From: Hydrogenothermaceae bacterium
GTDB taxonomy: Bacteria; Aquificota; Aquificia; Aquificales; Hydrogenothermaceae
DNA: 64,000 nt
Reading direction: 5' to 3'
Assembly: GCA_026418535.1 (NCBI GenBank)
Contig: JAOABC010000003.1
Coordinates: 124,001-188,000, forward strand
Shown: piece by piece, positions 1 through 64,000 of the stretch
Numbering within the stretch: the stretch's first letter is position 1
Layout of the letters: each line of letters begins with the position of its first letter
The notes under the pieces: model-generated
What the model was told of the DNA's origin: nothing
Database searches by the model: none
The model's input: only the letters and a program-made list of their open reading frames with translations
Made by a program: the position numbers and the translations under genes

Positions 1-1058
1 GGATTGTTTTTAATGTTGAGTTGATTTTCTTACTCCTGTGGTTTTTAACATGGAAACAGCTTGGTTGGGAAGGTAGACATAAAAACATAAAGTTTGGAAT
101 CGTTTATGCGATTGCTTCCTGGTTAACTATGGTAATAATAACAGCTATCCTCGGGTTTATGCTCACTCCCGGAAACTGGTTAACTTCTATATTCCCTACA
201 CAGCCAGATTACGTAGCATCTCTATTTAACCCAAGCTGGATACCTTCTCTTATGTTTAGAACATTCTTTGCTATAGGTTTTGCAGCAGCAGTTTCCATGT
301 ATTGGACATGGTGGTTCACCAAAGATGATATCCAACTTAGGGAAAGGGCTGAGAAATTTTTCTCAAAGATAACTCTCCTATCTATACCTCCTACAGTGCT
401 ATTTGGTCTCTGGTATTACAGTCAGATACCTCAAGAAGCAAAAGCTCTGATGTTTGTAGCAGGTTTAACTACAAAGTATGTAGGGCATAAAGAGATGTTA
501 ATCTTTGCACTTTTAGGAGCTTTTGCTTTAATAATGTTAGCAGTTTTCCTATTCTATGTAAAGCCAAGAGGAGTTCCTTTTGTTTTAGCATCTCTTATGA
601 TGGTCTCTTATGTGTTCTTAGTTGCTGAGTTTGAAAGAATAAGAGAGTTCGTGAGAAAGCCATACATAGTTTATGGATATATGTATGCCCATGGAATAAG
701 GGAGCTAGATGTAGCTCACCTAAACAATGTTGGTGTCTTGAAGTATGCCCAGTTTGTACCTGTTCAGTACAGGACTGTCACTGAGGAAAATAAAGTGAAA
801 GTTGGAGAGTACCTCTTTAAACTGGAGTGCAGAGTATGTCACTCTGTAAATGGAATCAACGCCATAACAAAGAAAGTTAAAGGTTTAGATGAGACTGCTA
901 TATACTACAGAATAGGAACTCTAAATTCACCTGCTACACCTTTCATGCCACCTTTTGTTGGAACAGATGAAGAGAGAAAGGCTCTAGCTGCATATCTTGC
1001 ATCTTTGGTCCAAGATAAGAACACTCAAGTAGCAAAAGATAACAAAGGAGGTCAGTAA
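1..1058 (+). CDS. Membrane-bound c-type cytochrome, bd-oxidase-like half (5' partial)
   Basis: The frame is open back to base 1, so the N-terminus lies outside the window; the TTG at 21 is not a credible start. The visible ~350 residues hold about six or seven hydrophobic helices followed by a class I cytochrome c domain with haem motif CRVCH and a distal MPPF methionine. The stretch AEFERIREFVRKPY after the last helices resembles the quinol-side GRQPW region of CydA. The next gene begins 2 bases after the stop and has the same design (helices plus C-terminal haem), so the two probably form one complex. Likely role: quinol oxidation with electrons passed to c-type haem. The family assignment is inference; a membrane cytochrome c is certain. 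Confidence 0.75.
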   Translation, partial: IVFNVELIFLLLWFLTWKQLGWEGRHKNIKFGIVYAIASWLTMVIITAILGFMLTPGNWLTSIFPTQPDYVASLFNPSWIPSLMFRTFFAIGFAAAVSMYWTWWFTKDDIQLRERAEKFFSKITLLSIPPTVLFGLWYYSQIPQEAKALMFVAGLTTKYVGHKEMLIFALLGAFALIMLAVFLFYVKPRGVPFVLASLMMVSYVFLVAEFERIREFVRKPYIVYGYMYAHGIRELDVAHLNNVGVLKYAQFVPVQYRTVTEENKVKVGEYLFKLECRVCHSVNGINAITKKVKGLDETAIYYRIGTLNSPATPFMPPFVGTDEERKALAAYLASLVQDKNTQVAKDNKGGQ

Positions 1059-1060
1059 TC

Positions 1061-2428
1061 ATGGCAAGCAACTTCAACAACCCAGTGTTTCCAAGTTTGC
1101 CAAATGACATACCTCTTCCCTTACCTACTGGGGGGATGGATGTCCTACTGGTTCCGGTGTTCCATATACTTTTAGTGGTTAGCTTCCTTGTCCACATAGT
1201 TTTTATAAACGTTTTACTTGGTTCCTCTGTTCTGTCTGTGATAAACAACTGGATAGGTCACTTGCGGGGAGACAAAAACTATGACAGAGTTGCCTATCTA
1301 CTTACTACTCCGGTAACCATAAGCGAAAACATGGGAGCTCTCTGGGGCGTTGCCCCACTTCTTATCGTCTCTGTTATGTATACAGCCTTCTTCTACTCAG
1401 CCTCTGTGATGAACTCTCCCCAATGGCTCCACATAATATGGGGTAACGTTGTTGCTTTCTTGACATCTTACTTGTATAAGTTCAGCTGGCATAAGCTGGA
1501 GAACAGCAAAGCTCTACATATCACTATAGGTGCGATAGCTGCCATCCTCTTTTTGTCACTTCCGCCAGTATTTATGTCTACAGTTCAACTGTACATAACT
1601 CCTTCCAGCTGGGCTCCTAATACACACTTCTGGGATGTAGTAACCAGACCGGACGTAATATTCAGATTGGCTCACTTCTACTTGGGTGCTTTTGCCGTAA
1701 ACGGTATGTTTATGCTCCTATACGGAGTCTACAAGAGAGACAAAGGTCAAGATTTAGAGGCAGCAAAAATACTCATCAGACAAGGTAAAGCATGGTTTGT
1801 GGTACCAACCGTCCTTAACCTTTTTGTGGGAACCCTAGCCTTCTTCCAGTTTCCAAACTACGGAATAGAAGCTTTTTACTCAAATGGGTTTGTTATTTTC
1901 ATAATCATATCAGTCTTCTCTGTTCTCGTAGCCCTTGGTATGTTGATAAAAGAGTTCCTCAACGATAGTATACCAACGAAAGTTGTTTATATTTCTGCTT
2001 TATTCCTACTTGTAACTTTGGGCTCTATGGGTATAACAAGACATGGTATGAGGATATCTCTCCTTGAACCAGCTATAGCACAGATGCAAAAACAGACTCA
2101 AGAGTATATTACAGCAGTCCAGAAAGACTATGAGGAGGCTAAATCTAAACCATCCGTAGTAGATGTGGCCGAAGCTTCTCACCTTTCGGAGGGAGAAAAA
2201 CTTATAGCCAAAAATGGTTGCACTGCCTGCCACTCTAAAGAGCAAAAGTTGGTAGGACCTTCTTTCAAAGAGATAAGTATTAGAGGTTATACTGCAGAGA
2301 AGATAGTTAGCCTCATATACAACCCTGAGCCATCAAATTGGCCAGAATACTCACCGATGCCCCCTATGGCCAATGTTCCAAAAGAAGAGGCTATGAAAAT
2401 AGCTCAGTGGATAAGCAATCTAAAGTAG
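1061..2428 (+). CDS. Multi-helix membrane protein with C-terminal cytochrome c domain
   Basis: 455 residues. After a short N-terminal segment come about eight hydrophobic helices, including a conserved-looking GALWGVAPLLIVSVMY segment, then a linker and a C-terminal class I cytochrome c domain with CTACH near residue 388 and an SPMPPM methionine ligand region. It follows the preceding cytochrome gene by 2 bases (RBS AGGAGG inside the upstream gene end) and is followed by a strong terminator, so it closes the operon. The architecture matches bd-oxidase-like quinol-oxidising membrane cytochromes in which the CydA fold is split and haem c is attached. Which quinone and which acceptor it uses cannot be told from the sequence. 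Confidence 0.72.
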   Translation: MASNFNNPVFPSLPNDIPLPLPTGGMDVLLVPVFHILLVVSFLVHIVFINVLLGSSVLSVINNWIGHLRGDKNYDRVAYLLTTPVTISENMGALWGVAPLLIVSVMYTAFFYSASVMNSPQWLHIIWGNVVAFLTSYLYKFSWHKLENSKALHITIGAIAAILFLSLPPVFMSTVQLYITPSSWAPNTHFWDVVTRPDVIFRLAHFYLGAFAVNGMFMLLYGVYKRDKGQDLEAAKILIRQGKAWFVVPTVLNLFVGTLAFFQFPNYGIEAFYSNGFVIFIIISVFSVLVALGMLIKEFLNDSIPTKVVYISALFLLVTLGSMGITRHGMRISLLEPAIAQMQKQTQEYITAVQKDYEEAKSKPSVVDVAEASHLSEGEKLIAKNGCTACHSKEQKLVGPSFKEISIRGYTAEKIVSLIYNPEPSNWPEYSPMPPMANVPKEEAMKIAQWISNLK

Positions 2429-2456
2429 TTTGTTTTCTCCCACACCTCCACTTTAT

Positions 2457-2481
2457 CCCACCGGAAACGGTGGGCCTTTTT
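2457..2481 (+). terminator. Rho-independent terminator of the cytochrome operon
   Basis: A perfect 7-bp stem CCCACCG/CGGTGGG (2457-2463 and 2468-2474) closed by a GAAA tetraloop is followed by CC and TTTTT. It lies just after the plus-strand stop at 2428. In the minus direction the hairpin is not followed by a T-run, so it serves the plus strand only. Its T-run overlaps the stop codon of the convergent tolC gene. Confidence 0.9.
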
Positions 2482-3706
2482 ACTTTCCTTGTAGATACAT
2501 AAGATCAAAGACCCGCAGGTTGTAGTTGTATACTGTTGAGATATGATTCATCCTTGCAGCTAGGTAGTTTGATTGAGATTCTAAGATTTCTAGAGTACTC
2601 CCTACATTCGCCTTGAACCTCTCCGTAGATAACCTGAGAGCCTCCTTTGCGTAGTTTAGGTTTTCCTCCTCTGCTTTCATTCTGACTTTCAAGAAGTTTA
2701 TATTTACCTTTGTTTTATTTATCTCAGTCTGTACCTCCTTTAACTTATCGTGGAGCTGGAGCTCTTGTTTTGCTCTGTCTATACTTGCTTGTAGGACTCT
2801 ACTGTCTTTTGCTAACCCATCAAACATCTGCCAGTTTAAGGAGACTCCAAGGTTGTATCCTTTCTTCCAGATCTCGTTCCCAGCTGGAAAGTTTCTCTGG
2901 TTGTTGATTTGGTAGTTTAAGAAGGCTGTGAGAGATGGATAGTTGGCAGCTTTTTGATACTCAAGCTGAGATTGGGCAAATCTTATTTGATACTTTAGAA
3001 CCCTTATCTCTGTGTTGTTTTCTATATTTGCCTCCTGTACATCTACAATGAAAGGAGTAATCTCTCCTTCCGGTTCTGTAATCTCATCAAGCATGAGAAA
3101 CCTCTTTAGATCCTCTACTGACTTGGTGTAGATAGCTTTAGACTCTTCATAGTCAGCTACGGCTGACTGTAGTTGTGACTGTGCTCTCAGGTAGTCATAC
3201 TTAGCTGCTAAACCAGCCTGATACTTCCCTTCCACGTACTTGAGGTTCTCCTGCCAGTACTTCAGGCTCTCCTCTTTTATTTTCACCACTTCTCTGTTAT
3301 AGAGACAAGTTAGAAATAGTTTCCTTGCAGTATCCTTAACTTTCTGTTTAACATCTTCCATAATCGTCTTCTGTAGGTCTGTGTTTACCTTAGAGAGTTT
3401 TATGAGGGCAAAAACCTGATAGTCGAATATCTTCTGAGAGAGCCCTATCCTTGCGTTATACTGGCTCTTAGGTGTGAAACCTGTTATATAGTTTGGGTCC
3501 CATCTGGTGAAGGTTCCTGTTAGGTTGACAGATGGCAGTATGTTACTTTTCGCCTCTATAAGTTGAGCCTCTGTTCTCTCTCTATCTTTTTCAGTGAGTT
3601 TTATACTGGTTGCCCTCTTCTCAGCTATGGAGATGACCTCGTCAAAGGTTATACCAAAACTGCTCGCTATACAGCATAGTATAGAGAAGGTCAGAATTCT
3701 TTTCAT
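2480..3706 (-). CDS. tolC: TolC-family outer-membrane efflux protein (partner of RND adaptor)
   Basis: 408 residues with an N-terminal signal peptide (MKRILTFSILCCIASSFG) and two outer-membrane-efflux-protein repeats rich in long amphipathic helices (roughly residues 20-200 and 225-405), ending in the typical C-terminal helix before LQGK. TolC trimers form the outer-membrane channel of tripartite pumps. The gene follows the RND adaptor gene by one base and would be co-transcribed from the divergent promoter at about 4840-4869. With the RND permease on the other strand it completes a tripartite pump. Substrate unknown. Confidence 0.9.
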   Translation of the reverse strand: MKRILTFSILCCIASSFGITFDEVISIAEKRATSIKLTEKDRERTEAQLIEAKSNILPSVNLTGTFTRWDPNYITGFTPKSQYNARIGLSQKIFDYQVFALIKLSKVNTDLQKTIMEDVKQKVKDTARKLFLTCLYNREVVKIKEESLKYWQENLKYVEGKYQAGLAAKYDYLRAQSQLQSAVADYEESKAIYTKSVEDLKRFLMLDEITEPEGEITPFIVDVQEANIENNTEIRVLKYQIRFAQSQLEYQKAANYPSLTAFLNYQINNQRNFPAGNEIWKKGYNLGVSLNWQMFDGLAKDSRVLQASIDRAKQELQLHDKLKEVQTEINKTKVNINFLKVRMKAEEENLNYAKEALRLSTERFKANVGSTLEILESQSNYLAARMNHISTVYNYNLRVFDLMYLQGK

Positions 3707-3707
3707 C

Positions 3708-4805
3708 TTACTTTACCTCTGGAAGAACTTTAACAGGCATACCATCCTTCAGGTTCATAATGTTAGAGACTATCACTTTGTCTGTCTGGTCAATGTTTGC
3801 AACTATATATACCTTTCCTTTTTCTTGATGGACAACTTCAACTGGAACTCTTTTCACTTTTCCATCTGAGAGAATGTATATGAAGCTACTATCTCCCATA
3901 AACTGGATGGCTTCTTCTGGAACAGTGTATCCAGATTTTCTATCTACTTCTATCCGAACTTTCCCGTACATCTTCTCCTTTATCCTACCATCCCTATTTG
4001 GGAGTAGTGCTTTTATGGTTAGTAATCCGTTTTGGTCTAACGAAGAGGAGATATAGTCCACCACACCCTTCACACCACCAACACCATCAAGGTCAACCTC
4101 TACCTGACTATCTCTTTTAAGCTTACTTATGTACTGCTGAGGTAAACTGAAAACTATGTACATAGGGTCTAACTTCAGAATGTAGAACATCTCCCTCTGA
4201 CTGTCCACATGGTCTCCTACACTTACTTTCCTCTTGTCTAAAAATCCATCGAAGGGAGCTCTTATTGCGGTCTCTCTCTCTTGTCTCTGGTACTCCTTTA
4301 AAGAGGCTTTAGCTGAGTTTAGCTGGCTTAGGACTACTTCCATATCTGTTCTGGCATTCTCCAGCTCTTCTCTTGATATAAGCTCTTTCTCGTACAACTG
4401 TTTTCTTCTCTCGTAGATGGACTTTTTATTCTGGTAAGTTGCCTCAAGCTGGTTTATCAGAGCAAACTGGGACTCAAGTTGATACTTTTGTTTCTGTGGT
4501 TCTATTATGGCAAGTGTCTGTCCAGCTTTTACGAAATCCCCCTCCTCCACAGATATCTTTACAACTCTACCGCTAACCTCCGGCTTTATAGTAGCGGATA
4601 CCTTGCTCTCAGTATAGCCGTTTGCTGTGTAGTATATTGGGATTTCCTCCTTCTGCAGGGGTATAACCTTTACTGTAGGGATAGGCTTTTTCTGCTGAGC
4701 CTCCACTGGTTTGTCCTGAGATCTCTGTTCTATCTTCTTGATTACAAACAGTCCGGAAAAACCTACTAATACCAATATAGATGCTGCGATCAGTTTAGCT
4801 CTCAT
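3708..4805 (-). CDS. RND efflux periplasmic adaptor (membrane fusion protein)
   Basis: 365 residues: an N-terminal membrane anchor (LIAASILVLVGFSGLFVI), a barrel-sandwich/lipoyl half (VEEGDFVKAGQTLAIIEP), a coiled-coil hairpin (about 100-170), then a second lipoyl half (IRAPFDGFLDKRKVSVGDHV) and beta-barrel domains. This is the AcrA/MexA family, which links an RND pump to TolC. I place the start at the ATG at 4805, preceded by GTGAGGC as ribosome-binding site. The GTG at 4820 would place its ribosome-binding site inside the operator palindrome. The gene runs divergently from the RND permease; both appear controlled by the same operator. Confidence 0.9.
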   Translation of the reverse strand: MRAKLIAASILVLVGFSGLFVIKKIEQRSQDKPVEAQQKKPIPTVKVIPLQKEEIPIYYTANGYTESKVSATIKPEVSGRVVKISVEEGDFVKAGQTLAIIEPQKQKYQLESQFALINQLEATYQNKKSIYERRKQLYEKELISREELENARTDMEVVLSQLNSAKASLKEYQRQERETAIRAPFDGFLDKRKVSVGDHVDSQREMFYILKLDPMYIVFSLPQQYISKLKRDSQVEVDLDGVGGVKGVVDYISSSLDQNGLLTIKALLPNRDGRIKEKMYGKVRIEVDRKSGYTVPEEAIQFMGDSSFIYILSDGKVKRVPVEVVHQEKGKVYIVANIDQTDKVIVSNIMNLKDGMPVKVLPEVK

Positions 4806-4820
4806 ATCTATCTGCCTCAC

Positions 4821-4840
4821 TTGACTGATTTATCAGTCAA
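4821..4840. promoter_or_regulatory. Palindromic operator, probable TetR-family binding site
   Basis: A perfect inverted repeat with 9-bp arms TTGACTGAT and ATCAGTCAA around a TT centre. It lies between the divergent RND adaptor and RND permease genes. Its left end is the -35 hexamer of the rightward promoter, and it covers the expected start point of the leftward promoter. The obvious ligand is the TetR-family protein encoded at 9083 in the rightward operon, which would make this an autoregulated efflux switch. The palindrome is seen; the protein-operator pairing is inference from the family and the layout. Confidence 0.85.
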
Positions 4841-4849
4841 TTATATAAT
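4821..4849 (+). promoter_or_regulatory. Sigma70-type promoter of the rightward efflux operon
   Basis: -35 TTGACT (4821-4826), a 17-bp spacer and -10 TATAAT (4844-4849). The -35 and spacer are inside the operator palindrome, so a bound repressor would block RNA polymerase. The -10 box overlaps a TTG at 4849, which rules out that codon as the permease start. Confidence 0.8.
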
Positions 4850-4869
4850 TGGTAAAAGAACGAAGTCAA
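4840..4869 (-). promoter_or_regulatory. Sigma70-type promoter of the leftward adaptor-tolC operon
   Basis: On the minus strand, -35 TTGACT (complement of 4864-4869), an 18-bp spacer and -10 TATAAT (complement of 4840-4845). The -10 shares the palindromic core ATTATATAAT with the rightward -10. Transcription would start at about 4833, within the operator. Confidence 0.7.
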
Positions 4870-4881
4870 GGAGCAAAACAT

Positions 4882-7800
4882 ATGTATAGCTTTTTTATCA
4901 GAAGACCAGTTACATCATGGATGTTGATGTTTGCCTTTATTGTAGCAGGTATCTACAGCTTAAAGCATATACCTATAGACAGAAACCCGGATGTTGACTT
5001 TCCTATAGTGTCTATCTCTACAGCCTACCCAGGAACATCCCCTTATGTGGTGGACACAAATATAACCAGACAGATCGAGGAAGAGCTTGCATCCATCAGT
5101 GGCATAGAAGCTATAAACTCATCAAGCTTTACTGGTGTCTCACGGGTATCTATTATCTTCAGCATGGATAAAGATATAAATATAGCAGCTCAAGAGGTTA
5201 GGGATGCTGTAAACAGAGCTCAGAGGTTTTTCCCTCCAAACACGGACCCCCCAGTAGTAAGAAAGGTGGATACATCTATGGCACCCATACTTGCCATCAT
5301 CCTTCACGGTAATACAGACTACGGGGCTCTCAGCTACTTAGCAGATAAGGTTATAAAGAGGGAGTTTGAGAGGGTTGAAGGAGTGGGGGAGGTAGACCTT
5401 GGTGGGTTTAGGGACTACGTTATGTGGGTCAGAGTAGACCCTTTAAAGCTTGCTGGATTTGGTTTAACTATCTCGGATGTAGTGAACTCCCTTCAGAAGA
5501 ACAACCTGGAGATACCCTCGGGAAGGGTTGACTCTTTAAACAGGGAGTACACCATCAGAGTCTATGGTAAAGGAAAATCTCCGGAGGAGATTCAAAAGAT
5601 AATCATAAAAAACAACATAAGAGTTATGGATGTGGGAAGGGCAGAGTTTGATTTTGACGAGAGGAGGGGAATAGTCAGGTTTAAAAACTTCAGGTCAAAG
5701 GAGGCCGAGCCTGGTATAGCCCTCATAATCTACAAACAGTCCAAAGAGAACACTGTTGAAGTCTCAAAAAGAGTTATTCAGAAGATGGAGGAGTTAAACA
5801 GACAACTTCCCCCAAGTGTTAGGTTAGATATAAACTACGACGCATCTGTCTTCATAGAAAGAAGCGTAAAGGATGCCCTACATGAGATAGTGATAGGCTC
5901 TCTACTTACCGCCTGTATGGTGTTTCTCTTTTTAGGTAGTATCCGGATAACCTTCATTCCCGTTATGGCTATACCTGTCTCCATATTAGGGGCTATAGCT
6001 TTTCTCTACTTCTTTGGACAGAGTTTAAACAGTTTCACTCTACTGGCATTGGCTGTTGCAGTAGGTTTGGTAATAGACGATGCTATAGTGGTGATGGAGA
6101 GTATATATAGAAGGAATGAAGAGGGGCTTTCAGGACTGGAAGCAGCAGAAAAGGGAACAAGGACCATTATATTTGCCTTACTTGCCTCAACATCTTCTCT
6201 GATCGCTATCTTCATCCCAGTTCTGTTTATAAAGAGTGTTATAGGTAAATTCTTCTTTGGCTTTGCCTTTTCCCTTATAGTGACAATAGGTATATCTTAC
6301 ATAGTCTCCCTGAGCTTCACACCGATGATTTCAGCAAGGTTAGTAAAAGCTGGAGAAAAGAACATCTTCCAGAGAGCTTACGATAAGTTTGAACTGTTTT
6401 TTGACAGAGTTCTCAAGTGGTCTTTAAACAACAAGTTAGTGGTCCTGTTTATATCCATCGTGACAGTTATAGTGGGTTTTAAGCTGGCTACCATCACTCC
6501 AAAGGAGTTCACCCCCATAGTAGACGAAGGAAGGTTTTTAGTGAGGTTTGAAACCCCTACAGGGTCATCCTTTGAGTTTGTAAACAGAAAAGCAAAGGAA
6601 CTGGAAAAGATAGTAGAGAAGAATCCATACGTTCTAAGGTATGGAGTGGCATTTGGAGAAGGCATAGCAGGAAGACCGGAGGTGAGCGGTGGCATTTTCT
6701 TCATAACCCTAAAAGACAGATCTACTGGAAGACCTCATCAGAAGGAAATAATGGATTGGTTCCGGAGGGAATTTAGAAAAGTTTCTGATGTAAGGGCGAT
6801 AATAGACATACCCTCAGCTGTAGGTCCGAGGGGAGGAAGGTCCGCAGATGTGATGTACATAATAAAAGGCCCCGACTTAGAGACCCTCTCCAGAATATCC
6901 TCCCAGATGGAGTTGAAACTTAGGCAAACTTCCGGATATACAGACATAGACACAGACTTAAGGATAAACAAACCAGAAGTCCAGGTCTGGATAGACAGAG
7001 ACAAGGCATCCAGCTACGGTATATCTGTAGAAGATATAGCAAATACTCTAAACTTCCTCTACGGAAAGTTTAAAATAGGAACATACGAAAAAGGCTCAGA
7101 AAGCTACAACTTCTATATAAAAGCAGAAGAAAACTTCTTAAACAGTTTTGAGAACCTTTCAAAAGTATACGTAAGATCATCTAATGGAGATCTTGTACCT
7201 CTCTCATCCCTAATAGAGTATAAACTTGCTCCCGGATACAACGTCATAAACAGGTATAACAGGCAGTATGCTGTAACCCTCTACGCGAACGTAACTTCAG
7301 GTAAGTCTGTAGGAGAAGCTGTGTCTGAAGTTGAGAAGATGATAAAAGAGGCTCTACCAAAAGGATATACGTACGAGACAGGAGGTCAGACGAAAGAGTT
7401 TAAGAGAACCTTTGCTTACCTTGGGACAGCGTTACTCGTAGCGATAATAGCAGTTTATATGATACTTGCATCCCTGTTTGAAAGCTATCTACACCCATTT
7501 ACAGTTCTACTGACCCTACCTTTAGCAACCTCTGGAGTGTTCGGATTCATCCTCCTTGCCGGAGGAACATTAAACGTCACATCCTACTTTGGTATAATAC
7601 TTCTGATAGGATTAGTTACAAGAGACAGCGTCCTCTTTATAGAAAGGATCATCCAACTAAAAAAAGAAGGATACCAGATGGAGGACGCAATCATGGAAGC
7701 AAGGAAAGAGAGACTCAGGCCAATCCTGATGACAACCCTAACTATATTCGCATCCCTACTTCCTGTGTCTCTTGGACTAACAGAAGGCTCGGAGATGAGA

Positions 7801-7920
7801 CAACCGTTAGCAGTAGCTGTTATAGGAGGTCTAACCACAGCACTACCCTTAAGCTTATTTGTCATACCTATAATCTACCTACTTATAGATAGAGCAATAC
7901 TAAAACTCAGGAGGAGTTAG
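4882..7920 (+). CDS. RND multidrug efflux permease (HAE1/AcrB type)
   Basis: 1012 residues, the usual length for hydrophobe/amphiphile efflux RND pumps. The N-terminus MYSFFIRRPVTSWMLM is the typical first helix; two large periplasmic loops separate TM1/TM2 and TM7/TM8. TM4 carries the proton-relay pair in GLVIDDAIVVMESIYRR. The start is the ATG at 4882, with AAGGAG 8 bases upstream. The upstream in-frame TTG lies in the -10 box. It is the first gene of a seven-gene plus-strand operon. It is expected to pair with the divergent adaptor and TolC. Substrate unknown. Confidence 0.93.
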   Translation: MYSFFIRRPVTSWMLMFAFIVAGIYSLKHIPIDRNPDVDFPIVSISTAYPGTSPYVVDTNITRQIEEELASISGIEAINSSSFTGVSRVSIIFSMDKDINIAAQEVRDAVNRAQRFFPPNTDPPVVRKVDTSMAPILAIILHGNTDYGALSYLADKVIKREFERVEGVGEVDLGGFRDYVMWVRVDPLKLAGFGLTISDVVNSLQKNNLEIPSGRVDSLNREYTIRVYGKGKSPEEIQKIIIKNNIRVMDVGRAEFDFDERRGIVRFKNFRSKEAEPGIALIIYKQSKENTVEVSKRVIQKMEELNRQLPPSVRLDINYDASVFIERSVKDALHEIVIGSLLTACMVFLFLGSIRITFIPVMAIPVSILGAIAFLYFFGQSLNSFTLLALAVAVGLVIDDAIVVMESIYRRNEEGLSGLEAAEKGTRTIIFALLASTSSLIAIFIPVLFIKSVIGKFFFGFAFSLIVTIGISYIVSLSFTPMISARLVKAGEKNIFQRAYDKFELFFDRVLKWSLNNKLVVLFISIVTVIVGFKLATITPKEFTPIVDEGRFLVRFETPTGSSFEFVNRKAKELEKIVEKNPYVLRYGVAFGEGIAGRPEVSGGIFFITLKDRSTGRPHQKEIMDWFRREFRKVSDVRAIIDIPSAVGPRGGRSADVMYIIKGPDLETLSRISSQMELKLRQTSGYTDIDTDLRINKPEVQVWIDRDKASSYGISVEDIANTLNFLYGKFKIGTYEKGSESYNFYIKAEENFLNSFENLSKVYVRSSNGDLVPLSSLIEYKLAPGYNVINRYNRQYAVTLYANVTSGKSVGEAVSEVEKMIKEALPKGYTYETGGQTKEFKRTFAYLGTALLVAIIAVYMILASLFESYLHPFTVLLTLPLATSGVFGFILLAGGTLNVTSYFGIILLIGLVTRDSVLFIERIIQLKKEGYQMEDAIMEARKERLRPILMTTLTIFASLLPVSLGLTEGSEMRQPLAVAVIGGLTTALPLSLFVIPIIYLLIDRAILKLRRS

Positions 7921-9090
7921 ATGGAAAACTTCCAGTTTCACAATCCCACGAAGATCATCTTTGGAAAGAAAACCCATAGAAATATAGGACAGATACTAAA
8001 AGAAGAAGGCGTAAAAAAAGTACTATTCGTCTATGGACAGTCCTCCATAAAAACTACAGGTCTGTATGATGAAATTGTGGATTCAATGAACGCCTACGGC
8101 GTTGAATTCGTAGAACACAGTGGAGTAAAACCTAACCCTGTCCTCTCCCACACCCTTGAAGGAGTAAGAAAAGCAAAGGAACATAAGGTAGACGGCATCC
8201 TCTCTGTGGGAGGAGGCTCTGTCCTAGACGAAGGAAAAGCCATAGCAGTAGGGGCTTTGGATGACGGAGACCTGTGGGACTTCTTCACCGGAAAGAGAGA
8301 AATAAAGAGAGCACTACCAAACTACACAGTCTTAACATTAGCAGCTACAGGTAGTGAGATGAACGGATACGCCGTGATAACCAACGAACAAACCGCAGAG
8401 AAGTTATCTATCGGCTCTATCTATACCTTCCCAAGAGTATCCATCTTGAACCCAGAGCTCACCCTATCCGTCCCAGCATCCTACCAGCCTTACTCAGCGG
8501 TAGATGTCATAGCTCACGTTATAGAGTGGTATTTTACCTGTACAGTCTGTCCGGGTATATCAAACAGACTTGTAGAATCAATAGTAAAGACGGTCATAGA
8601 AACCACGGAGAAGATAATAAAAAACCCTTCAGACTACGACAGCAGAGCCCAGTTTATGTGGTCTGCAACCTTAGCTCTAAACGGTATTACCAGACCTGGA
8701 TACAGAGGAGGTATATACGTAAACCACATGATAGCCCACTCCTTAGGAGCCCTCTACGACCTACCCCATGGAGCCTGTCTATCTATAGTTATACCAGCAT
8801 GGATGTGGTGGTACAAAGAGAAAAATAGACCCCAGTTTGAAAGGTTCTCAAGAGAGGTGTTTGGGACTTCAGACTACCAGGAAGGAATAAAAACCCTGAA
8901 GAGATGGTTTAGGAGTATAGGAGCTCCAGTTAGTCTCCGGGATGCAGGTATACCCTCCTCAGATATAGACAGGATAGCAAACCACGTACATAGCACAACC
9001 GCAAAAGTCTGGGGACTTGATAGGGAATACACAGTAGAGAAGATAAAGGAGATACTCTATCTCTCATTAAGGAGTAACATCGTTGAGTAA
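7921..9090 (+). CDS. Iron-type (group III) alcohol dehydrogenase / aldehyde reductase, YqhD/BDH-like
   Basis: 389 residues with N-terminal ENFQFHNPTKIIFGK, the nucleotide-binding GGGSVLDEGKAIA, and metal-ligand regions DVIAHVIEWYF (Asp and His), HMIAHSLGALYDLPHG (two His). This pattern is that of butanol dehydrogenase/YqhD enzymes, which reduce aldehydes with NAD(P)H. The ATG directly follows the RND stop codon, with AGGAGGAG upstream, and the 3' end overlaps the TetR gene by 8 bases, so it belongs to the efflux operon. The context suggests detoxification of a reactive aldehyde that is also an inducer or pump substrate; that is inference. Confidence 0.88.
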   Translation: MENFQFHNPTKIIFGKKTHRNIGQILKEEGVKKVLFVYGQSSIKTTGLYDEIVDSMNAYGVEFVEHSGVKPNPVLSHTLEGVRKAKEHKVDGILSVGGGSVLDEGKAIAVGALDDGDLWDFFTGKREIKRALPNYTVLTLAATGSEMNGYAVITNEQTAEKLSIGSIYTFPRVSILNPELTLSVPASYQPYSAVDVIAHVIEWYFTCTVCPGISNRLVESIVKTVIETTEKIIKNPSDYDSRAQFMWSATLALNGITRPGYRGGIYVNHMIAHSLGALYDLPHGACLSIVIPAWMWWYKEKNRPQFERFSREVFGTSDYQEGIKTLKRWFRSIGAPVSLRDAGIPSSDIDRIANHVHSTTAKVWGLDREYTVEKIKEILYLSLRSNIVE

Positions 9091-9658
9091 ATATACAAAA
9101 GAGAGACTTATAGAGACAGCAAAGGAGTTGTTCTCTCAAAAAGGCTACCACGAGACGAGAGTCTCAGACATAGTAAAAAAGGCTGATGTAGCTCAAGGAA
9201 CCTTCTACTTCTACTTCAAAAGTAAAGAAGACCTCTTTTTAAACCTTATCCGGAAACTACACCAAGAACTGTTAGAAAAACTCTCAAAGTACACTACTCC
9301 GGAAGGAAGTATAGAAGAAACAATTGATAACCTTATTGTAGACTTCCTATCAGAAGTATACAAAAACAAAGAGATAGCCCAGATATTCTTTGGTCAGCTC
9401 CTTGGGATAAACGAAGAATTTAGAGAACTCTACATCCAGAAAATATCAGACATTCAAAACATCTTACATAGAGTACTGAACAACTATTTAGACCCAGACA
9501 CAAGTCAGCTACTCTCAACTATGATACTTGGTTTTTTAAGACAACTGTTTTTTAACTGTTTAATCAATAAAAATTTTAATTTGGAGCACATGATAAAGAG
9601 AGCAAAAATGGGAGTAAGTATAATATTGAGGTCAGTAGAAATGGAGGGTAACAAGTGA
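9083..9658 (+). CDS. TetR-family transcriptional repressor of the efflux locus
   Basis: 191 residues. The N-terminal helix-turn-helix (ETAKELFSQKGYHETRVSDIVKKADVAQGTFYFYFKSKEDLF) is a textbook TetR/AcrR DNA-binding domain, followed by a helical ligand/dimerisation domain. The start is TTG at 9083 with AAGGAG 8 bases upstream. It is fourth from the end of an operon otherwise made of pump parts and a dehydrogenase, so it is very likely the local, autoregulating repressor acting at the palindrome 4821-4840. The ligand cannot be deduced. Confidence 0.92.
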   Translation: MSKYTKERLIETAKELFSQKGYHETRVSDIVKKADVAQGTFYFYFKSKEDLFLNLIRKLHQELLEKLSKYTTPEGSIEETIDNLIVDFLSEVYKNKEIAQIFFGQLLGINEEFRELYIQKISDIQNILHRVLNNYLDPDTSQLLSTMILGFLRQLFFNCLINKNFNLEHMIKRAKMGVSIILRSVEMEGNK

Positions 9659-10917
9659 AAAAGATCTTAATCTCGTTACTTATAATATCCAGATCATTCT
9701 CCCTAGACCTAAACCAAGCAATTGAGAAAGCTCTCACAAAGAATCCGGAGCTCCTCTCTTACAAACAACAGATAACAACGGCCCAGCTAAAGTTAAAGGT
9801 AGACGAGAATCTTTACCTACCTGTTTTCTTTGGAACTGTATCTCAAAGGGTATACTCAGAGACACCATTAACCAACATCCCAAGCCTTCCTGTATCCTTC
9901 AAACAATCAAACAGAAGCTTCACGGCCATAAACATAGGACTAAACCAGACACTTTACAACTTCGGGCAGACAGAGACAGCTATTAAGATATCAAAAAATA
10001 ACATACAAGCCCTTAGCTATCTATACCAGGAGAAAGAATCCCAATTAAAGGGAGAAGTGATCAAAGCTTACATAGACATCTTGATAGCCTCAGCTATGGT
10101 GGATGTATACAAGAAGGAGCTGGAGGCTATAGAAGGGCTTTACAGACAGGCAGAGGGTTTCTTCAATGAAGGATTGATAACAAAAGTTGACCTACTTCAA
10201 ACAAAAGTTAGACTGATGGAGGTTTATAGGAGTAAAACAGAGGTAGAAGGAAACCAGAAGGTTGCCATATCAAGGCTATCTCAACTGATAGGTGAAGATG
10301 CACAAGACAGAGAGTTTCATAAGGTCAATATTAAAGTACAGGATATAGAGAGCTTAGATAGTCTAATGAAAAAAGCCCTTGAAAACCGGAAGATTATAAA
10401 GTTCTACCAGTTAAACCTACAGCAGTCCGATTTAGAACAGCGAATGTACAGTAGAGAGTTCTTCCCAAAACTTTTCCTCCAGGGAGAGTACATCTACACA
10501 AACCAAAACCCATACTTAGACCCAAAGTCCAACTTCCTGCTAACCATTGGAGCCACAGTAAACTTCCAAGGAACTATGCCTTACTACAAAACTCTACAAG
10601 CCAGGTCAAACACAGCAAAGCTGAAGTTTGAGATGGAGGATATCCGGAATAGAATCATCCTTGAAGTAAAAACAGCCTACCAAAACTATCTAACAGCAAA
10701 AGAAAACTACAGAGTCTCTCTAGAGAGTTTAGAGTATGCAAAGGAGTACTTTGAACTTGTAAAAGAACAGTACGCAAACCAACTTGCTACAAATACAGAC
10801 CTGTTGAATGCAGAGAGCTCCCTAACAAAGGCTTTGGAAAGTAAAGAGATAAACTACTACAACCTACTGAAGTCCTACGTAGAGATAAAGAAAACTGCTG
10901 GAGAAGAGCTACCATGA
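9655..10917 (+). CDS. tolC: TolC-family outer-membrane efflux protein (partner of EmrAB)
   Basis: 420 residues, signal peptide MKKILISLLIISRSFS, then two repeats of long helices typical of the outer-membrane efflux protein family. GTG start overlapping the tetR stop (GTGA), preceded by GGAGGG. It is clearly diverged from the TolC at 2480-3706, so the locus encodes two different outer-membrane channels: this one placed directly before EmrA and EmrB, the other behind the RND adaptor. Confidence 0.88.
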   Translation: MKKILISLLIISRSFSLDLNQAIEKALTKNPELLSYKQQITTAQLKLKVDENLYLPVFFGTVSQRVYSETPLTNIPSLPVSFKQSNRSFTAINIGLNQTLYNFGQTETAIKISKNNIQALSYLYQEKESQLKGEVIKAYIDILIASAMVDVYKKELEAIEGLYRQAEGFFNEGLITKVDLLQTKVRLMEVYRSKTEVEGNQKVAISRLSQLIGEDAQDREFHKVNIKVQDIESLDSLMKKALENRKIIKFYQLNLQQSDLEQRMYSREFFPKLFLQGEYIYTNQNPYLDPKSNFLLTIGATVNFQGTMPYYKTLQARSNTAKLKFEMEDIRNRIILEVKTAYQNYLTAKENYRVSLESLEYAKEYFELVKEQYANQLATNTDLLNAESSLTKALESKEINYYNLLKSYVEIKKTAGEELP

Positions 10918-12044
10918 ATAAAAAGAAAATCGGTACATTAGTTGTATCCCTACTTCTTCTGAATTTTCTGGTTTTGGCAGTGAGATGGATAGATCACAGG
11001 ATTAACTATATAATCACAGATGCGGTTTTTGTGGAGACAGACTATCTGTCAAATGTTGGTTTTAGCAGAGTTGGGGGTAAAGTTATTCAACTTTACAAGA
11101 AGGAAGGAGATGAAGTAAAAGCTAACGAAGAGATCGGAAAGATCGAAGAAACAGACTATAGAGTCCAACTAGAAGCCATAAATAGTAAGATAGAATCCCT
11201 AAAAAGTCAGAGATCACAACTTGAAAGTCAGCTAAGCAGGGTTGAGAAAGAGACAGACCTGAACATTCAGATTCAAGATCTCTCTGAAAAGGAGATCTCT
11301 AAGAGGATAGAGAGCTTAGAGGCTCAAATTATCCAGCTAAACTCTCAGATAGAGCTAAGTAAGAAAGACTTAGAGAGATTTAAGAACTTAGCAGAAAAAG
11401 GGTTGGCTCCTGTAAGGAAGTTCGAAGAGGTAAAGACTAACCTTGATGTGCTGTTATCCCAGAAAATGTCCCTGGAGAAGAGTATAGCGGAGCTGAGAGT
11501 ATCTAAGGAGAAAGCTGTTAAATCAAAAGAATACGCAAAAGCTCAAGAGGGGATACTAGAAGAGATATCTGCTCAGATATCAGCTGTGTCTAAACAGATT
11601 CAGGCTCTTGAGAAGGAAAGAGAAGATCTATTGAACCAGATAAACTACACAGTCTTAAAGTCTCCTTACGACGGTATCGTTGCTAAAAAGTACGTATCAA
11701 TTGGAGATATAGTAAAAGCAGGTCAGCCAGTGTACGCTATCGTAAAAAACGATAGTTTCTATATCAAGGTATTATTGGAAGAAACTAAATTAAAAGGATT
11801 AAGAGTTGGCAACAGAGCGTTCATAAGGTTAGATGCTTATCCAGATGTTCTTTTCGAGGGTGTAGTTGAAAGTATAAATATAGCGTCAGCAGCAAAGTTT
11901 GCCCTCGTCCCAAGGGACATATCCGCAGGAGAGTTCACAAAGTTGGCTCAGAGAATACCTGTAAAGATAAAGATTACAAAAGGAGATAAGTTTCTTCTCC
12001 GGGTAGGTCTTGGTGGTGAGATAGAGATAGAAAAGAAAAGGTGA
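10914..12044 (+). CDS. emrA: HlyD/EmrA-type membrane fusion protein
   Basis: 376 residues: one N-terminal transmembrane helix (GTLVVSLLLLNFLVLAV), a lipoyl half (GGKVIQLYKKEGDEVKANEEIG), a very long coiled coil (about residues 85-245), a second lipoyl half (LKSPYDGIVAKKYVSIGDIVKAGQ) and a beta-barrel domain. EmrA proteins connect an inner-membrane MFS pump to TolC. The start ATG overlaps the tolC stop (ATGA). The next gene, EmrB, starts 2 bases after its stop. Confidence 0.9.
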   Translation: MNKKKIGTLVVSLLLLNFLVLAVRWIDHRINYIITDAVFVETDYLSNVGFSRVGGKVIQLYKKEGDEVKANEEIGKIEETDYRVQLEAINSKIESLKSQRSQLESQLSRVEKETDLNIQIQDLSEKEISKRIESLEAQIIQLNSQIELSKKDLERFKNLAEKGLAPVRKFEEVKTNLDVLLSQKMSLEKSIAELRVSKEKAVKSKEYAKAQEGILEEISAQISAVSKQIQALEKEREDLLNQINYTVLKSPYDGIVAKKYVSIGDIVKAGQPVYAIVKNDSFYIKVLLEETKLKGLRVGNRAFIRLDAYPDVLFEGVVESINIASAAKFALVPRDISAGEFTKLAQRIPVKIKITKGDKFLLRVGLGGEIEIEKKR

Positions 12045-12046
12045 TC

Positions 12047-13711
12047 ATGGAAAACCAGAAGCCTATCTACGAAACCATCACAAACTCAGAAAGGGGTCTG
12101 ATAACTTTCATAGTTATGACCGGAGCTTTTATGGCCATACTCGATACCACAATAGTGGATGTTGTGGTACCAAAGATGATGGGGCCCCTTCAGACAGACC
12201 TGTACGGAGTTCAGTGGGTCATAACAGCTTACATGATCGCTTCCGCTGTTATGCTTATACTTTCAGAGTGGCTTGACAAAGTTATAGGTCTAAGAAGGGT
12301 ATTCATAGCTGGAATAGTGGTGTTTACAGTCTCCTCCTTCTTCTGTGGACAGGCTCAGGATATCCAGATGATGATAATATCCAGAGTTTTCCAAGGTATA
12401 GGAGAGGCTCTCATAATGGCCACTTCCCAGACTATACTCTTCTCAGTCTATCCGGAGGAGAAAAAAGGTATTGCTATGGGTATATTTGGACTGGGAGTTA
12501 GCTTTGCTCCTGCTCTAGGGCCTACCCTTGGGGGATACATAACAGAGTTCCTAAACTGGAGATGGGTTTTCTACATAAACTTACCTGTTGGTATAATCAC
12601 CACCGTTTTGGCTGTCTTCTACCTTCCTGAGACTAGTCTTGTCAGGGAGAAAGCAAAACTGAACTTCATATCTTACTCCTTTCTCTCTATATTCACAATA
12701 TCCCTACTTATTCTACTCTCAAAGGGACAACAACTAGACTGGTTTTCGTCTGATTACATATTCTATCTCAGCTTGGTCTCTGTATTTTCACTACTTCTAT
12801 ACATACTGTCTGAGATACTTTCGAGGGAACCTCTTATAGATTTTAAGATCTTTTTGATTAAAGAGTACTTTGTTGGGTTTTTTGTCTTTTTTCTCCTACT
12901 TGGGTTCTCTATGTACCAGGTTTTCTATCTACTTCCTCTCTACTATGAAAATCTAAAAGGTCTTTCCACCTTCGATGCTGGTATGCACATACTAGCCTTT
13001 GCACTTTTCATCGCTGTATTTTCTCCTGTTGCTGGCATTCTGTCAGACAGATGGAACGAGAAGTACGTCCTCTATATAGCAACCATCCTGTACTTATTCA
13101 CAGCTCTGTTTATAATCCCAAACTTAGATTACTATACTCCCAATGCAAGAGCTGCCATCATGACGATCCCTCTTGGCATCTCTATGGGTATGTTCTTTGC
13201 CCCAGTAACTACTATAGCCTTGAGGAAGCTAAGAAGCAAGACATCTCTTGGAACGGGACTTATGCACTATGGAAGATTTGTAGGGGGTTCTTTCGGAACT
13301 GCCATAGCCACAAACGACTTATACAGACACCAGTGGGAACACTTTGAAGGTATAAACAGTATCCAAAATGTATCATACCTTCAGCAGTTCTTAGAAAAGA
13401 TAAAGGGGAGCGTGGTAGGTATTCCCGAGCATTTAGTTGAGTTAAAGGCACAGGCATTACTGTACTCAGTCCAGTATCTCCACAGTCTGAACTTCTCTTT
13501 TCAGGATACTTTCTTCATAGCTGGTCTATTTGGGCTCGTAGGAGCTCTTCCTATTATATACATGTGGCTGTCAGATGTTTTTTCCCGGGAGAAGAGAAAG
13601 AGATATAATATTCCTATCACTTTCAAAAAGGAGAAGTGTAATGAACATACTAATCACAGGGGGAGCAGGTTATATAGGAAGCCACACAGTGAAACAACTT
13701 ATAGAGAGTAG
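12047..13711 (+). CDS. emrB: DHA2-family MFS drug transporter, EmrB-like
   Basis: About 554 residues with 14 predicted helices, motif A-like and motif C-like segments (VITAYMIASAVMLILSEW; GIFGLGVSFAPALGPTLGG), typical of EmrB/QacA drug:H+ antiporters. The ATG at 12047 is preceded by AAAAGG. Odd: the last ~24 codons run into galE in another frame (71-base overlap) and read as low-complexity, unrelated sequence (HTNHRGSRLYRKPHSETTYRE). The ancestral stop was probably lost near 13640, leaving an extended tail. Confidence 0.9.
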   Translation: MENQKPIYETITNSERGLITFIVMTGAFMAILDTTIVDVVVPKMMGPLQTDLYGVQWVITAYMIASAVMLILSEWLDKVIGLRRVFIAGIVVFTVSSFFCGQAQDIQMMIISRVFQGIGEALIMATSQTILFSVYPEEKKGIAMGIFGLGVSFAPALGPTLGGYITEFLNWRWVFYINLPVGIITTVLAVFYLPETSLVREKAKLNFISYSFLSIFTISLLILLSKGQQLDWFSSDYIFYLSLVSVFSLLLYILSEILSREPLIDFKIFLIKEYFVGFFVFFLLLGFSMYQVFYLLPLYYENLKGLSTFDAGMHILAFALFIAVFSPVAGILSDRWNEKYVLYIATILYLFTALFIIPNLDYYTPNARAAIMTIPLGISMGMFFAPVTTIALRKLRSKTSLGTGLMHYGRFVGGSFGTAIATNDLYRHQWEHFEGINSIQNVSYLQQFLEKIKGSVVGIPEHLVELKAQALLYSVQYLHSLNFSFQDTFFIAGLFGLVGALPIIYMWLSDVFSREKRKRYNIPITFKKEKCNEHTNHRGSRLYRKPHSETTYRE

Positions 13712-14654
13712 AGACTATAACATAACCATTATAGACAACCTATCAACTGGTATACCCTCTACAGTGGAGACATTAAGACAGATCCACAAGGAGAGTAAAA
13801 AACAGGGAGAGTTTGATTTCATAGAGGCTGATCTGAAGGACTTCCAGTTTATGGAACATATATTCAAAACTAAAAAGTTTGATGCTGTTATACACTTTGC
13901 TGCAAGTGTAGTGGTTCCTGAGAGTGTAAGAGATCCTATAAAATACTACATGAACAATACGGTGAACACGACCAACTTAATAAAGCTGTCTCTTGAGCAT
14001 GGTGTTAGGAAGTTTGTTTTCTCTTCAACTGCAGCTGTATACGGAGAGCCACAGGAAGTCCCAGTTAAAGAGACTACACCTACGAATCCAATAAACCCCT
14101 ATGGTTGGAGTAAGCTTATGAGCGAGAGAGTTCTAATAGATGTAGGGAATGCCCATCCAGATTTTAAGTATGTAATCCTCAGATATTTCAACGTTGCCGG
14201 AGCAGACACAAAAGTGAGAATAGGACAGTCTACACCAAATGCAACTCACCTGATAAAGGTAGCATCCGAGACGGCAGTAGGAAAGAGAGAAAAGATGTTC
14301 ATCTTCGGCACAGACTATCCAACTGCAGATGGAACGTGTATAAGGGACTACATACATGTTGATGATCTGGCCGATGCCCATTTCTTAGCTTTAGACTACT
14401 TAGATAACAATCCAAGTGATCTGTTTAACTGTGGTTATGGTAGGGGATATTCTGTTAAAGAGGTTATAGATACGATGAAAATGGTATCTGGAGTGGATTT
14501 TAAAGTTGAGATAGCTCCCAGGAGAGAAGGAGACCCCTCTATGCTCATAGCAGATAACTCCAAAATAAAGGAGAAAATGGGCTTCAAACCAAAGTTTGAC
14601 AATCTGGAGCTTATATGTAAAACAGCCTTAGAGTGGGAAAAAAAAGCTATCTAA
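13641..14654 (+). CDS. galE: UDP-glucose 4-epimerase
   Basis: 337 residues. N-terminal Rossmann motif GGAGYIGSH, catalytic SSTAAVYG and YGWSK (Ser/Tyr-x3-Lys) and the NPYGWSKLMSE region identify an extended SDR of the GalE family, which interconverts UDP-glucose and UDP-galactose for surface glycans. I place the start at ATG 13641, with AAAGGAG at 13627-13633, rather than farther upstream within emrB. It overlaps the emrB 3' end by 71 bases, so it is last in the efflux operon, perhaps linked to envelope modification. Its stop interlocks with that of the convergent gene at 14651. Confidence 0.92.
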   Translation: MNILITGGAGYIGSHTVKQLIESRDYNITIIDNLSTGIPSTVETLRQIHKESKKQGEFDFIEADLKDFQFMEHIFKTKKFDAVIHFAASVVVPESVRDPIKYYMNNTVNTTNLIKLSLEHGVRKFVFSSTAAVYGEPQEVPVKETTPTNPINPYGWSKLMSERVLIDVGNAHPDFKYVILRYFNVAGADTKVRIGQSTPNATHLIKVASETAVGKREKMFIFGTDYPTADGTCIRDYIHVDDLADAHFLALDYLDNNPSDLFNCGYGRGYSVKEVIDTMKMVSGVDFKVEIAPRREGDPSMLIADNSKIKEKMGFKPKFDNLELICKTALEWEKKAI

Positions 14655-14950
14655 AGCTTAACCACCATACAAGTAGTGGCTTTCTTTACTCCGGATATTG
14701 AGTTTATATCCTTGATAACCACTTTACCTATCTCGTTTTGATCTTCTCCCACTAAATATACGATGATGTCATATATACCTGTTACTACGTCCGCGGACTT
14801 CACATTCTCTATCATAGATAGAGATTTCAAGATGTTAGGAATCTCTGAAGGGTTTGCCTCTATTAAAACGTAAGCTGATGCTGCATTCTTTACCTCTATA
14901 TCCTTAAGTAGCTCTTCAAAGGCTACAGGTGCTTCCATCTTTTCAGCCAT
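14651..14950 (-). CDS. Stand-alone Lrp/AsnC ligand-binding (RAM) domain protein
   Basis: About 99 residues consisting only of the Lrp/AsnC effector-binding domain: AYVLIEANPSEIPNILKSL ... VKSADVVTGIYDIIVYLVGED. There is no helix-turn-helix. Such solo RAM domains oligomerise and bind amino acids or act with full-length Lrp proteins. The ATG at 14950 has GAGAGGTG upstream; a GTG at 14959 is the alternative. It is last in the operon that starts at ileS, 17 bases after hslU. Its precise function is unknown. Confidence 0.8.
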   Translation of the reverse strand: MAEKMEAPVAFEELLKDIEVKNAASAYVLIEANPSEIPNILKSLSMIENVKSADVVTGIYDIIVYLVGEDQNEIGKVVIKDINSISGVKKATTCMVVKL

Positions 14951-14967
14951 ATCTTTCACCTCTCTTT

Positions 14968-16311
14968 TTATAGTATATACCTTGATAGGTCTTCATCTTG
15001 GATAATATCACTTAACTTCTCCTCAACCACCCCACTGTCTATAACTATATTCTGACCCTTTAAATCTGGGGCATTAAAGGAGTATTCCTCCATTATTCTT
15101 TCTAAGATGGTGTGAAGTCTCCTTGCTCCTATGTTCTCCGTCTTCTCGTTTACAAGTTGAGCTATCTCTGCTATCTTCTCTATAGCATCTGGAGTAAAGG
15201 TTAGGTCTACATCCTCCGTTTTCATCAACGCTATATACTGTCTTATCAAAGCGTTTTTAGGTTCTGTAAGTATTTTTACAAAATCATCTTTTGTCAGTGG
15301 TTTTAGCTCTACCCTTATTGGGAATCTTCCCTGAAGTTCAGGTATCAAATCAGATGGTTTAGATAGATGGAAGGCACCGGCAGCTATAAACAGAATATGG
15401 TCAGTTTTTACAGGTCCATACTTGGTCGAAACGGTAGTTCCTTCTACTATGGGAAGTAAGTCTCTCTGAACACCCTCTCTAGATACATCTGGACCAGAGG
15501 ATTTAGAGTTTCTCAATGCCACCTTATCTATCTCGTCTATGAAAACTATCCCGAAGTTCTCTGCCCTTTTTACTGCCTCAGATTGAACTTCTTCTAGGTC
15601 TATTAGCTTTTCTGCTTCTTCCTGCTCTATCACTTTAAGAGCCTCTTTTACAGTAAGTTTTCTTCTCTTTCTTCTGGCAGGACCTATAGCAGAAAAAAGA
15701 TCCCTAAGTTGACTCTCTATGTCTTCAAGACCTGGAGCTATCACTCCTCCTATCATATTAACAGACCTTTCTTCAATATCTATCTCTACAACTTTGTCGT
15801 TTAAATCTCTATCTAAAAGCATCTTTCTGAACTTCTCCTTAGCAGGAGAGGTTTCGATCTCCTCTTCAAGGACTCCATACTTCTTTCTCTTAGGAACTAG
15901 GTAGTCAAGTATCTTCTCTATAGCATTTTGCCTTGCTTTCTCTCTCACCTCTTCCATTTTCTCAGCTTTCACCATCTTGTAAGAGACCTCTGTTAGTTCT
16001 CTTATAATGGACTCAACATCCTTTCCTACATATCCTACCTCTGTGAACTTAGTAGCTTCAACCTTTATAAATGGTGCCTTTGCAAGCATGGCAAGTCTCC
16101 TAGCTATCTCAGTTTTACCTACACCTGTTGGTCCTATCATCAGGATATTCTTAGGTATAACTTCATCCCTGAGGTCAGGGGGGAGGTTCTGTCTCCTCCA
16201 CCTATTCCTCAGAGCTATAGCAACAGCTTTCTTTGCTTCGTTCTGCCCTACTATGTATTTATCAAGTTCTTTTACCATCTGTTTTGGTGTAAGCTCTTCT
16301 CTTAATGCCAA
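14968..16311 (-). CDS. hslU: ATP-dependent protease ATPase subunit HslU
   Basis: 447 residues, close to the usual ~445. N-terminal [34 protein letters not shown], Walker [16 protein letters not shown], Walker [13 protein letters not shown] and the C-terminal sensor-2 region [21 protein letters not shown] are diagnostic of HslU/ClpY. It unfolds proteins for the HslV peptidase chamber, or acts alone as a chaperone. TTG start at 16311 with GGGAGGTG 4-5 bases upstream; a start inside acs (16362) is less likely. The partner hslV is not in the window. Confidence 0.95.
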
Positions 16312-16321
16312 CTTCACCTCC

Positions 16322-18220
16322 CTAGTCTTCAAGTGTTGATGTATCTCCAAGCTCTTGTCCAAGTTCCCTGGCTCTTAAAACTCTTCTCATTATCTTACCA
16401 CTTCTCGTCTTTGGAAGTTTGTCAACGAATTCAACCTCATCTGGGACAGCTATGGCTCCTAACACTTCTCTAACAGTATCCTTTATCTCCTCTACGAGTT
16501 TATCTGATGGTACAGACCCAGCTTTCAGTATCACGAAGGCTTTTATAGATTCTCCTTTTATCTCGTTTGGTTTTCCTATAACCGCCGCCTCAGCTACAGC
16601 TGGGTGTTCTACTATAGCAGACTCCACCTCTGCGTTTCCTATCCTGTGACCTGCCACAGATAGAACATCATCTGCTCTTCCAAGTATCATTATATAACCA
16701 TCTTCATCTATAGACGCCAAGTCTCCTGCAGAGTAGTAACCACCCGGTATCTCCTTCCAGTACTTCTCGTATCTCTCTGGCTCTCCCCAGCAAGTCCGGA
16801 GCATAGACGGCCAAGGTTTCTTTATCACAAGATAACCTACAGTGTTTGGTGGCAGAGGGTTACCTTCCTTGTCTACCACAAGAGGATCGACACCGAACAT
16901 AGGCTTTCCAGCTTTTCCAGGTTTTGCAGGATAGGAAGGTAGTGTGGTTATCATGTGAGCACCTGTTTCTGTTTGCCACCAGGTATCTACCACTACAGCC
17001 CTCTCTCTTCCTACGTTTTTGTAATACCACAGCCAAGCCTCTGGGTTTATAGGTTCACCTACAGAGCCAAGTATCTTTAAGGAAGAAAGGTCATACTTTG
17101 CCGGAATATCTTCTCCAAATCTCATTAACATCCTAATAGCTGTTGGGGCTGTGTAGAAAACGTTTACTCTGTACTTTTGAATGTACTCCCACCATATACC
17201 TGGATGTGGATAAACTGGAACTCCTTCCATGATTAAGGAGGTTGCAGCATTTGCAAGAGGCCCGTAGACTATATAGCTGTGTCCTGTTATCCAACCTATG
17301 TCTGCTGTACACCAGTACACTGTTTCTTCTTTTATGTTGAAAACTGTCTTGGTTGTTAAGTATGTGTTTACCATGTAACCTCCAACAGTATGGAGGACTC
17401 CCTTAGGCTTTCCAGTTGTTCCTGATGTGTATAGGATGAAGAGAGGGTCTTCACTGTCCATAACCTCTGGTTCACAGACGGGAGATGAGTTATCTATGAG
17501 CTTGTCGAGCTTTACCATCCTGTTGTCAATCTCCTCTTCGTCAAGCTCACCATCCCTGTCCCAAACTACTACTCTTTCAACGAAGTTTAGTGGTTTTATA
17601 GCCTCTTTTACTGTCTCTAACAGATGTATCTTTTTACCTCTTCTCTTAGTGTAAGTAGAAGTTATAACTACCTTTGCCTTAGCATCCTCTATCCTTAAGC
17701 GAAGAGCTCCCTCACTAAAACCTGCAAACACTACACTGTGGATAGCACCTATTCTGGTACAGGCTAACATACAGGCAATAGCCTCTACTGTGTTTGGCAT
17801 GTATATAGATACCCTATCCCCTTTTTGGACTCCAAGACTCTTTAATCCATTAGCCATTCGGTTTACCAACTCTAACAGTTCTCCATATGTATACTTCTTC
17901 TCGTTTCTGTCTTCATCTACGTATATGTAAGCCACTTTGTTCCTTTTACCACTCTTGACATGTCTATCAAGACAATTGTAGGTTATGTTGGTTTTACCTC
18001 CCACAAACCACTTTGCCCTCGGAAAATCCCACTCTAGTACCTTCTCCCACTTTTCAAACCAGTAGAGATCAGAGGCAATCTCTTCCCAGAACTCTGTAGG
18101 ATTCTGCATAGACTTTTCATACATACTTTCGTAGTCCTTGACTATACACTCCTCAACAATGTCCTTAGGTGGAAAGTACTTCTCCTCAACAACAAGATGT
18201 ACTTTTTCGATATTCTCCAT
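16322..18220 (-). CDS. acs: Acetyl-CoA synthetase (AMP-forming)
   Basis: 632 residues. Adenylation motifs [19 protein letters not shown], the conserved DTWWQTETG and the C-terminal SGKIMRR acetylatable lysine loop define Acs. It activates acetate to acetyl-CoA in the cytoplasm with ATP to AMP, a plausible acetate-assimilation step in an autotroph. ATG at 18220 with GGAGGG upstream; the 3' end lies 10 bases before hslU. The lysine in SGK suggests the enzyme could be controlled by protein acetylation, as known for the family. Confidence 0.96.
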
Positions 18221-18260
18221 CTCTTACCCTCCAAAAGATATCTTTATTCTAATAATAATG

Positions 18261-19871
18261 CTACTTCCCTTTAGTTTCCAATCTTTTTCTGTAAGAAGCT
18301 TCTACGAAGGAGACGAAAAGAGGATGGGGGTTGAATGGTTTACTTTTAAACTCCGGATGAAACTGACAGGCTATAAACCATGGATGAGATGGTATCTCTA
18401 CTATCTCTGGAAGACCTTTAGTTTTATGAACGCCGGATACTATCAGACCCTTTTCCTCTAAGATAGGAACGTACTTCGGATTAAACTCGTATCTATGTCG
18501 ATGTCTCTCTAGTATCACCTCAGACATATAGATCTGATAAGCTTTAGTCCCCGGTTTTAAGTGGCATTGGTATGCTCCAAGCCTCATTGTTCCACCTTTT
18601 TTCTCTACACTTTTCTGTTCTTGCATGATATCTATAACCGGATGGGGAGATAAAGGGTTGAACTCTGTTGAGTTAGCCCCTTCCAGTCCAGCAACACTTC
18701 TCGCAAACTCTATCACAGCTATCTGCATACCAAGACATATCCCAAAGTATGGAACATTATTCTCTCGGGCATATTTGGCAGTCATTATCTTTCCTTCTAT
18801 ACCTCTATCTCCAAAACCTCCTGGAACCAATATTCCATCTAGCCCAGAAAGAACCTCTTTGTAGTTCTCTTGGTTTATCCTCTCAGAGTTTATCCAGTGG
18901 ATGTTTACCTTTACTTTGTTTGGTATCTGAGCGTGGATCAAAGATTCTGAGATGCTCTTATAAGCATCCTTCAGGTCCACATACTTACCTACTATACCTA
19001 TATCCACCCCCCCCTCTAGCTTAGAGATGGTAGATACTATTTTCCTCCATTTGGATAGGTCCGGCTCTCTGTACTCCAAGTTTAGATGCTTAGCTATGAC
19101 CCTGTCTAACCCCTCTTTTTTGAAGTAGAGTGGTATTTCGTAGATTATATCCAAATCTGGTGCGGAGAACACAGAGTCCTCTTCCACATTTGTAAACATA
19201 GCTAACTTTCTCTTTATGTTCTTAGGAAGAGGTTTCTCTGCTCTACCTATCAGTATGTCAGGTTGTATACCGATAGCTCTCAACTCCTTTACTGAGTGTT
19301 GACTGGGTTTTGTCTTAAGCTCTTCTGATACCCTTATGTAGGGGACATAAGTTAGATGTATGTATACTACATTATCCTTGCTTTTTTCTATACCCATCTG
19401 CCTGATAGCTTCTAGGAAAGGTAGACTTTCTATGTCTCCAACAGTTCCACCTATCTCCACCAAAGTTATGTCGTAACTGTTTGCCACTTTTTCTATAGAT
19501 TTCTTAATTTCATCCGTGAAGTGAGGTATAACCTGAACCGTAGCCCCGAGGAAAACCCCCTTTCTCTCCTTCTCTAAGAGGTTATGGTACAGCTTTCCGG
19601 AGGTAGTGTTGTTATACTTTGTCATAACTGCGTTTGTAAACCTTTCGTAGTGTCCTAAGTCTAAGTCTGTCTCTGCCCCGTCCTCTGTTACGAACACCTC
19701 CCCGTGTTGGTAAGGGTTCATCGTACCTGGATCTATGTTCAGATAAGGGTCGAGTTTCATTAAAGTTATCTTATAACCCATCCCCTCCAGTATAGAGCCT
19801 ATCGCAGCAGATGTTACCCCTTTTCCTAAAGATGAAAGCACTCCACCAGTGATGAATATATACTTACTCAC
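18261..19871 (-). CDS. pyrG: CTP synthase
   Basis: 536 residues: N-terminal synthetase domain beginning KYIFITGGVLSSLGKGVTSAAIG, and a C-terminal glutamine amidotransferase domain with the nucleophile motif PYFGICLGMQ and a His-Glu pair in FIACQFHPEFKS. Converts UTP to CTP. GTG start at 19871. A run of eight G on the coding strand (19007-19014) falls in the linker region (LEGGVDIG). The gene sits 13 bases after smpB in the ileS operon. Confidence 0.97.
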   Translation of the reverse strand: MSKYIFITGGVLSSLGKGVTSAAIGSILEGMGYKITLMKLDPYLNIDPGTMNPYQHGEVFVTEDGAETDLDLGHYERFTNAVMTKYNNTTSGKLYHNLLEKERKGVFLGATVQVIPHFTDEIKKSIEKVANSYDITLVEIGGTVGDIESLPFLEAIRQMGIEKSKDNVVYIHLTYVPYIRVSEELKTKPSQHSVKELRAIGIQPDILIGRAEKPLPKNIKRKLAMFTNVEEDSVFSAPDLDIIYEIPLYFKKEGLDRVIAKHLNLEYREPDLSKWRKIVSTISKLEGGVDIGIVGKYVDLKDAYKSISESLIHAQIPNKVKVNIHWINSERINQENYKEVLSGLDGILVPGGFGDRGIEGKIMTAKYARENNVPYFGICLGMQIAVIEFARSVAGLEGANSTEFNPLSPHPVIDIMQEQKSVEKKGGTMRLGAYQCHLKPGTKAYQIYMSEVILERHRHRYEFNPKYVPILEEKGLIVSGVHKTKGLPEIVEIPSHPWFIACQFHPEFKSKPFNPHPLFVSFVEASYRKRLETKGK

Positions 19872-19884
19872 CTCTTTATCCTCT

Positions 19885-20343
19885 CTAAAGTTTTATTTTT
19901 CCTTTATACTCTTTCGAAATTTCTCTCTTTATATCCTTTTCTTTCATACTCTCTCTCTTCTCATACTTGGCTTTACCCTTCACTAGGGCAATCTCAACCT
20001 TTGCTTTACCTTCCTTAAAGTACAGTTGTAATGGGACTACCGTGAGACCTTTCTCCTTCACCTTCCCCATAATCCGGAGTATCTCTCTCTTATGTAGTAA
20101 GAGCTTTCTCTTCCTGTATGGGTCATGTCCCCATTTTGCAGCTGGTTTGTAGGGTGCTATATAACAGTTGTATAGCCAAGCTTCTCCATTCTCTATCAGA
20201 ACAAAGCTATCTTTTAGATTACAGCTTCCTTCCCTTAAAGATTTTACCTCGGAACCGGTTAAGACGATACCAGTTTCATACTTCTCAAGGATAGTGTAGT
20301 CGTGAAAAGCCTTTTTGTTGGTAGCTACTACTTTTATACCCAC
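19885..20343 (-). CDS. smpB: SsrA-binding protein SmpB
   Basis: 152 residues. KAFHDYTILEKYETGIVLTGSEVKSLREG and the basic C-terminal tail (KYEKRESMKEKDIKREISKEYKGKIKL) are characteristic. SmpB brings tmRNA to stalled ribosomes for trans-translation. GTG start at 20343, 3 bases after the hemE stop. tmRNA (ssrA) itself was not found in the window. Confidence 0.96.
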   Translation of the reverse strand: MGIKVVATNKKAFHDYTILEKYETGIVLTGSEVKSLREGSCNLKDSFVLIENGEAWLYNCYIAPYKPAAKWGHDPYRKRKLLLHKREILRIMGKVKEKGLTVVPLQLYFKEGKAKVEIALVKGKAKYEKRESMKEKDIKREISKEYKGKIKL

Positions 20344-20346
20344 GCT

Positions 20347-21384
20347 CTATCTCTTTGAAAGCTCTCTTACTTTGTCAACGAGGAATTTAACTTTATCCAC
20401 TTCCATATCTGGCATCAAACCATGTCCAAGGTTGAATATGTGCCCACTGTCTTTTCCCCATGACTGTATTATCCTTTTAACCTCTCTCTCAATGGTGTTT
20501 CTGTCTCCGTAGAGCACGTAGGGGTCCAAGTTTCCTTGAACAGAGACTTTAGGGTACAACTTCTCTTTTACCTTTCCTATATCAACCATCCAGTCTACAC
20601 TGTAAACATCTGCTCTGGAGTTGAGCAGATCATCTAAGAAGCCACAGACTCCTTTAGTAAAATGTATAATAATAATCTCCTCTCTTTTGAGTCCTTTTAT
20701 CACCTTTTCAATGGGTTTTAGAGCAAACTCTCTGTAGCTTTCTGGAGATAGGTACCCCGCCCAGCTGTCGAAGATCTGGACTGCATCAGCCCCACTGTCT
20801 ATCTGAAAATTCAGATAATTTATCAACATATCTGAAAGCTTATCTAGTAACTTTTTAAAGGCTGCAGGGTTGTTGTACATAAAACTCTTTGTCTTCTTAA
20901 AGTCCTTAGAACCTTTACCCTCTATCATGTAGGTAGCAAGAGTAAATGGGGCTCCACAGAAACCTATAGTTGGTATCTCTCTGGACAACTCCTGATTTAC
21001 ACCTTTAATAATATCTCCCACGTAGCAAACATCTTCCACGTTGAAAGTTCTTAGACTGTCTATATCACCCTCTGACCTGATAGGGTTTTCGAACACAGGA
21101 CCCTCTCCCTCTTTAAAGTCAAAGACCATCCCTATAGACTCTAACGGTGTGAGTATATCAGAGAATATTATGGTTGCATCTATGTCCAGTATCTTCTTAG
21201 GTAGTACTGAGGCTTTAACTGCCAAGTCTACATTCTTGTAGAAGTTCTTAAAGCTACCAGCTATCTCCCTTAACTCCCTATACTCCTTCATATACCTTCC
21301 AGCCTGTCTCATAAGCCAAACGGGAGTTCTCTCTACTAGTAGGTTCTTAGAGGCTCTTAAAAATAAGTCGTTTTTAGGTTTCAT
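20347..21384 (-). CDS. hemE: Uroporphyrinogen decarboxylase
   Basis: 345 residues. The signature PVWLMRQAGRYMKEYRE, the active-site Asp in DATIIFSDILTPLESIG and GFCGAPFTLATYMIEGKGS match HemE, which makes coproporphyrinogen III on the way to haem, fitting the cytochromes nearby. The better start is ATG 21384 (KPKNDLFLRA), preceded by GGAGAGAGAG; the ATG at 21399 lacks a good ribosome-binding site. The 5' end overlaps hup by 11 bases. Confidence 0.95.
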   Translation of the reverse strand: MKPKNDLFLRASKNLLVERTPVWLMRQAGRYMKEYRELREIAGSFKNFYKNVDLAVKASVLPKKILDIDATIIFSDILTPLESIGMVFDFKEGEGPVFENPIRSEGDIDSLRTFNVEDVCYVGDIIKGVNQELSREIPTIGFCGAPFTLATYMIEGKGSKDFKKTKSFMYNNPAAFKKLLDKLSDMLINYLNFQIDSGADAVQIFDSWAGYLSPESYREFALKPIEKVIKGLKREEIIIIHFTKGVCGFLDDLLNSRADVYSVDWMVDIGKVKEKLYPKVSVQGNLDPYVLYGDRNTIEREVKRIIQSWGKDSGHIFNLGHGLMPDMEVDKVKFLVDKVRELSKR

Positions 21385-21655
21385 CTCTCTCTCCGGCATT
21401 TTTTAATGCAGTTTTTATAACTTTTCCAGGTTTAAAAAGAATCGTTTTTGAGTAGCTTATTCTTCTTTTACCCTTAAGAGGTTTTTTTCTCTTTAGAACC
21501 CTGAAAGAACCAAGGTTCCTTATCTCTATCCTCTCGCCGTTTACCAGTGCTTCTATCATAGTATTAAATATACCATCTACAACTTTCTTTATATTTCTTT
21601 CATCTATATAACTGTATTTCTTTTTTAACTCTTTAACTATATCTGGCTTTCTCAT
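21374..21655 (-). CDS. hup: HU/IHF-family nucleoid DNA-binding protein
   Basis: 93 residues with the HU fold: two N-terminal helices, then GERIEIRNLGSFRVLKRKKPLKGKR, where the beta-arm normally follows, and ILFKPGKVIKTALKN. Bends and compacts DNA. ATG overlaps the ileS stop (ATGA) with GGAGGAACT upstream. Whether it is HU or an IHF-like subunit cannot be decided by eye. Confidence 0.9.
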   Translation of the reverse strand: MRKPDIVKELKKKYSYIDERNIKKVVDGIFNTMIEALVNGERIEIRNLGSFRVLKRKKPLKGKRRISYSKTILFKPGKVIKTALKNAGERDET

Positions 21656-24465
21656 TCGAGTTCCTCCAGGCTAACCTTCATACTTTCAAGTTGACTTTTA
21701 CATCTGTCACACACCTTTTGTCCTTCTCTACCAACAGATAGGTCGTATATCCAACATCTTGGACATTTATTTCCTTGAGCTCTGTCTATACCCACCTTAG
21801 AACCTTTAACAGACTCTCCATCTATAACTACACTTCCAAAGACTTCGTCAGAGATTTCTACCTGGCTAACTGTAAAGAAGAACTTTGTCCAGTCTATCCT
21901 GTTTTCTACGATAACTCTGTAAGCTTCTGGAAGATGTAGTACTACTCTAGCTTCGTATGGGTGTCTGATTATATCCTGCTTCCTTGCCTCTTCCAATGCC
22001 TTCAAGACATCATCTCTTATATCCAGGAGTTTTTGGTACACAGACTCTAACTCTATATCTATCAGATCTAAATTCAGCAACTCCATCAGTTCAAGGTGGA
22101 CACTTTCCCTAACATAGGGGTCTATCCTTCTTAGATACTGCCATACCTCCTCCATTGTGAAGGATAGAATAGGTGCAAGGAGTTTGCCCAGGGATTTTGT
22201 TAGATGCCATAGGACTGTCTGGGCAGACCTTCTCTCTAAAGAATCTGGAGCATATACGTACAACCTATCTTTTAAGACATCCAAGTATATAGCAGATAGG
22301 TCCACTATCATGAAATTTTTTATAGTGTGGTATATCCGGTGGAACCTGTACTCTTGGTATGCTCTATGAGTGATTTCAAGTATACTTTGCAGTTTAGACA
22401 TCATCCATCTGTCCATCTCCAACATATATCTGTGATCAACAGCTTTTGAGGGTTCAAAGTCGTACAGGTTTCCAAGGAAAAACCGGAAGGTGTTCCTTAT
22501 TTTTCTGTAATCCTCTGATATCTTCTTTATCAGGTTAAAACCTATCTTTATATCTTCTGTGTAATCCTCTGTAACCACCCAGAGCCTTAGTATATCTGCT
22601 CCATACTCCTTTATAACCTTCTCCGGTGGAACTACGTTCCCAGCTGATTTGGACATCTTCCTACCTTTCTCATCTAAAGTAAAACCATGGGTTAGGACAG
22701 TACTGTAGGGAGCCACTCCACAGGAGGATACACTCTCTAAAAGAGAGGACTGAAACCAACCTCTATGTTGGTCTGAGCCTTCAAGGTACATATCTGCAGG
22801 CCACCTTAACTCCTCCCACTCTCCATGTTTTAAGACAGCTGAGTGGGACACTCCAGAGTCAAACCAAACATCTAGTATGTCTTCCTCTTTTTTAAAGTTC
22901 GTACTTCCACATTTCTTACACCTGTAACCTTCAGGTAGTAACTCTTTAGTTTCTTTTTCAAACCAAACGTCTGCTCCGTAAGGATTATCACTTACAAGCT
23001 TAGCAATATATTCAAAGACCTCTTCTTCATCTACAATCTCTCCACACTCCTCACAGTAAAAGACGGCTATTGGCACCCCCCAACTCCTCTGTCTTGAAAT
23101 ACACCAATCTGGACGGTTTTCAACCATACTTTTTATCCTGTTCTGTCCATAAGATGGAACCCAGTTTACCCTCTCTATCTCTTTAAGAGCCTCTCCTCTT
23201 AGTGTATTTCCTGCCTCCAGTATGGCATCCATTGAGATGAACCACTGAGGGGTTGCTCTGAATATAACGGGGTTCTTACACCTCCAGCAGTGAGGATAGG
23301 AGTGGGATATTATCTCAAAATAGACAAGAGCATCCAACTCCTTTAGCTTGTCTACTATCAATTGGTTTGCATCAAATATCCTGATACCTTTTAGCCAGTC
23401 TGGTGCCTCCTCTGTGAACTTTCCTTCGTCGTCCACTGGTGCAAAAGGTTCAACTCCATACCTCTGACCTATGATGTAGTCTTCCTGTCCGTGTCCTGGA
23501 GCCATATGGACCAAACCTGTTCCGGCAGACAGTTCTACAAACTCAGAGATGTACACTTTAAAGACTCTATCTATAAAGGGATGGTAGTACTCCTTAAACT
23601 CAAGATCCTTCCCTTTTATAATCTTAACTGTATTTCCCGTTATTCCTGTTTTCTCTCTAAACTCTTTCAACAGTTCCTTTGCTATTATCAAGACTCCCTT
23701 CTCAGTTTTATAGTAAGCATAGTCGTACTCTGGATGGACCATTATCCCGAGGTTAGCAGGAAGAGTCCATGGGGTTGTGGTCCAGATCACAAAGTAAACA
23801 TCCTCATCCACAGATTTAAACTTAACATACACAGATGGATCCTTTTTCTCTTGATACTCTACCTCAGCCTCAGCTTCAGCAGTCTTATCGTAGATACACC
23901 AGTAGACAGGCTTTTTACCCCTGTAAGCTATCCCTTTCTTAAAAATCCTACCAAGCTCCAAGATCTCCTGAGCTTGATAGGATGGTCTCATAGTCAGATA
24001 AGGCTTTTCCCAGTTAGCTATAATTCCAAGTCTCTTAAACTCCTCTTTCTGTATCCCCACAAACTTCGAGGCATAATCTCTACATAACTTTCTGAACTCA
24101 GACTTTGAGAGTTGGTCTTTCTTAATTTTTTTTTCTTTAAGCTCCTTTTCTACCTGTTGTTCTATAGGTAAACCATGACAGTCCCATCCAGGAACAAAAG
24201 GAGCATCTTTACCTAGCATAGATTGGTATTTTACGAGTATGTCTTTAAGTACCTTGTTTAGGGAGTGTCCTATATGGATATGTCCGTTTGCGTAAGGAGG
24301 TCCATCGTGTAAGATGTATTTCTCTTTGTCTTTCCTCTCTTCTCTAAGCTTTTGGTATATGTTCAATCTATCCCACAGGGATAGAATCTCCGGTTCTTTC
24401 TCAGAGAGATTTGCTTTCATAGGAAAATCCGTCTGGGGCAGGTTCAAAGTATCCTTATACTCCAA
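21652..24465 (-). CDS. ileS: Isoleucyl-tRNA synthetase
   Basis: 937 residues, bacterial type. Class I motifs PPYANGHIHIGHSLNK (HIGH) and GRKMSKSAGNVV (KMSKS), the editing domain with TTPWTLPANLG, and a C-terminal zinc finger (CPRCWIYD...CDRCKSQL). Charges tRNA-Ile and edits valine. TTG start at 24465 with AAGGAGG upstream. First gene of an eight-gene operon continuing through hup, hemE, smpB, pyrG, acs, hslU and the RAM-domain gene. Confidence 0.97.
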   Translation of the reverse strand: MEYKDTLNLPQTDFPMKANLSEKEPEILSLWDRLNIYQKLREERKDKEKYILHDGPPYANGHIHIGHSLNKVLKDILVKYQSMLGKDAPFVPGWDCHGLPIEQQVEKELKEKKIKKDQLSKSEFRKLCRDYASKFVGIQKEEFKRLGIIANWEKPYLTMRPSYQAQEILELGRIFKKGIAYRGKKPVYWCIYDKTAEAEAEVEYQEKKDPSVYVKFKSVDEDVYFVIWTTTPWTLPANLGIMVHPEYDYAYYKTEKGVLIIAKELLKEFREKTGITGNTVKIIKGKDLEFKEYYHPFIDRVFKVYISEFVELSAGTGLVHMAPGHGQEDYIIGQRYGVEPFAPVDDEGKFTEEAPDWLKGIRIFDANQLIVDKLKELDALVYFEIISHSYPHCWRCKNPVIFRATPQWFISMDAILEAGNTLRGEALKEIERVNWVPSYGQNRIKSMVENRPDWCISRQRSWGVPIAVFYCEECGEIVDEEEVFEYIAKLVSDNPYGADVWFEKETKELLPEGYRCKKCGSTNFKKEEDILDVWFDSGVSHSAVLKHGEWEELRWPADMYLEGSDQHRGWFQSSLLESVSSCGVAPYSTVLTHGFTLDEKGRKMSKSAGNVVPPEKVIKEYGADILRLWVVTEDYTEDIKIGFNLIKKISEDYRKIRNTFRFFLGNLYDFEPSKAVDHRYMLEMDRWMMSKLQSILEITHRAYQEYRFHRIYHTIKNFMIVDLSAIYLDVLKDRLYVYAPDSLERRSAQTVLWHLTKSLGKLLAPILSFTMEEVWQYLRRIDPYVRESVHLELMELLNLDLIDIELESVYQKLLDIRDDVLKALEEARKQDIIRHPYEARVVLHLPEAYRVIVENRIDWTKFFFTVSQVEISDEVFGSVVIDGESVKGSKVGIDRAQGNKCPRCWIYDLSVGREGQKVCDRCKSQLESMKVSLEELE

Positions 24466-24595
24466 CTTAAGATTACCTCCTTGGCTAAAACTTTAAAAAA
24501 TATATTATATCTTAATTGCTCTACGCCGTACTCAGAAAGAGTATCGAGAATGTATAAAAACTCCACAGTAAAGTTCTGATTAGGAGGAGAGTAAA
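24466..24595. promoter_or_regulatory. Divergent intergenic region with candidate ileS -10 box
   Basis: 130 bases between ileS (minus) and the deacetylase (plus). On the minus strand a TATAAT (complement of 24504-24509) is a good -10 for the housekeeping operon, but I see no convincing -35. A short imperfect hairpin GTACTC-AGAAA-GAGTAT lies near 24528-24545. No T-box or RNA gene was recognised. Confidence 0.45.
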
Positions 24596-25264
24596 GTGAG
24601 AACAGTTTATCTTTTTATTTCTCTGTTTTTAATTTCTAAAACTATATTGGCCGAGGTTATAGAGAGACTACCGACAGATAAAAAAGTAGTAGCTATAACC
24701 CTTGACGCCTGTGAAACCAAGACACCTTCTTATTTAGATCGTGAGATCATAAACTTTCTGGTTGAAAACAATATACCTTTCACCTTATTTGTTAGTGGGA
24801 AGTTTATTACCAGAAATAGACAAGATCTTATAAAACTACACAAAACTGGACTTGTAAGCATCCAAAATCACTCAATGAACCACTTTCAACATATGGAGAA
24901 ACTCTCTCTGGAAGAAGTAAAAAGTGAGATTTTGGAAAATGAAAAACTGATAAAGGAGATAACTGGTATAAAACCAATGTATTTTCGGTTTCCAGGAGGA
25001 AACTACGACCAAAAGACACTACAGATTGTAGAGAGCTTAAACTACAGAGTAGTCCACTGGACTTTCCCAAGTGGAGACCCTGATAAGAGCATAACTCCTC
25101 AGAGATTAGCGAGCCACGTTATCTCAAAAACTTCCCCAGGAGCTATACTTATATTCCACGCAAACGGCAGAGGATACTCTACCGGAGAAGCTCTACCAAA
25201 GATAGTCTCAGAACTCAGATCCAAAGGCTACAGGTTTGTATTCTTAGAGGATTTTCTCCGATAA
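24596..25264 (+). CDS. Secreted polysaccharide deacetylase (NodB/CE4 family)
   Basis: 222 residues with a signal peptide (MRTVYLFISLFLISKTILA). NodB motifs: ITLDACE (motif 1, with the Asp), NHSMNH (metal-binding His-x3-His), RFPGGNYD, VHWTFPSGD and ILIFHANG (catalytic His). Likely removes acetyl groups from peptidoglycan or an exported glycan in the periplasm. GTG start at 24596 with AGGAGGAG upstream. Followed by smc after 20 bases. Confidence 0.88.
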   Translation: MRTVYLFISLFLISKTILAEVIERLPTDKKVVAITLDACETKTPSYLDREIINFLVENNIPFTLFVSGKFITRNRQDLIKLHKTGLVSIQNHSMNHFQHMEKLSLEEVKSEILENEKLIKEITGIKPMYFRFPGGNYDQKTLQIVESLNYRVVHWTFPSGDPDKSITPQRLASHVISKTSPGAILIFHANGRGYSTGEALPKIVSELRSKGYRFVFLEDFLR

Positions 25265-25284
25265 TGTTATGTTAAAATTATCTT

Positions 25285-28200
25285 ATGAAGAAGGCATACA
25301 TATCAAATATAGAAGTGTTTGGGTTTAAATCTTATGGAGAGAGAAAGCTCTCTATTCCTTTTAGTGATAGCTTTAATGCTATAGTAGGTCCAAACGGAGC
25401 TGGAAAGAGCAACATAGGAGACAGTATAGCCTTCTGTCTTGGTTTAGCATCAACCAAAGCCCTCAGGGCATCAAAGTTAACAGACCTTATATTTTCTTCA
25501 AAAATTGGGACAGCTCCTTTTGCAGAGGTTGAGATAACATTCAAAAACGACGGTACTTTCCCAGTAAACAGTCAAGAAGTTAGGATATACAGAAAGATAG
25601 ACCTAAATGGAAAGTCCACATTCAAGATAAACTCAAAACCTGTGAAGCAGAAGGATGTCCAGGATCTCCTGGTAGAGGCAAACATATATCCGGAAGGCTA
25701 TAACATCATAACTCAAGGAGATATTTACAGGTTCGTAAAGATGACTCCTTCAGAAAGGAGAGACCTTATAAGTGAGATAGCGGGTATATCTGAGTATGAA
25801 GAAAAAAAGCAAAAAGCGATTTTAGAACTATCAACCACACAAGAGAAGATATCCCAAGTCAGGCTTCTACTGAAGGAGATACGGTTTACCCTCAAAAAGT
25901 TAGAGGAAGAGAAAGAGAGTGCTCTCTTAGCTCAGAAGTTAGAAGAAAAAATAGAGGAGTTAAAAGGAAGTATAAATGGTGTAAAGCTAAACAACCTACT
26001 TAAGGAGTTAGATAGAACCTCCCAAGATTTGCAAAAAATAGAAGAGAATATACAGAGTCTCTACAGAAGAAAAGAAGAGATAGCTAATCTACAGAAAGAC
26101 TACTACATGCAAATAAAGGATTCAGAAGACAGACTCCAAGAGATAAATCAGATGTTCTTACCATTCAAACAGAAAGAAGGCTCAATAACAGCTCAGATAA
26201 ACCAAAAGAACCAGGAGATAGACAGCTTAGAGGGAGAGATAAAGAGACTTCAGGAACAGTTGAAACTTTTAGATGTAGAAAAACGGGAGAAGTTAAAAGA
26301 GTTAGCACATACCAGAGAAGCTATCCAGAATCTACAAAAAGATCTACCTAAGTTAAACCTCCTCATACAAGAAAAAGAGAGACAGATAGAGGAGAAGAAT
26401 AGACTTATCAGAGAGCTAGAAGAAACTCAAGGAAAGTCAAAAGATGACCTGATAAACTTAGAGAACATCCAGAGAAAACTTAAAGAGACTCTATCCCATA
26501 AAGAGAAGGAAAGAGCAGATCTCTCAATCCAGTCTAACTCTATAAATGAGAAGATAGAGAATCTCAAAGAAGAGATCAGAAGGTTAGAGTTGGAAATTCT
26601 GGATCAAGAAAAACAGCTTCAAACTATCAGATCAAACTCAGAGAACTTTCAACTTAGAATAACCTCTCTCAACAGTGAACTTTTAAGATACAGAATAAGG
26701 AAAGAGAGTCAGGAAAAAAAGTTAAAAGAAGCCCAACAGAGAATTCAGGAAAACTTTAAAAATTTAGCCTCTGTTTTAGCTCAGTTATCCCAGTTTAAAG
26801 ATGATAAGATAGCAGTTATGTTGAAAGGTATAGAAGGGGTATACGGACAGGTTTCAGATCTTATATCTCTAAAAGACGAGAAACTTCAGACTGCAGTAGA
26901 GGTGGCCGCAGGAGGAAGACTTAGGAATATAGTGGTAGAAAATGAAGAAGTCGCCAGGAGATGTATAGAGATAATAAAGAAAGAAAAACTAGGTAGGGCT
27001 GTTTTCATACCTCTAAACACTGTAAAGTTCACAGAACAACAAAAACTACCATCAAGAAGAGGTATACTTGGCTATGCTATAGACTTCGTTTTATACGACA
27101 AAAAGGTGGAAAAGGCAATAAAGTATGTCTTTGGAGATACTGTGGTAGTAGAGAGCTTCAACGACGCTAAGGTGATAGGAATTGGGATCTATAGGATGGT
27201 GACGTTAGATGGGGAGCTATTTGAAAAGTCAGGAACAATATCCGGAGGTTCTGATAGACAGACCGTGGCTATAGGAAGAGGCTACCTTGAAAATAAGAGG
27301 GCTGTTCTTGAGAGAGAAGAAGAGAGATTGAAGAAAGAGGAGGAGAGTTTAGAGCTAGAGATAAAGAGCCTAAACCAGAGCATAAAAGATATAGAGGCTG
27401 AGGTAAACAGCATCTTGACAGATTCAAAAACGTATGAGTACAGGATAAATGAGATAAAAACACAAATATCTCAAAAAGCATCAAGAAACCAGTTTCTGCA
27501 ACAGCAAGTCTTAGAACTAAACAGGAAGAAGTTTGGAATAGAAAACAGACTCAGCCAGATCCAGAGAGATGTAGAGTCTCTACAGAAAGAGTATGAAGAA
27601 GTGTCAAATAGAAAGAGTGACCTTCTGTCTAAGATAGAGAACAGTGGGTTTTTAGCCCTAAGGCAGGAATGGGAGAAGGAAACTTCAGAATATTACTTCT
27701 TAAAACAGAGATTGAAGAATTTAGAGAGTAACATCTATAGGTTAGAAGGTAAAATATCTGATGGTCTACAACCACGGTTGAACGAGATAGATAAGTTGAT
27801 AGACCAAACAAAATGGAAAATAGAGGAGATCACAGAAAAACAACAACAGATAAAACAGCAGATAAAGGAGCTCTCGGAAGAGCTTTCAAACTTGTGGAAG
27901 GATGTGAAAGATAAAGAAGGTTCGAGGGATAACCTTCTTGACCTTATACAAACCAAGAAAGAAGAGATAAGAAAGCTTAGATACGAAGAAGACCAGATCA
28001 ACCGTCAGATCACACTTTCTCTAGAGGACAAAGGTAAACTTACTCAGAGAGTTCTAGACTTACAGGAAGAAACAAGTATCCTGAGGCTTGAGTACAATGG
28101 AGAGCCTATAGAGGGAGATTTAAAGAGGCTTGAATTTCAACTTAGAGAGATTGAAAGAGCGAGGAGAGAGCTTGGAGGAGTAAACCAGAGAGCAGTAGAG

Positions 28201-28797
28201 GACTACAAACAGACTCTTGAGAGGTATATGGAGATAGAGGAGAAACTAGATATCCTCTTAAAGGAGAAAAAGTCTATAGATGAGCTTATCCAGACCCTAG
28301 ATGAGAAGAAAGTCTCTGCATTCATGGATGTGTACAACAAGATAGACAGGAACCTTGGAAAGAACTTTGGGGTCCTTTCTCCCGGGGGAAAAGCTTACCT
28401 AGAGATAGAGAACCCTTCTGACCCATTGTCCGGAGGTATTTTCATAAAAGTAAAACCAAGGGGTAAGGATATAACGAGACTTGAGCTGATGTCTGGAGGA
28501 GAGAAGGCCATAACCGCCTTAGCATTCTTATTTGCCGTTCTATCCTTAAAGCCTGCTCCTTTCTACTATCTAGATGAAGTAGATGCTGCATTAGATGAGT
28601 CAAACGTAAGAAAAGTAGCACAGCTTATAAAAGAGCTGTCAAAACATACCCAGTTTATAGTGGTAACCCATAAAGAGACAATGGCGAGTTTTGCAGACAC
28701 TCTCATAGGAGTTAGTGCAAAAAACGGCATATCCTCCATCTATACCTTGAACATCTCTGAACTGAGAGAGGAGGGACAGAGTGTAGGAGTGGTATGA
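25285..28797 (+). CDS. smc: Chromosome segregation ATPase SMC
   Basis: 1170 residues. Walker A GPNGAGKSN near the N-terminus, two long coiled coils flanking a hinge (about residues 510-650, IEGVYGQVSDLI...GTISGGS), and C-terminal signature LMSGGEKAITALAFL with Walker B FYYLDEVDAALDE. Condenses and segregates chromosomes with ScpA/ScpB. The ATG at 25285 has no Shine-Dalgarno; a TAAAAT at 25273-25278 just upstream could be a -10 producing a leaderless message. Confidence 0.97.
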   Translation: MKKAYISNIEVFGFKSYGERKLSIPFSDSFNAIVGPNGAGKSNIGDSIAFCLGLASTKALRASKLTDLIFSSKIGTAPFAEVEITFKNDGTFPVNSQEVRIYRKIDLNGKSTFKINSKPVKQKDVQDLLVEANIYPEGYNIITQGDIYRFVKMTPSERRDLISEIAGISEYEEKKQKAILELSTTQEKISQVRLLLKEIRFTLKKLEEEKESALLAQKLEEKIEELKGSINGVKLNNLLKELDRTSQDLQKIEENIQSLYRRKEEIANLQKDYYMQIKDSEDRLQEINQMFLPFKQKEGSITAQINQKNQEIDSLEGEIKRLQEQLKLLDVEKREKLKELAHTREAIQNLQKDLPKLNLLIQEKERQIEEKNRLIRELEETQGKSKDDLINLENIQRKLKETLSHKEKERADLSIQSNSINEKIENLKEEIRRLELEILDQEKQLQTIRSNSENFQLRITSLNSELLRYRIRKESQEKKLKEAQQRIQENFKNLASVLAQLSQFKDDKIAVMLKGIEGVYGQVSDLISLKDEKLQTAVEVAAGGRLRNIVVENEEVARRCIEIIKKEKLGRAVFIPLNTVKFTEQQKLPSRRGILGYAIDFVLYDKKVEKAIKYVFGDTVVVESFNDAKVIGIGIYRMVTLDGELFEKSGTISGGSDRQTVAIGRGYLENKRAVLEREEERLKKEEESLELEIKSLNQSIKDIEAEVNSILTDSKTYEYRINEIKTQISQKASRNQFLQQQVLELNRKKFGIENRLSQIQRDVESLQKEYEEVSNRKSDLLSKIENSGFLALRQEWEKETSEYYFLKQRLKNLESNIYRLEGKISDGLQPRLNEIDKLIDQTKWKIEEITEKQQQIKQQIKELSEELSNLWKDVKDKEGSRDNLLDLIQTKKEEIRKLRYEEDQINRQITLSLEDKGKLTQRVLDLQEETSILRLEYNGEPIEGDLKRLEFQLREIERARRELGGVNQRAVEDYKQTLERYMEIEEKLDILLKEKKSIDELIQTLDEKKVSAFMDVYNKIDRNLGKNFGVLSPGGKAYLEIENPSDPLSGGIFIKVKPRGKDITRLELMSGGEKAITALAFLFAVLSLKPAPFYYLDEVDAALDESNVRKVAQLIKELSKHTQFIVVTHKETMASFADTLIGVSAKNGISSIYTLNISELREEGQSVGVV

Positions 28798-30317
28798 TGT
28801 TATCCGTAGTAAAAAGTGGGGGGACTATTGGTGTTAATGGTTATCTTGTGGATGTGGAGGTCAACATTTCTCCAGGTCTTCCTCAGTTTATAACTGTTGG
28901 ACTTCCAGATACAGCAGTAAAAGAGAGTAAGGAGAGGGTAAAGTCTGCTATCGAGAGCTTAGGTTTTAAGTTCCCTCTAAAGAGGATAACTGTAAACTTA
29001 GCCCCTGCAGATGTTCCAAAGATAGGAACTCTCTACGACCTTCCTATAGCTGTAGGGATACTAAAGAGTATTGGAATTTTAGAGATAGAGGATAGATACA
29101 AGGTGGCATTTATCGGCGAGCTCTCTTTGACCGGAGAGTTAAGGAGAGTAAAAGGAGTTCTTCCCATAGTTATAAAACTCCGGGAAGAAGGTTTTGAAAG
29201 AGTAGTACTTCCAAAAGAGAACGAGGAAGAAGCGTCTATAGTGAATGGGATAGATGTGTATGGGTTTGGAAATCTCAGAGAGATCATAATGTTCTTAAAA
29301 GGTGAGTTAGAGAGAGCGCCTGCAATAGGGTATATAGGTGAGAGTTTATTTTTAGACACAAACAGTAGTGGAGACTTTTCAGAGATAAGGGGTCAGTACA
29401 CTCTAAAGAGAGCCTTGGAAGTAGCGGCAGCTGGAAGACACAACGTTCTACTCATAGGTTCTCCCGGTGCTGGAAAGACTCTAGCTGTAAAGAGACTTCC
29501 ATCTATACTACCACCTCTCACAGTAGAAGAAGCTATAGAGATCACTAAGATACGTAGTATTGCAGGTACACTGAAAGGAAACATAGTCAGGGAGAGACCA
29601 TTTAGACAGGTACATCACACTGCCAGTGATATAAGTCTGATAGGTGGTGGTAGTTTCCCAAAGCCTGGAGAGGTATCACTGGCTCACCTTGGAGTTTTGG
29701 TTTTAGATGAGATACCTGAGTTTAAAAGGAAAACTTTAGAGGCCTTGAGACAACCTCTTGAGGATAGAGAGGTGGTTATCTCAAGGGCAAACTCAAAAGT
29801 AAGATTCCCTGCAAACTTTCAACTTGTAGCAACAGCTAACCCATGTCCCTGTGGTTTTAGGTTTGATCCAAACAGAGAGTGTAGATGTACACCCATCGAG
29901 ATAAAGAGATACCTTGGCAAAATTTCCGGACCTCTACTAGACAGGATAGATATATCTGTAACTGTTATGCCTGTCAGTCCTCAGGAGCTATCCTCTAAGC
30001 AAGAAGGTGAGCCTTCCTATGTGATAAAAGAGAGAGTTATAAAAGCTACTAAAATTCAGAGAGAAAGGTTCAAGGATGAGGAGATAAACTACAACTCAGA
30101 GATGAGTCCTTCCCATATAGATAGATATGCAAAACTGTCAAAACAGGCTACAGAAATTTTAAACACAGCTGTGTCTAAACTGTCCCTTAGTGCTAGGTCT
30201 TACCATAGGATCATAAAAGTTGCAAGGAGTATAGCAGACCTAGCTGGAGAGGAGGAAATATTACAGAACCATATAACAGAGGCTATAAAGTATAAGGTAA
30301 ACGAAAACCTTTTTTAG
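28794..30317 (+). CDS. YifB/ComM-family Mg-chelatase-like AAA+ ATPase
   Basis: 507 residues. N-terminal ChlI-like domain (GLPQFITVGLPDTAVKESKERVKSAI), Walker A GSPGAGKTLAVKRLP, Walker B VLVLDEIPEFKR, a sensor region ATANPCPCGF, and the C-terminal YifB domain (SLSARSYHRIIKVARSIADL). ComM in naturally competent bacteria is a helicase promoting branch migration during transformation. ATG overlaps the smc stop (ATGA). Confidence 0.93.
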   Translation: MMLSVVKSGGTIGVNGYLVDVEVNISPGLPQFITVGLPDTAVKESKERVKSAIESLGFKFPLKRITVNLAPADVPKIGTLYDLPIAVGILKSIGILEIEDRYKVAFIGELSLTGELRRVKGVLPIVIKLREEGFERVVLPKENEEEASIVNGIDVYGFGNLREIIMFLKGELERAPAIGYIGESLFLDTNSSGDFSEIRGQYTLKRALEVAAAGRHNVLLIGSPGAGKTLAVKRLPSILPPLTVEEAIEITKIRSIAGTLKGNIVRERPFRQVHHTASDISLIGGGSFPKPGEVSLAHLGVLVLDEIPEFKRKTLEALRQPLEDREVVISRANSKVRFPANFQLVATANPCPCGFRFDPNRECRCTPIEIKRYLGKISGPLLDRIDISVTVMPVSPQELSSKQEGEPSYVIKERVIKATKIQRERFKDEEINYNSEMSPSHIDRYAKLSKQATEILNTAVSKLSLSARSYHRIIKVARSIADLAGEEEILQNHITEAIKYKVNENLF

Positions 30318-30330
30318 TGGGGGAAGAACT

Positions 30331-31110
30331 TTGGCTATAACTGTAAAAGACCTAAAGATAGAGTTTGAGATAGAGGGAAAGAACGTAGTAGGGGCTGAAA
30401 GTGTGTCTTTCCAGATAAACAGAGGAGAGATACTTGGGATCGTCGGGGAGTCTGGAAGTGGAAAGTCTGTTAGCTTTATGGCCATCATGAGTCTTCTTCC
30501 TGCTTATGCGAAGGTGAGTGGGACCATAGAGATAGATGGCCAGATCATAGATAGAGGGGATAAGAGGACACTGAGGAAGATAAGAGGAAGAAAGATATCT
30601 ATGGTCTTCCAGGAGCCTTCGGCTGTGTTGAACCCTCTGATCACAGTAGGGGAGCAGATAGTGGAGGGTATAATGGCACATAGGAACGTATCTAAGAAAG
30701 AGGCAAAAGATATAGCTATAAAGGCTATGGAAGATGTTCACATACCTTATCCGGAGAGAAGGTTTAAGCAGTATCCCCATGAACTTTCCGGAGGGCTAAA
30801 ACAGAGAGTCGTAATAGCTTCCGCTATAGCTAACAGACCTGATTATATACTTGCAGATGAGCCAACTACAGCCTTAGACTTGACAACCTCATCCCAGATA
30901 CTGAAGCTTTTGGTTGAGCTAAAAGAAAAGTACAACATAGGAATAGGGCTTATAACCCACGATCTTGGAGTTATAGCCCAGGTAGCTGATAGGATCTTAG
31001 TTATGTACAAGGGTAAAGTTGTAGAAGAGGCGGACGTCTACAGCTTGTTCGAATCTCCTAAAGAGGATTACACGAGGAAGCTACTGTCTTCAAGACTACA
31101 GATACTCTAG
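30331..31110 (+). CDS. Oligopeptide/dipeptide-type ABC transporter ATPase (OppD/DppD-like)
   Basis: 259 residues. Walker [11 protein letters not shown]-loop MVFQEP, signature [11 protein letters not shown] and Walker [13 protein letters not shown] place it in the peptide/nickel ABC family. It lacks the C-terminal oligopeptide extension often found in OppD. TTG start at 30331 behind GGGGGAAG. No permease or binding-protein genes accompany it, so its partners must be elsewhere. Its stop codon interlocks with that of the convergent uvrA. Confidence 0.88.
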
Positions 31111-33890
31111 CCCTTCCCTACATACTTGGCCAAAAACTTTCCAGTGTGTGAGTTTAGACTGTGGATTATCTTCTCCACAGGTCCCTCCGCTACTATGTAG
31201 CCACCTCTATCTCCTCCTTCTGGACCAAGGTCTATAATCCAATCTGCACATTTTATAACATCTAGGTTATGCTCTATAACCACCACTGTGTTCCCTTTCT
31301 CTACCAGCCTTATAAGAACTTGTATGAGTTTGCTTACATCGTGAGAGTGAAGTCCAGTAGTTGGTTCGTCAAGTAAGTATAGAGTCTTACCTGTATCTCT
31401 CTTTGACAGTTCCTTTGAAAGCTTTATTCTTTGGGCTTCTCCACCACTTAGGGTAGTAGCAGGTTGACCCAGCTTAAGGTAGTCCAAACCTACATCGTGT
31501 AGAACCTTTAGCTTGTTTCTTATAGTGGGAATGTTCTCAAAAAATTCAAGAGCTTCAGCAACAGTCATGTCAAGGATATCAGCTATATTCTTTCCTTTGT
31601 AGAGGATGGAAAGAGTCTCTCTGTTGTATCTCTTTCCTCCGCAGACTTCACAGGTTACGTACACATCCGGAAGAAAGTGCATCTCTATCTTTACCACCCC
31701 ATCACCTTCACAAGCCTCACATCTTCCACCCTTCACATTGAAGGAAAACCTTCCAGGGGTATATCCTCTTATAATACTCTCCGGAGTCTTAGAAAACAGC
31801 TCCCTTATATGGTCAAATACTTTTGTGTAGGTAGCAGGATTTGAACGGGGAGTCCTACCTATGGGTGACTGGTCTACGTTTATCACCTTGTCTATATACT
31901 CCCAACCCTCGATCCTATCGTGAGCTCCAACCTCTTCTGTGGACAGATAGAATATCTGTTTTGCAGATTGCCAGAGTATATCGTACACTAGAGTAGACTT
32001 ACCGCTACCAGAGACACCTGTTATAGCCACAAATAAACCAAGGGGGATCTTTACATCTATATTTTTCAGGTTGTTCTGCCTTGCTCCGTATACTTTTAAA
32101 AACCTGTCAGAGAGTCTTCTCTTGTTCTTTGGAATAGGTATATAAAGCTTTCCACTGAGATACTTACCTGTAAGAGAGTGGGGATTGTGTTTTATCTCCT
32201 CTACAGTTCCTGCAGCGGTTATTTGGCCTCCGTATACACCACTACCTGGACCTATATCTACCACGTAGTCAGCTTCCTCTATTGTCTCTAAGTCATGTTC
32301 TACTACTATGACTGTATTTCCAATATCTCTTAACTCTTTCAGAGTAGATATAAGCTTCTTTGTATCCCGAGGATGGAGCCCTATAGAGGGCTCATCAAGA
32401 ACATACAACACTCCTGTGAGTTTAGAACCTATCTGGGTTGCTAACCTTATCCTCTGAGCCTCTCCTCCACTTAAAGTAGTGGCAGACCTGTCGAGGGTTA
32501 GGTACTCAAGTCCAACATCTATCAGAAACTTCAATCTATCCTTTATCTCTTTCAGGAGCTTTGATGTCACTACTCTCTCTCTCTGGTTTAAGGAATATCT
32601 TTCCTCAAATTCTGAGAAAAACTGGTAAGTCTGTAGTATGTTCATTTGGACTATCTGGTGTATGTTTTTGTCTCCAACTTTCACTGTGAGAGCTTCTCTC
32701 CTTAGCCTTGAGCCGTTACACTCTGGACATACTATCTCCTTGATGAACTTTTCTATCTCTTCCCTTACTTTCTCGTTGTCCGTTTCTAAGTACTTCCTCT
32801 CAAGATGTGGTATAATACCTTCAAAGTAAGGGTATCTATCCTTATTTCCGTAAAGTATCTCCTGTTTTACTTTCTCTGGAATATCCTTAAACTTCTTAAA
32901 TTTGTTTATCCCGTACAGGTCAAGAACTTCCCTTAAAGATGCCTTTATATACTTAAAGAATACACTCTCTGATATCCTGACACACTCTATAACAGACCTG
33001 TTCTCATCTACTATAGCCTGAGAGTCTATCTTATGGATAATACCAAGACCCTTACAAGCTGGACATGCTCCGTAGGGAGAATTAAAAGAAAACAGCCTTG
33101 GAGATAGCTCCGGAATAGAGAAGTCGTGGATAGGGCAGGCGAACTTTTCACTATAGACTGTATCTCTACCCTCCTCAGGAATGTTAACGACCACTATACC
33201 ATCAGACAGTTTTAAAGCCTGTTCAACAGAGTCGTTTATCCTAGTCTTTCCATCTGGTTTTACAACAACCCTATCTACAACTACCTCTATCGTGTGTTTT
33301 TTATTCTTCTCCAACTTCTTAGGTAACTCTTCAGCAAGGTAGATCTCTCTATCGACCCTTATACGGGGATATCCGGTTCTCTTTGCTTTTTCAAGAAGTT
33401 CCTTGTGTTCACCTTTCTGACCTCTAACTAGAGGTGATAGTATCTGGACTTTAGTCCCTTCGGGAAGTCTGAGTATACTCTCTGTTATATCTTGAGCTGA
33501 CTGGAAAAGGATAGGGCTGTTACACTCGGGACAGTAAGCTTTGCCTATCCTTGCAAAGAGTACTCTAAGGTAGTCGTATATCTCTGTGATAGTCCCTACC
33601 GTAGAACGGGGATTTTTGGAAGTGGTCTTTTGGTCTATAGCTATAGCGGGGGAAAGACCTTCAATGCTGTCAACCTCCGGTTTCTCCATAAGGCCTAAAA
33701 ACTGTCTTGCATATGTGGAAAGACTCTCAACATACCTTCTCTGACCCTCAGCATAGATAGTATCAAAAGCCAAGGAAGACTTTCCGGAGCCAGAAGGTCC
33801 AGTTATGACTATAAGCTTGTTCTTTGGAAGTTCCAAATCTATGCTCTTCAGGTTATGCTGTCTAGCTCCATGGATTACAATCCTGTCCAT
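31107..33890 (-). CDS. uvrA: Excinuclease ABC subunit A
   Basis: 927 residues. Two ABC modules (Walker [15 protein letters not shown] and [13 protein letters not shown]; signatures [15 protein letters not shown] and [15 protein letters not shown]), zinc modules including CPECN, CPACKG and CEACEGDG...CEVCGG. Damage recognition in nucleotide excision repair. The 5' end overlaps recN by 29 bases on the same strand, so translation is probably coupled; no clear Shine-Dalgarno precedes the ATG. Confidence 0.97.
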
Positions 33891-35466
33891 ATCTTATACT
33901 CTCTATAAAGTTCTTTGCATACTCTACTGACAGACTGTCCGTATCTCCCCTTAACATCCTTGCAATTTCAAGGACTCTATCTTCTCCATCAAGCTCCTTA
34001 ACTAAACTTACCGTCCTGTCCACCTCTATGACTTTCTCTACATGGTAGTGACTGTCCGATATAGCTGCTATCTGAGGTAGGTGAGTGATAAGGATTACCT
34101 GGAAATCTTGGGACAGTTCTTTTAGCTTTCTCGCCATACTTACCGCAGTTTTACCCCCTATACCTGTGTCTATCTCATCGAATATCATCGTTGGGACAGA
34201 CTTCCTTGAAACAAGTTTTAAAGCTAAAGATAGCCTAGATATCTCCCCTCCAGATGCTACCTCCTGGAGAGGTTTTGGTTCGAAACCCTTATTTCCGGAG
34301 AATAGGAACTCAACCCTATCTTTACCGTGTATATCTATATCCTTATCCTCTACAGAGACTGTAAAATCACAGTTTAAAAATCCAAGTTCCCTTAGATACT
34401 CTATAACCTTCTCACTGAACAGTCCACTTTTCTCTCTTCTTGTGGTCGAGATTTCTGATGCTAAAGTTTCCAACTTCTTTTTTAAAGTCAGAACCTTCTC
34501 CTCCATTTGGGGAATTTCATACTCAAGATTCTCTATATAGTCCAACTCCTCCTTTAGCCTGTTTAGGATGCCTAATAAGCCATCTGCATCTGTGTTGTAC
34601 TTTCTCTCTAAGAAGTTTATCCGGTTCAGTCTCTCTTCTATCTGGAGGATGTCGTAATCCTCTTGGCTTTCAAAGGAAGTTAGCTCTCTGTAGACATCTT
34701 CCAGTATAAATATTCCATCCCTAAGTTGGCTGTTTATGTTAAGAAGTCTTTCATCAAACTGGGACACCTTCGAGAGAGCCTTCTCTATAACTTTCAGCTC
34801 TGGAAGTACACTTTCAGATAGAGTACTGAGGGACTGGTATACAGCTTCCTTTATACTCTTTACGTTCTTCAGGTAGTTGTACACTCTTTCTAACTGTTCT
34901 TTCTCCCCTTTCTTAAGGTTGAGCTCCTCTATCTCCTTTATCTGATAGTTTAGGATATCTATCGTACGGAGTCTCTCTGACTGCTTTTCCCGAAGCTCCT
35001 TCAATCTCTCTAAAAGTTCTCTATACTCACTGTACAGGCTCTGGTAGTTTTTTAAAACTTCTTCCAGACCACTGAACTTGTCAAGAAGTTCCCTGTGGAA
35101 CTCTCTGATTAACAGATTCTGGTTTTCATGTTGGCCGTGTATCTCTATCAACTCCATGGATATCTGGGATACGACAGACCTTACAGTCCTTCTTCCGTTT
35201 ATGTAGTATACGCTTTTTGAGTTTTTTATCTCCCTTGCAAGAATCAATACGCCATCCTCACTGTGTGGGCTATCTACCTGGAACGTTAACTTTACATAAG
35301 TCCCCTCCTCGTATGACTTTCTACTTCCTAGGACAAACTGGATAGCATCAAGGATGAGGGACTTTCCAGCCCCTGTCTCTCCGGTAAATACGTTCAGACC
35401 TTCCTTGAACTCTATATGAGTATCTTTGAAGTAAAGAAAGTTCTTAATGTGTATGTATGTCAGCAA
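33862..35466 (-). CDS. recN: DNA repair protein RecN
   Basis: 534 residues. Walker [17 protein letters not shown], central coiled coil, C-terminal [15 protein letters not shown] signature and Walker [15 protein letters not shown]: the SMC-like RecN family for double-strand-break repair. It lies 17 bases after gyrB and overlaps uvrA, forming a replication/repair operon. Confidence 0.96.
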
Positions 35467-35483
35467 ACTCTAGACACTCCAAG

Positions 35484-37898
<2,415 letters not shown>

Positions 37899-37907
37899 TT
37901 ACCTCTC

Positions 37908-38993
37908 CTAAATGTTCATTGGCATAACTATAGCTATGTATGATTGTGTCTCTTTTGATGGTTTTATGACTGTCTGAGAGTCTTTTCCTGTAAACTCTAT
38001 GATACACTCTCCAGTCTCTATCTCTTCTATCGCATCTATAAGGTAGTTTCCGTTAAAGCCTATCTGGAAATGTTCTCCAGAGTAGTCTACCTCTAACTCA
38101 TCCTCAGCCACAGTGCCGTCAGATACTGAAGATATCCGGAGAGTGCTACTATCTAGATCCACTTTTACAGGTTTCGTTGACTCTTCTATAGCCACAATAA
38201 CCCTCTTTATCCCTTCAAGGAGCTGGCTTCTATCTACTATAATCTGTATCAGATAATCTTTTGGTATCACTATAGTGTAGTCTGGGAATATACCATCAAG
38301 TAGTCTCGTTTGAAGGGACCAGTTCTCACTCCGGAAAAACATATTACTGCCGTTTACGGCTATATCTACACCTACAGCATCCGGAAGGAGCTTTTTAAGT
38401 TCACTTAGAGCTTTTAGAGGGACTATGTACTTACCCTTTTCCACTTTTCCCTTATAATCTATCTTGTAGAGAGAGAGTCTGTGTCCATCTGTAGCTACAA
38501 GGTCTAGTTTCGTATCTGTAAAGGAGAAACAAACACCGTTTAGTGTGTACCTACTCTCATCCTTTGAGGCTGCGTACACAGTTCTGTTTATACCCTTAAG
38601 AAGGTCGTTTGAAATAACCTTCACTGCTAAGTCTTCCGGAAACTTCTCAAAGTTTGGAAAATCTAAAGGGTCTACAACTGGAAGACTGTATTTGGTTTTT
38701 CCAGATACAACCTTCAGGGAGTTATCCTGTTTGTTTAGGAGGATTTCTGTGTTTGGTAGCACTTTTGATATGTCGACTAGTTTCTTGGAGCTAACACATA
38801 TCTCACCTTCTTCTTCTACAACAGCTAGGATAGAGTAAGTTGAGTAAACTTCCAAATCTGTACCGTATATATACAGTCTATTTTCCTCAGATCTGAGTTT
38901 AAAGTTCGTAAGTATAGGAAGAGTGGATCTTTTCTCAGATATAACTTTTCTTAAAGCGTCTTGAAAGTCTTTTTTACTGACGGTGAGTTTCAT
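37908..38993 (-). CDS. dnaN: DNA polymerase III beta subunit (sliding clamp)
   Basis: 361 residues. MKLTVSKKDFQDALRKV at the N-terminus, three repeated clamp folds, and the C-terminal YIAIVMPMNI ending typical of DnaN. The start is ATG 38993, with GGAGGA just upstream; the in-frame ATA/ATG run back to 39035 would lie in the -10 promoter box. First gene of dnaN-gyrB-recN-uvrA. dnaA is not adjacent and no DnaA-box cluster was seen. Confidence 0.96.
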   Translation of the reverse strand: MKLTVSKKDFQDALRKVISEKRSTLPILTNFKLRSEENRLYIYGTDLEVYSTYSILAVVEEEGEICVSSKKLVDISKVLPNTEILLNKQDNSLKVVSGKTKYSLPVVDPLDFPNFEKFPEDLAVKVISNDLLKGINRTVYAASKDESRYTLNGVCFSFTDTKLDLVATDGHRLSLYKIDYKGKVEKGKYIVPLKALSELKKLLPDAVGVDIAVNGSNMFFRSENWSLQTRLLDGIFPDYTIVIPKDYLIQIIVDRSQLLEGIKRVIVAIEESTKPVKVDLDSSTLRISSVSDGTVAEDELEVDYSGEHFQIGFNGNYLIDAIEEIETGECIIEFTGKDSQTVIKPSKETQSYIAIVMPMNI

Positions 38994-39026
38994 CAGTTCC
39001 TCCGGAAAAAAGCCGATCTTTGATGA

Positions 39027-39039
39027 TATAATCATTATA
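39027..39039. promoter_or_regulatory. Back-to-back -10 boxes of dnaN and the DUF77 gene
   Basis: Plus strand TATAAT at 39027-39032 and minus strand TATAAT (complement of 39034-39039) lie 1 base apart. The minus one is preceded by TGG, an extended -10 (TGnTATAAT), and serves dnaN. Neither has a clear -35. The two promoters must compete for polymerase. Confidence 0.65.
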
Positions 39040-39065
39040 CCACACGTAGAGTTAGGAGGTACGAG

Positions 39066-39380
39066 ATGTCCTTTTTAGTAGAGTTCTCCATGTTTCCTAC
39101 AGATAAGGGTGAGAGTGTTAGTCCTTACGTCAGTAGGATAATAGATATGATAGACAGATCCGGAGTTCCCTACAGACTTACTCCTATGGGGACTGTATTT
39201 GAGGTTGAGAGTATGGAAGAGGCTCTGGACATAATAAACAGAGCCTATAATCAACTTGAACCTGACTGTAGTAGGGTGTACACGACCATAAAGATGGACA
39301 TAAGGAAAGGAAAAAGTGGAAGGATAGAGAGCAAGATAAAATCTGTGAAAGAGAAGTTAGGAAGAAAGGTTAATGAATGA
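39066..39380 (+). CDS. Thiamine-binding-family (MTH1187/YkoF-like, DUF77) protein
   Basis: 104 residues: SFLVEFSMFPTDKGESVSPYVSRIIDMID and YRLTPMGTVFEVESMEEALDII are typical of the small ferredoxin-fold DUF77 family, some members of which bind thiamine or its precursors. ATG with AGGAGG upstream. It overlaps rad50 by 4 bases (ATGA), an unusual pairing. Ligand not known here. Confidence 0.85.
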   Translation: MSFLVEFSMFPTDKGESVSPYVSRIIDMIDRSGVPYRLTPMGTVFEVESMEEALDIINRAYNQLEPDCSRVYTTIKMDIRKGKSGRIESKIKSVKEKLGRKVNE

Positions 39381-42300
39381 TTCTGAAGAAGGTGACTTTA
39401 ATCAACTTCCTCAGTCACGCTGACAGTGAGGTAGAGTTTAACCCAACTGGTATAACTGCCATCATAGGTGAAAATGGTTCTGGAAAAAGCTCAATCGTAG
39501 AGGCAGTTCAATTTGCCCTGTTCGGGAAGTCAGACAAAGGAAAGTTAGAGCAACTAATAAAGTGGGGTAAAAAAGAATCTAGGGTAGATCTTGAGTTTGA
39601 AAATCTCCAAGGAACTTTTAGAATCGTGAGAGAGTTATCAAAGATAGGAAAAGGTGATGTCCAATCAAGGTCTATACTCTATAAATTTGAAGGTAGTAGA
39701 CTTGTTCCATACTTGCAGAAAAACTTGGACAAAGAGCTTCCAAGGTTAACAGGTTTGACAAGAAAGTCTTTTCAAACCTCCGGACTTATAAAACAAGGAG
39801 AAATAGAAGGACTACTTTCCCAAAAGCCAAAAGAGAGAGAGAAGATTATAGAGGAGCTTTTAGGGATACAGTACTACCAGAGGTTGATCCAAGAGTACAA
39901 TGAAAACAGAAAAGGGATCAAAGATAGACTTCAAATCCTACAAGATAGACAGATAAACACTGAAGATCTACTCAGAGAGATTGAAGAGAAAAGAGTTCTG
40001 ATGTCTCAGTTGGACAGGCAGATAGAAGAGGTAGGAAAAGAGATAAAGAACAAAAGGGAAATAGTATCGGAACTTACAGAGAATTTGAAGACACTGCAGA
40101 TCATCACATCCCAGATAAACAGTAAGCTCCAGCTGATTAGCCGGGTGGATAGGGAGATATCAGACCTTTCTCAGGAGATGGAGAAGATCCAGAATTTAAA
40201 GGAAAAACTTCCGGAAGTATCAGAGGAGTACAGAAGGTACGGAGAACTGGAAAATAGACTAAACACAGTCCAAGAGTTGGAAGCAGCTTTAAACAGAAAA
40301 GATATTTACATAAAACTCTTAGAACAACTAAGAGAAGACAGAGAGTTTATCCAATCTTACAGAGAGACAGCCAGGAAGTTTGAAGAACTTCAGAGAAAAG
40401 AGAGAGATATCAGTAGGAAGATAGAAAATATAAATCAGCTAATAAACTCTATAGAAAAAAATGAGTTAGAAAGAAAGTCATTAGAGAAGGCACTTTCTGA
40501 GATAAAGAGAGAGGTAGAATTTTTAAACTCGTACAAGAACAAAGCTCAAGAGTACCAGCAGAAGCAAGCCAGATTAAACCAGATATCCAGTGAGCTAAAA
40601 ATCCTGAACCAGAGGAGAGGCCAGCTTGGGCAGATGAAAGCCTCTACCCAGAGTATCGAAGACCAGATGAAGAAGAGAAAAGTCGAACTGTTAAAAATTG
40701 CAGAGCTCTTAAAAACCAATTACCATCAAAAATTCCAGACATTACAGTTAAACCCTAACATGATAGATGAGTTCATAAATCAAAACGAGATAAAACTGAA
40801 CTATCTGGAAGAAGAAAAGAGTAAACTCCAACAGGAAATAGCAACTCTAAAGTCTAAACAGTTAGAGCATAAAGAGAGATTAGAGAAGCTGAGTAGTATA
40901 GATGTTTCTTGTCCAGTATGTGGCAAACCTTTAACTGAACACGAAAAGGAGGAGCTTTTCCAGGAGATCAAAGATGATATGGTTTTGAAAGAAGAAGAGT
41001 ATAAGGAGAAGAGTCAGAAGCTGAAAGAGAGAGAAGAAGAGATAAAAAAACAGAGGGAGATAAGAAAATTCCTTGAAAATTTCAAAAGTACTTACTCTAT
41101 CTACTCTGAGAAAAAGTTAGAGAAAGACCAGCTCTCCAGTAAAATGAAAGTTATAGAGCACTCTATCTCAAAGTTGGAAAGTATCGAGAAGGAAAAACAT
41201 CAGATAGAAGAAGAGTTATCAAGAGAGCATGGAAATTATGGAAGATACCAGAGTCTGAAAGAGAAAGGGTTGGAGATGGAAGTAGAAAGGTTAGAAAAGG
41301 AGATAGAGAGTGTAGACCTATTCTTGAAAGAAAACCGGAAAGAAGACCTCCTCAAGAGAAAAGAAGAGTTACTGTATGAGCTGGAAAGAATAAGGGAGTT
41401 CCTCTCAAAGAACACAGCAATTTACGGAAAGTATAGATATTTAGATGAGGAAAGAATAGACAAGCAGATAACAACAACCTCTAGAGAGTTGAAAAGTTTA
41501 GAGAGGAGGATCTCACAGTTTTCCTTAGAAGTTGGGATAGAAGGCTCTTCTGTAGATATGGATACAGTATCTAACTTAAAGAACCATTTAAAATCTGAGG
41601 CCAACAGAATCAAGAACGTACAAGAAGAATTTTTCAACATAAAGAGAGAGATAGCAAAGGAAGAGGCTATAAAGGAAGAACTGAAGAAGAAAAATTTAGA
41701 GCTTAAAAAGTTAAAATCTGAGTTGGAAGGCTTGAGAAACAGCTTAACGGAAATAGATGAAAAAGATATCCTACTAAAGAAAGAGGGCCTAGAGAGGAAT
41801 ATAGAGATACTGTCTCAAAAGTACGAAGAGATGGTTTTGGAAAGGGGGAAGATAGAAGAAAGGCTAAGGATTCTAAAAGATAAGTTAGATGATGTCAGGA
41901 AGGAGATGGAAGAGATAGAGGCTCTAAAGGATAAACTAAGCAAATACGACAGAGTTATAGAGACAATCTCCAGAGTAAACAGAGCTATAAAGGATAACGC
42001 TCTCTACACTCTACCGAAAATAACAGAAGAGATATTCAGTAGGTTTAACTTCTCTCACTTCTACGGTCTTAAGTTCAACGAGGATTACTCTATTGTGTTG
42101 TCTGTTAATGTAGTTGGTGGAGAGACCAATGCTCAGATAGACGCTCTAAGTGGTGGTCAGAGGATATCCCTGGCTCTTGCCCTCAGGTTTGCCATTTCCA
42201 AGATGTTAAACAATAGAATCGACTTCCTAATACTGGATGAACCCACTATACATATGGATAAACATAGGAAGAGAGAGTTAGTGGATTTAGTGGGAGATAT

Positions 42301-42418
42301 AAAAGAGAAGAACTTCGTTAAGCAACTTATAGTCATAACCCATGACGAGGAGATAGAGGAAAGGGCAGATACAATATACAAGGTAGACTCTGGAGAGGTT
42401 GAACTGATTACTGTTTAA
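39377..42418 (+). CDS. rad50: Rad50/SbcC double-strand-break repair ATPase
   Basis: 1013 residues. Walker A GENGSGKSSIVEAV, Q-loop-side KLEQLIKWGKKE, long coiled coils interrupted by a zinc hook CPVCGKPL near residue 512, and C-terminal ALSGGQRISLALALRFA with Walker B FLILDEPTIHMD. Rad50 tethers DNA ends together with the nuclease Mre11/SbcD, which is not next to it. Its stop interlocks with that of the convergent phoR. Confidence 0.95.
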   Translation: MILKKVTLINFLSHADSEVEFNPTGITAIIGENGSGKSSIVEAVQFALFGKSDKGKLEQLIKWGKKESRVDLEFENLQGTFRIVRELSKIGKGDVQSRSILYKFEGSRLVPYLQKNLDKELPRLTGLTRKSFQTSGLIKQGEIEGLLSQKPKEREKIIEELLGIQYYQRLIQEYNENRKGIKDRLQILQDRQINTEDLLREIEEKRVLMSQLDRQIEEVGKEIKNKREIVSELTENLKTLQIITSQINSKLQLISRVDREISDLSQEMEKIQNLKEKLPEVSEEYRRYGELENRLNTVQELEAALNRKDIYIKLLEQLREDREFIQSYRETARKFEELQRKERDISRKIENINQLINSIEKNELERKSLEKALSEIKREVEFLNSYKNKAQEYQQKQARLNQISSELKILNQRRGQLGQMKASTQSIEDQMKKRKVELLKIAELLKTNYHQKFQTLQLNPNMIDEFINQNEIKLNYLEEEKSKLQQEIATLKSKQLEHKERLEKLSSIDVSCPVCGKPLTEHEKEELFQEIKDDMVLKEEEYKEKSQKLKEREEEIKKQREIRKFLENFKSTYSIYSEKKLEKDQLSSKMKVIEHSISKLESIEKEKHQIEEELSREHGNYGRYQSLKEKGLEMEVERLEKEIESVDLFLKENRKEDLLKRKEELLYELERIREFLSKNTAIYGKYRYLDEERIDKQITTTSRELKSLERRISQFSLEVGIEGSSVDMDTVSNLKNHLKSEANRIKNVQEEFFNIKREIAKEEAIKEELKKKNLELKKLKSELEGLRNSLTEIDEKDILLKKEGLERNIEILSQKYEEMVLERGKIEERLRILKDKLDDVRKEMEEIEALKDKLSKYDRVIETISRVNRAIKDNALYTLPKITEEIFSRFNFSHFYGLKFNEDYSIVLSVNVVGGETNAQIDALSGGQRISLALALRFAISKMLNNRIDFLILDEPTIHMDKHRKRELVDLVGDIKEKNFVKQLIVITHDEEIEERADTIYKVDSGEVELITV

Positions 42419-43419
42419 GTCACTTCTCTGTTTAACTTTATGTAGAACTTAGACCCTACACCGTAAGTACTCTCAACCCAGACTTTACCCTTATGGGCTT
42501 CGATTATGTGTTTTACTATAGACAGTCCCAGTCCTGTCCCTCCAATATTTCTACTTCTAGATTTATCCACCCTATAGAACCTTTCAAATATAAGGGGTAT
42601 AGCTTCCTTTGGTATGCCTATTCCGGAGTCCTCTATCACAATAGTATCGTTGCTCCCTTCTCTATGGGAGTAAACCTTTACTATCCCATAAGATTTATTG
42701 TACTTTATAGCGTTTTCTATCAGATTCTTTAAGGCTATTAAGAACTTCTGTTCGTCCACTATTATGTTAAAGTCTGTTGGAACAAGGTTGTTTAGTTTTA
42801 TACTCTTTTCTACCGTCAAGTGTCTCAGATCCTCGAATATAGACTCAACAAGGGAGTGTAGTTTAACAGGGGATTTTTGTATCTTCTCTTCCTTCGACTC
42901 TAACTTTGCAAGTATTAGCAGATCTTGGACTAGATTGTCCATCTGGTTTATTCTTTTTTGTGCCATCTGTATGAACTTTTTAGTAATCTGAGGGTCTGTC
43001 TCTGTCTCAAGAGTCTCCATAACAGATTTGAGGACAGAGATAGGAGTCTTTAACTCATGGGATACGTTTGAAACGAAGTCTTTCTTTGCCTGCTTGTACA
43101 CTTCAAAGGGTGTGATATCCTGAAGATGTATTATCTTCTTGTCCTCTATGTAGTATATGTTCACTAAGAACTTCTTTTCATCTATCTCCATCTCCACTTT
43201 TTTGTCTCTCTTGTCCTCGTAAGATATGATAGAGTAGAGATAGTGGTTCTTCACCACCTCGCTGAAATGTTTACCTTCCGGTTCATCACAGGAAAAGAAC
43301 TTCCTAGCGTAACTGTTGACAAACTCTATGTTTTTCTCAGAATCTACTACTATAATACCCTCTTTAAGGTAGTCTAAGAACTTTATAAGTATGTACTGTG
43401 TATTATCCTTTATCTTCAT
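42415..43419 (-). CDS. phoR: Soluble PAS-sensor histidine kinase, PhoR-like
   Basis: 334 residues: N-terminal PAS domain (GIIVVDSEKNIEFVN), HisKA with FVSNVSHELKTPISVLK (phospho-His), and HATPase with NLIENAIKYN, DSGIGIPKEAI and GTGLGLSIVKHIIE. No transmembrane helix is visible, so it is a cytoplasmic version of PhoR. The ATG at 43419 overlaps phoU. It is the last gene of the pst-phoU operon and presumably senses Pi status through PhoU/Pst. A phoB response regulator gene is absent from the window. Confidence 0.88.
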   Translation of the reverse strand: MKIKDNTQYILIKFLDYLKEGIIVVDSEKNIEFVNSYARKFFSCDEPEGKHFSEVVKNHYLYSIISYEDKRDKKVEMEIDEKKFLVNIYYIEDKKIIHLQDITPFEVYKQAKKDFVSNVSHELKTPISVLKSVMETLETETDPQITKKFIQMAQKRINQMDNLVQDLLILAKLESKEEKIQKSPVKLHSLVESIFEDLRHLTVEKSIKLNNLVPTDFNIIVDEQKFLIALKNLIENAIKYNKSYGIVKVYSHREGSNDTIVIEDSGIGIPKEAIPLIFERFYRVDKSRSRNIGGTGLGLSIVKHIIEAHKGKVWVESTYGVGSKFYIKLNREVT

Positions 43420-44068
43420 CAACCTCCTGATGTCTTAACATCTTTCCTTCTTTCATGTATATTACTTCTTCTGCTAAATTTGTAGCTATATCTGCTACTC
43501 TTTCAACATTCTTAACCACATCTATGAGTCTGAGGGCTACTTTTATAGTTGAAGGGTCTTCTACCATGTATGTGTACAACTCTCTTATTATCTGATCTTC
43601 TAATGCGTCTATCTTGCCATCCCTCTTTATAACATCCCTTGCAAGGTCTGCATCCATCTCTGCAAAAGCCTTTATAGAATCTTTCAGCATGTTTATGGTA
43701 AGCTCTGACATTAGGGGTAGGTCAACGTACTCTTTAATCTTTGGTTTCTGGAGTATAGACTCAGCGTGTTCCTTTATGTTCTCTGCATGGTCTCCTATCC
43801 TTTCAAGATCTCTGTTCACAAAGAGATCCATAGCTAGCATTCTTAGATACTTTGCCTCTGGTTGGTATCTTGCTATCGTGGTTATTATCAGGCTTTCGTT
43901 TTCCACTTCCATCGTATCCATCTTCTCTTCATTAGTCTTTATGTATTTCAAATGTTCTAGATTGTGTTCTACTATAGCTTTTATGGCACTGTCTATCATA
44001 CTCTGAGCTAAATCTGCCATAGTAAGTAGCCTTTCCCTTATCTCTTTTAGTTTTGGCTCTATCAGCAT
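43403..44068 (-). CDS. phoU: Phosphate signalling/transport regulator PhoU
   Basis: 221 residues made of two three-helix bundles with the repeated metal-binding pattern (ERIGDHAENIKEHAES; KNVERVADIATNLAEEV). PhoU links the Pst transporter to PhoR and restrains phosphate uptake. It lies 32 bases after pstB and overlaps phoR by 17 bases. Confidence 0.94.
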   Translation of the reverse strand: MLIEPKLKEIRERLLTMADLAQSMIDSAIKAIVEHNLEHLKYIKTNEEKMDTMEVENESLIITTIARYQPEAKYLRMLAMDLFVNRDLERIGDHAENIKEHAESILQKPKIKEYVDLPLMSELTINMLKDSIKAFAEMDADLARDVIKRDGKIDALEDQIIRELYTYMVEDPSTIKVALRLIDVVKNVERVADIATNLAEEVIYMKEGKMLRHQEVDEDKG

Positions 44069-44100
44069 CTAATATCCTCCTCTATAAACGTTTTTATATT

Positions 44101-44862
44101 TTATCCAAATCTTCCGGAGATGTAGTCCTCAGTGAGTTTTTTATTTGGTTTAGTGAATACAGTATCTGTTAAGTCAAATTCAATCAGCTCTCCTAGATAC
44201 ATAAATGCTGTGTAGTCTGATATCCTTGCAGCCTGTTGCATATTGTGGGTAACTATCACTATAGTGTGGTTCTTCTTCAGTTCTACCAGTAGTTCCTCTA
44301 TCTTCGCCGTTGAGATAGGGTCTAGTGCAGATGTTGGCTCATCAAAGAGGACTACATCAGGTCTAACTGCTATAGTTCTTGCTATACAGAGCCTTTGCTG
44401 TTGTCCTCCAGATAGGGAAAAGGCTGATACGTTCAACCTATCCTTGACCTCTTCCCACAGAGCTACGTTCTTCAGAGTCTCTTCAACCCTATCCTGTAAC
44501 TCTCCTTTTTTCTTTATCCCTTGAAGTCTCAGACCATAAGCTATATTGTCAAAGATCGACATAGGGAAAGGTGTAGGCTTTTGAAAGACCATGCCTATTT
44601 TTGCTCTAAGTTCCATAAGGTCTACATTTTTGTCAAGTATATTCTTCCCGTCCAAGAGTATCTCTCCTTCGTATCTGTTTCCAGGATAAAGGTCATGCAT
44701 TCGGTTAAAACACCTTAGAAGGGTGGTTTTTCCACATCCAGAGGGTCCTATCAGAGCGGTGACTTTTTTATTGTATATTGGCATATTTATATTTTTTAGG
44801 GCAAGCTTCTCTCCTGTATAGTAGAACTTTAGATTCTTTACTTTCATCCTTATATCTGACAT
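44101..44862 (-). CDS. pstB: Phosphate ABC transporter ATPase PstB
   Basis: 253 residues. Walker [18 protein letters not shown], the PstB-specific [16 protein letters not shown], signature [14 protein letters not shown] and Walker [15 protein letters not shown]. Powers high-affinity phosphate uptake. Follows pstA after 14 bases. Confidence 0.97.
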
Positions 44863-44876
44863 TTAAAAAAGCCTCC

Positions 44877-45722
44877 TTATTGGTGTTTTTTTCTTTGTAT
44901 TATGTACCTAGCTGTTATGGATGCCATCAAAACAAAAAAAGTTAACAAGAAAGAAGCAGCCCATGCCTGTTTATGCCATTCATCATAAGGGCCCATAGCA
45001 TACTGAAACACAGTTACCGTTAGCGAAGCCATCGGTTTTGTAGGATCTAGATTTGTAAAGTTGTTATTGAATGAGGTAAAGAGTAAAGGTGCTGTCTCTC
45101 CGGATATCCTTGCAACACCGAGGATTACTCCAGTTAGAACCCCAACCTTAGCAGCCTTTAAAACTATCTGAAAACTTACCTGCCATGGTTGTGCACCAAG
45201 AGCGTAAGCAGCTTCCCTAGTCTGCTGAGGGACTAATTTCAACATCTCATCTGTAGTTATGACAATAACCGGTATCATTAGTATAGCAAGAGCAATACCA
45301 CCAGCCAAACCCATAAAGTGTCCTACAGGAAGGACTAGTAGAGCATAAACAACCGCTCCTATAACTATAGACGGATTGCTGACCATTATATCCACTATAT
45401 TTCTTGCTACTCTTGCAATTCTAGAGCTCCTTCCATACTCTGCAAAGTATATCCCTGCAAGTATTCCAATAGGAGTTCCAATAACCGTACCTAAAAAAGT
45501 TATTATGATGTGACCAAGGAAGGCATGCTTTAAACCACCTCCTTCTATTCCCGGTGGGACAGGGTCATAGATGAATAGGTTTATATTTATGTACTTAAAC
45601 CCATTTATAAATAAGTCTCCCAAGATCCAAAATAAGAAAAATAGCCCGAAAGTTGCTGATAAGAAGGATAGAGTTAGTGATATGTAGTTCTCTATTTTCC
45701 TCTTCGCTTTGATGTTAATCAT
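44877..45722 (-). CDS. pstA: Phosphate ABC transporter permease PstA
   Basis: 281 residues with six helices. The inner-membrane permease loop EAAYALGAQPWQVSFQIVLKAA and GVARISGETAPLLFT are typical of PstA. Forms the channel with PstC. Starts 3 bases after the pstC stop. Confidence 0.95.
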   Translation of the reverse strand: MINIKAKRKIENYISLTLSFLSATFGLFFLFWILGDLFINGFKYININLFIYDPVPPGIEGGGLKHAFLGHIIITFLGTVIGTPIGILAGIYFAEYGRSSRIARVARNIVDIMVSNPSIVIGAVVYALLVLPVGHFMGLAGGIALAILMIPVIVITTDEMLKLVPQQTREAAYALGAQPWQVSFQIVLKAAKVGVLTGVILGVARISGETAPLLFTSFNNNFTNLDPTKPMASLTVTVFQYAMGPYDEWHKQAWAASFLLTFFVLMASITARYIIQRKKHQ

Positions 45723-45725
45723 TTT

Positions 45726-46682
45726 CTACACCTTCCACTTTTTCTCAAGTTGGAGTAACATTATCTTTGATGCGTACAGAACAAAAAAGGATATAACAAA
45801 CAGAATAAGAGTTAAGAAGTAGAGAGAAGAGAGATACAGAGCTGTGTCTGCCTCGGCGAACTGGTTAGCTAAGGTAACGGTTATAGTGGTAAATGGGTCC
45901 AGTAGGGACTTTGGTATCTGGTTTACATTTCCTGCTAAGAAGGTCACGGCCATCGTCTCCCCAATTGCCCTACCAACACTCAAAATAAGACCTCCAGCTA
46001 TACTTGATACAGTTATTGGAATCATAACCTGTTTTATAACTTCCCACTTTGTAGCCCCTAAAGCGTAAGCAGACTCTTTCATTATAGGTGGAACCATGTT
46101 AAAGGCGTCCTTTACAACAGAACTCATAAAGGGAATTATCATTATAGAGAGGACTAAAGATGTGGTTAAAACATCTATCCCTGTTGGTGATCCTTCTAAA
46201 AGTTTTCCTATAACAGGAAATTCTCCCATTTTCTCCTTAAGCCACGGTTCTACCTTTTCTCCAAACAGAGGAGCTACAACAAAAAGACCCCACATCCCAT
46301 AGATTATACTCGGTATTGCTGCTAACAGCTCTATAGCTGTGGAGAGTATAGGTTTTAGTCTATTTGGAGACAGTTCTACAAGGAAAATAGCTATTCCTAA
46401 GGATATAGGAGCAGCCACCAATGTAGATAAGAAGGTAGCTATTAGGGTTCCAATCAGTGGGGCTAGGCCTCCAAACTTCCCTGCAACTGGATCCCAATCT
46501 GTAGATGTAATAAAGTTCCAAACTCCAAAGTGGTTTATAGCTAAAGAAGACTCCCTGTATAGGGAGAGGAATATAATTATAGGGAGAAGTATGCCAACGA
46601 ACATACCTATGGATGTAAGTACTATCCTCAAGACACTTTCTATGGACTTTGACTGCTTTAAGGCATTCTCTCTCTTATCCAT
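45726..46682 (-). CDS. pstC: Phosphate ABC transporter permease PstC
   Basis: 318 residues with six helices, the permease motif ESAYALGATKWEVIKQVMIP and GRAIGETMAVTFLAGN typical of PstC. CGGAGAT precedes the ATG. It is separated from pstS by 96 bases containing a weak terminator, suggesting lower expression than the binding protein. Confidence 0.95.
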   Translation of the reverse strand: MDKRENALKQSKSIESVLRIVLTSIGMFVGILLPIIIFLSLYRESSLAINHFGVWNFITSTDWDPVAGKFGGLAPLIGTLIATFLSTLVAAPISLGIAIFLVELSPNRLKPILSTAIELLAAIPSIIYGMWGLFVVAPLFGEKVEPWLKEKMGEFPVIGKLLEGSPTGIDVLTTSLVLSIMIIPFMSSVVKDAFNMVPPIMKESAYALGATKWEVIKQVMIPITVSSIAGGLILSVGRAIGETMAVTFLAGNVNQIPKSLLDPFTTITVTLANQFAEADTALYLSSLYFLTLILFVISFFVLYASKIMLLQLEKKWKV

Positions 46683-46716
46683 TTTATCTCCGTACGTAAT
46701 TTATATGATATATTTT

Positions 46717-46740
46717 AACAAAAACCCCTAAAAATAGAGG
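46717..46740 (-). terminator. Weak intrinsic terminator/attenuator between pstS and pstC
   Basis: On the minus strand CCTCTA-TTTT-TAGGGG (six pairs, one G-U) is followed by TTTTTGTT. Its position after pstS and before pstC would let most transcripts stop after pstS, giving binding protein in excess. Confidence 0.6.
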
Positions 46741-46778
46741 AACAAAAGTTTAGAAGGTTAACCATGAAGAAAGTCTGC

Positions 46779-47774
46779 CTACATCAGGCCGTTTTCTTTC
46801 CAGTACTCTCTGATCATATTTTTGACGTTTTCAGGCATAGGGATATAGTTTAACCTTATAGCTTCTTGATCACCGTTTTTGTACACCCAATCAAAGAAGG
46901 CCACAACTTTCTTTGAGGCTTCTGGTTTATCCTTTGCCAGAAGTATGAACGTAGCTCCGGCTATAGGATATGTATTTTTTCCTGGTTGATCTGTTAGGAT
47001 ATAGTAAAAGTGTTGTTTTTTATCCCATTTTGCATTTGTTGCAGCTGCTTGGAACGACTCGGTTGAAGGAGCTACAAAGTTTCCTTCTCTGTTCTTAACC
47101 TTTCCAGCAGGAAGGTTGTTCTGTTTTGCGTATATGTACTCAACGTATCCTATTGAACCTCTAAACCTTTTAACGTAGTTTGCTACACCTTCATTTCCTT
47201 TTCCACCAACTCCAGTTGGCCAGTTGACAGAAGTTCCAAACCCAACTTGCTTTTCCCACTCAGGACATACTTTTGACAAGTAGTTCGTCCATGTCCAAGT
47301 TGTTCCAGAACCATCAGACCTTCTTACTACTGTGATATCTCTATCAGGTAAAGAAACTCCAGGGTTTAGCTGTTGGAGGTATGCGTCGTTCCACTTCTTT
47401 ATCTTACCAAGGTATATATCACACAGAGCTTTTCCGTCAAAGTTCAGTTGAGTGTTTCCGATGTCAGGAAGATTATACGTTGGAACTACTCCACCTATAA
47501 TGGTAGGAAACTGAACTAACTTCTTCTCCTTTAGCTCCTCCGGAGTTAGGGGTGCATCTGATGCTCCAAAATCAACTGTCCTGTTCTCTATCTGCCTTAT
47601 ACCACCACCAGAACCTATAGCTTGATAGTTTACCTTTACTCCAGATACCTTCTCGTACATGTATGCCCATGATGAGTATAGGGGATAGGGAAAAGATGCT
47701 CCCGCACCTGTGATCTCTAGAGCAAAAGCTAAACTCGACACACTTATTAATCCGACTATAGCTAACTTCTTCAT
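46779..47774 (-). CDS. pstS: Phosphate-binding periplasmic protein PstS
   Basis: 331 residues with a cleavable signal peptide (MKKLAIVGLISVSSLAFA). Phosphate-binding elements: GAGASFPYPLYSSW, GSGGGIRQI, DFGASDAPL and RRSDGSGTTWTWTNYL. GGAGGT precedes the ATG. First gene of the pst-phoU-phoR operon. Confidence 0.96.
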   Translation of the reverse strand: MKKLAIVGLISVSSLAFALEITGAGASFPYPLYSSWAYMYEKVSGVKVNYQAIGSGGGIRQIENRTVDFGASDAPLTPEELKEKKLVQFPTIIGGVVPTYNLPDIGNTQLNFDGKALCDIYLGKIKKWNDAYLQQLNPGVSLPDRDITVVRRSDGSGTTWTWTNYLSKVCPEWEKQVGFGTSVNWPTGVGGKGNEGVANYVKRFRGSIGYVEYIYAKQNNLPAGKVKNREGNFVAPSTESFQAAATNAKWDKKQHFYYILTDQPGKNTYPIAGATFILLAKDKPEASKKVVAFFDWVYKNGDQEAIRLNYIPMPENVKNMIREYWKENGLM

Positions 47775-47806
47775 CTTTTACCTCCAAACTTTAGTATTCA
47801 TTAAAT

Positions 47807-47839
47807 ATGATAAAGGATCTATGTTAAACTAATATTAAC
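47807..47839 (-). promoter_or_regulatory. pstS promoter with candidate Pho box
   Basis: On the minus strand two half-sites, GTTAATA and TTTAACA, are spaced 11 bases apart (starts at 47839 and 47828), as in PhoB-type direct repeats. Nine bases after the second comes a -10-like TATCAT (complement of 47807-47812). There is no good -35, which is usual for activator-dependent Pho promoters. Inference from spacing and gene function. Confidence 0.5.
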
Positions 47840-47893
47840 TTTTTAAAAACTACCCCTTCCCATTTTCTGGTAGGCTATGATTACCAATTTAGC

Positions 47894-48311
47894 TCAAAGG
47901 GTAAGCATGTACTTAGCAAACCCGCTTTTCTTATTATCTATACTTCTTTGGGCACCACTATACTCTACTATTTCAACGTTTCCTATCCAGTTAACATGTT
48001 TAGACATAAAGTACTTTATACCTGCTATGTAGTGGTCTCTCTTTACATTTTTTCCAGTTTGATGGTAGATTATCTAATTTGAACTTCTTGTCGAACTTTT
48101 CTTTCGTTTCCATTATTACTTTGTCCATTTCTGCTTGATATTCTGCCTTTTCTGATTCTTCTTTTGCAAGCTGTTCATCTATTTCGGCTTCCTCCTGCTG
48201 AGTTAAAACGCCCTTCTCAACTAACTTCTTCAAGATAGGATTTTCAACCACTTGTGCATAAGAAGTACCCACGATTCCATAAAGATTCAGGGTAAAAAGG
48301 TATTTTTTCAT
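47894..48311 (-). pseudogene. Remnant of an outer-membrane porin (frameshift and internal deletion)
   Basis: The reading frame from ATG 48311 encodes a signal peptide (MKKYLFTLNLYGIVGTSYA) and a short coiled region (NPILKKLVEKGVLTQQEEAEID) typical of the N-terminus of OprP/OprO-like porins, then runs into a stop near 48000. In another frame, the sequence from about 48030 down to a TGA at 47894-47896 reads RDHYIAGIKYFMSKHVNWIG ... FAKYMLTL, which looks like the last beta strands of a porin. Together only ~130 codons remain of a protein that is normally 350-450 residues, so the middle has been deleted and the frame broken. It sits directly upstream of pstS, where a phosphate porin would make sense. 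Confidence 0.7.
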
Positions 48312-48339
48312 CTGCAAACCTTCTTTTTCAGTTATATAG

Positions 48340-48356
48340 AATTCTCTTAGAGAATT
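48340..48356. repeat. Inverted repeat upstream of the porin remnant
   Basis: Perfect 7-bp arms AATTCTC and GAGAATT around TTA. It lies 29 bases upstream of the porin remnant start, at a position where an operator could act, but also downstream of the TonB-receptor gene. No T-run follows, so it is not a convincing terminator. The adjoining 48361-48450 is almost pure A/T and shows nothing else. Confidence 0.45.
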
Positions 48357-48453
48357 TATATTTATATAAAACTAAAAAATTTAAAAAATTATTAAATAAT
48401 TTTAATAATTAAATTATTTAAATTAAATAGCAAGTTTATTTTCTACTTTTAGA

Positions 48454-51400
48454 CTAAAACTTATAAGATATTCCAAAACTAAAGCTCCTTCCGACTTTAT
48501 ATCTTAGTGACACTTTATCTCCTTGTAGAACTAAAACCTCATCATCTAATATGTTTTTAGCTTTAAAGTCTATTGTGAAGTTCTTTTTTAGTTTCTTTTT
48601 AAATACGAAATCCAACTGGTCGAATGACTGTTCGTAGTGATCTGGCTGACCATATAACCCAATCGACCTTATTCTTTTACCAAATGTATTGTACAGCATT
48701 CCCCAGTAAAGACCTGTGTCTGGATTGTCATATCCAAATGTGAGATTTAAAACATAAGGAGATTGACCCTGCATCCTTCTACTTTTAGAAGTAAGTATTT
48801 TTGCACTTTCTTCGTCTAAAGTTACTTTTGACTCTATAAATGCAACGTTTCCAGATATGAAAAAGTTATCATAATCTATGTTTCCCAAGTACGGAATTTT
48901 TTCTACCGCTTCTATTTTATTTATAAAGTTAAATGATTTTCTAAATTCAAACTCTGCTCCGTAGTTATTTGCCTTTAAAGCATTTTGATAAGATAAAAAA
49001 GGATTGTTTGTGGTTGGGAGATAAGTTTCTTCTATAGGATTTTTAATGTTTCTGTAGAATAATGATATAGAGACCGAGTCTAATCCAGCCAACATCTTTT
49101 CTATTCTAAGATCAAAGTTGTCTATTTTAGAAGGTTTTAGATTTGGATTACCAAGAATTCTTTCACCTGTTAGAGGATCTATGAAAACTGAGTTTGAAAC
49201 CTCAAGAAAATCTGGATATGTCATAGTCTTACTGTATGCTCCTTTTAAATTTAGAGTGTCACTAAAAAAGTACTTTACAGATAAGTCAGGGTAGCTATCC
49301 TTTAGTTTTATGTCTGACTTTAGTTCTGTAGGAGAAAGCTGCTCGTAAGATAAAACATTTTGCTTTAGGTCTTCAAATCTATTACCTACAGAAACTCTCA
49401 CTTTTTGGCCTAACTTTGTATCAAAATTAGCGTAGAAAGCGTTAACATCAAGCTTACCAGAGTATTTATCATTAAAGAAAGTTCTATTCTGTATTCTAAA
49501 GTACTTTTCTCTATTCTCCGGAGAGAAGATAGCATCTATATTCTCATACTTCAAAGTTTCCTCTGGAAGGTTTACACCAGACTTCGGTAAATAAGTAAAC
49601 CTTCTAATCCTTGAAGACCTTTCTTTTTCTTGCTGTTGGATTCCAAACTTTATTTCTGTATCTTTAAATAATAATAAACTATCTTTTTTGTAGATTATGT
49701 CTACCCGAAAATCTTTACTCTTATCCTTGAGATAGGTAAACTCATGGGCTAAGTTTGAGTTAGGAACTCTTACTCTATTGTAGTATCTTCCCGTTCCTTC
49801 TTCTAACCAGTAAGTATAACTTACTTCATTTGGTATTTCCATATCCGCGGTAGAGAAAGCTGTAGCCCACTCTAACTTAAAATTAGGTAAAGGTAAAGAG
49901 TGACTTCCGAAAAGTTGATTAAACATAAGAGATCTTTCCTGCCAACGTAAGTTTGTTATTCTTTGAACGTTTTGATTTTCATCAGTTCCGTTATAAACTT
50001 GTGCTCTGTTGGTGGATATTCTCGTTAGTAAAGAGGTAAACTTAACTATCTGACTATCTCTGAAAGATAGCCCAGTTCCAACTAAATATGCTAACTTTAT
50101 ATCGTTTACATTATTATTATATATTCCCCCATTGTTTGCTGTTAGACCAGATTGACTAAGGTTATATATATTTCTTTCTACATCTACTTTTTTCCACTCG
50201 TTGTCGTACATAAATGAAAGTAGATATCCAACTTTAATACTACCATCTCCAAACTTCTTGGAGTCACCCAATGCTAAGTTGAAGCCAACTCCAGGAGGAA
50301 ATGTTATATCCTTTAAATTATTCTTCGACCTAAAAGTAGTAACATATTTTTCTAATTCCTCTCCTGAATAAGCATCTTTGTCTGGAAAAGGTAGTTTTCT
50401 TGTTCCATCATCGAATCCAAGAAAGTCAGTTTTACCACCCTCATAAAATTTTCCATCTTTGAAAGTAGTTAAGGAGTTGTATTTCACAGATGCTGACACA
50501 TCTAAGAAAAACTCCTTAGGATAGTCTTTTGTGTTTAAGATTACCGTACCTGTAGCAAAAGATGCAGGAATATCGGGAGAATAGCTTTTCTTTATCACTA
50601 TATTATTTAATACACCTGTAGGAAATATATCTAAAGGTACTATCCTCTTTATAGGGTCAGGAGAAGGTAGTATAGAGTTGTTTAATAGGGTTATTGAGTA
50701 TCTCCCCCCCAGTCCCCTAATATAAACATGACCATTATCCATAATTGTTATACCAGAAACTCTCTTTACTGCTGAAGATGCATCAGAATCTCCAGCTTTT
50801 GAAAACTGTTCAGAGCTTAAAATATTCACAACCTCTGCAAATTTTGCCTGTTCCGCCATAGCTTCCGCTATAGTTCCCTGTATGTACGGAGCAGTTACAA
50901 CGTACTCTGATAGCTCAAAAGTTAATGGAGTCAGTCTCACAGTTTGGTTTAATATTTGCCCTTCTGAGACTTCTATATCATCTATCGTCCTTGCACTATA
51001 TTCAGGATGAATAAAAGATAAGGAGATTTTCTCCTCTTCAACATCTAATAAAATCTCCCCACTTTTGTCAGTAAGATATTCTTTAGAATTGCCTTTTATG
51101 TATACTTTTACTCCACTTATAGGTTTTTGGTCTACATAAGATATCACTTTTAATCTAATATTGGCCTTTATTCTTTTCTTCTCTTCTCCTTCTTTAATAG
51201 AAGGAGTTTTTTGAAGTTGGGTATCAGACCCTGTAGCTAGTTCTTGATTTATTGTAATACCTTCTTTAGTTAAATCTATGTAGTATATCTTCATCTCTCC
51301 ATCTTCTATTTTTAGATGATAAGAAAAATTACCTATTTTTATTGTATAGATACCCTTCTTCAGCTTTAAGTCTATCTCTCCATACTCATTTGTTCTAAAC

Positions 51401-51540
51401 TCTTTATCTTCAATTAGAACCTTTTCATTTTTAAGTGGTATGGAATCTTTGAATATATATACCTTTGAACTTCCAAATTCTGAAGCAAACACATCTGTCA
51501 ATATAGCTGACAGTAAAACTGTTCTGGTTAAGTATCTCAT
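48454..51540 (-). CDS. Large TonB-dependent outer-membrane receptor/transporter
   Basis: 1028 residues. Signal peptide (about 1-20), two small beta-sandwich (carboxypeptidase-regulatory-like) domains at about 25-90 and 118-200, a TonB-box-like EYVVTAPY, a plug with [18 protein letters not shown] and [20 protein letters not shown], and a C-terminal 22-strand-type barrel ending in FGISYKF. The plug motif is that of a proteobacterial subfamily found beside DUF3450/TtpC gene sets. Last gene of a seven-gene operon that supplies its own energising complex. Ligand unknown; the pst and phoX neighbours suggest phosphate or organophosphate, or export of the adjacent lipoproteins. Confidence 0.9.
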
Positions 51541-51544
51541 TAAT

Positions 51545-52717
51545 TTACGTTTCCTCCTGATAACAGTATTCTCTATTAACTTTGCATCTACTTATAATTT
51601 GAAGGAGCTGAACAGATTTTTTATATACATTGTCATCTTTAATTTGTTTCAAGTAATCTTCTGATTTTTCTAGTCTTCCAGACATAAAAGCACAGTATGC
51701 AATAGCATATTTAATATTATCGTCTTTATCTAATTGATTTACTTTTATAATATCTTCTAAACCAAGAACTTGACTATATCTCTTCATATCTATAAGGATT
51801 CCGATTCTCTGTCTTAATTTTTCTGGGCCGTCTTGAATCATACTGTTTAGAGTCAAGGCATTATCATATCTACCAATCCTTTTGTAAACCTCTGCTGCAT
51901 CTTTATAGTAATTAGGGTTTACCTTTGAAGCTTTTTCAAAGAAGTAAGCTGCATTGTATAACATACCAATTTTGTAATAGCTGTTTGCCAGAGAGACTAA
52001 TATTTTCTCGTCATCTCCAAATATAAAGTAAGCCTTCTCTAATAAAAATATAGATTTTTTATACTCTCCATTTTGATATAAGGCTTTAGATATAGCAACG
52101 TAATCCTCCGGAGTTGCGCCTTTTTGACTTAGTAAAATTTCTGCCACTTCCATTGCAGAAAAGTATAGTCTTAGTTCCATGTATGTATAAAATTTTAGTT
52201 TGTAGAAAATTGTTTTTTCTTCTGTAAATTTTTTTAAAGCTTCATCTATAGTAGATAGAACTCCGTCATAGTCAGAGAGATTTTTCAAACATTCTACCTT
52301 TATAAGATAGAACTTATAATCTGTAGATGTTACTTCTTTTTCTTTATCTATCCACTCTACAGTTTTTCGACAGTCTTTCTGCTTATAGTAAGAATCTACT
52401 ATGTAAGTGATGATATTTTTATCAGTAGCTCCATAGCTATAAGCTTTTTCAAAATTAGATGCTGAATCTTTGAAGTTTTGCATTTTGTATAGCGCATAAC
52501 CAAATAGAGTATAGTATCTTTTTGTATCTACCTTCTGTGGATTTATCTCTTTTAATATTTCTATAGCTCTATCGTAATGTTCGTCTTTTATTAACAGAGA
52601 TGGTAATTGAAGCTGATCTACGGTCTTTTCCTGTTTTTGTTCCTTTTTTGTTTTTGCTAGTACATAACCAAAAGTTAAAAAGATAGAAACTAAAAGTATG
52701 TATGAAATTTTTTTCAT
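51545..52717 (-). CDS. TPR-repeat periplasmic protein of the TonB operon
   Basis: 390 residues: signal peptide (KKISYILLVSIFLTFGYVLA) followed by about eight tetratricopeptide-like helical pairs (for example YYTLFGYALYKMQNFKDSASNFEKAYSYG). The ATG at 52717 has GAGGAG upstream; an upstream in-frame start at 52747 would lie in tonB. TPR proteins are regular partners of TtpC-type TonB systems and may act as a periplasmic scaffold. Four bases before the receptor gene. Confidence 0.82.
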   Translation of the reverse strand: MKKISYILLVSIFLTFGYVLAKTKKEQKQEKTVDQLQLPSLLIKDEHYDRAIEILKEINPQKVDTKRYYTLFGYALYKMQNFKDSASNFEKAYSYGATDKNIITYIVDSYYKQKDCRKTVEWIDKEKEVTSTDYKFYLIKVECLKNLSDYDGVLSTIDEALKKFTEEKTIFYKLKFYTYMELRLYFSAMEVAEILLSQKGATPEDYVAISKALYQNGEYKKSIFLLEKAYFIFGDDEKILVSLANSYYKIGMLYNAAYFFEKASKVNPNYYKDAAEVYKRIGRYDNALTLNSMIQDGPEKLRQRIGILIDMKRYSQVLGLEDIIKVNQLDKDDNIKYAIAYCAFMSGRLEKSEDYLKQIKDDNVYKKSVQLLQIISRCKVNREYCYQEET

Positions 52718-52733
52718 CTGTGCTCCTCTTGGT

Positions 52734-53384
52734 TTATTGCAGTTCAAACTTCACTACCTGCTTTACCCATGTTTTTACAGGTTTACCTTTGTATCTACCA
52801 GGCTCAAATTTCCACTGTTTTACTGCATTTATAGAGGCTTCTTCAAACACTCTTGCTGGTTGAGATTCCAAAACTTCCACTTGCTGAACAGAACCGTCCT
52901 CATCAACTAAAATTGAAAGGACAACATACCCAGTTATATTTTTAGCTCTTGCGGATTTAGGATATTCCGGAGAAGTTCTAAACCTTGGCATAGGTGGTTG
53001 GTCAACAGATTTCTCAGTCATAACAATATTCTCTTTAACATCCCCTACTATGTCCTTTGAGTCCGAAGATACAAATAAACTGTCAAAAGAAAATTGGGGA
53101 AGGTTAATTTCTATTCCTGATAAACCTCCAGACAATCCTGGAGGTGGTACAGCTGTATCCATTCTAGGTTTATGCTCTATCTGCTTTTGCTCTACCTTTT
53201 TTTCCTCTTCAGGAGGTTTTACTTCTTTCTCAGTTATAATAGGAGTAAAGTCTTTATCCATTTTTCTTTGCTTAAGAGATTGGATAGAATTTAAATAGAG
53301 CATAAGAAAAATAGTAAGGGTAAAACCAATTAAACCTATTCCAAATCCGGATAATCTATTCCTTAAGTTGTTTACCCTTGTCAT
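52734..53384 (-). CDS. tonB: TonB energy-transducing protein
   Basis: 216 residues: N-terminal anchor (GIGLIGFTLTIFLMLYL), a short charged/proline linker (EVKPPEEEKKVEQKQ), and a C-terminal TonB domain PEYPKSARAKNITGYVVLSI ... INAVKQWKFEPGRYKGKPV. Transmits proton-motive energy from ExbB/ExbD to the outer-membrane receptor. The linker is short compared with E. coli TonB, as in TonB2-type proteins. Confidence 0.93.
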   Translation of the reverse strand: MTRVNNLRNRLSGFGIGLIGFTLTIFLMLYLNSIQSLKQRKMDKDFTPIITEKEVKPPEEEKKVEQKQIEHKPRMDTAVPPPGLSGGLSGIEINLPQFSFDSLFVSSDSKDIVGDVKENIVMTEKSVDQPPMPRFRTSPEYPKSARAKNITGYVVLSILVDEDGSVQQVEVLESQPARVFEEASINAVKQWKFEPGRYKGKPVKTWVKQVVKFELQ

Positions 53385-53389
53385 AATCT

Positions 53390-53797
53390 CTAACCTAATT
53401 CCTGTTTAGTAGAGACTGCAACATCTTTAGCACCAGCAAGCCTAATCTGATCTACCACGTCAACTAAAACTTCTACCCTTGCATCTTTGTCTACTATAAC
53501 CAAAACAGTTTTGTTTGTAGAAGAAGAAAGTAAATCCCTTACTTTACTCTGCAAGGTCCAAAGCTTTACCAACTGGTCATCTATATATATATTTCCAGCT
53601 TTGTCTATGTACACTCTTATTTCTTTTGCAGTTATTCTTTGAGCTGTAGATGCTTGAGGTCTCTCTATCTCTATCTTAGCTTCTTTTATAAAGGTGGCAC
53701 TCACTATAAAGAATATAAGTAGTATAAAAACTACATCTATAAGTGGTGTAATATTTGGTTCATCACTTCTTTGCATTGCAGACTTAAACCTTCTCAT
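53390..53797 (-). CDS. exbD: ExbD/TolR biopolymer transport protein
   Basis: 135 residues with one helix carrying the essential Asp in NITPLIDVVFILLIFFIVSATF and a periplasmic domain. Works with ExbB as the proton-driven motor for TonB. Overlaps exbB by 14 bases. Confidence 0.94.
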   Translation of the reverse strand: MRRFKSAMQRSDEPNITPLIDVVFILLIFFIVSATFIKEAKIEIERPQASTAQRITAKEIRVYIDKAGNIYIDDQLVKLWTLQSKVRDLLSSSTNKTVLVIVDKDARVEVLVDVVDQIRLAGAKDVAVSTKQELG

Positions 53798-54422
53798 ATT
53801 CTAACTCCTTGTAGAATTTTGATAAAGCTAGCATTCTTATTTCTTTAAGTTCTTCTTGTAATCTTCTTTGTTTAGATAAAAGTAAACTTTCTGTTATAAT
53901 TCCAGGAATAGCTATAATCAAACCTATCTCCGTAGTATAAAGAGCCTTTGATATTCCTAAAGCAATCCCTCCTCCACCTTGAGAAAAAAAGGTTCCTTCA
54001 TTGAGAGAATTAAACATAGTTACCATTCCATCTACAGTTCCAAGAAGACCAAGAAGAGGAGCAATCACAGTTAATCCAAGGAGAGCGCTTTTGTATGATT
54101 GAAGGTTTGCATCATATTCTAAAATTACTTCGTCTACAAGATTTTCCAAATTTTTTTTACTTTTTATCTTGTGAGCGTTTTCTTTTAATTTCTCTAAAAC
54201 ATCTTTGCAAGCGGAATCTATCACACCTTTAAATTTATCTATCTTACCGTCATAAACTAAAGAAAATACTTCTGACACTGGTAGGGTTGTTCCTCTTCTG
54301 AGAGCTGCAAATCTATATCCTATAAAATACCACAAGAGAAAAGTTACCACCATAAGGGGGTATATATATATACCCCCATTTTCTAATATTGTTGAAAGGT
54401 TGTCCTGTATAAACTGTTTCAT
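53784..54422 (-). CDS. exbB: ExbB/TolQ/MotA-family proton channel protein
   Basis: 212 residues, three helices, with the conserved APLLGLLGTVDGMVTMF and the third-helix region TTEIGLIIAIPGII. Together with ExbD forms the energising motor. It is the second, shorter ExbB-like protein of this operon, after the TtpC-like one. Confidence 0.93.
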   Translation of the reverse strand: MKQFIQDNLSTILENGGIYIYPLMVVTFLLWYFIGYRFAALRRGTTLPVSEVFSLVYDGKIDKFKGVIDSACKDVLEKLKENAHKIKSKKNLENLVDEVILEYDANLQSYKSALLGLTVIAPLLGLLGTVDGMVTMFNSLNEGTFFSQGGGGIALGISKALYTTEIGLIIAIPGIITESLLLSKQRRLQEELKEIRMLALSKFYKELEYEKV

Positions 54423-54439
54423 ATATATTTCACCTTACC

Positions 54440-55762
54440 TTAAACATTACAGTGGTTTAAAATCTTTAGAGCAGATTCTTCTATAAACTCCTTTATCCTC
54501 TCAGACCACCCTGTTATAAGAGAGCCAAGTATATAGGTTGGTATTGCTACAACAAGTCCGAGCTCAGTTGTTACTAATGCTTCTGATATCCCACCGGCCA
54601 TAAGTTTTGGATCTCCCGTTCCAAACTCAGTAATTACATTAAAGGTTTCTATTATACCGGTAACAGTCCCAAGTAAACCAAGAAGTGGAGAAACAGCTGC
54701 TATAACTATTATAGTTGTTTTGAATCTATCTAAAGAAGAGGTGTATCTTAGCATAGCTTCTGTAATAACGTAATCTATTGTTTCTTTGTCCTTTGAATTT
54801 AGATTTCTTAACACATAAGCAAGTACAGAAGGAACAACACCTTTTAAACCTTCTGCATATTCTAAAGCTTCTTTTATTTTTCCAGATTTTAGCATATTTG
54901 CTATATTCTCCGTAACTTCAGAACTTTTTCTGCTTGCTGCAAAGATTATAAAAATTCTTGATACTATCAGTATCAAAGCTATAAATCCTAAAAGTATGAT
55001 TATATATCCTATAATTCCACCGCTTTCTATATGGTCAAAAAAAGTTCTTTCTGCAGGAGGGTTTACAGGGTTAGACTCATTGTCGTATAGAAAAATCCCT
55101 ATAGTTGGTGGTAAATTACCTTCCTTCAGACCTTTTACTGTATCGTAGACAACTGAGCTATTCTTTGGATTCCATAAACCAAAAAGTCCATCTCCTATAG
55201 GAAGGAGAACTCCAATATTACCATCCGGAGTTATTCCGTATCTGGCAACCCCACCAATTTTTATAACTTCTCCAGAAACTTTTTTCCCATCTTGTAAGAA
55301 AAACTCTCCTTTCTCTATTCTTAGAGAAGAGTTTTTATCTAAAAGGTCAAAGGCATTTAAAAAAGCATTCTTCATAGTTTTTATAGGGTCCACGTCTTCA
55401 ATGTTTTTGTAGCCATTCATACTTAGCGTGTCAACAGCCTGTTGAACAGTTACAGGAAGTAGATTTTTACTCTCTTCCGCCTTTGATAGCTGAATTTCTA
55501 TTTCTCTTATTTTATTTTCTAAATCGTCCCCTTGAGCTTTTAATAGCATTATCTTATTTTCTGCTTCCACTACTTCTTTATTACCTTGCTCTGAAATACT
55601 TTTCAACTGTTGTTCTAAAGCTTCCAATTCCTGCATTAAAGCTTTCTTTTGATTGATAAGATAAATATACTCTTTCTTGTACGCCTTCATGAGCTTATCT
55701 TCTTCTCCAAAGGACAGAGAAAAAGAACCCAAAATTAGCATAATCGCTATAAACTTTCTCAT
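54440..55762 (-). CDS. TtpC-like ExbB paralogue with long periplasmic N-terminal extension
   Basis: 440 residues: signal peptide (AIMLILGSFSLSFG), a ~60-residue coiled coil (QKKALMQELEALEQQLKSISEQ), a globular periplasmic domain, then an ExbB-like membrane part (GIIGYIIILLGFIALILIVSRIF; SPLLGLLGTVTGIIETF; TTELGLVVAIPTYI). This layout is that of TtpC in Vibrio TonB2 systems, where it is needed in addition to ExbB. The ATG overlaps the DUF3450 stop (ATGA). Confidence 0.88.
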   Translation of the reverse strand: MRKFIAIMLILGSFSLSFGEEDKLMKAYKKEYIYLINQKKALMQELEALEQQLKSISEQGNKEVVEAENKIMLLKAQGDDLENKIREIEIQLSKAEESKNLLPVTVQQAVDTLSMNGYKNIEDVDPIKTMKNAFLNAFDLLDKNSSLRIEKGEFFLQDGKKVSGEVIKIGGVARYGITPDGNIGVLLPIGDGLFGLWNPKNSSVVYDTVKGLKEGNLPPTIGIFLYDNESNPVNPPAERTFFDHIESGGIIGYIIILLGFIALILIVSRIFIIFAASRKSSEVTENIANMLKSGKIKEALEYAEGLKGVVPSVLAYVLRNLNSKDKETIDYVITEAMLRYTSSLDRFKTTIIVIAAVSPLLGLLGTVTGIIETFNVITEFGTGDPKLMAGGISEALVTTELGLVVAIPTYILGSLITGWSERIKEFIEESALKILNHCNV

Positions 55763-56535
55763 TTTCTAACCTCTCCTGGTAAAAAGTTCGGTACTACAAA
55801 ATAACCTGTTCTTATCTGTTTTTTAAAAGAATCGAACATATTGTCTATCATTTTTTGGTCCTTTCCTGAAGAGAGCAGATGAATTTTGTACTCTGGAGCT
55901 TTTAAAAATCCGTATTTTCTATCTCCTGTCCTAAAAAGCAACCCTACCATACCCACTCTTAAAACATCTGCCAAGTAAGGTTTATTGTCTATATAGACAG
56001 TATCTTTATATATCCCGCTTTCTTTTGTTGCTCTTATTTCGTCTTCATAGATAGCCCATAGTTGATTTAAAGCTTTTTCCGGTAGTATATTTCCTTCTTG
56101 AACTTCTTTCCGGAGTTGACTAAGTTGAGACAGTCTATCTTGTTTTTTAAAGGGTAAAGATGAGTTTACATACTTTTCCAAAATTCCTATTCCTTCTAAA
56201 ACCACAGGTATTAAGTCTGTATTTTTAGAGCTTTTTTCAGCCAACTGTCTTTTTTTCTTATCCAGTTCAGATTTAAACTCCCTAACCCTAAGACTTTCTC
56301 TGTCATAACTTAAGGCAAGCTCAGACTTTCTCATCTGAGCATTTCTGCTTTCTGCTCTTATTCTTGCTTTAATTTCATCTATCTGAGAGTTTAGTTGTTC
56401 TATCTCAGATCTCAGAGAGACTATCTCTTTAACTAAATTCTCCTCCGAACTTTGAGCAAAAGATAAATCAAAAAAAGTAAGCATAGCTAAAGCTAAAATA
56501 TTAGGTCTTATAATCTTCAGACCTTTTACTATCAT
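55759..56535 (-). CDS. DUF3450 periplasmic coiled-coil protein
   Basis: 258 residues: signal peptide, an N-terminal coiled coil (about residues 30-100) and a C-terminal domain with GMVGLLFRTGDRKYGFL. DUF3450 proteins occur as the first gene of TtpC/ExbB/ExbD/TonB sets and are thought to be part of the energising assembly. The ATG at 56535 has GGAGGAT 6-7 bases upstream; a GTG at 56541 is too close to the ribosome-binding site. First gene of the operon. Confidence 0.85.
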   Translation of the reverse strand: MIVKGLKIIRPNILALAMLTFFDLSFAQSSEENLVKEIVSLRSEIEQLNSQIDEIKARIRAESRNAQMRKSELALSYDRESLRVREFKSELDKKKRQLAEKSSKNTDLIPVVLEGIGILEKYVNSSLPFKKQDRLSQLSQLRKEVQEGNILPEKALNQLWAIYEDEIRATKESGIYKDTVYIDNKPYLADVLRVGMVGLLFRTGDRKYGFLKAPEYKIHLLSSGKDQKMIDNMFDSFKKQIRTGYFVVPNFLPGEVRK

Positions 56536-56565
56536 AAACACATCCTCCGGTTTATTTAAGTCTAT

Positions 56566-56588
56566 ATTATAAAGTAAAAGTTGTTAAA
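56566..56588 (-). promoter_or_regulatory. Promoter of the TonB-system operon with a TTTAACA element
   Basis: On the minus strand -10 TATAAT (complement of 56566-56571) is preceded after 10 bases by TTTAACA (complement of 56582-56588), the same heptamer in the same position as at pstS, with a weaker TTTGCTT 11 bases farther upstream. No sigma70 -35. Suggests shared activation, perhaps by PhoB. Confidence 0.5.
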
Positions 56589-56631
56589 TTGAAAGCAAAA
56601 TTTAATTAAAAAAATTTAATAAAAAAAATAT

Positions 56632-56670
56632 AAAAATGGAAACACCCCCAGAAAGGGGGCCTCCATTTTT
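56632..56670 (-). terminator. Strong terminator after the beta-helix lipoprotein gene
   Basis: Arms AAAAATGGA/TCCATTTTT (56632-56640, 56662-56670) enclose a CCCCC/GGGGG inner stem with an AGAAA loop; T/A-runs on both sides make it effective on either strand. It separates the lipoprotein gene from the TonB-system operon. Confidence 0.9.
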
Positions 56671-56690
56671 ATTTTAAAGTCATCACTTTA

Positions 56691-58115
56691 TTATTGTATT
56701 ACTCTATTATTAGTGTATCCATTAAACATATTCTGTATATCTGTGTTAGTGAAAGTTAATACTTCTCCGGTATCTCCAGCAGCTCTAAACGTAGTAGAGC
56801 AGTTTGGTTGTTGTTGAGGGTTGTTAATTATAACACTCATAAATACGGGAGAGTTTACGTTCCTGCTAGATAGTCTTTGATAAGTGGCATTGTTGTTAAT
56901 CCTTATACAAGCTTGAGATCTTGGCCCAGTTATGAAAACGTTTATAAGCTGTGCGTCTGTTCCTCTTCTGAGCATTATAGCTTCATGGGCTGAGCTATTA
57001 GTTGATTCTATTGTTATATTGGCCACTCTTAAAAAGCTGTATGGAGTTGCGTTGTAATTAGTTCTCAGGCCATCCGCTTCTATACCCCGTGGGTCATTAG
57101 ATGAAACCTTTGTTTGTCTTATATATACGTACTGAACATTTCCTCTATACCCTTGGTCTGTATCTATGTTGTCATCTTCATTACCTATGAGCACTAAGTA
57201 TTTTGCATTAGCTGTTCCACCAAACCACTCTACACCGTCATCCGCGTTGTTGTACACTTGAACATACTCTATTTTTGTTCCACTACCAGTAGCAAGCAAG
57301 GTTAAACCATTAACCTCTTCATCTGGAGCAACTTCAGCACCACCAAAAGCTAAAACTACATATTTAAGAGAGCCACTTGAATCATTATCCGAGTTTCCAC
57401 CGTACACTAATGATTTATCAGCTTCAAACTGATTTTCTGTAGAACCTGTATTAGTAGAAGCGAAACCTGCTATATTTATACCTCCCCACTGTCCAGAAGA
57501 AGTGTCACAACTTTCAAGGTATCTCTTTCCTACAAAAAGGATAGGTTTCTCTTTTGTGCCTTCGGCTATGATTTTACCACCTCTCTCTACATTAAGAGAG
57601 TCGAAAGAACCTATTCCTGTTTTATCCCCATAGATTAACACACCCGGTTGTATATTCAGTACGCCGCCACTTTTTACTCTAACAACACCTTTAAGTCTGT
57701 AGCATTTTCCAGATTCTAACGTTACTGATCCGGTTATATCTCCCTGTATTACTGTAGCAGTGGTACAAGATGGCATAGAAGGGTTTTTCCCTAAACCGAA
57801 AGTCCATCCATCCGTCCAGTCGTTTGAGGGATTAACCGCACCTATAAACTCTGCGTTGTCAAAAAAAGAATCCACAAGCCTTGGGTTAGAAGCATACTGT
57901 GCCAGACTAACAACCTGAGATAAATTTAGTGGTTGGCCCTGAGGTTGGCATTGTTTTATTGTAATAGATTCCGTTCCTACAAAAACAGACGGCTGATTTG
58001 TTCCTGTAGACGGGGAAGAAGAACCCCCCCCACCTCCTCCACCACATCCAACAAGTAATGTGGACATAGAGATGAAACTTACTGTTAAAACAGCAGATAA
58101 GACTGCTTTTTTCAT
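56691..58115 (-). CDS. Surface beta-helix lipoprotein of unknown function
   Basis: 474 residues. Lipobox LLVGC (Cys24) followed by seven glycines, which would be a flexible tether. Then beta-helix-like sequence: VRVKSGGVLNIQPGVLIYGDKTG, GGKIIAEGTKEKPILF, GQWGGINIAGFA, GGNSDNDSSGSLKYVVLAFGG, GSGTKIEYVQVYNNADDGVEWFGGTANAKYLV. I know this family from marine proteobacteria and Bacteroidota, where it lies beside TonB-dependent receptors; no activity is known to me. Here it lies between phoX and the TonB operon, with its own leader and terminator. Likely exposed at or secreted from the outer membrane; inference. Confidence 0.8.
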   Translation of the reverse strand: MKKAVLSAVLTVSFISMSTLLVGCGGGGGGGSSSPSTGTNQPSVFVGTESITIKQCQPQGQPLNLSQVVSLAQYASNPRLVDSFFDNAEFIGAVNPSNDWTDGWTFGLGKNPSMPSCTTATVIQGDITGSVTLESGKCYRLKGVVRVKSGGVLNIQPGVLIYGDKTGIGSFDSLNVERGGKIIAEGTKEKPILFVGKRYLESCDTSSGQWGGINIAGFASTNTGSTENQFEADKSLVYGGNSDNDSSGSLKYVVLAFGGAEVAPDEEVNGLTLLATGSGTKIEYVQVYNNADDGVEWFGGTANAKYLVLIGNEDDNIDTDQGYRGNVQYVYIRQTKVSSNDPRGIEADGLRTNYNATPYSFLRVANITIESTNSSAHEAIMLRRGTDAQLINVFITGPRSQACIRINNNATYQRLSSRNVNSPVFMSVIINNPQQQPNCSTTFRAAGDTGEVLTFTNTDIQNMFNGYTNNRVIQ

Positions 58116-58210
58116 TACTAGTAACCTCCTTTGTTTTTTACAAAAAAATCTTAAATCTTAGAGTTTAAATACGTTTTAAAAAATTATTAATTTTTTCTAA
58201 CAAAACTATA

Positions 58211-58238
58211 AAAGAAAGGGGGTATTATTATCTACCCC
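58211..58238 (-). terminator. Terminator after phoX
   Basis: Minus strand GGGGTA (complement of 58233-58238), an 8-base loop, TACCCC (complement of 58219-58224), then CTTTCTTTT. Moderate stem, good pyrimidine tail. The rest of the 139-base gap to the lipoprotein gene is A/T-rich, with a good AAAGGAGG ribosome-binding site at its end. Confidence 0.65.
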
Positions 58239-58254
58239 TCCCTCAGTAACTGAT

Positions 58255-60324
58255 TTATCTGTATATCTCTTTGCCGTCTTTTCTCCAAACAGCTATAACT
58301 GAAGGTCTTGGAACTTCGACATTATCTCCATAAGGCCATCTTGAGCTTGGAGCGTTGGGGTCTTGAGCTCCGGATTCTACTTCTCCTGGATGTTGTATGG
58401 CACAGAAAAACGTTTTGTAGTCATCTGAGAATTCTGGACCACATATCTCACAACCTACTACTCCAGACAAGAACATCTTTAAAGTTTTGTTTATTGGGTC
58501 AAGAACATATACACCATCGTTTTTCCCCAATCTGTTTACGCTATCGTTTCCATCTGTAGCTATCCATACATTTCCTTCTTTGTCTATAACAAAGTTGTCT
58601 GGAGCGCTTATAGCAGGTACTCCAGAATTTGGGCTAACTTCTCTGCCGTAGAGATACAACTTCTTGTTGTAGTCTGGATTTTCTGGATCACCACAAAGGA
58701 TAGGAATTTGATATGTGAATTTAGTAGCAGTAGGATCTCCTTTCTCTTCTATTATCTCTAATACGTGCCCCATATAGTTTATAGCTCTTGGATTAGCCCT
58801 ATTTATGGTATTACTTGCAGTTGGGGTTGTGGTATCCGCTATTTTTCTGTATCTATTTACTGTTCCTGAGGTAGACCTTCTATCGTTGGAGGTAAGCGCA
58901 ACCCATACACTCTTTGTAACAGGGTTCCACTCTATGTCTTCAGGTCTATCCATCATAGTAGCACCCAGAGAATCTGCCGCACCTCTTGTGTTTATAAAAC
59001 ATAGAGCTGGATCGTTTTTAAATTCATCAGGTAATTTATCATTTACTGTTACATTATAACTATTAGCATTTTTTTCTACTCTTGCAATTAGTATCCACTC
59101 TCCTATCATTCCTTTATCTGTATAGTCAAATTTAGCTACGTACAACTCCCCTTCATCCAGTAAGTTCATGTTAGCCTTTCTATCTGTCTGATTATATTTA
59201 CCTTTTGTTATGAACTTATAAATATATTCAAATCTCTCGTCATCCCCCATATAAATCACAACTCTTCCATCTGGAGCAATTGCGTAAGTTGCAGCTTCAT
59301 GTTTGAACCTTCCAAGAGTAGTTCTTTTAATAGGTGTACTATTTGGATCCATTGGATCTATTTCTACCACCCATCCAAACCTGAATGGTTCATTAGGCTC
59401 TGTATTTATATTAAATCTACCATAGTGTTGGTGAAATCCGTAGTAATTCGCAGAAGAACCAGGAACTCCATACCTCTCGTGAATATTTCTTATCAAGTTT
59501 GTATCTGTTGTATTGTTTGGTATACTTATATTGTTTCTGTTTCCCCCAAAATAAGAGTGAAAATTCTCTTCACAGGTCAAAATAGTTCCCCATGGTGTTT
59601 CACCTGCGGCACAGTTGTTTAGTGTTCCGTATACAAATTCACCATTTGGGTCTTGAGACGTTTTCATAAGCCTATGACCTTTTGCAGGTCCTGATATGTC
59701 ACACTTTGTAATTCCTGTGATTCTTCTGTTGTAGGAAGAACCTTTTACATAGCTCCAAGAACCATTGCTGTTTCTTTTCACCTCCACCACAGAAATTCCA
59801 TGTGCCATGAGCATAAAATCTACTTCATCTTTTGTAGGTCTGCCTTGTGCAGGCGATGTAACACCATTTTGGACTGTTAAGTAAGATGGGAACATTATTT
59901 CAGGGTTAGTATACTCATGGTTTACTACCAATAAATCCTTACCATCTGGAGATTTTAGATAACCTACAAAGTCACAATTGTATCCAAAAGATTTAGCTTG
60001 CCTTAAAACATCCTCTGCCGTAGGACCAATTCTTCTTATTTTACCCCAATCTAAGTTAGAACCATTATCAAGAGCATCACCCCATCTTATAATTATATTG
60101 TGTTCAAATTCTTGTGGAACTGTTATCTTATCATCTTTGTTAGGATAAATTGTTTGGAAAGAAAGTTTGGAAGGCTGGTTAGTTGAAGGCTGATTAGCAG
60201 CTGGTTTGTCTTCATCTCCTCCACACGAAACTAAAGATGTAGCGGCCACTGTGAATGCTGCAGCTTTAAGAAGCTCTCTTCTACTTAAAGCTCTTGTTAA
60301 GATGTTACCAAAGTACTCACCCAT
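58255..60324 (-). CDS. phoX: PhoX-family (DUF839) alkaline phosphatase, Tat-exported lipoprotein
   Basis: 689 residues. N-terminal twin-arginine motif SRRELLK (Arg15-Arg16), hydrophobic stretch and lipobox LVSC (Cys34), so it is exported folded and lipidated. The body is a DUF839 beta-propeller: LTCEENFHSYFGG, HEAATYAIAPDGRVVIYMGDDERFEYIYKF, DRPEDIEWNPVTKSVWVALTSND, PDNFVIDKEGNVWIATDGND, matching the Ca/Fe-binding regions of PhoX phosphatases that release phosphate from organic esters. AAAGGAGG precedes the ATG. Next to pst and TonB genes. Confidence 0.9.
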   Translation of the reverse strand: MGEYFGNILTRALSRRELLKAAAFTVAATSLVSCGGDEDKPAANQPSTNQPSKLSFQTIYPNKDDKITVPQEFEHNIIIRWGDALDNGSNLDWGKIRRIGPTAEDVLRQAKSFGYNCDFVGYLKSPDGKDLLVVNHEYTNPEIMFPSYLTVQNGVTSPAQGRPTKDEVDFMLMAHGISVVEVKRNSNGSWSYVKGSSYNRRITGITKCDISGPAKGHRLMKTSQDPNGEFVYGTLNNCAAGETPWGTILTCEENFHSYFGGNRNNISIPNNTTDTNLIRNIHERYGVPGSSANYYGFHQHYGRFNINTEPNEPFRFGWVVEIDPMDPNSTPIKRTTLGRFKHEAATYAIAPDGRVVIYMGDDERFEYIYKFITKGKYNQTDRKANMNLLDEGELYVAKFDYTDKGMIGEWILIARVEKNANSYNVTVNDKLPDEFKNDPALCFINTRGAADSLGATMMDRPEDIEWNPVTKSVWVALTSNDRRSTSGTVNRYRKIADTTTPTASNTINRANPRAINYMGHVLEIIEEKGDPTATKFTYQIPILCGDPENPDYNKKLYLYGREVSPNSGVPAISAPDNFVIDKEGNVWIATDGNDSVNRLGKNDGVYVLDPINKTLKMFLSGVVGCEICGPEFSDDYKTFFCAIQHPGEVESGAQDPNAPSSRWPYGDNVEVPRPSVIAVWRKDGKEIYR

Positions 60325-60352
60325 AATAAGACCTCCTTTATCACAGATTTTC

Positions 60353-60367
60353 CCTATATCATATAGG
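60353..60367. promoter_or_regulatory. Palindrome at the phoX promoter
   Basis: Perfect 7-bp arms CCTATAT and ATATAGG around a single C. On the minus strand it contains TATGAT, a plausible -10, 29-43 bases upstream of the phoX ATG, so a protein bound here would occlude the promoter. No PhoB-like direct repeat was found in the 106-base gap. Confidence 0.5.
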
Positions 60368-60430
60368 TTTGATATTTATTTTTTATTTTTTATAAATGAA
60401 AAAAATACAACTTTAAATTAATAATCATGA

Positions 60431-61069
60431 TCATTTAAGATCTAATGATGGTGTTTCTCCATATATGTTTTTTATGTTTCTGTTAGCTCCTCTTGATATG
60501 AGTAGCTCTATTATTTCGGATTTATTTCTTTTGTCCTGTCTTGCATAAGCCCAGTGTAGAGCAGTATTTCCGTTCTTGTCTTGTATGTTTATATTAGCAC
60601 CAAGGTCAAGCAATGTTCTAACAGTTTCAATGCTTCCCTGAGAGGAAGCTGTCATTAGCGGCGTGGCATCACTATATGACTTTGAGTTTACATCAGCGCC
60701 TTGATTTACAAGGAATTTTATAATCTCCACCTTATCCCATTTTGCAGCATAATGGATGGGTGTCCTACCTTTTTCATCTCTTGAATTTATATCCGCTCCA
60801 TTTTTTACAAGCTCTTTAACCACATCTAAATCACAGTACTGAACTGAGTAATGTATTAATTTTCTTCCTTTGGCAAAAGATTGATTTATATCTCCATCTA
60901 AGTTTTTTATGGCTTTTATAGCTTCTTCTTTCTTGCATTTCATGATTAGTTCTGCGGTCTCGTCCAGTGTATACTTTTTGGAGTTGATTTTATTAAAAAA
61001 ATAGGCAGAAAAACTTGCAATGGCTAAAACAATTAATCCTAAAGTTATCAACACCTTTCTGCTCTTCAT
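60431..61069 (-). CDS. Membrane-anchored ankyrin-repeat protein
   Basis: 212 residues: N-terminal helix (VLITLGLIVLAIASFSAYFF) and about four ankyrin repeats (NGADINSRDEKGRTPIHYAA, NQGADVNSKSYSDATPLMTA, DLGANINIQDKNGNTALHWA). The repeats would face the periplasm, which suggests a protein-binding role. Ankyrin proteins are sometimes inhibitors or partners of adjacent secreted enzymes, here phoX; that is a guess. The A/T-rich 74 bases upstream show no promoter that I trust. Confidence 0.82.
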   Translation of the reverse strand: MKSRKVLITLGLIVLAIASFSAYFFNKINSKKYTLDETAELIMKCKKEEAIKAIKNLDGDINQSFAKGRKLIHYSVQYCDLDVVKELVKNGADINSRDEKGRTPIHYAAKWDKVEIIKFLVNQGADVNSKSYSDATPLMTASSQGSIETVRTLLDLGANINIQDKNGNTALHWAYARQDKRNKSEIIELLISRGANRNIKNIYGETPSLDLK

Positions 61070-61143
61070 AAAACCTCCTTAAAATATTCTTAAAGATTTT
61101 ATCAAAATTTAATTAAAAAAGATTTTTCTTAAATTAGTAAATT

Positions 61144-62271
61144 CTAAAATTCCTGACTTTCGTAGTAAATTTTCAATAGATTTTCAAAGCAACTTTCCAA
61201 AGAAAAATTTTCTTTTATAAAGTTTGATAGCTCAGAAGGCGAATATTTTGATGGTTCAAACTCTGTTAATTTCTTTATCATCATGTATTTGTTCTCTGAT
61301 ATAAGTTCTGTGTAGTAGGTTATCTCTGAAAATGATGTTTTTGAGTATACCAAAACAGGAGTACCACAAGCTTGAGATTCTAAGATAGATATACCATAAG
61401 TGTCACTTCTAGATGTAGATATAAAAAGATCTGCACTGTTGTATATCTTGCGAAGGAGATTTTTATCATTTATATAGGGAGTTATCCGGTAATTTTTTGA
61501 GTGTATATACTTTTCTAACTTTCTTTCTTCCGGACCTCCACCTACAAGATGTAGAAAAAATCTATCTCTATACAGATAATCTATTGTATTAAATATATCT
61601 AACAACTCGTGTATGGATTTATCTTTAGAAAACCTTCCAACATACAGTAAAACTATTTTATCTACAGGAAGGTTTAAATCTAACTTTGAATTTTTTTTGT
61701 CTTCCGGTTTAAATATATTTGTATCTACACCAATTCTGACAACTTTCACATTTTCTAAACCAACGTTGTTTATGTATCTCTTGGTAAATTCTGACGGTGA
61801 TAGTATAAGGTCAAAGTCTTTGTAGTTATTATAGGTATATTTTCTTAAGACCGTTTTTATAAAGTTATTTTTAAACCTATGCCTGAACACACTGTAAAAA
61901 CTGGTCTCCAAATTAGAGTGAAAGAACCCAATACTTTTATATCCTATATTGGGTTTAAATTCGTTTACTATCTTTGGCAGAAAGAATGGAGAGCCCACTT
62001 CCACTATATCCGGTTTTACAAGTCGTAGTATCTCCAACACATCTTTCTTTGACCTGATTATCCGGTATGGTTTCCAGAAGAATACCTCCGGGGACTTTAT
62101 GTAGTATATCTCTGTGTTATATATTCTTTCTCTCTTATTCTCTTCTCCCGGAACTACTATAGTATGGTTTATATCTCTGTATTTTGAGAAAAACTCAGCT
62201 TTTGAGAGAAGATAGCTTTTTACTCCTCCACTCTTTCTATTGTAGAAGTGGGTTATATCAACCACCCTCAT
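61144..62271 (-). CDS. GT4-family glycosyltransferase
   Basis: 375 residues, GT-B fold: N-terminal FYNRKSGGVKSYL, C-terminal LLYVGRFSKDKSIHELLDIF, GGGPEERKLE and the SADLFISTSRSDTYGISILESQACGTPVLV region, where the usual EX7E pair appears as D/S-T-Y-G...E. Adds a sugar to an unknown lipid or glycan acceptor at the inner membrane. Overlaps the preceding small gene by 14 bases; last of the cluster. Confidence 0.88.
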   Translation of the reverse strand: MRVVDITHFYNRKSGGVKSYLLSKAEFFSKYRDINHTIVVPGEENKRERIYNTEIYYIKSPEVFFWKPYRIIRSKKDVLEILRLVKPDIVEVGSPFFLPKIVNEFKPNIGYKSIGFFHSNLETSFYSVFRHRFKNNFIKTVLRKYTYNNYKDFDLILSPSEFTKRYINNVGLENVKVVRIGVDTNIFKPEDKKNSKLDLNLPVDKIVLLYVGRFSKDKSIHELLDIFNTIDYLYRDRFFLHLVGGGPEERKLEKYIHSKNYRITPYINDKNLLRKIYNSADLFISTSRSDTYGISILESQACGTPVLVYSKTSFSEITYYTELISENKYMMIKKLTEFEPSKYSPSELSNFIKENFSLESCFENLLKIYYESQEF

Positions 62272-62533
62272 TATCCCTATCCTCTATTTTCTTTATCTGT
62301 CCTATATCGTCCACTAAACTCCGGTGGTAAAGGTTAAATCCATAAGAAGTCCTGATTCTTTTGTTCAACTTCTTTGCTATCCTCCCTATCAGAGAAAGAC
62401 TCACGTAAACCCTGTACTTTGTTATTATACATCTCTGTATATCCCTGGCTACCCACCATTCCTCTTCGTAGTTTTTAACACAGGGTAGCTCTACGTCTCT
62501 GTAAGGGTTATAGTATGTTTTATATGATTTCAT
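62258..62533 (-). CDS. Small basic protein of unknown function between two glycosyltransferases
   Basis: 91 residues, not recognised. WWVARDIQRCIITKYRVYVSLSLIGRIAKKLNKRIR suggests a compact helical, positively charged protein without a signal peptide. AAAGGAGG lies 10 bases upstream of the ATG (7 upstream of the alternative TTG at 62536). It overlaps both neighbours by a few bases, so it is translated with them and probably belongs to the same glycan pathway. Confidence 0.7.
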   Translation of the reverse strand: MKSYKTYYNPYRDVELPCVKNYEEEWWVARDIQRCIITKYRVYVSLSLIGRIAKKLNKRIRTSYGFNLYHRSLVDDIGQIKKIEDRDNEGG

Positions 62534-64000
62534 CAAGTTAATACCTCCTTTAAGTCCTGAAGCTGTATCTTCTTAATCATCTCTAGTAGGAGCTCCTCTT
62601 CTTCGTAGTTCTTAACATACTGGAGAGAGTTCTTCTTCATCCTTTGAAGGATATCTGGATTGCCAAGTAGGATATCTATCTTTATCTTGTAATCTATCGG
62701 GTTGTTGTCTGGTATTACATAGCCGTTTACATCCTCTATAATAAACTCTTTAGATGCACCCTTATCAGGAACTAAACAGACAAGACCACTTGCCAGAGCT
62801 TCTAAAACCACATTTCCAAATGTCTCTGTAGTAGAGGGAAAAAGAAAGATATCTGCAGATGCATAAGCCTTAGATAGTGCTTCATCCCTTAAAAACCCTG
62901 TAAGGATAACATTGTTCGGTAGTTCCTTCTCTATCTCCTTTCTGTAAGGACCGTCTCCCACTATAGCAAACTTAACATCCTTCTTACTACAGAGTCTAGC
63001 AACTTCCAAGAAGATGTCTACATCTTTCTCTTTCGCGATCCTTCCAACGTACAATACAACCTTCTCACCGTTATAAGTTGGGTGGTAAACTTTCCAGAAG
63101 TTTCTGTCTCTATGTTTAGGGTTAAACTTGTCTAAGTTTACCCCCCTCCGGAACACCTCCAATTTCTCCTCCCTAATCCCCAACATCTTTAGCTTATTCT
63201 TATATTCCATCGAAGGGACCAATACTCTGTCGGAAAAAGAGTAGAAGAACTTCATGTACATGTCAGCTAGTAACTTTATAAATGGTTCTCCCGTGTATTT
63301 CTGTGCATAGGCAGGAAAGTCAGTGTGGTATGCCGATACTAAAGTTATATTCAGTATCTTTGATATTATCAAGCCATATATTCCCAGTATGCCTGGGGTC
63401 GCACAGTATATAGTGGTAAAGTTCTGCTTCTCTATATAGTCTAATACTTCTAAGAAGTTTGGTACGTTTACGGTTATATCTGGATACTCCGGAAGAGGAG
63501 TGGATATAACAGGTTTGAAGTTCTTTACTTTTTGGGAGTTCACATCTTTATGAGAAGATATAATAAACTCCATATCTACATCGTACTTCTTTGATACGTT
63601 TAGAAGTTTTGATGTTGTGATAGCTACACCATTTATCTCAAAGAAGGTGTCTGTGAAGTATGCCACTTTTTGGTTGTGAATCTCTATATCACCCATCAGG
63701 TCTTGGTAAAGCTGTAAGGATCTGTGCTTTTCTCTAGCTCTCTGAGTGTATACGGAGGCGTAGATGAGATTAGGAATTATGGATACAAAACCCTTTTCTA
63801 TGAAGGAGGAGATATTTTCTATGGAAAATCTTTTTCCGTTGTGGTTTTTTATAAAGTAGGGTATCAGGTTCTTAAAGAATCCAAACAGTCTATCGTGTTT
63901 ATCTCTTGGATTATCACCATCCAGATTCAGGACGTTGTTTATAAATCCTGTTATCTGACTTTTGCCAAAAACGGAGTCTAATATTGAACTTTGTCTTGAC
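62533..64000 (-). CDS. GT4 glycosyltransferase fused to an upstream domain (5' partial)
   Basis: The glycosyltransferase part, from the ATG at 63696, has AYFTDTFFEINGVAITTSKLL, VLYVGRIAKEKDVDIFLEVA and ETFGNVVLEALASG (EX7E), as in diglucosyl-diacylglycerol or phosphatidylinositol mannosyl transferases. That ATG has no ribosome-binding site, and the frame stays open for 101 more codons to the window edge, reading as plausible protein (for example KHDRLFGFFKNLIPYFIKNH, YTQRAREKHRSLQLYQDLMG). So the true protein is longer, and its N-terminal domain lies outside the window. I do not recognise that domain. Confidence 0.82.
   Translation of the reverse strand, partial: SRQSSILDSVFGKSQITGFINNVLNLDGDNPRDKHDRLFGFFKNLIPYFIKNHNGKRFSIENISSFIEKGFVSIIPNLIYASVYTQRAREKHRSLQLYQDLMGDIEIHNQKVAYFTDTFFEINGVAITTSKLLNVSKKYDVDMEFIISSHKDVNSQKVKNFKPVISTPLPEYPDITVNVPNFLEVLDYIEKQNFTTIYCATPGILGIYGLIISKILNITLVSAYHTDFPAYAQKYTGEPFIKLLADMYMKFFYSFSDRVLVPSMEYKNKLKMLGIREEKLEVFRRGVNLDKFNPKHRDRNFWKVYHPTYNGEKVVLYVGRIAKEKDVDIFLEVARLCSKKDVKFAIVGDGPYRKEIEKELPNNVILTGFLRDEALSKAYASADIFLFPSTTETFGNVVLEALASGLVCLVPDKGASKEFIIEDVNGYVIPDNNPIDYKIKIDILLGNPDILQRMKKNSLQYVKNYEEEELLLEMIKKIQLQDLKEVLT

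Follow-up and report, generated by a model that had tools for sequence, protein, structure and literature searches.

A TonB module with an ElpS-family lipoprotein beside a pst operon, a candidate phosphorus-scavenging port of the outer membrane

The window, a 64,000-nucleotide stretch of DNA from a Hydrogenothermaceae bacterium, carries next to its pst operon a TonB-dependent receptor, a TonB motor and an ElpS-family lipoprotein, which together probably form an outer-membrane port for scavenging phosphorus, powered by TonB, with ElpS capture and take-over from a porin. TonB-driven uptake of phosphate or of one of its esters is favoured over lipoprotein export. In the proposed mechanism, ElpS would capture a phosphate-bearing ligand at the surface and pass it to the receptor, the dedicated motor (TtpB, TtpC, ExbBD, TonB and TtpD) would open the receptor plug so that the ligand enters the periplasm, PhoX would free phosphate from the ligand where needed, and PstSCAB would take the phosphate into the cell. 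The module would probably replace the pst-operon porin at the outer-membrane step.

The host of the window is a bacterium with a small genome. The gene set described by the first-pass annotation, from DUF3450 through PhoX and beside pst, was borne out: all nine genes are present at 48454-60324 on the minus strand, with verified coordinates and with Pfam or model support. The features of the locus are as follows.

48454..51540, minus strand: TonB-dependent receptor (TBDR), 1028 aa, with two N-terminal Ig-like (CarboxypepD_reg) domains, plug and barrel
51545..52747, minus strand: TPR protein in the TtpD position, Pfam TPRs
52734..53384, minus strand: TonB, Pfam TonB_C 6e-23
53390..53797, minus strand: ExbD, Pfam ExbD 4.8e-29
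53784..54422, minus strand: ExbB, Pfam MotA_ExbB 3e-19
54440..55762, minus strand: TtpC-like ExbB with a long N-terminal periplasmic part, MotA_ExbB 3e-26
55759..56541, minus strand: DUF3450 protein in the TtpB position, Pfam DUF3450 1.2e-24
56691..58115, minus strand: ElpS-family beta-helix lipoprotein, 474 aa, lipobox LVGC followed by a poly-glycine tether (GGGGGGG)
58255..60324, minus strand: PhoX phosphatase, Tat motif (SRRELLK) and lipobox (VSC), Pfam PhoX 3e-149
about 47875..48317, minus strand: decayed pst-operon porin, a 5' fragment and a 3' scrap in different frames
43403..47774, minus strand: pstS-pstC-pstA-pstB-phoU, downstream of the module and on the same strand
42415..43422, minus strand: PAS/histidine kinase after phoU, in a PhoR-like position

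Terminator-like hairpins lie in the phoX/elpS gap (58238-58219) and in the elpS/DUF3450 gap (56660-56644), and as they flank elpS on both sides, three transcripts are probably made. The order DUF3450-TtpC-ExbB-ExbD-TonB-TPR, with DUF3450 first and TPR last, is that of the Vibrio TonB2-type motor. In Vibrio vulnificus, TonB2 and TonB3 have the same six-gene order as the window, TonB2 function and TonB-dependent uptake need TtpB and TtpD, and TonB3 also has a receptor inside its operon; unlike the window module, TonB2 serves iron uptake and no ElpS is reported there (PMC6957404). Within the phylum the DUF3450 protein was the sole match over the cut-off in a profile search of 136 genomes, and among these the eight-gene module occurs in the window's genome only. 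The notion that DUF3450 is common in the phylum was rejected, since the matches in 66 other genomes are partial, fall below the cut-off and resemble chance coiled-coil matches.

The receptor has the plug, TonB box and closed barrel of a TonB-dependent transporter, as judged from sequence and model. Its matches to CarboxypepD_reg, Plug (2e-4) and TIGR01782 all fall below curated cut-offs; Foldseek matches its AlphaFold model (mean pLDDT 88) to PhuR (2e-29), FecA (2e-26), Cir and other TBDRs, and a TonB-box-like ELSEYVVTA lies at about 209-217. The model also confirms the two extra N-terminal beta domains that had been noted earlier, as Ig-like domains at about 22-101 and 126-203 ahead of plug and barrel, and such domains are also carried by the receptors of this module in other genomes. 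Oar of Myxococcus xanthus, which is reportedly required for the secretion of PopC, likewise has an N-terminal CarboxypepD_reg, a plug, a TonB box and a linked Ton system (PMC6434023). By analogy, the motor could push ElpS, and PhoX perhaps as well, out to the cell surface by way of the receptor. A single receptor for each ElpS, also where pairs stand in tandem (L085 and L102), would fit such export, as would the finding that Caulobacter ElpS is still located at the surface without the T2SS, which leaves its route to the surface open (PMC2996285). However, the likeness of the window receptor to Oar is one of domain layout only, in a window with neither a PopC-like cargo nor evidence of export, and this layout is present in 28% of surveyed TBDRs (PMC6434023). 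Moreover, at the corresponding place the relative G099 encodes a receptor and motor but no ElpS, and the signal peptides of the ElpS set vary, with a simple lipobox match in just 54 of 83. Bacteroidota possess a general surface-lipoprotein route and nevertheless retain the ElpS-receptor pair. Export is thus considered an unlikely role, and import remains the preferred one.

The AlphaFold model of the ElpS-family protein is a right-handed beta-helix with a core pLDDT above 90, and a sequence search of the PDB gave no match for it. On its sequence the protein is grouped with ElpS of Caulobacter and FI-FIII of Flavobacterium as one family, with the tie to ElpS (CC0170) running through sequence and gene order common to homologous loci in Sphingomonas, Xanthomonas and others. 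Identity to the 80 loci compared, which include Sphingomonas, Xanthomonas and Flavobacterium, is 32-44% (tblastn), and at least 588 genome loci encode ElpS. The pair ElpS (CC0170)/CC0171 of Caulobacter crescentus shares with the window the lipoprotein, the receptor family and the phosphate link but sits upstream of T2SS genes (PMC2996285), whereas no T2SS adjoins the window module; a GspD over the cut-off is encoded elsewhere in the window's genome. The window further differs in the dedicated motor between ElpS and receptor and in the two Ig-like domains of its receptor. In Flavobacterium johnsoniae, a TBDT with FI-FIII lipoproteins forms a homologous pair adjoining phoBR, in phosphate-responsive clusters which, unlike the window, place the receptor first and have no dedicated motor (PMC8115612). 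One receptor with one partner lipoprotein is also the arrangement of SusCD/BtuBG-type pairs, an analogy of working: SusD-type lipoproteins are alpha-helical and ElpS is modelled as a beta-helix, so that it may work alike without being a member.

That the locus serves a dedicated cargo, as proposed earlier, is supported by the finding that ElpS, receptor and motor recur together as a unit in genomes far apart. Of 80 named loci, 75 combine ElpS with this receptor family, the remaining five lying mostly on short or cut contigs. The order ElpS-DUF3450-TtpC-ExbB-ExbD-TonB-TPR-TBDR is exact in L093, L099, L115 and L153 and recurs in L127 with no separate ExbB match, which makes five distant genomes with the eight-gene order of the window; in Alteromonas, Pseudoalteromonas, Aestuariibacter and Tamilnaduibacter the same motor adjoins the ElpS-TBDR pair. 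The idea of one receptor with one motor holds for the locus but not for the genome, where another three receptors with plug domains and additional ExbB genes are encoded elsewhere.

A role in phosphate supply is supported by published starvation induction, by nearby pst or phoBR-like genes in several phyla and by the decay of the porin. Caulobacter ElpS is made under phosphate starvation and anchored at the surface (PMC2996285), elpS is induced upon phosphate starvation (PMC5172544), and Flavobacterium TBDTs and FI/FII lipoproteins are induced by phosphate depletion, with FI amounting to 18.7% of exoprotein (PMC8115612). The conserved neighbours of the ElpS-receptor pair are phosphate uptake and regulation genes, as in Alteromonas macleodii (phoB-phoR-pstS, then ElpS-TBDR-motor) and F. 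hibernum (PhoR-PhoB-TBDR-ElpS; L134). Genes of pst lie within 10 kb in 6 of the 80 loci (binomial about 2e-4 against a background taken as 1%), and upstream neighbours include OmpR-type regulators (16/91) and PHO4 transporters (3/91). Against the proposed role, the Caulobacter receptor cc0171 is reported to be constitutive, and a change in intracellular phosphate was not detected there (PMC2996285). A search upstream of phoX, elpS, the motor and pstS gave weak AT-rich matches and no convincing Pho box, and none of the proteins of the window's genome reaches the cut-off for PhoB (the best scores 231 of 296 bits). Alternatively, a general TonB system could lie near pst by chance, serve iron, vitamins or glycans and share its motor with the three other receptors, and related Vibrio motors do serve iron uptake (PMC6957404). 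Such chance co-location is very unlikely, as the complete unit turns up in distant lineages, in several cases next to pst or phoBR-like genes, and regulation by phosphate has been published for two phyla.

An acidic ladder on the beta-helix, with a spacing of 22-32 residues, is invariant in 40 of 40 ElpS sequences (D245, E267, D292, D293, E296, D314, D315, D318 and E346), and E231 and D348 are kept in 39. This ladder, together with a weak structural resemblance to GH28, GH87 and pectate lyases, could instead point to an enzyme acting on a phosphorylated polymer or to an accessory or activator of surface phosphatases, sharing only regulation with a receptor that imports phosphate or another nutrient. 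Consistent with this, overexpression of ElpS, which itself showed no alkaline phosphatase activity, raised that activity (PMC2996285). This alternative is doubtful: the Foldseek TM-scores are low (mostly 0.2-0.3), a scan of neighbour families found no phosphatase family enriched beside the pair, PhoX is absent from all 80 loci, and ElpS is so regularly paired with a single receptor family that the two probably work together.

PhoX itself aligns with 3zwu over 53-684 (4e-102), which indicates a full-length PhoX fold, and keeps the blocks NCA.G.TPWGT.LTCEENF, MGDDER.E.IYKF and MDRPE. Its place as a conserved module partner was not upheld: of the 80 ElpS loci, the co-occurrence proposed earlier holds in 75 for the receptor and in several for the motor, but PhoX occurs in none, so its link to the module is local. 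Within the family, PhoX homologues of 54-55% identity are found in genus g9, which lacks the module.

The broken porin had gone without mention in the first-pass annotation. Its 5' fragment (ORF 48000-48317) resembles the first 75-106 aa of a porin of ~435 aa and its 3' scrap, in another frame, about aa 390-434. Only these scraps lie directly upstream of pstS in the window, where an intact porin is found in G078, a genome of the same genus, and also in G098, G099 and G102. An analogous cluster in G099 has the order phoX-TBDR-ExbB-ExbD-TonB-phoD-porin-pstS, with a receptor unrelated to that of the window and no ElpS. The decay suggests that the module took over the outer-membrane step, an active port replacing a passive one. 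Yet the window's genome retains a second Porin_O_P gene at another place, and the broken porin therefore need not leave a gap. A more specific version, tentative and rather improbable, is that the passive porin was exchanged for an acquired phosphate transporter driven by the proton-motive force, in which ElpS uses metal ions, arrayed as a ladder on its acidic residues, to bind phosphate or polyanions; if true, active transport of phosphate across the outer membrane would have a defined TonB-dependent system. Both the ElpS-receptor pair and the families of the components were already known, but no description of an operon with its own motor, or of the porin decay, was found in the literature, nor was a demonstration of transport by any ElpS-TBDR pair or a named TonB-dependent phosphate transporter beyond PMC2996285, PMC5172544, PMC8115612, PMC6957404 and PMC6434023. 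ElpS-TBDR pairs are widespread, and among them are surface proteins whose induction by phosphate is one of the strongest reported in Flavobacterium. They raise the questions of whether bacteria actively import phosphate or its esters through the outer membrane and whether receptor-lipoprotein pairs of the ElpS type are what DUF3450/TtpC motors are specialised for; an operon with its own motor, in a genome in which the matching porin is broken, makes both questions testable.

By homology to loci that share the published elpS gene order, the β-helix lipoprotein of the TonB locus is a predicted member of the ElpS family. Lipoprotein and receptor relatives co-occur in the same plasmid records, where the pair is adjacent in Pseudoalteromonas, Alteromonas, Sphingomonas, Indioceanicola and Bacteroidota. 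In the alphaproteobacteria Sphingomonas and Indioceanicola it immediately precedes type II secretion system (T2SS) genes, which is the published arrangement of Caulobacter elpS (CC0170) and CC0171 (PMC2996285). Caulobacter ElpS is produced under phosphate starvation and anchored at the cell surface, and its release depends on the T2SS (PMC2996285). The lipoproteins FI-FIII of Flavobacterium johnsoniae, distant ElpS relatives, are induced by phosphate depletion, with FI and FII clustered with low-phosphate-inducible TonB-dependent transporters (PMC8115612); F. hibernum has the same layout (L134, PhoR-PhoB-receptor-ElpS). The window's genome encodes a type II secretin (GspD over the NCBIfam cut-off, contig C27, 8876-10708), even though no T2SS genes lie beside its elpS.

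All nine genes named by the first-pass annotation were found on the minus strand at window 48454-60324, with pstSCAB-phoU and then a PAS histidine kinase gene following on the same strand. Family profiles matched eight of the nine proteins, the receptor weakly, while a Pfam search with the lipoprotein gave no match. The lipoprotein model bears out the proposed β-helix, which is right-handed and resembles glycosidases and pectate lyases only weakly. The receptor's extra N-terminal domains are borne out as two Ig-like domains in a model with plug and barrel (mean pLDDT 88), whose nearest structural matches are PhuR, FecA and similar receptors. The alignment of PhoX to the solved structure 3zwu runs along the protein's length and shows the conserved blocks to be present. 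Some 20 kb beyond phoX lies the gene of a divergent second member of the PhoX family (625 aa; L195 2200-4077, contig C23 at about 204-206 kb), whose match to the family is confined to the C-terminal two thirds. Terminator-like sites in the region number 19 against 6 expected, and the following features accompany the genes:

60431-61069, minus strand: protein with ankyrin repeats and a hydrophobic N-terminal stretch, encoded just upstream of phoX
58238-58219, minus strand: terminator-like hairpin between phoX and elpS
56660-56644, minus strand: terminator-like hairpin between elpS and DUF3450

Conservation of the unit was assessed in the 80 best-scoring of at least 588 loci from a genome scan, with 10 kb flanks, many of them incomplete. 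In 69 of the 80 loci ElpS has a same-strand receptor no more than 1.5 kb away, in one more the distance is 1.8 kb, and T2SS genes follow the pair in eight. The motor, of the six-gene Vibrio TonB2 type, stands between ElpS and receptor in the window's order (ElpS-DUF3450-TtpC-ExbB-ExbD-TonB-TPR-TBDR) in five loci (L093 of Methylothermaceae, L099, L115, L127, which has no separate ExbB match, and L153) and flanks the pair in five more (L080, L112, L126, L151, L155). In Vibrio, TtpB (DUF3450) and TtpD (TPR) of this system are essential for iron transport (PMC6957404). The two N-terminal domains are common to the receptors of same-module loci. In a quick tree, the window's receptor falls on the proteobacterial/myxococcal side (branch support 99), outside Bacteroidota and with no close neighbour (best identity 36%). 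Two Aquimarina loci (L085, L102) each carry two tandem receptor-ElpS pairs, every receptor with its own lipoprotein.

Import is the best-supported reading of the ElpS-receptor-motor locus. ElpS at the cell surface would capture a phosphorus compound, which the receptor, energised by its dedicated motor, would move inward; PhoX would then release phosphate for uptake by Pst. Across 40 diverse ElpS sequences nine acidic residues are invariant and two more nearly so, several of them at intervals of 22-32 residues, which corresponds to roughly one or more turns of the helix. These residues could line a putative metal site that binds phosphate through cations. Alternatively, as the first-pass annotation had also proposed, the receptor may export ElpS, given that in Caulobacter the protein still reaches the surface without the T2SS; no observation in this analysis points specifically to such export.

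The import reading draws on phosphate genes near ElpS. Linkage to pst (at least two of pstC, pstA and phoU, or a strong PstS, within the flanks) was found in 6 of the 80 loci, from several phyla (probability about 2e-4 on an assumed background of 1%). A PhoB-like and PhoR-like pair is near ElpS in 15 of 80, though the profiles used pick up other two-component systems as well. Upstream neighbours (n = 91 proteins) include 16 OmpR-type regulators, three PHO4 transporters and single polyphosphate kinases, and downstream neighbours (n = 87) three PstS-type proteins. No phosphatase family stands out among the neighbours, and a single-sequence profile found PhoX in 0 of the 80 loci. In the window's genome, a search upstream of phoX, elpS, the motor and pstS recognised no convincing Pho box, and none of the proteins reaches the PhoB cut-off.

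Over-cut-off DUF3450 together with full-length receptor and ElpS relatives occurs in one of 136 genomes of the phylum, this one; the other genome of the genus has none of the three. PhoX over cut-off occurs in 29 of the 136. Between 48 and 56 kb the G+C content is 0.32-0.335, compared with about 0.40 across most of the window; the stretches that follow are likewise lowish (0.35-0.39). Taken together, these distributions and the low G+C suggest acquisition of the module at a site adjoining a native phosphate region. Four relatives within the family (the same-genus genome G078, G099, G102 and, at a contig end, G098) have, directly upstream of pstS, a gene for a porin of about 435 aa that matches Pfam porin families only weakly; in other genera that position is occupied by Porin_O_P-type genes. 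The window retains remnants there:

47875-48317, minus strand: pieces of a decayed porin gene, immediately before pstS

The 5' fragment shares 59-71% identity with the N-terminal 75-106 aa of the relatives' porin; the 3' scrap is in another frame, with roughly 285 codons absent between them. In G078 an sfsA-like gene and a Gly_transporter-family (UPF0126) gene precede the porin. Their counterparts here are about 33 kb from the porin site, so that a longer segment including the module sits in between. Decay of the porin, a single case, fits a take-over of its outer-membrane step by the module, but another porin gene remains in the genome.

G099, from a related genus, has a cluster of its own at the corresponding position:

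L189 8912-19538: phoX, receptor, ExbB, ExbD, TonB, PhoD, porin and pstS

In another genome, G101, phoX is followed directly by about 2 kb that contain no ORF of at least 90 aa, where G099 has its receptor (L191 12200-14223); tblastn gave no similarity of this stretch to that receptor. The G099 PhoD phosphatase has a Tat-like start, and the TonB-dependent receptor (736 aa) is unrelated to that of the window. The cluster is a second TonB-phosphatase-pst arrangement, apparently an independent one; two unrelated TonB systems thus lie between phoX and pst within one family.
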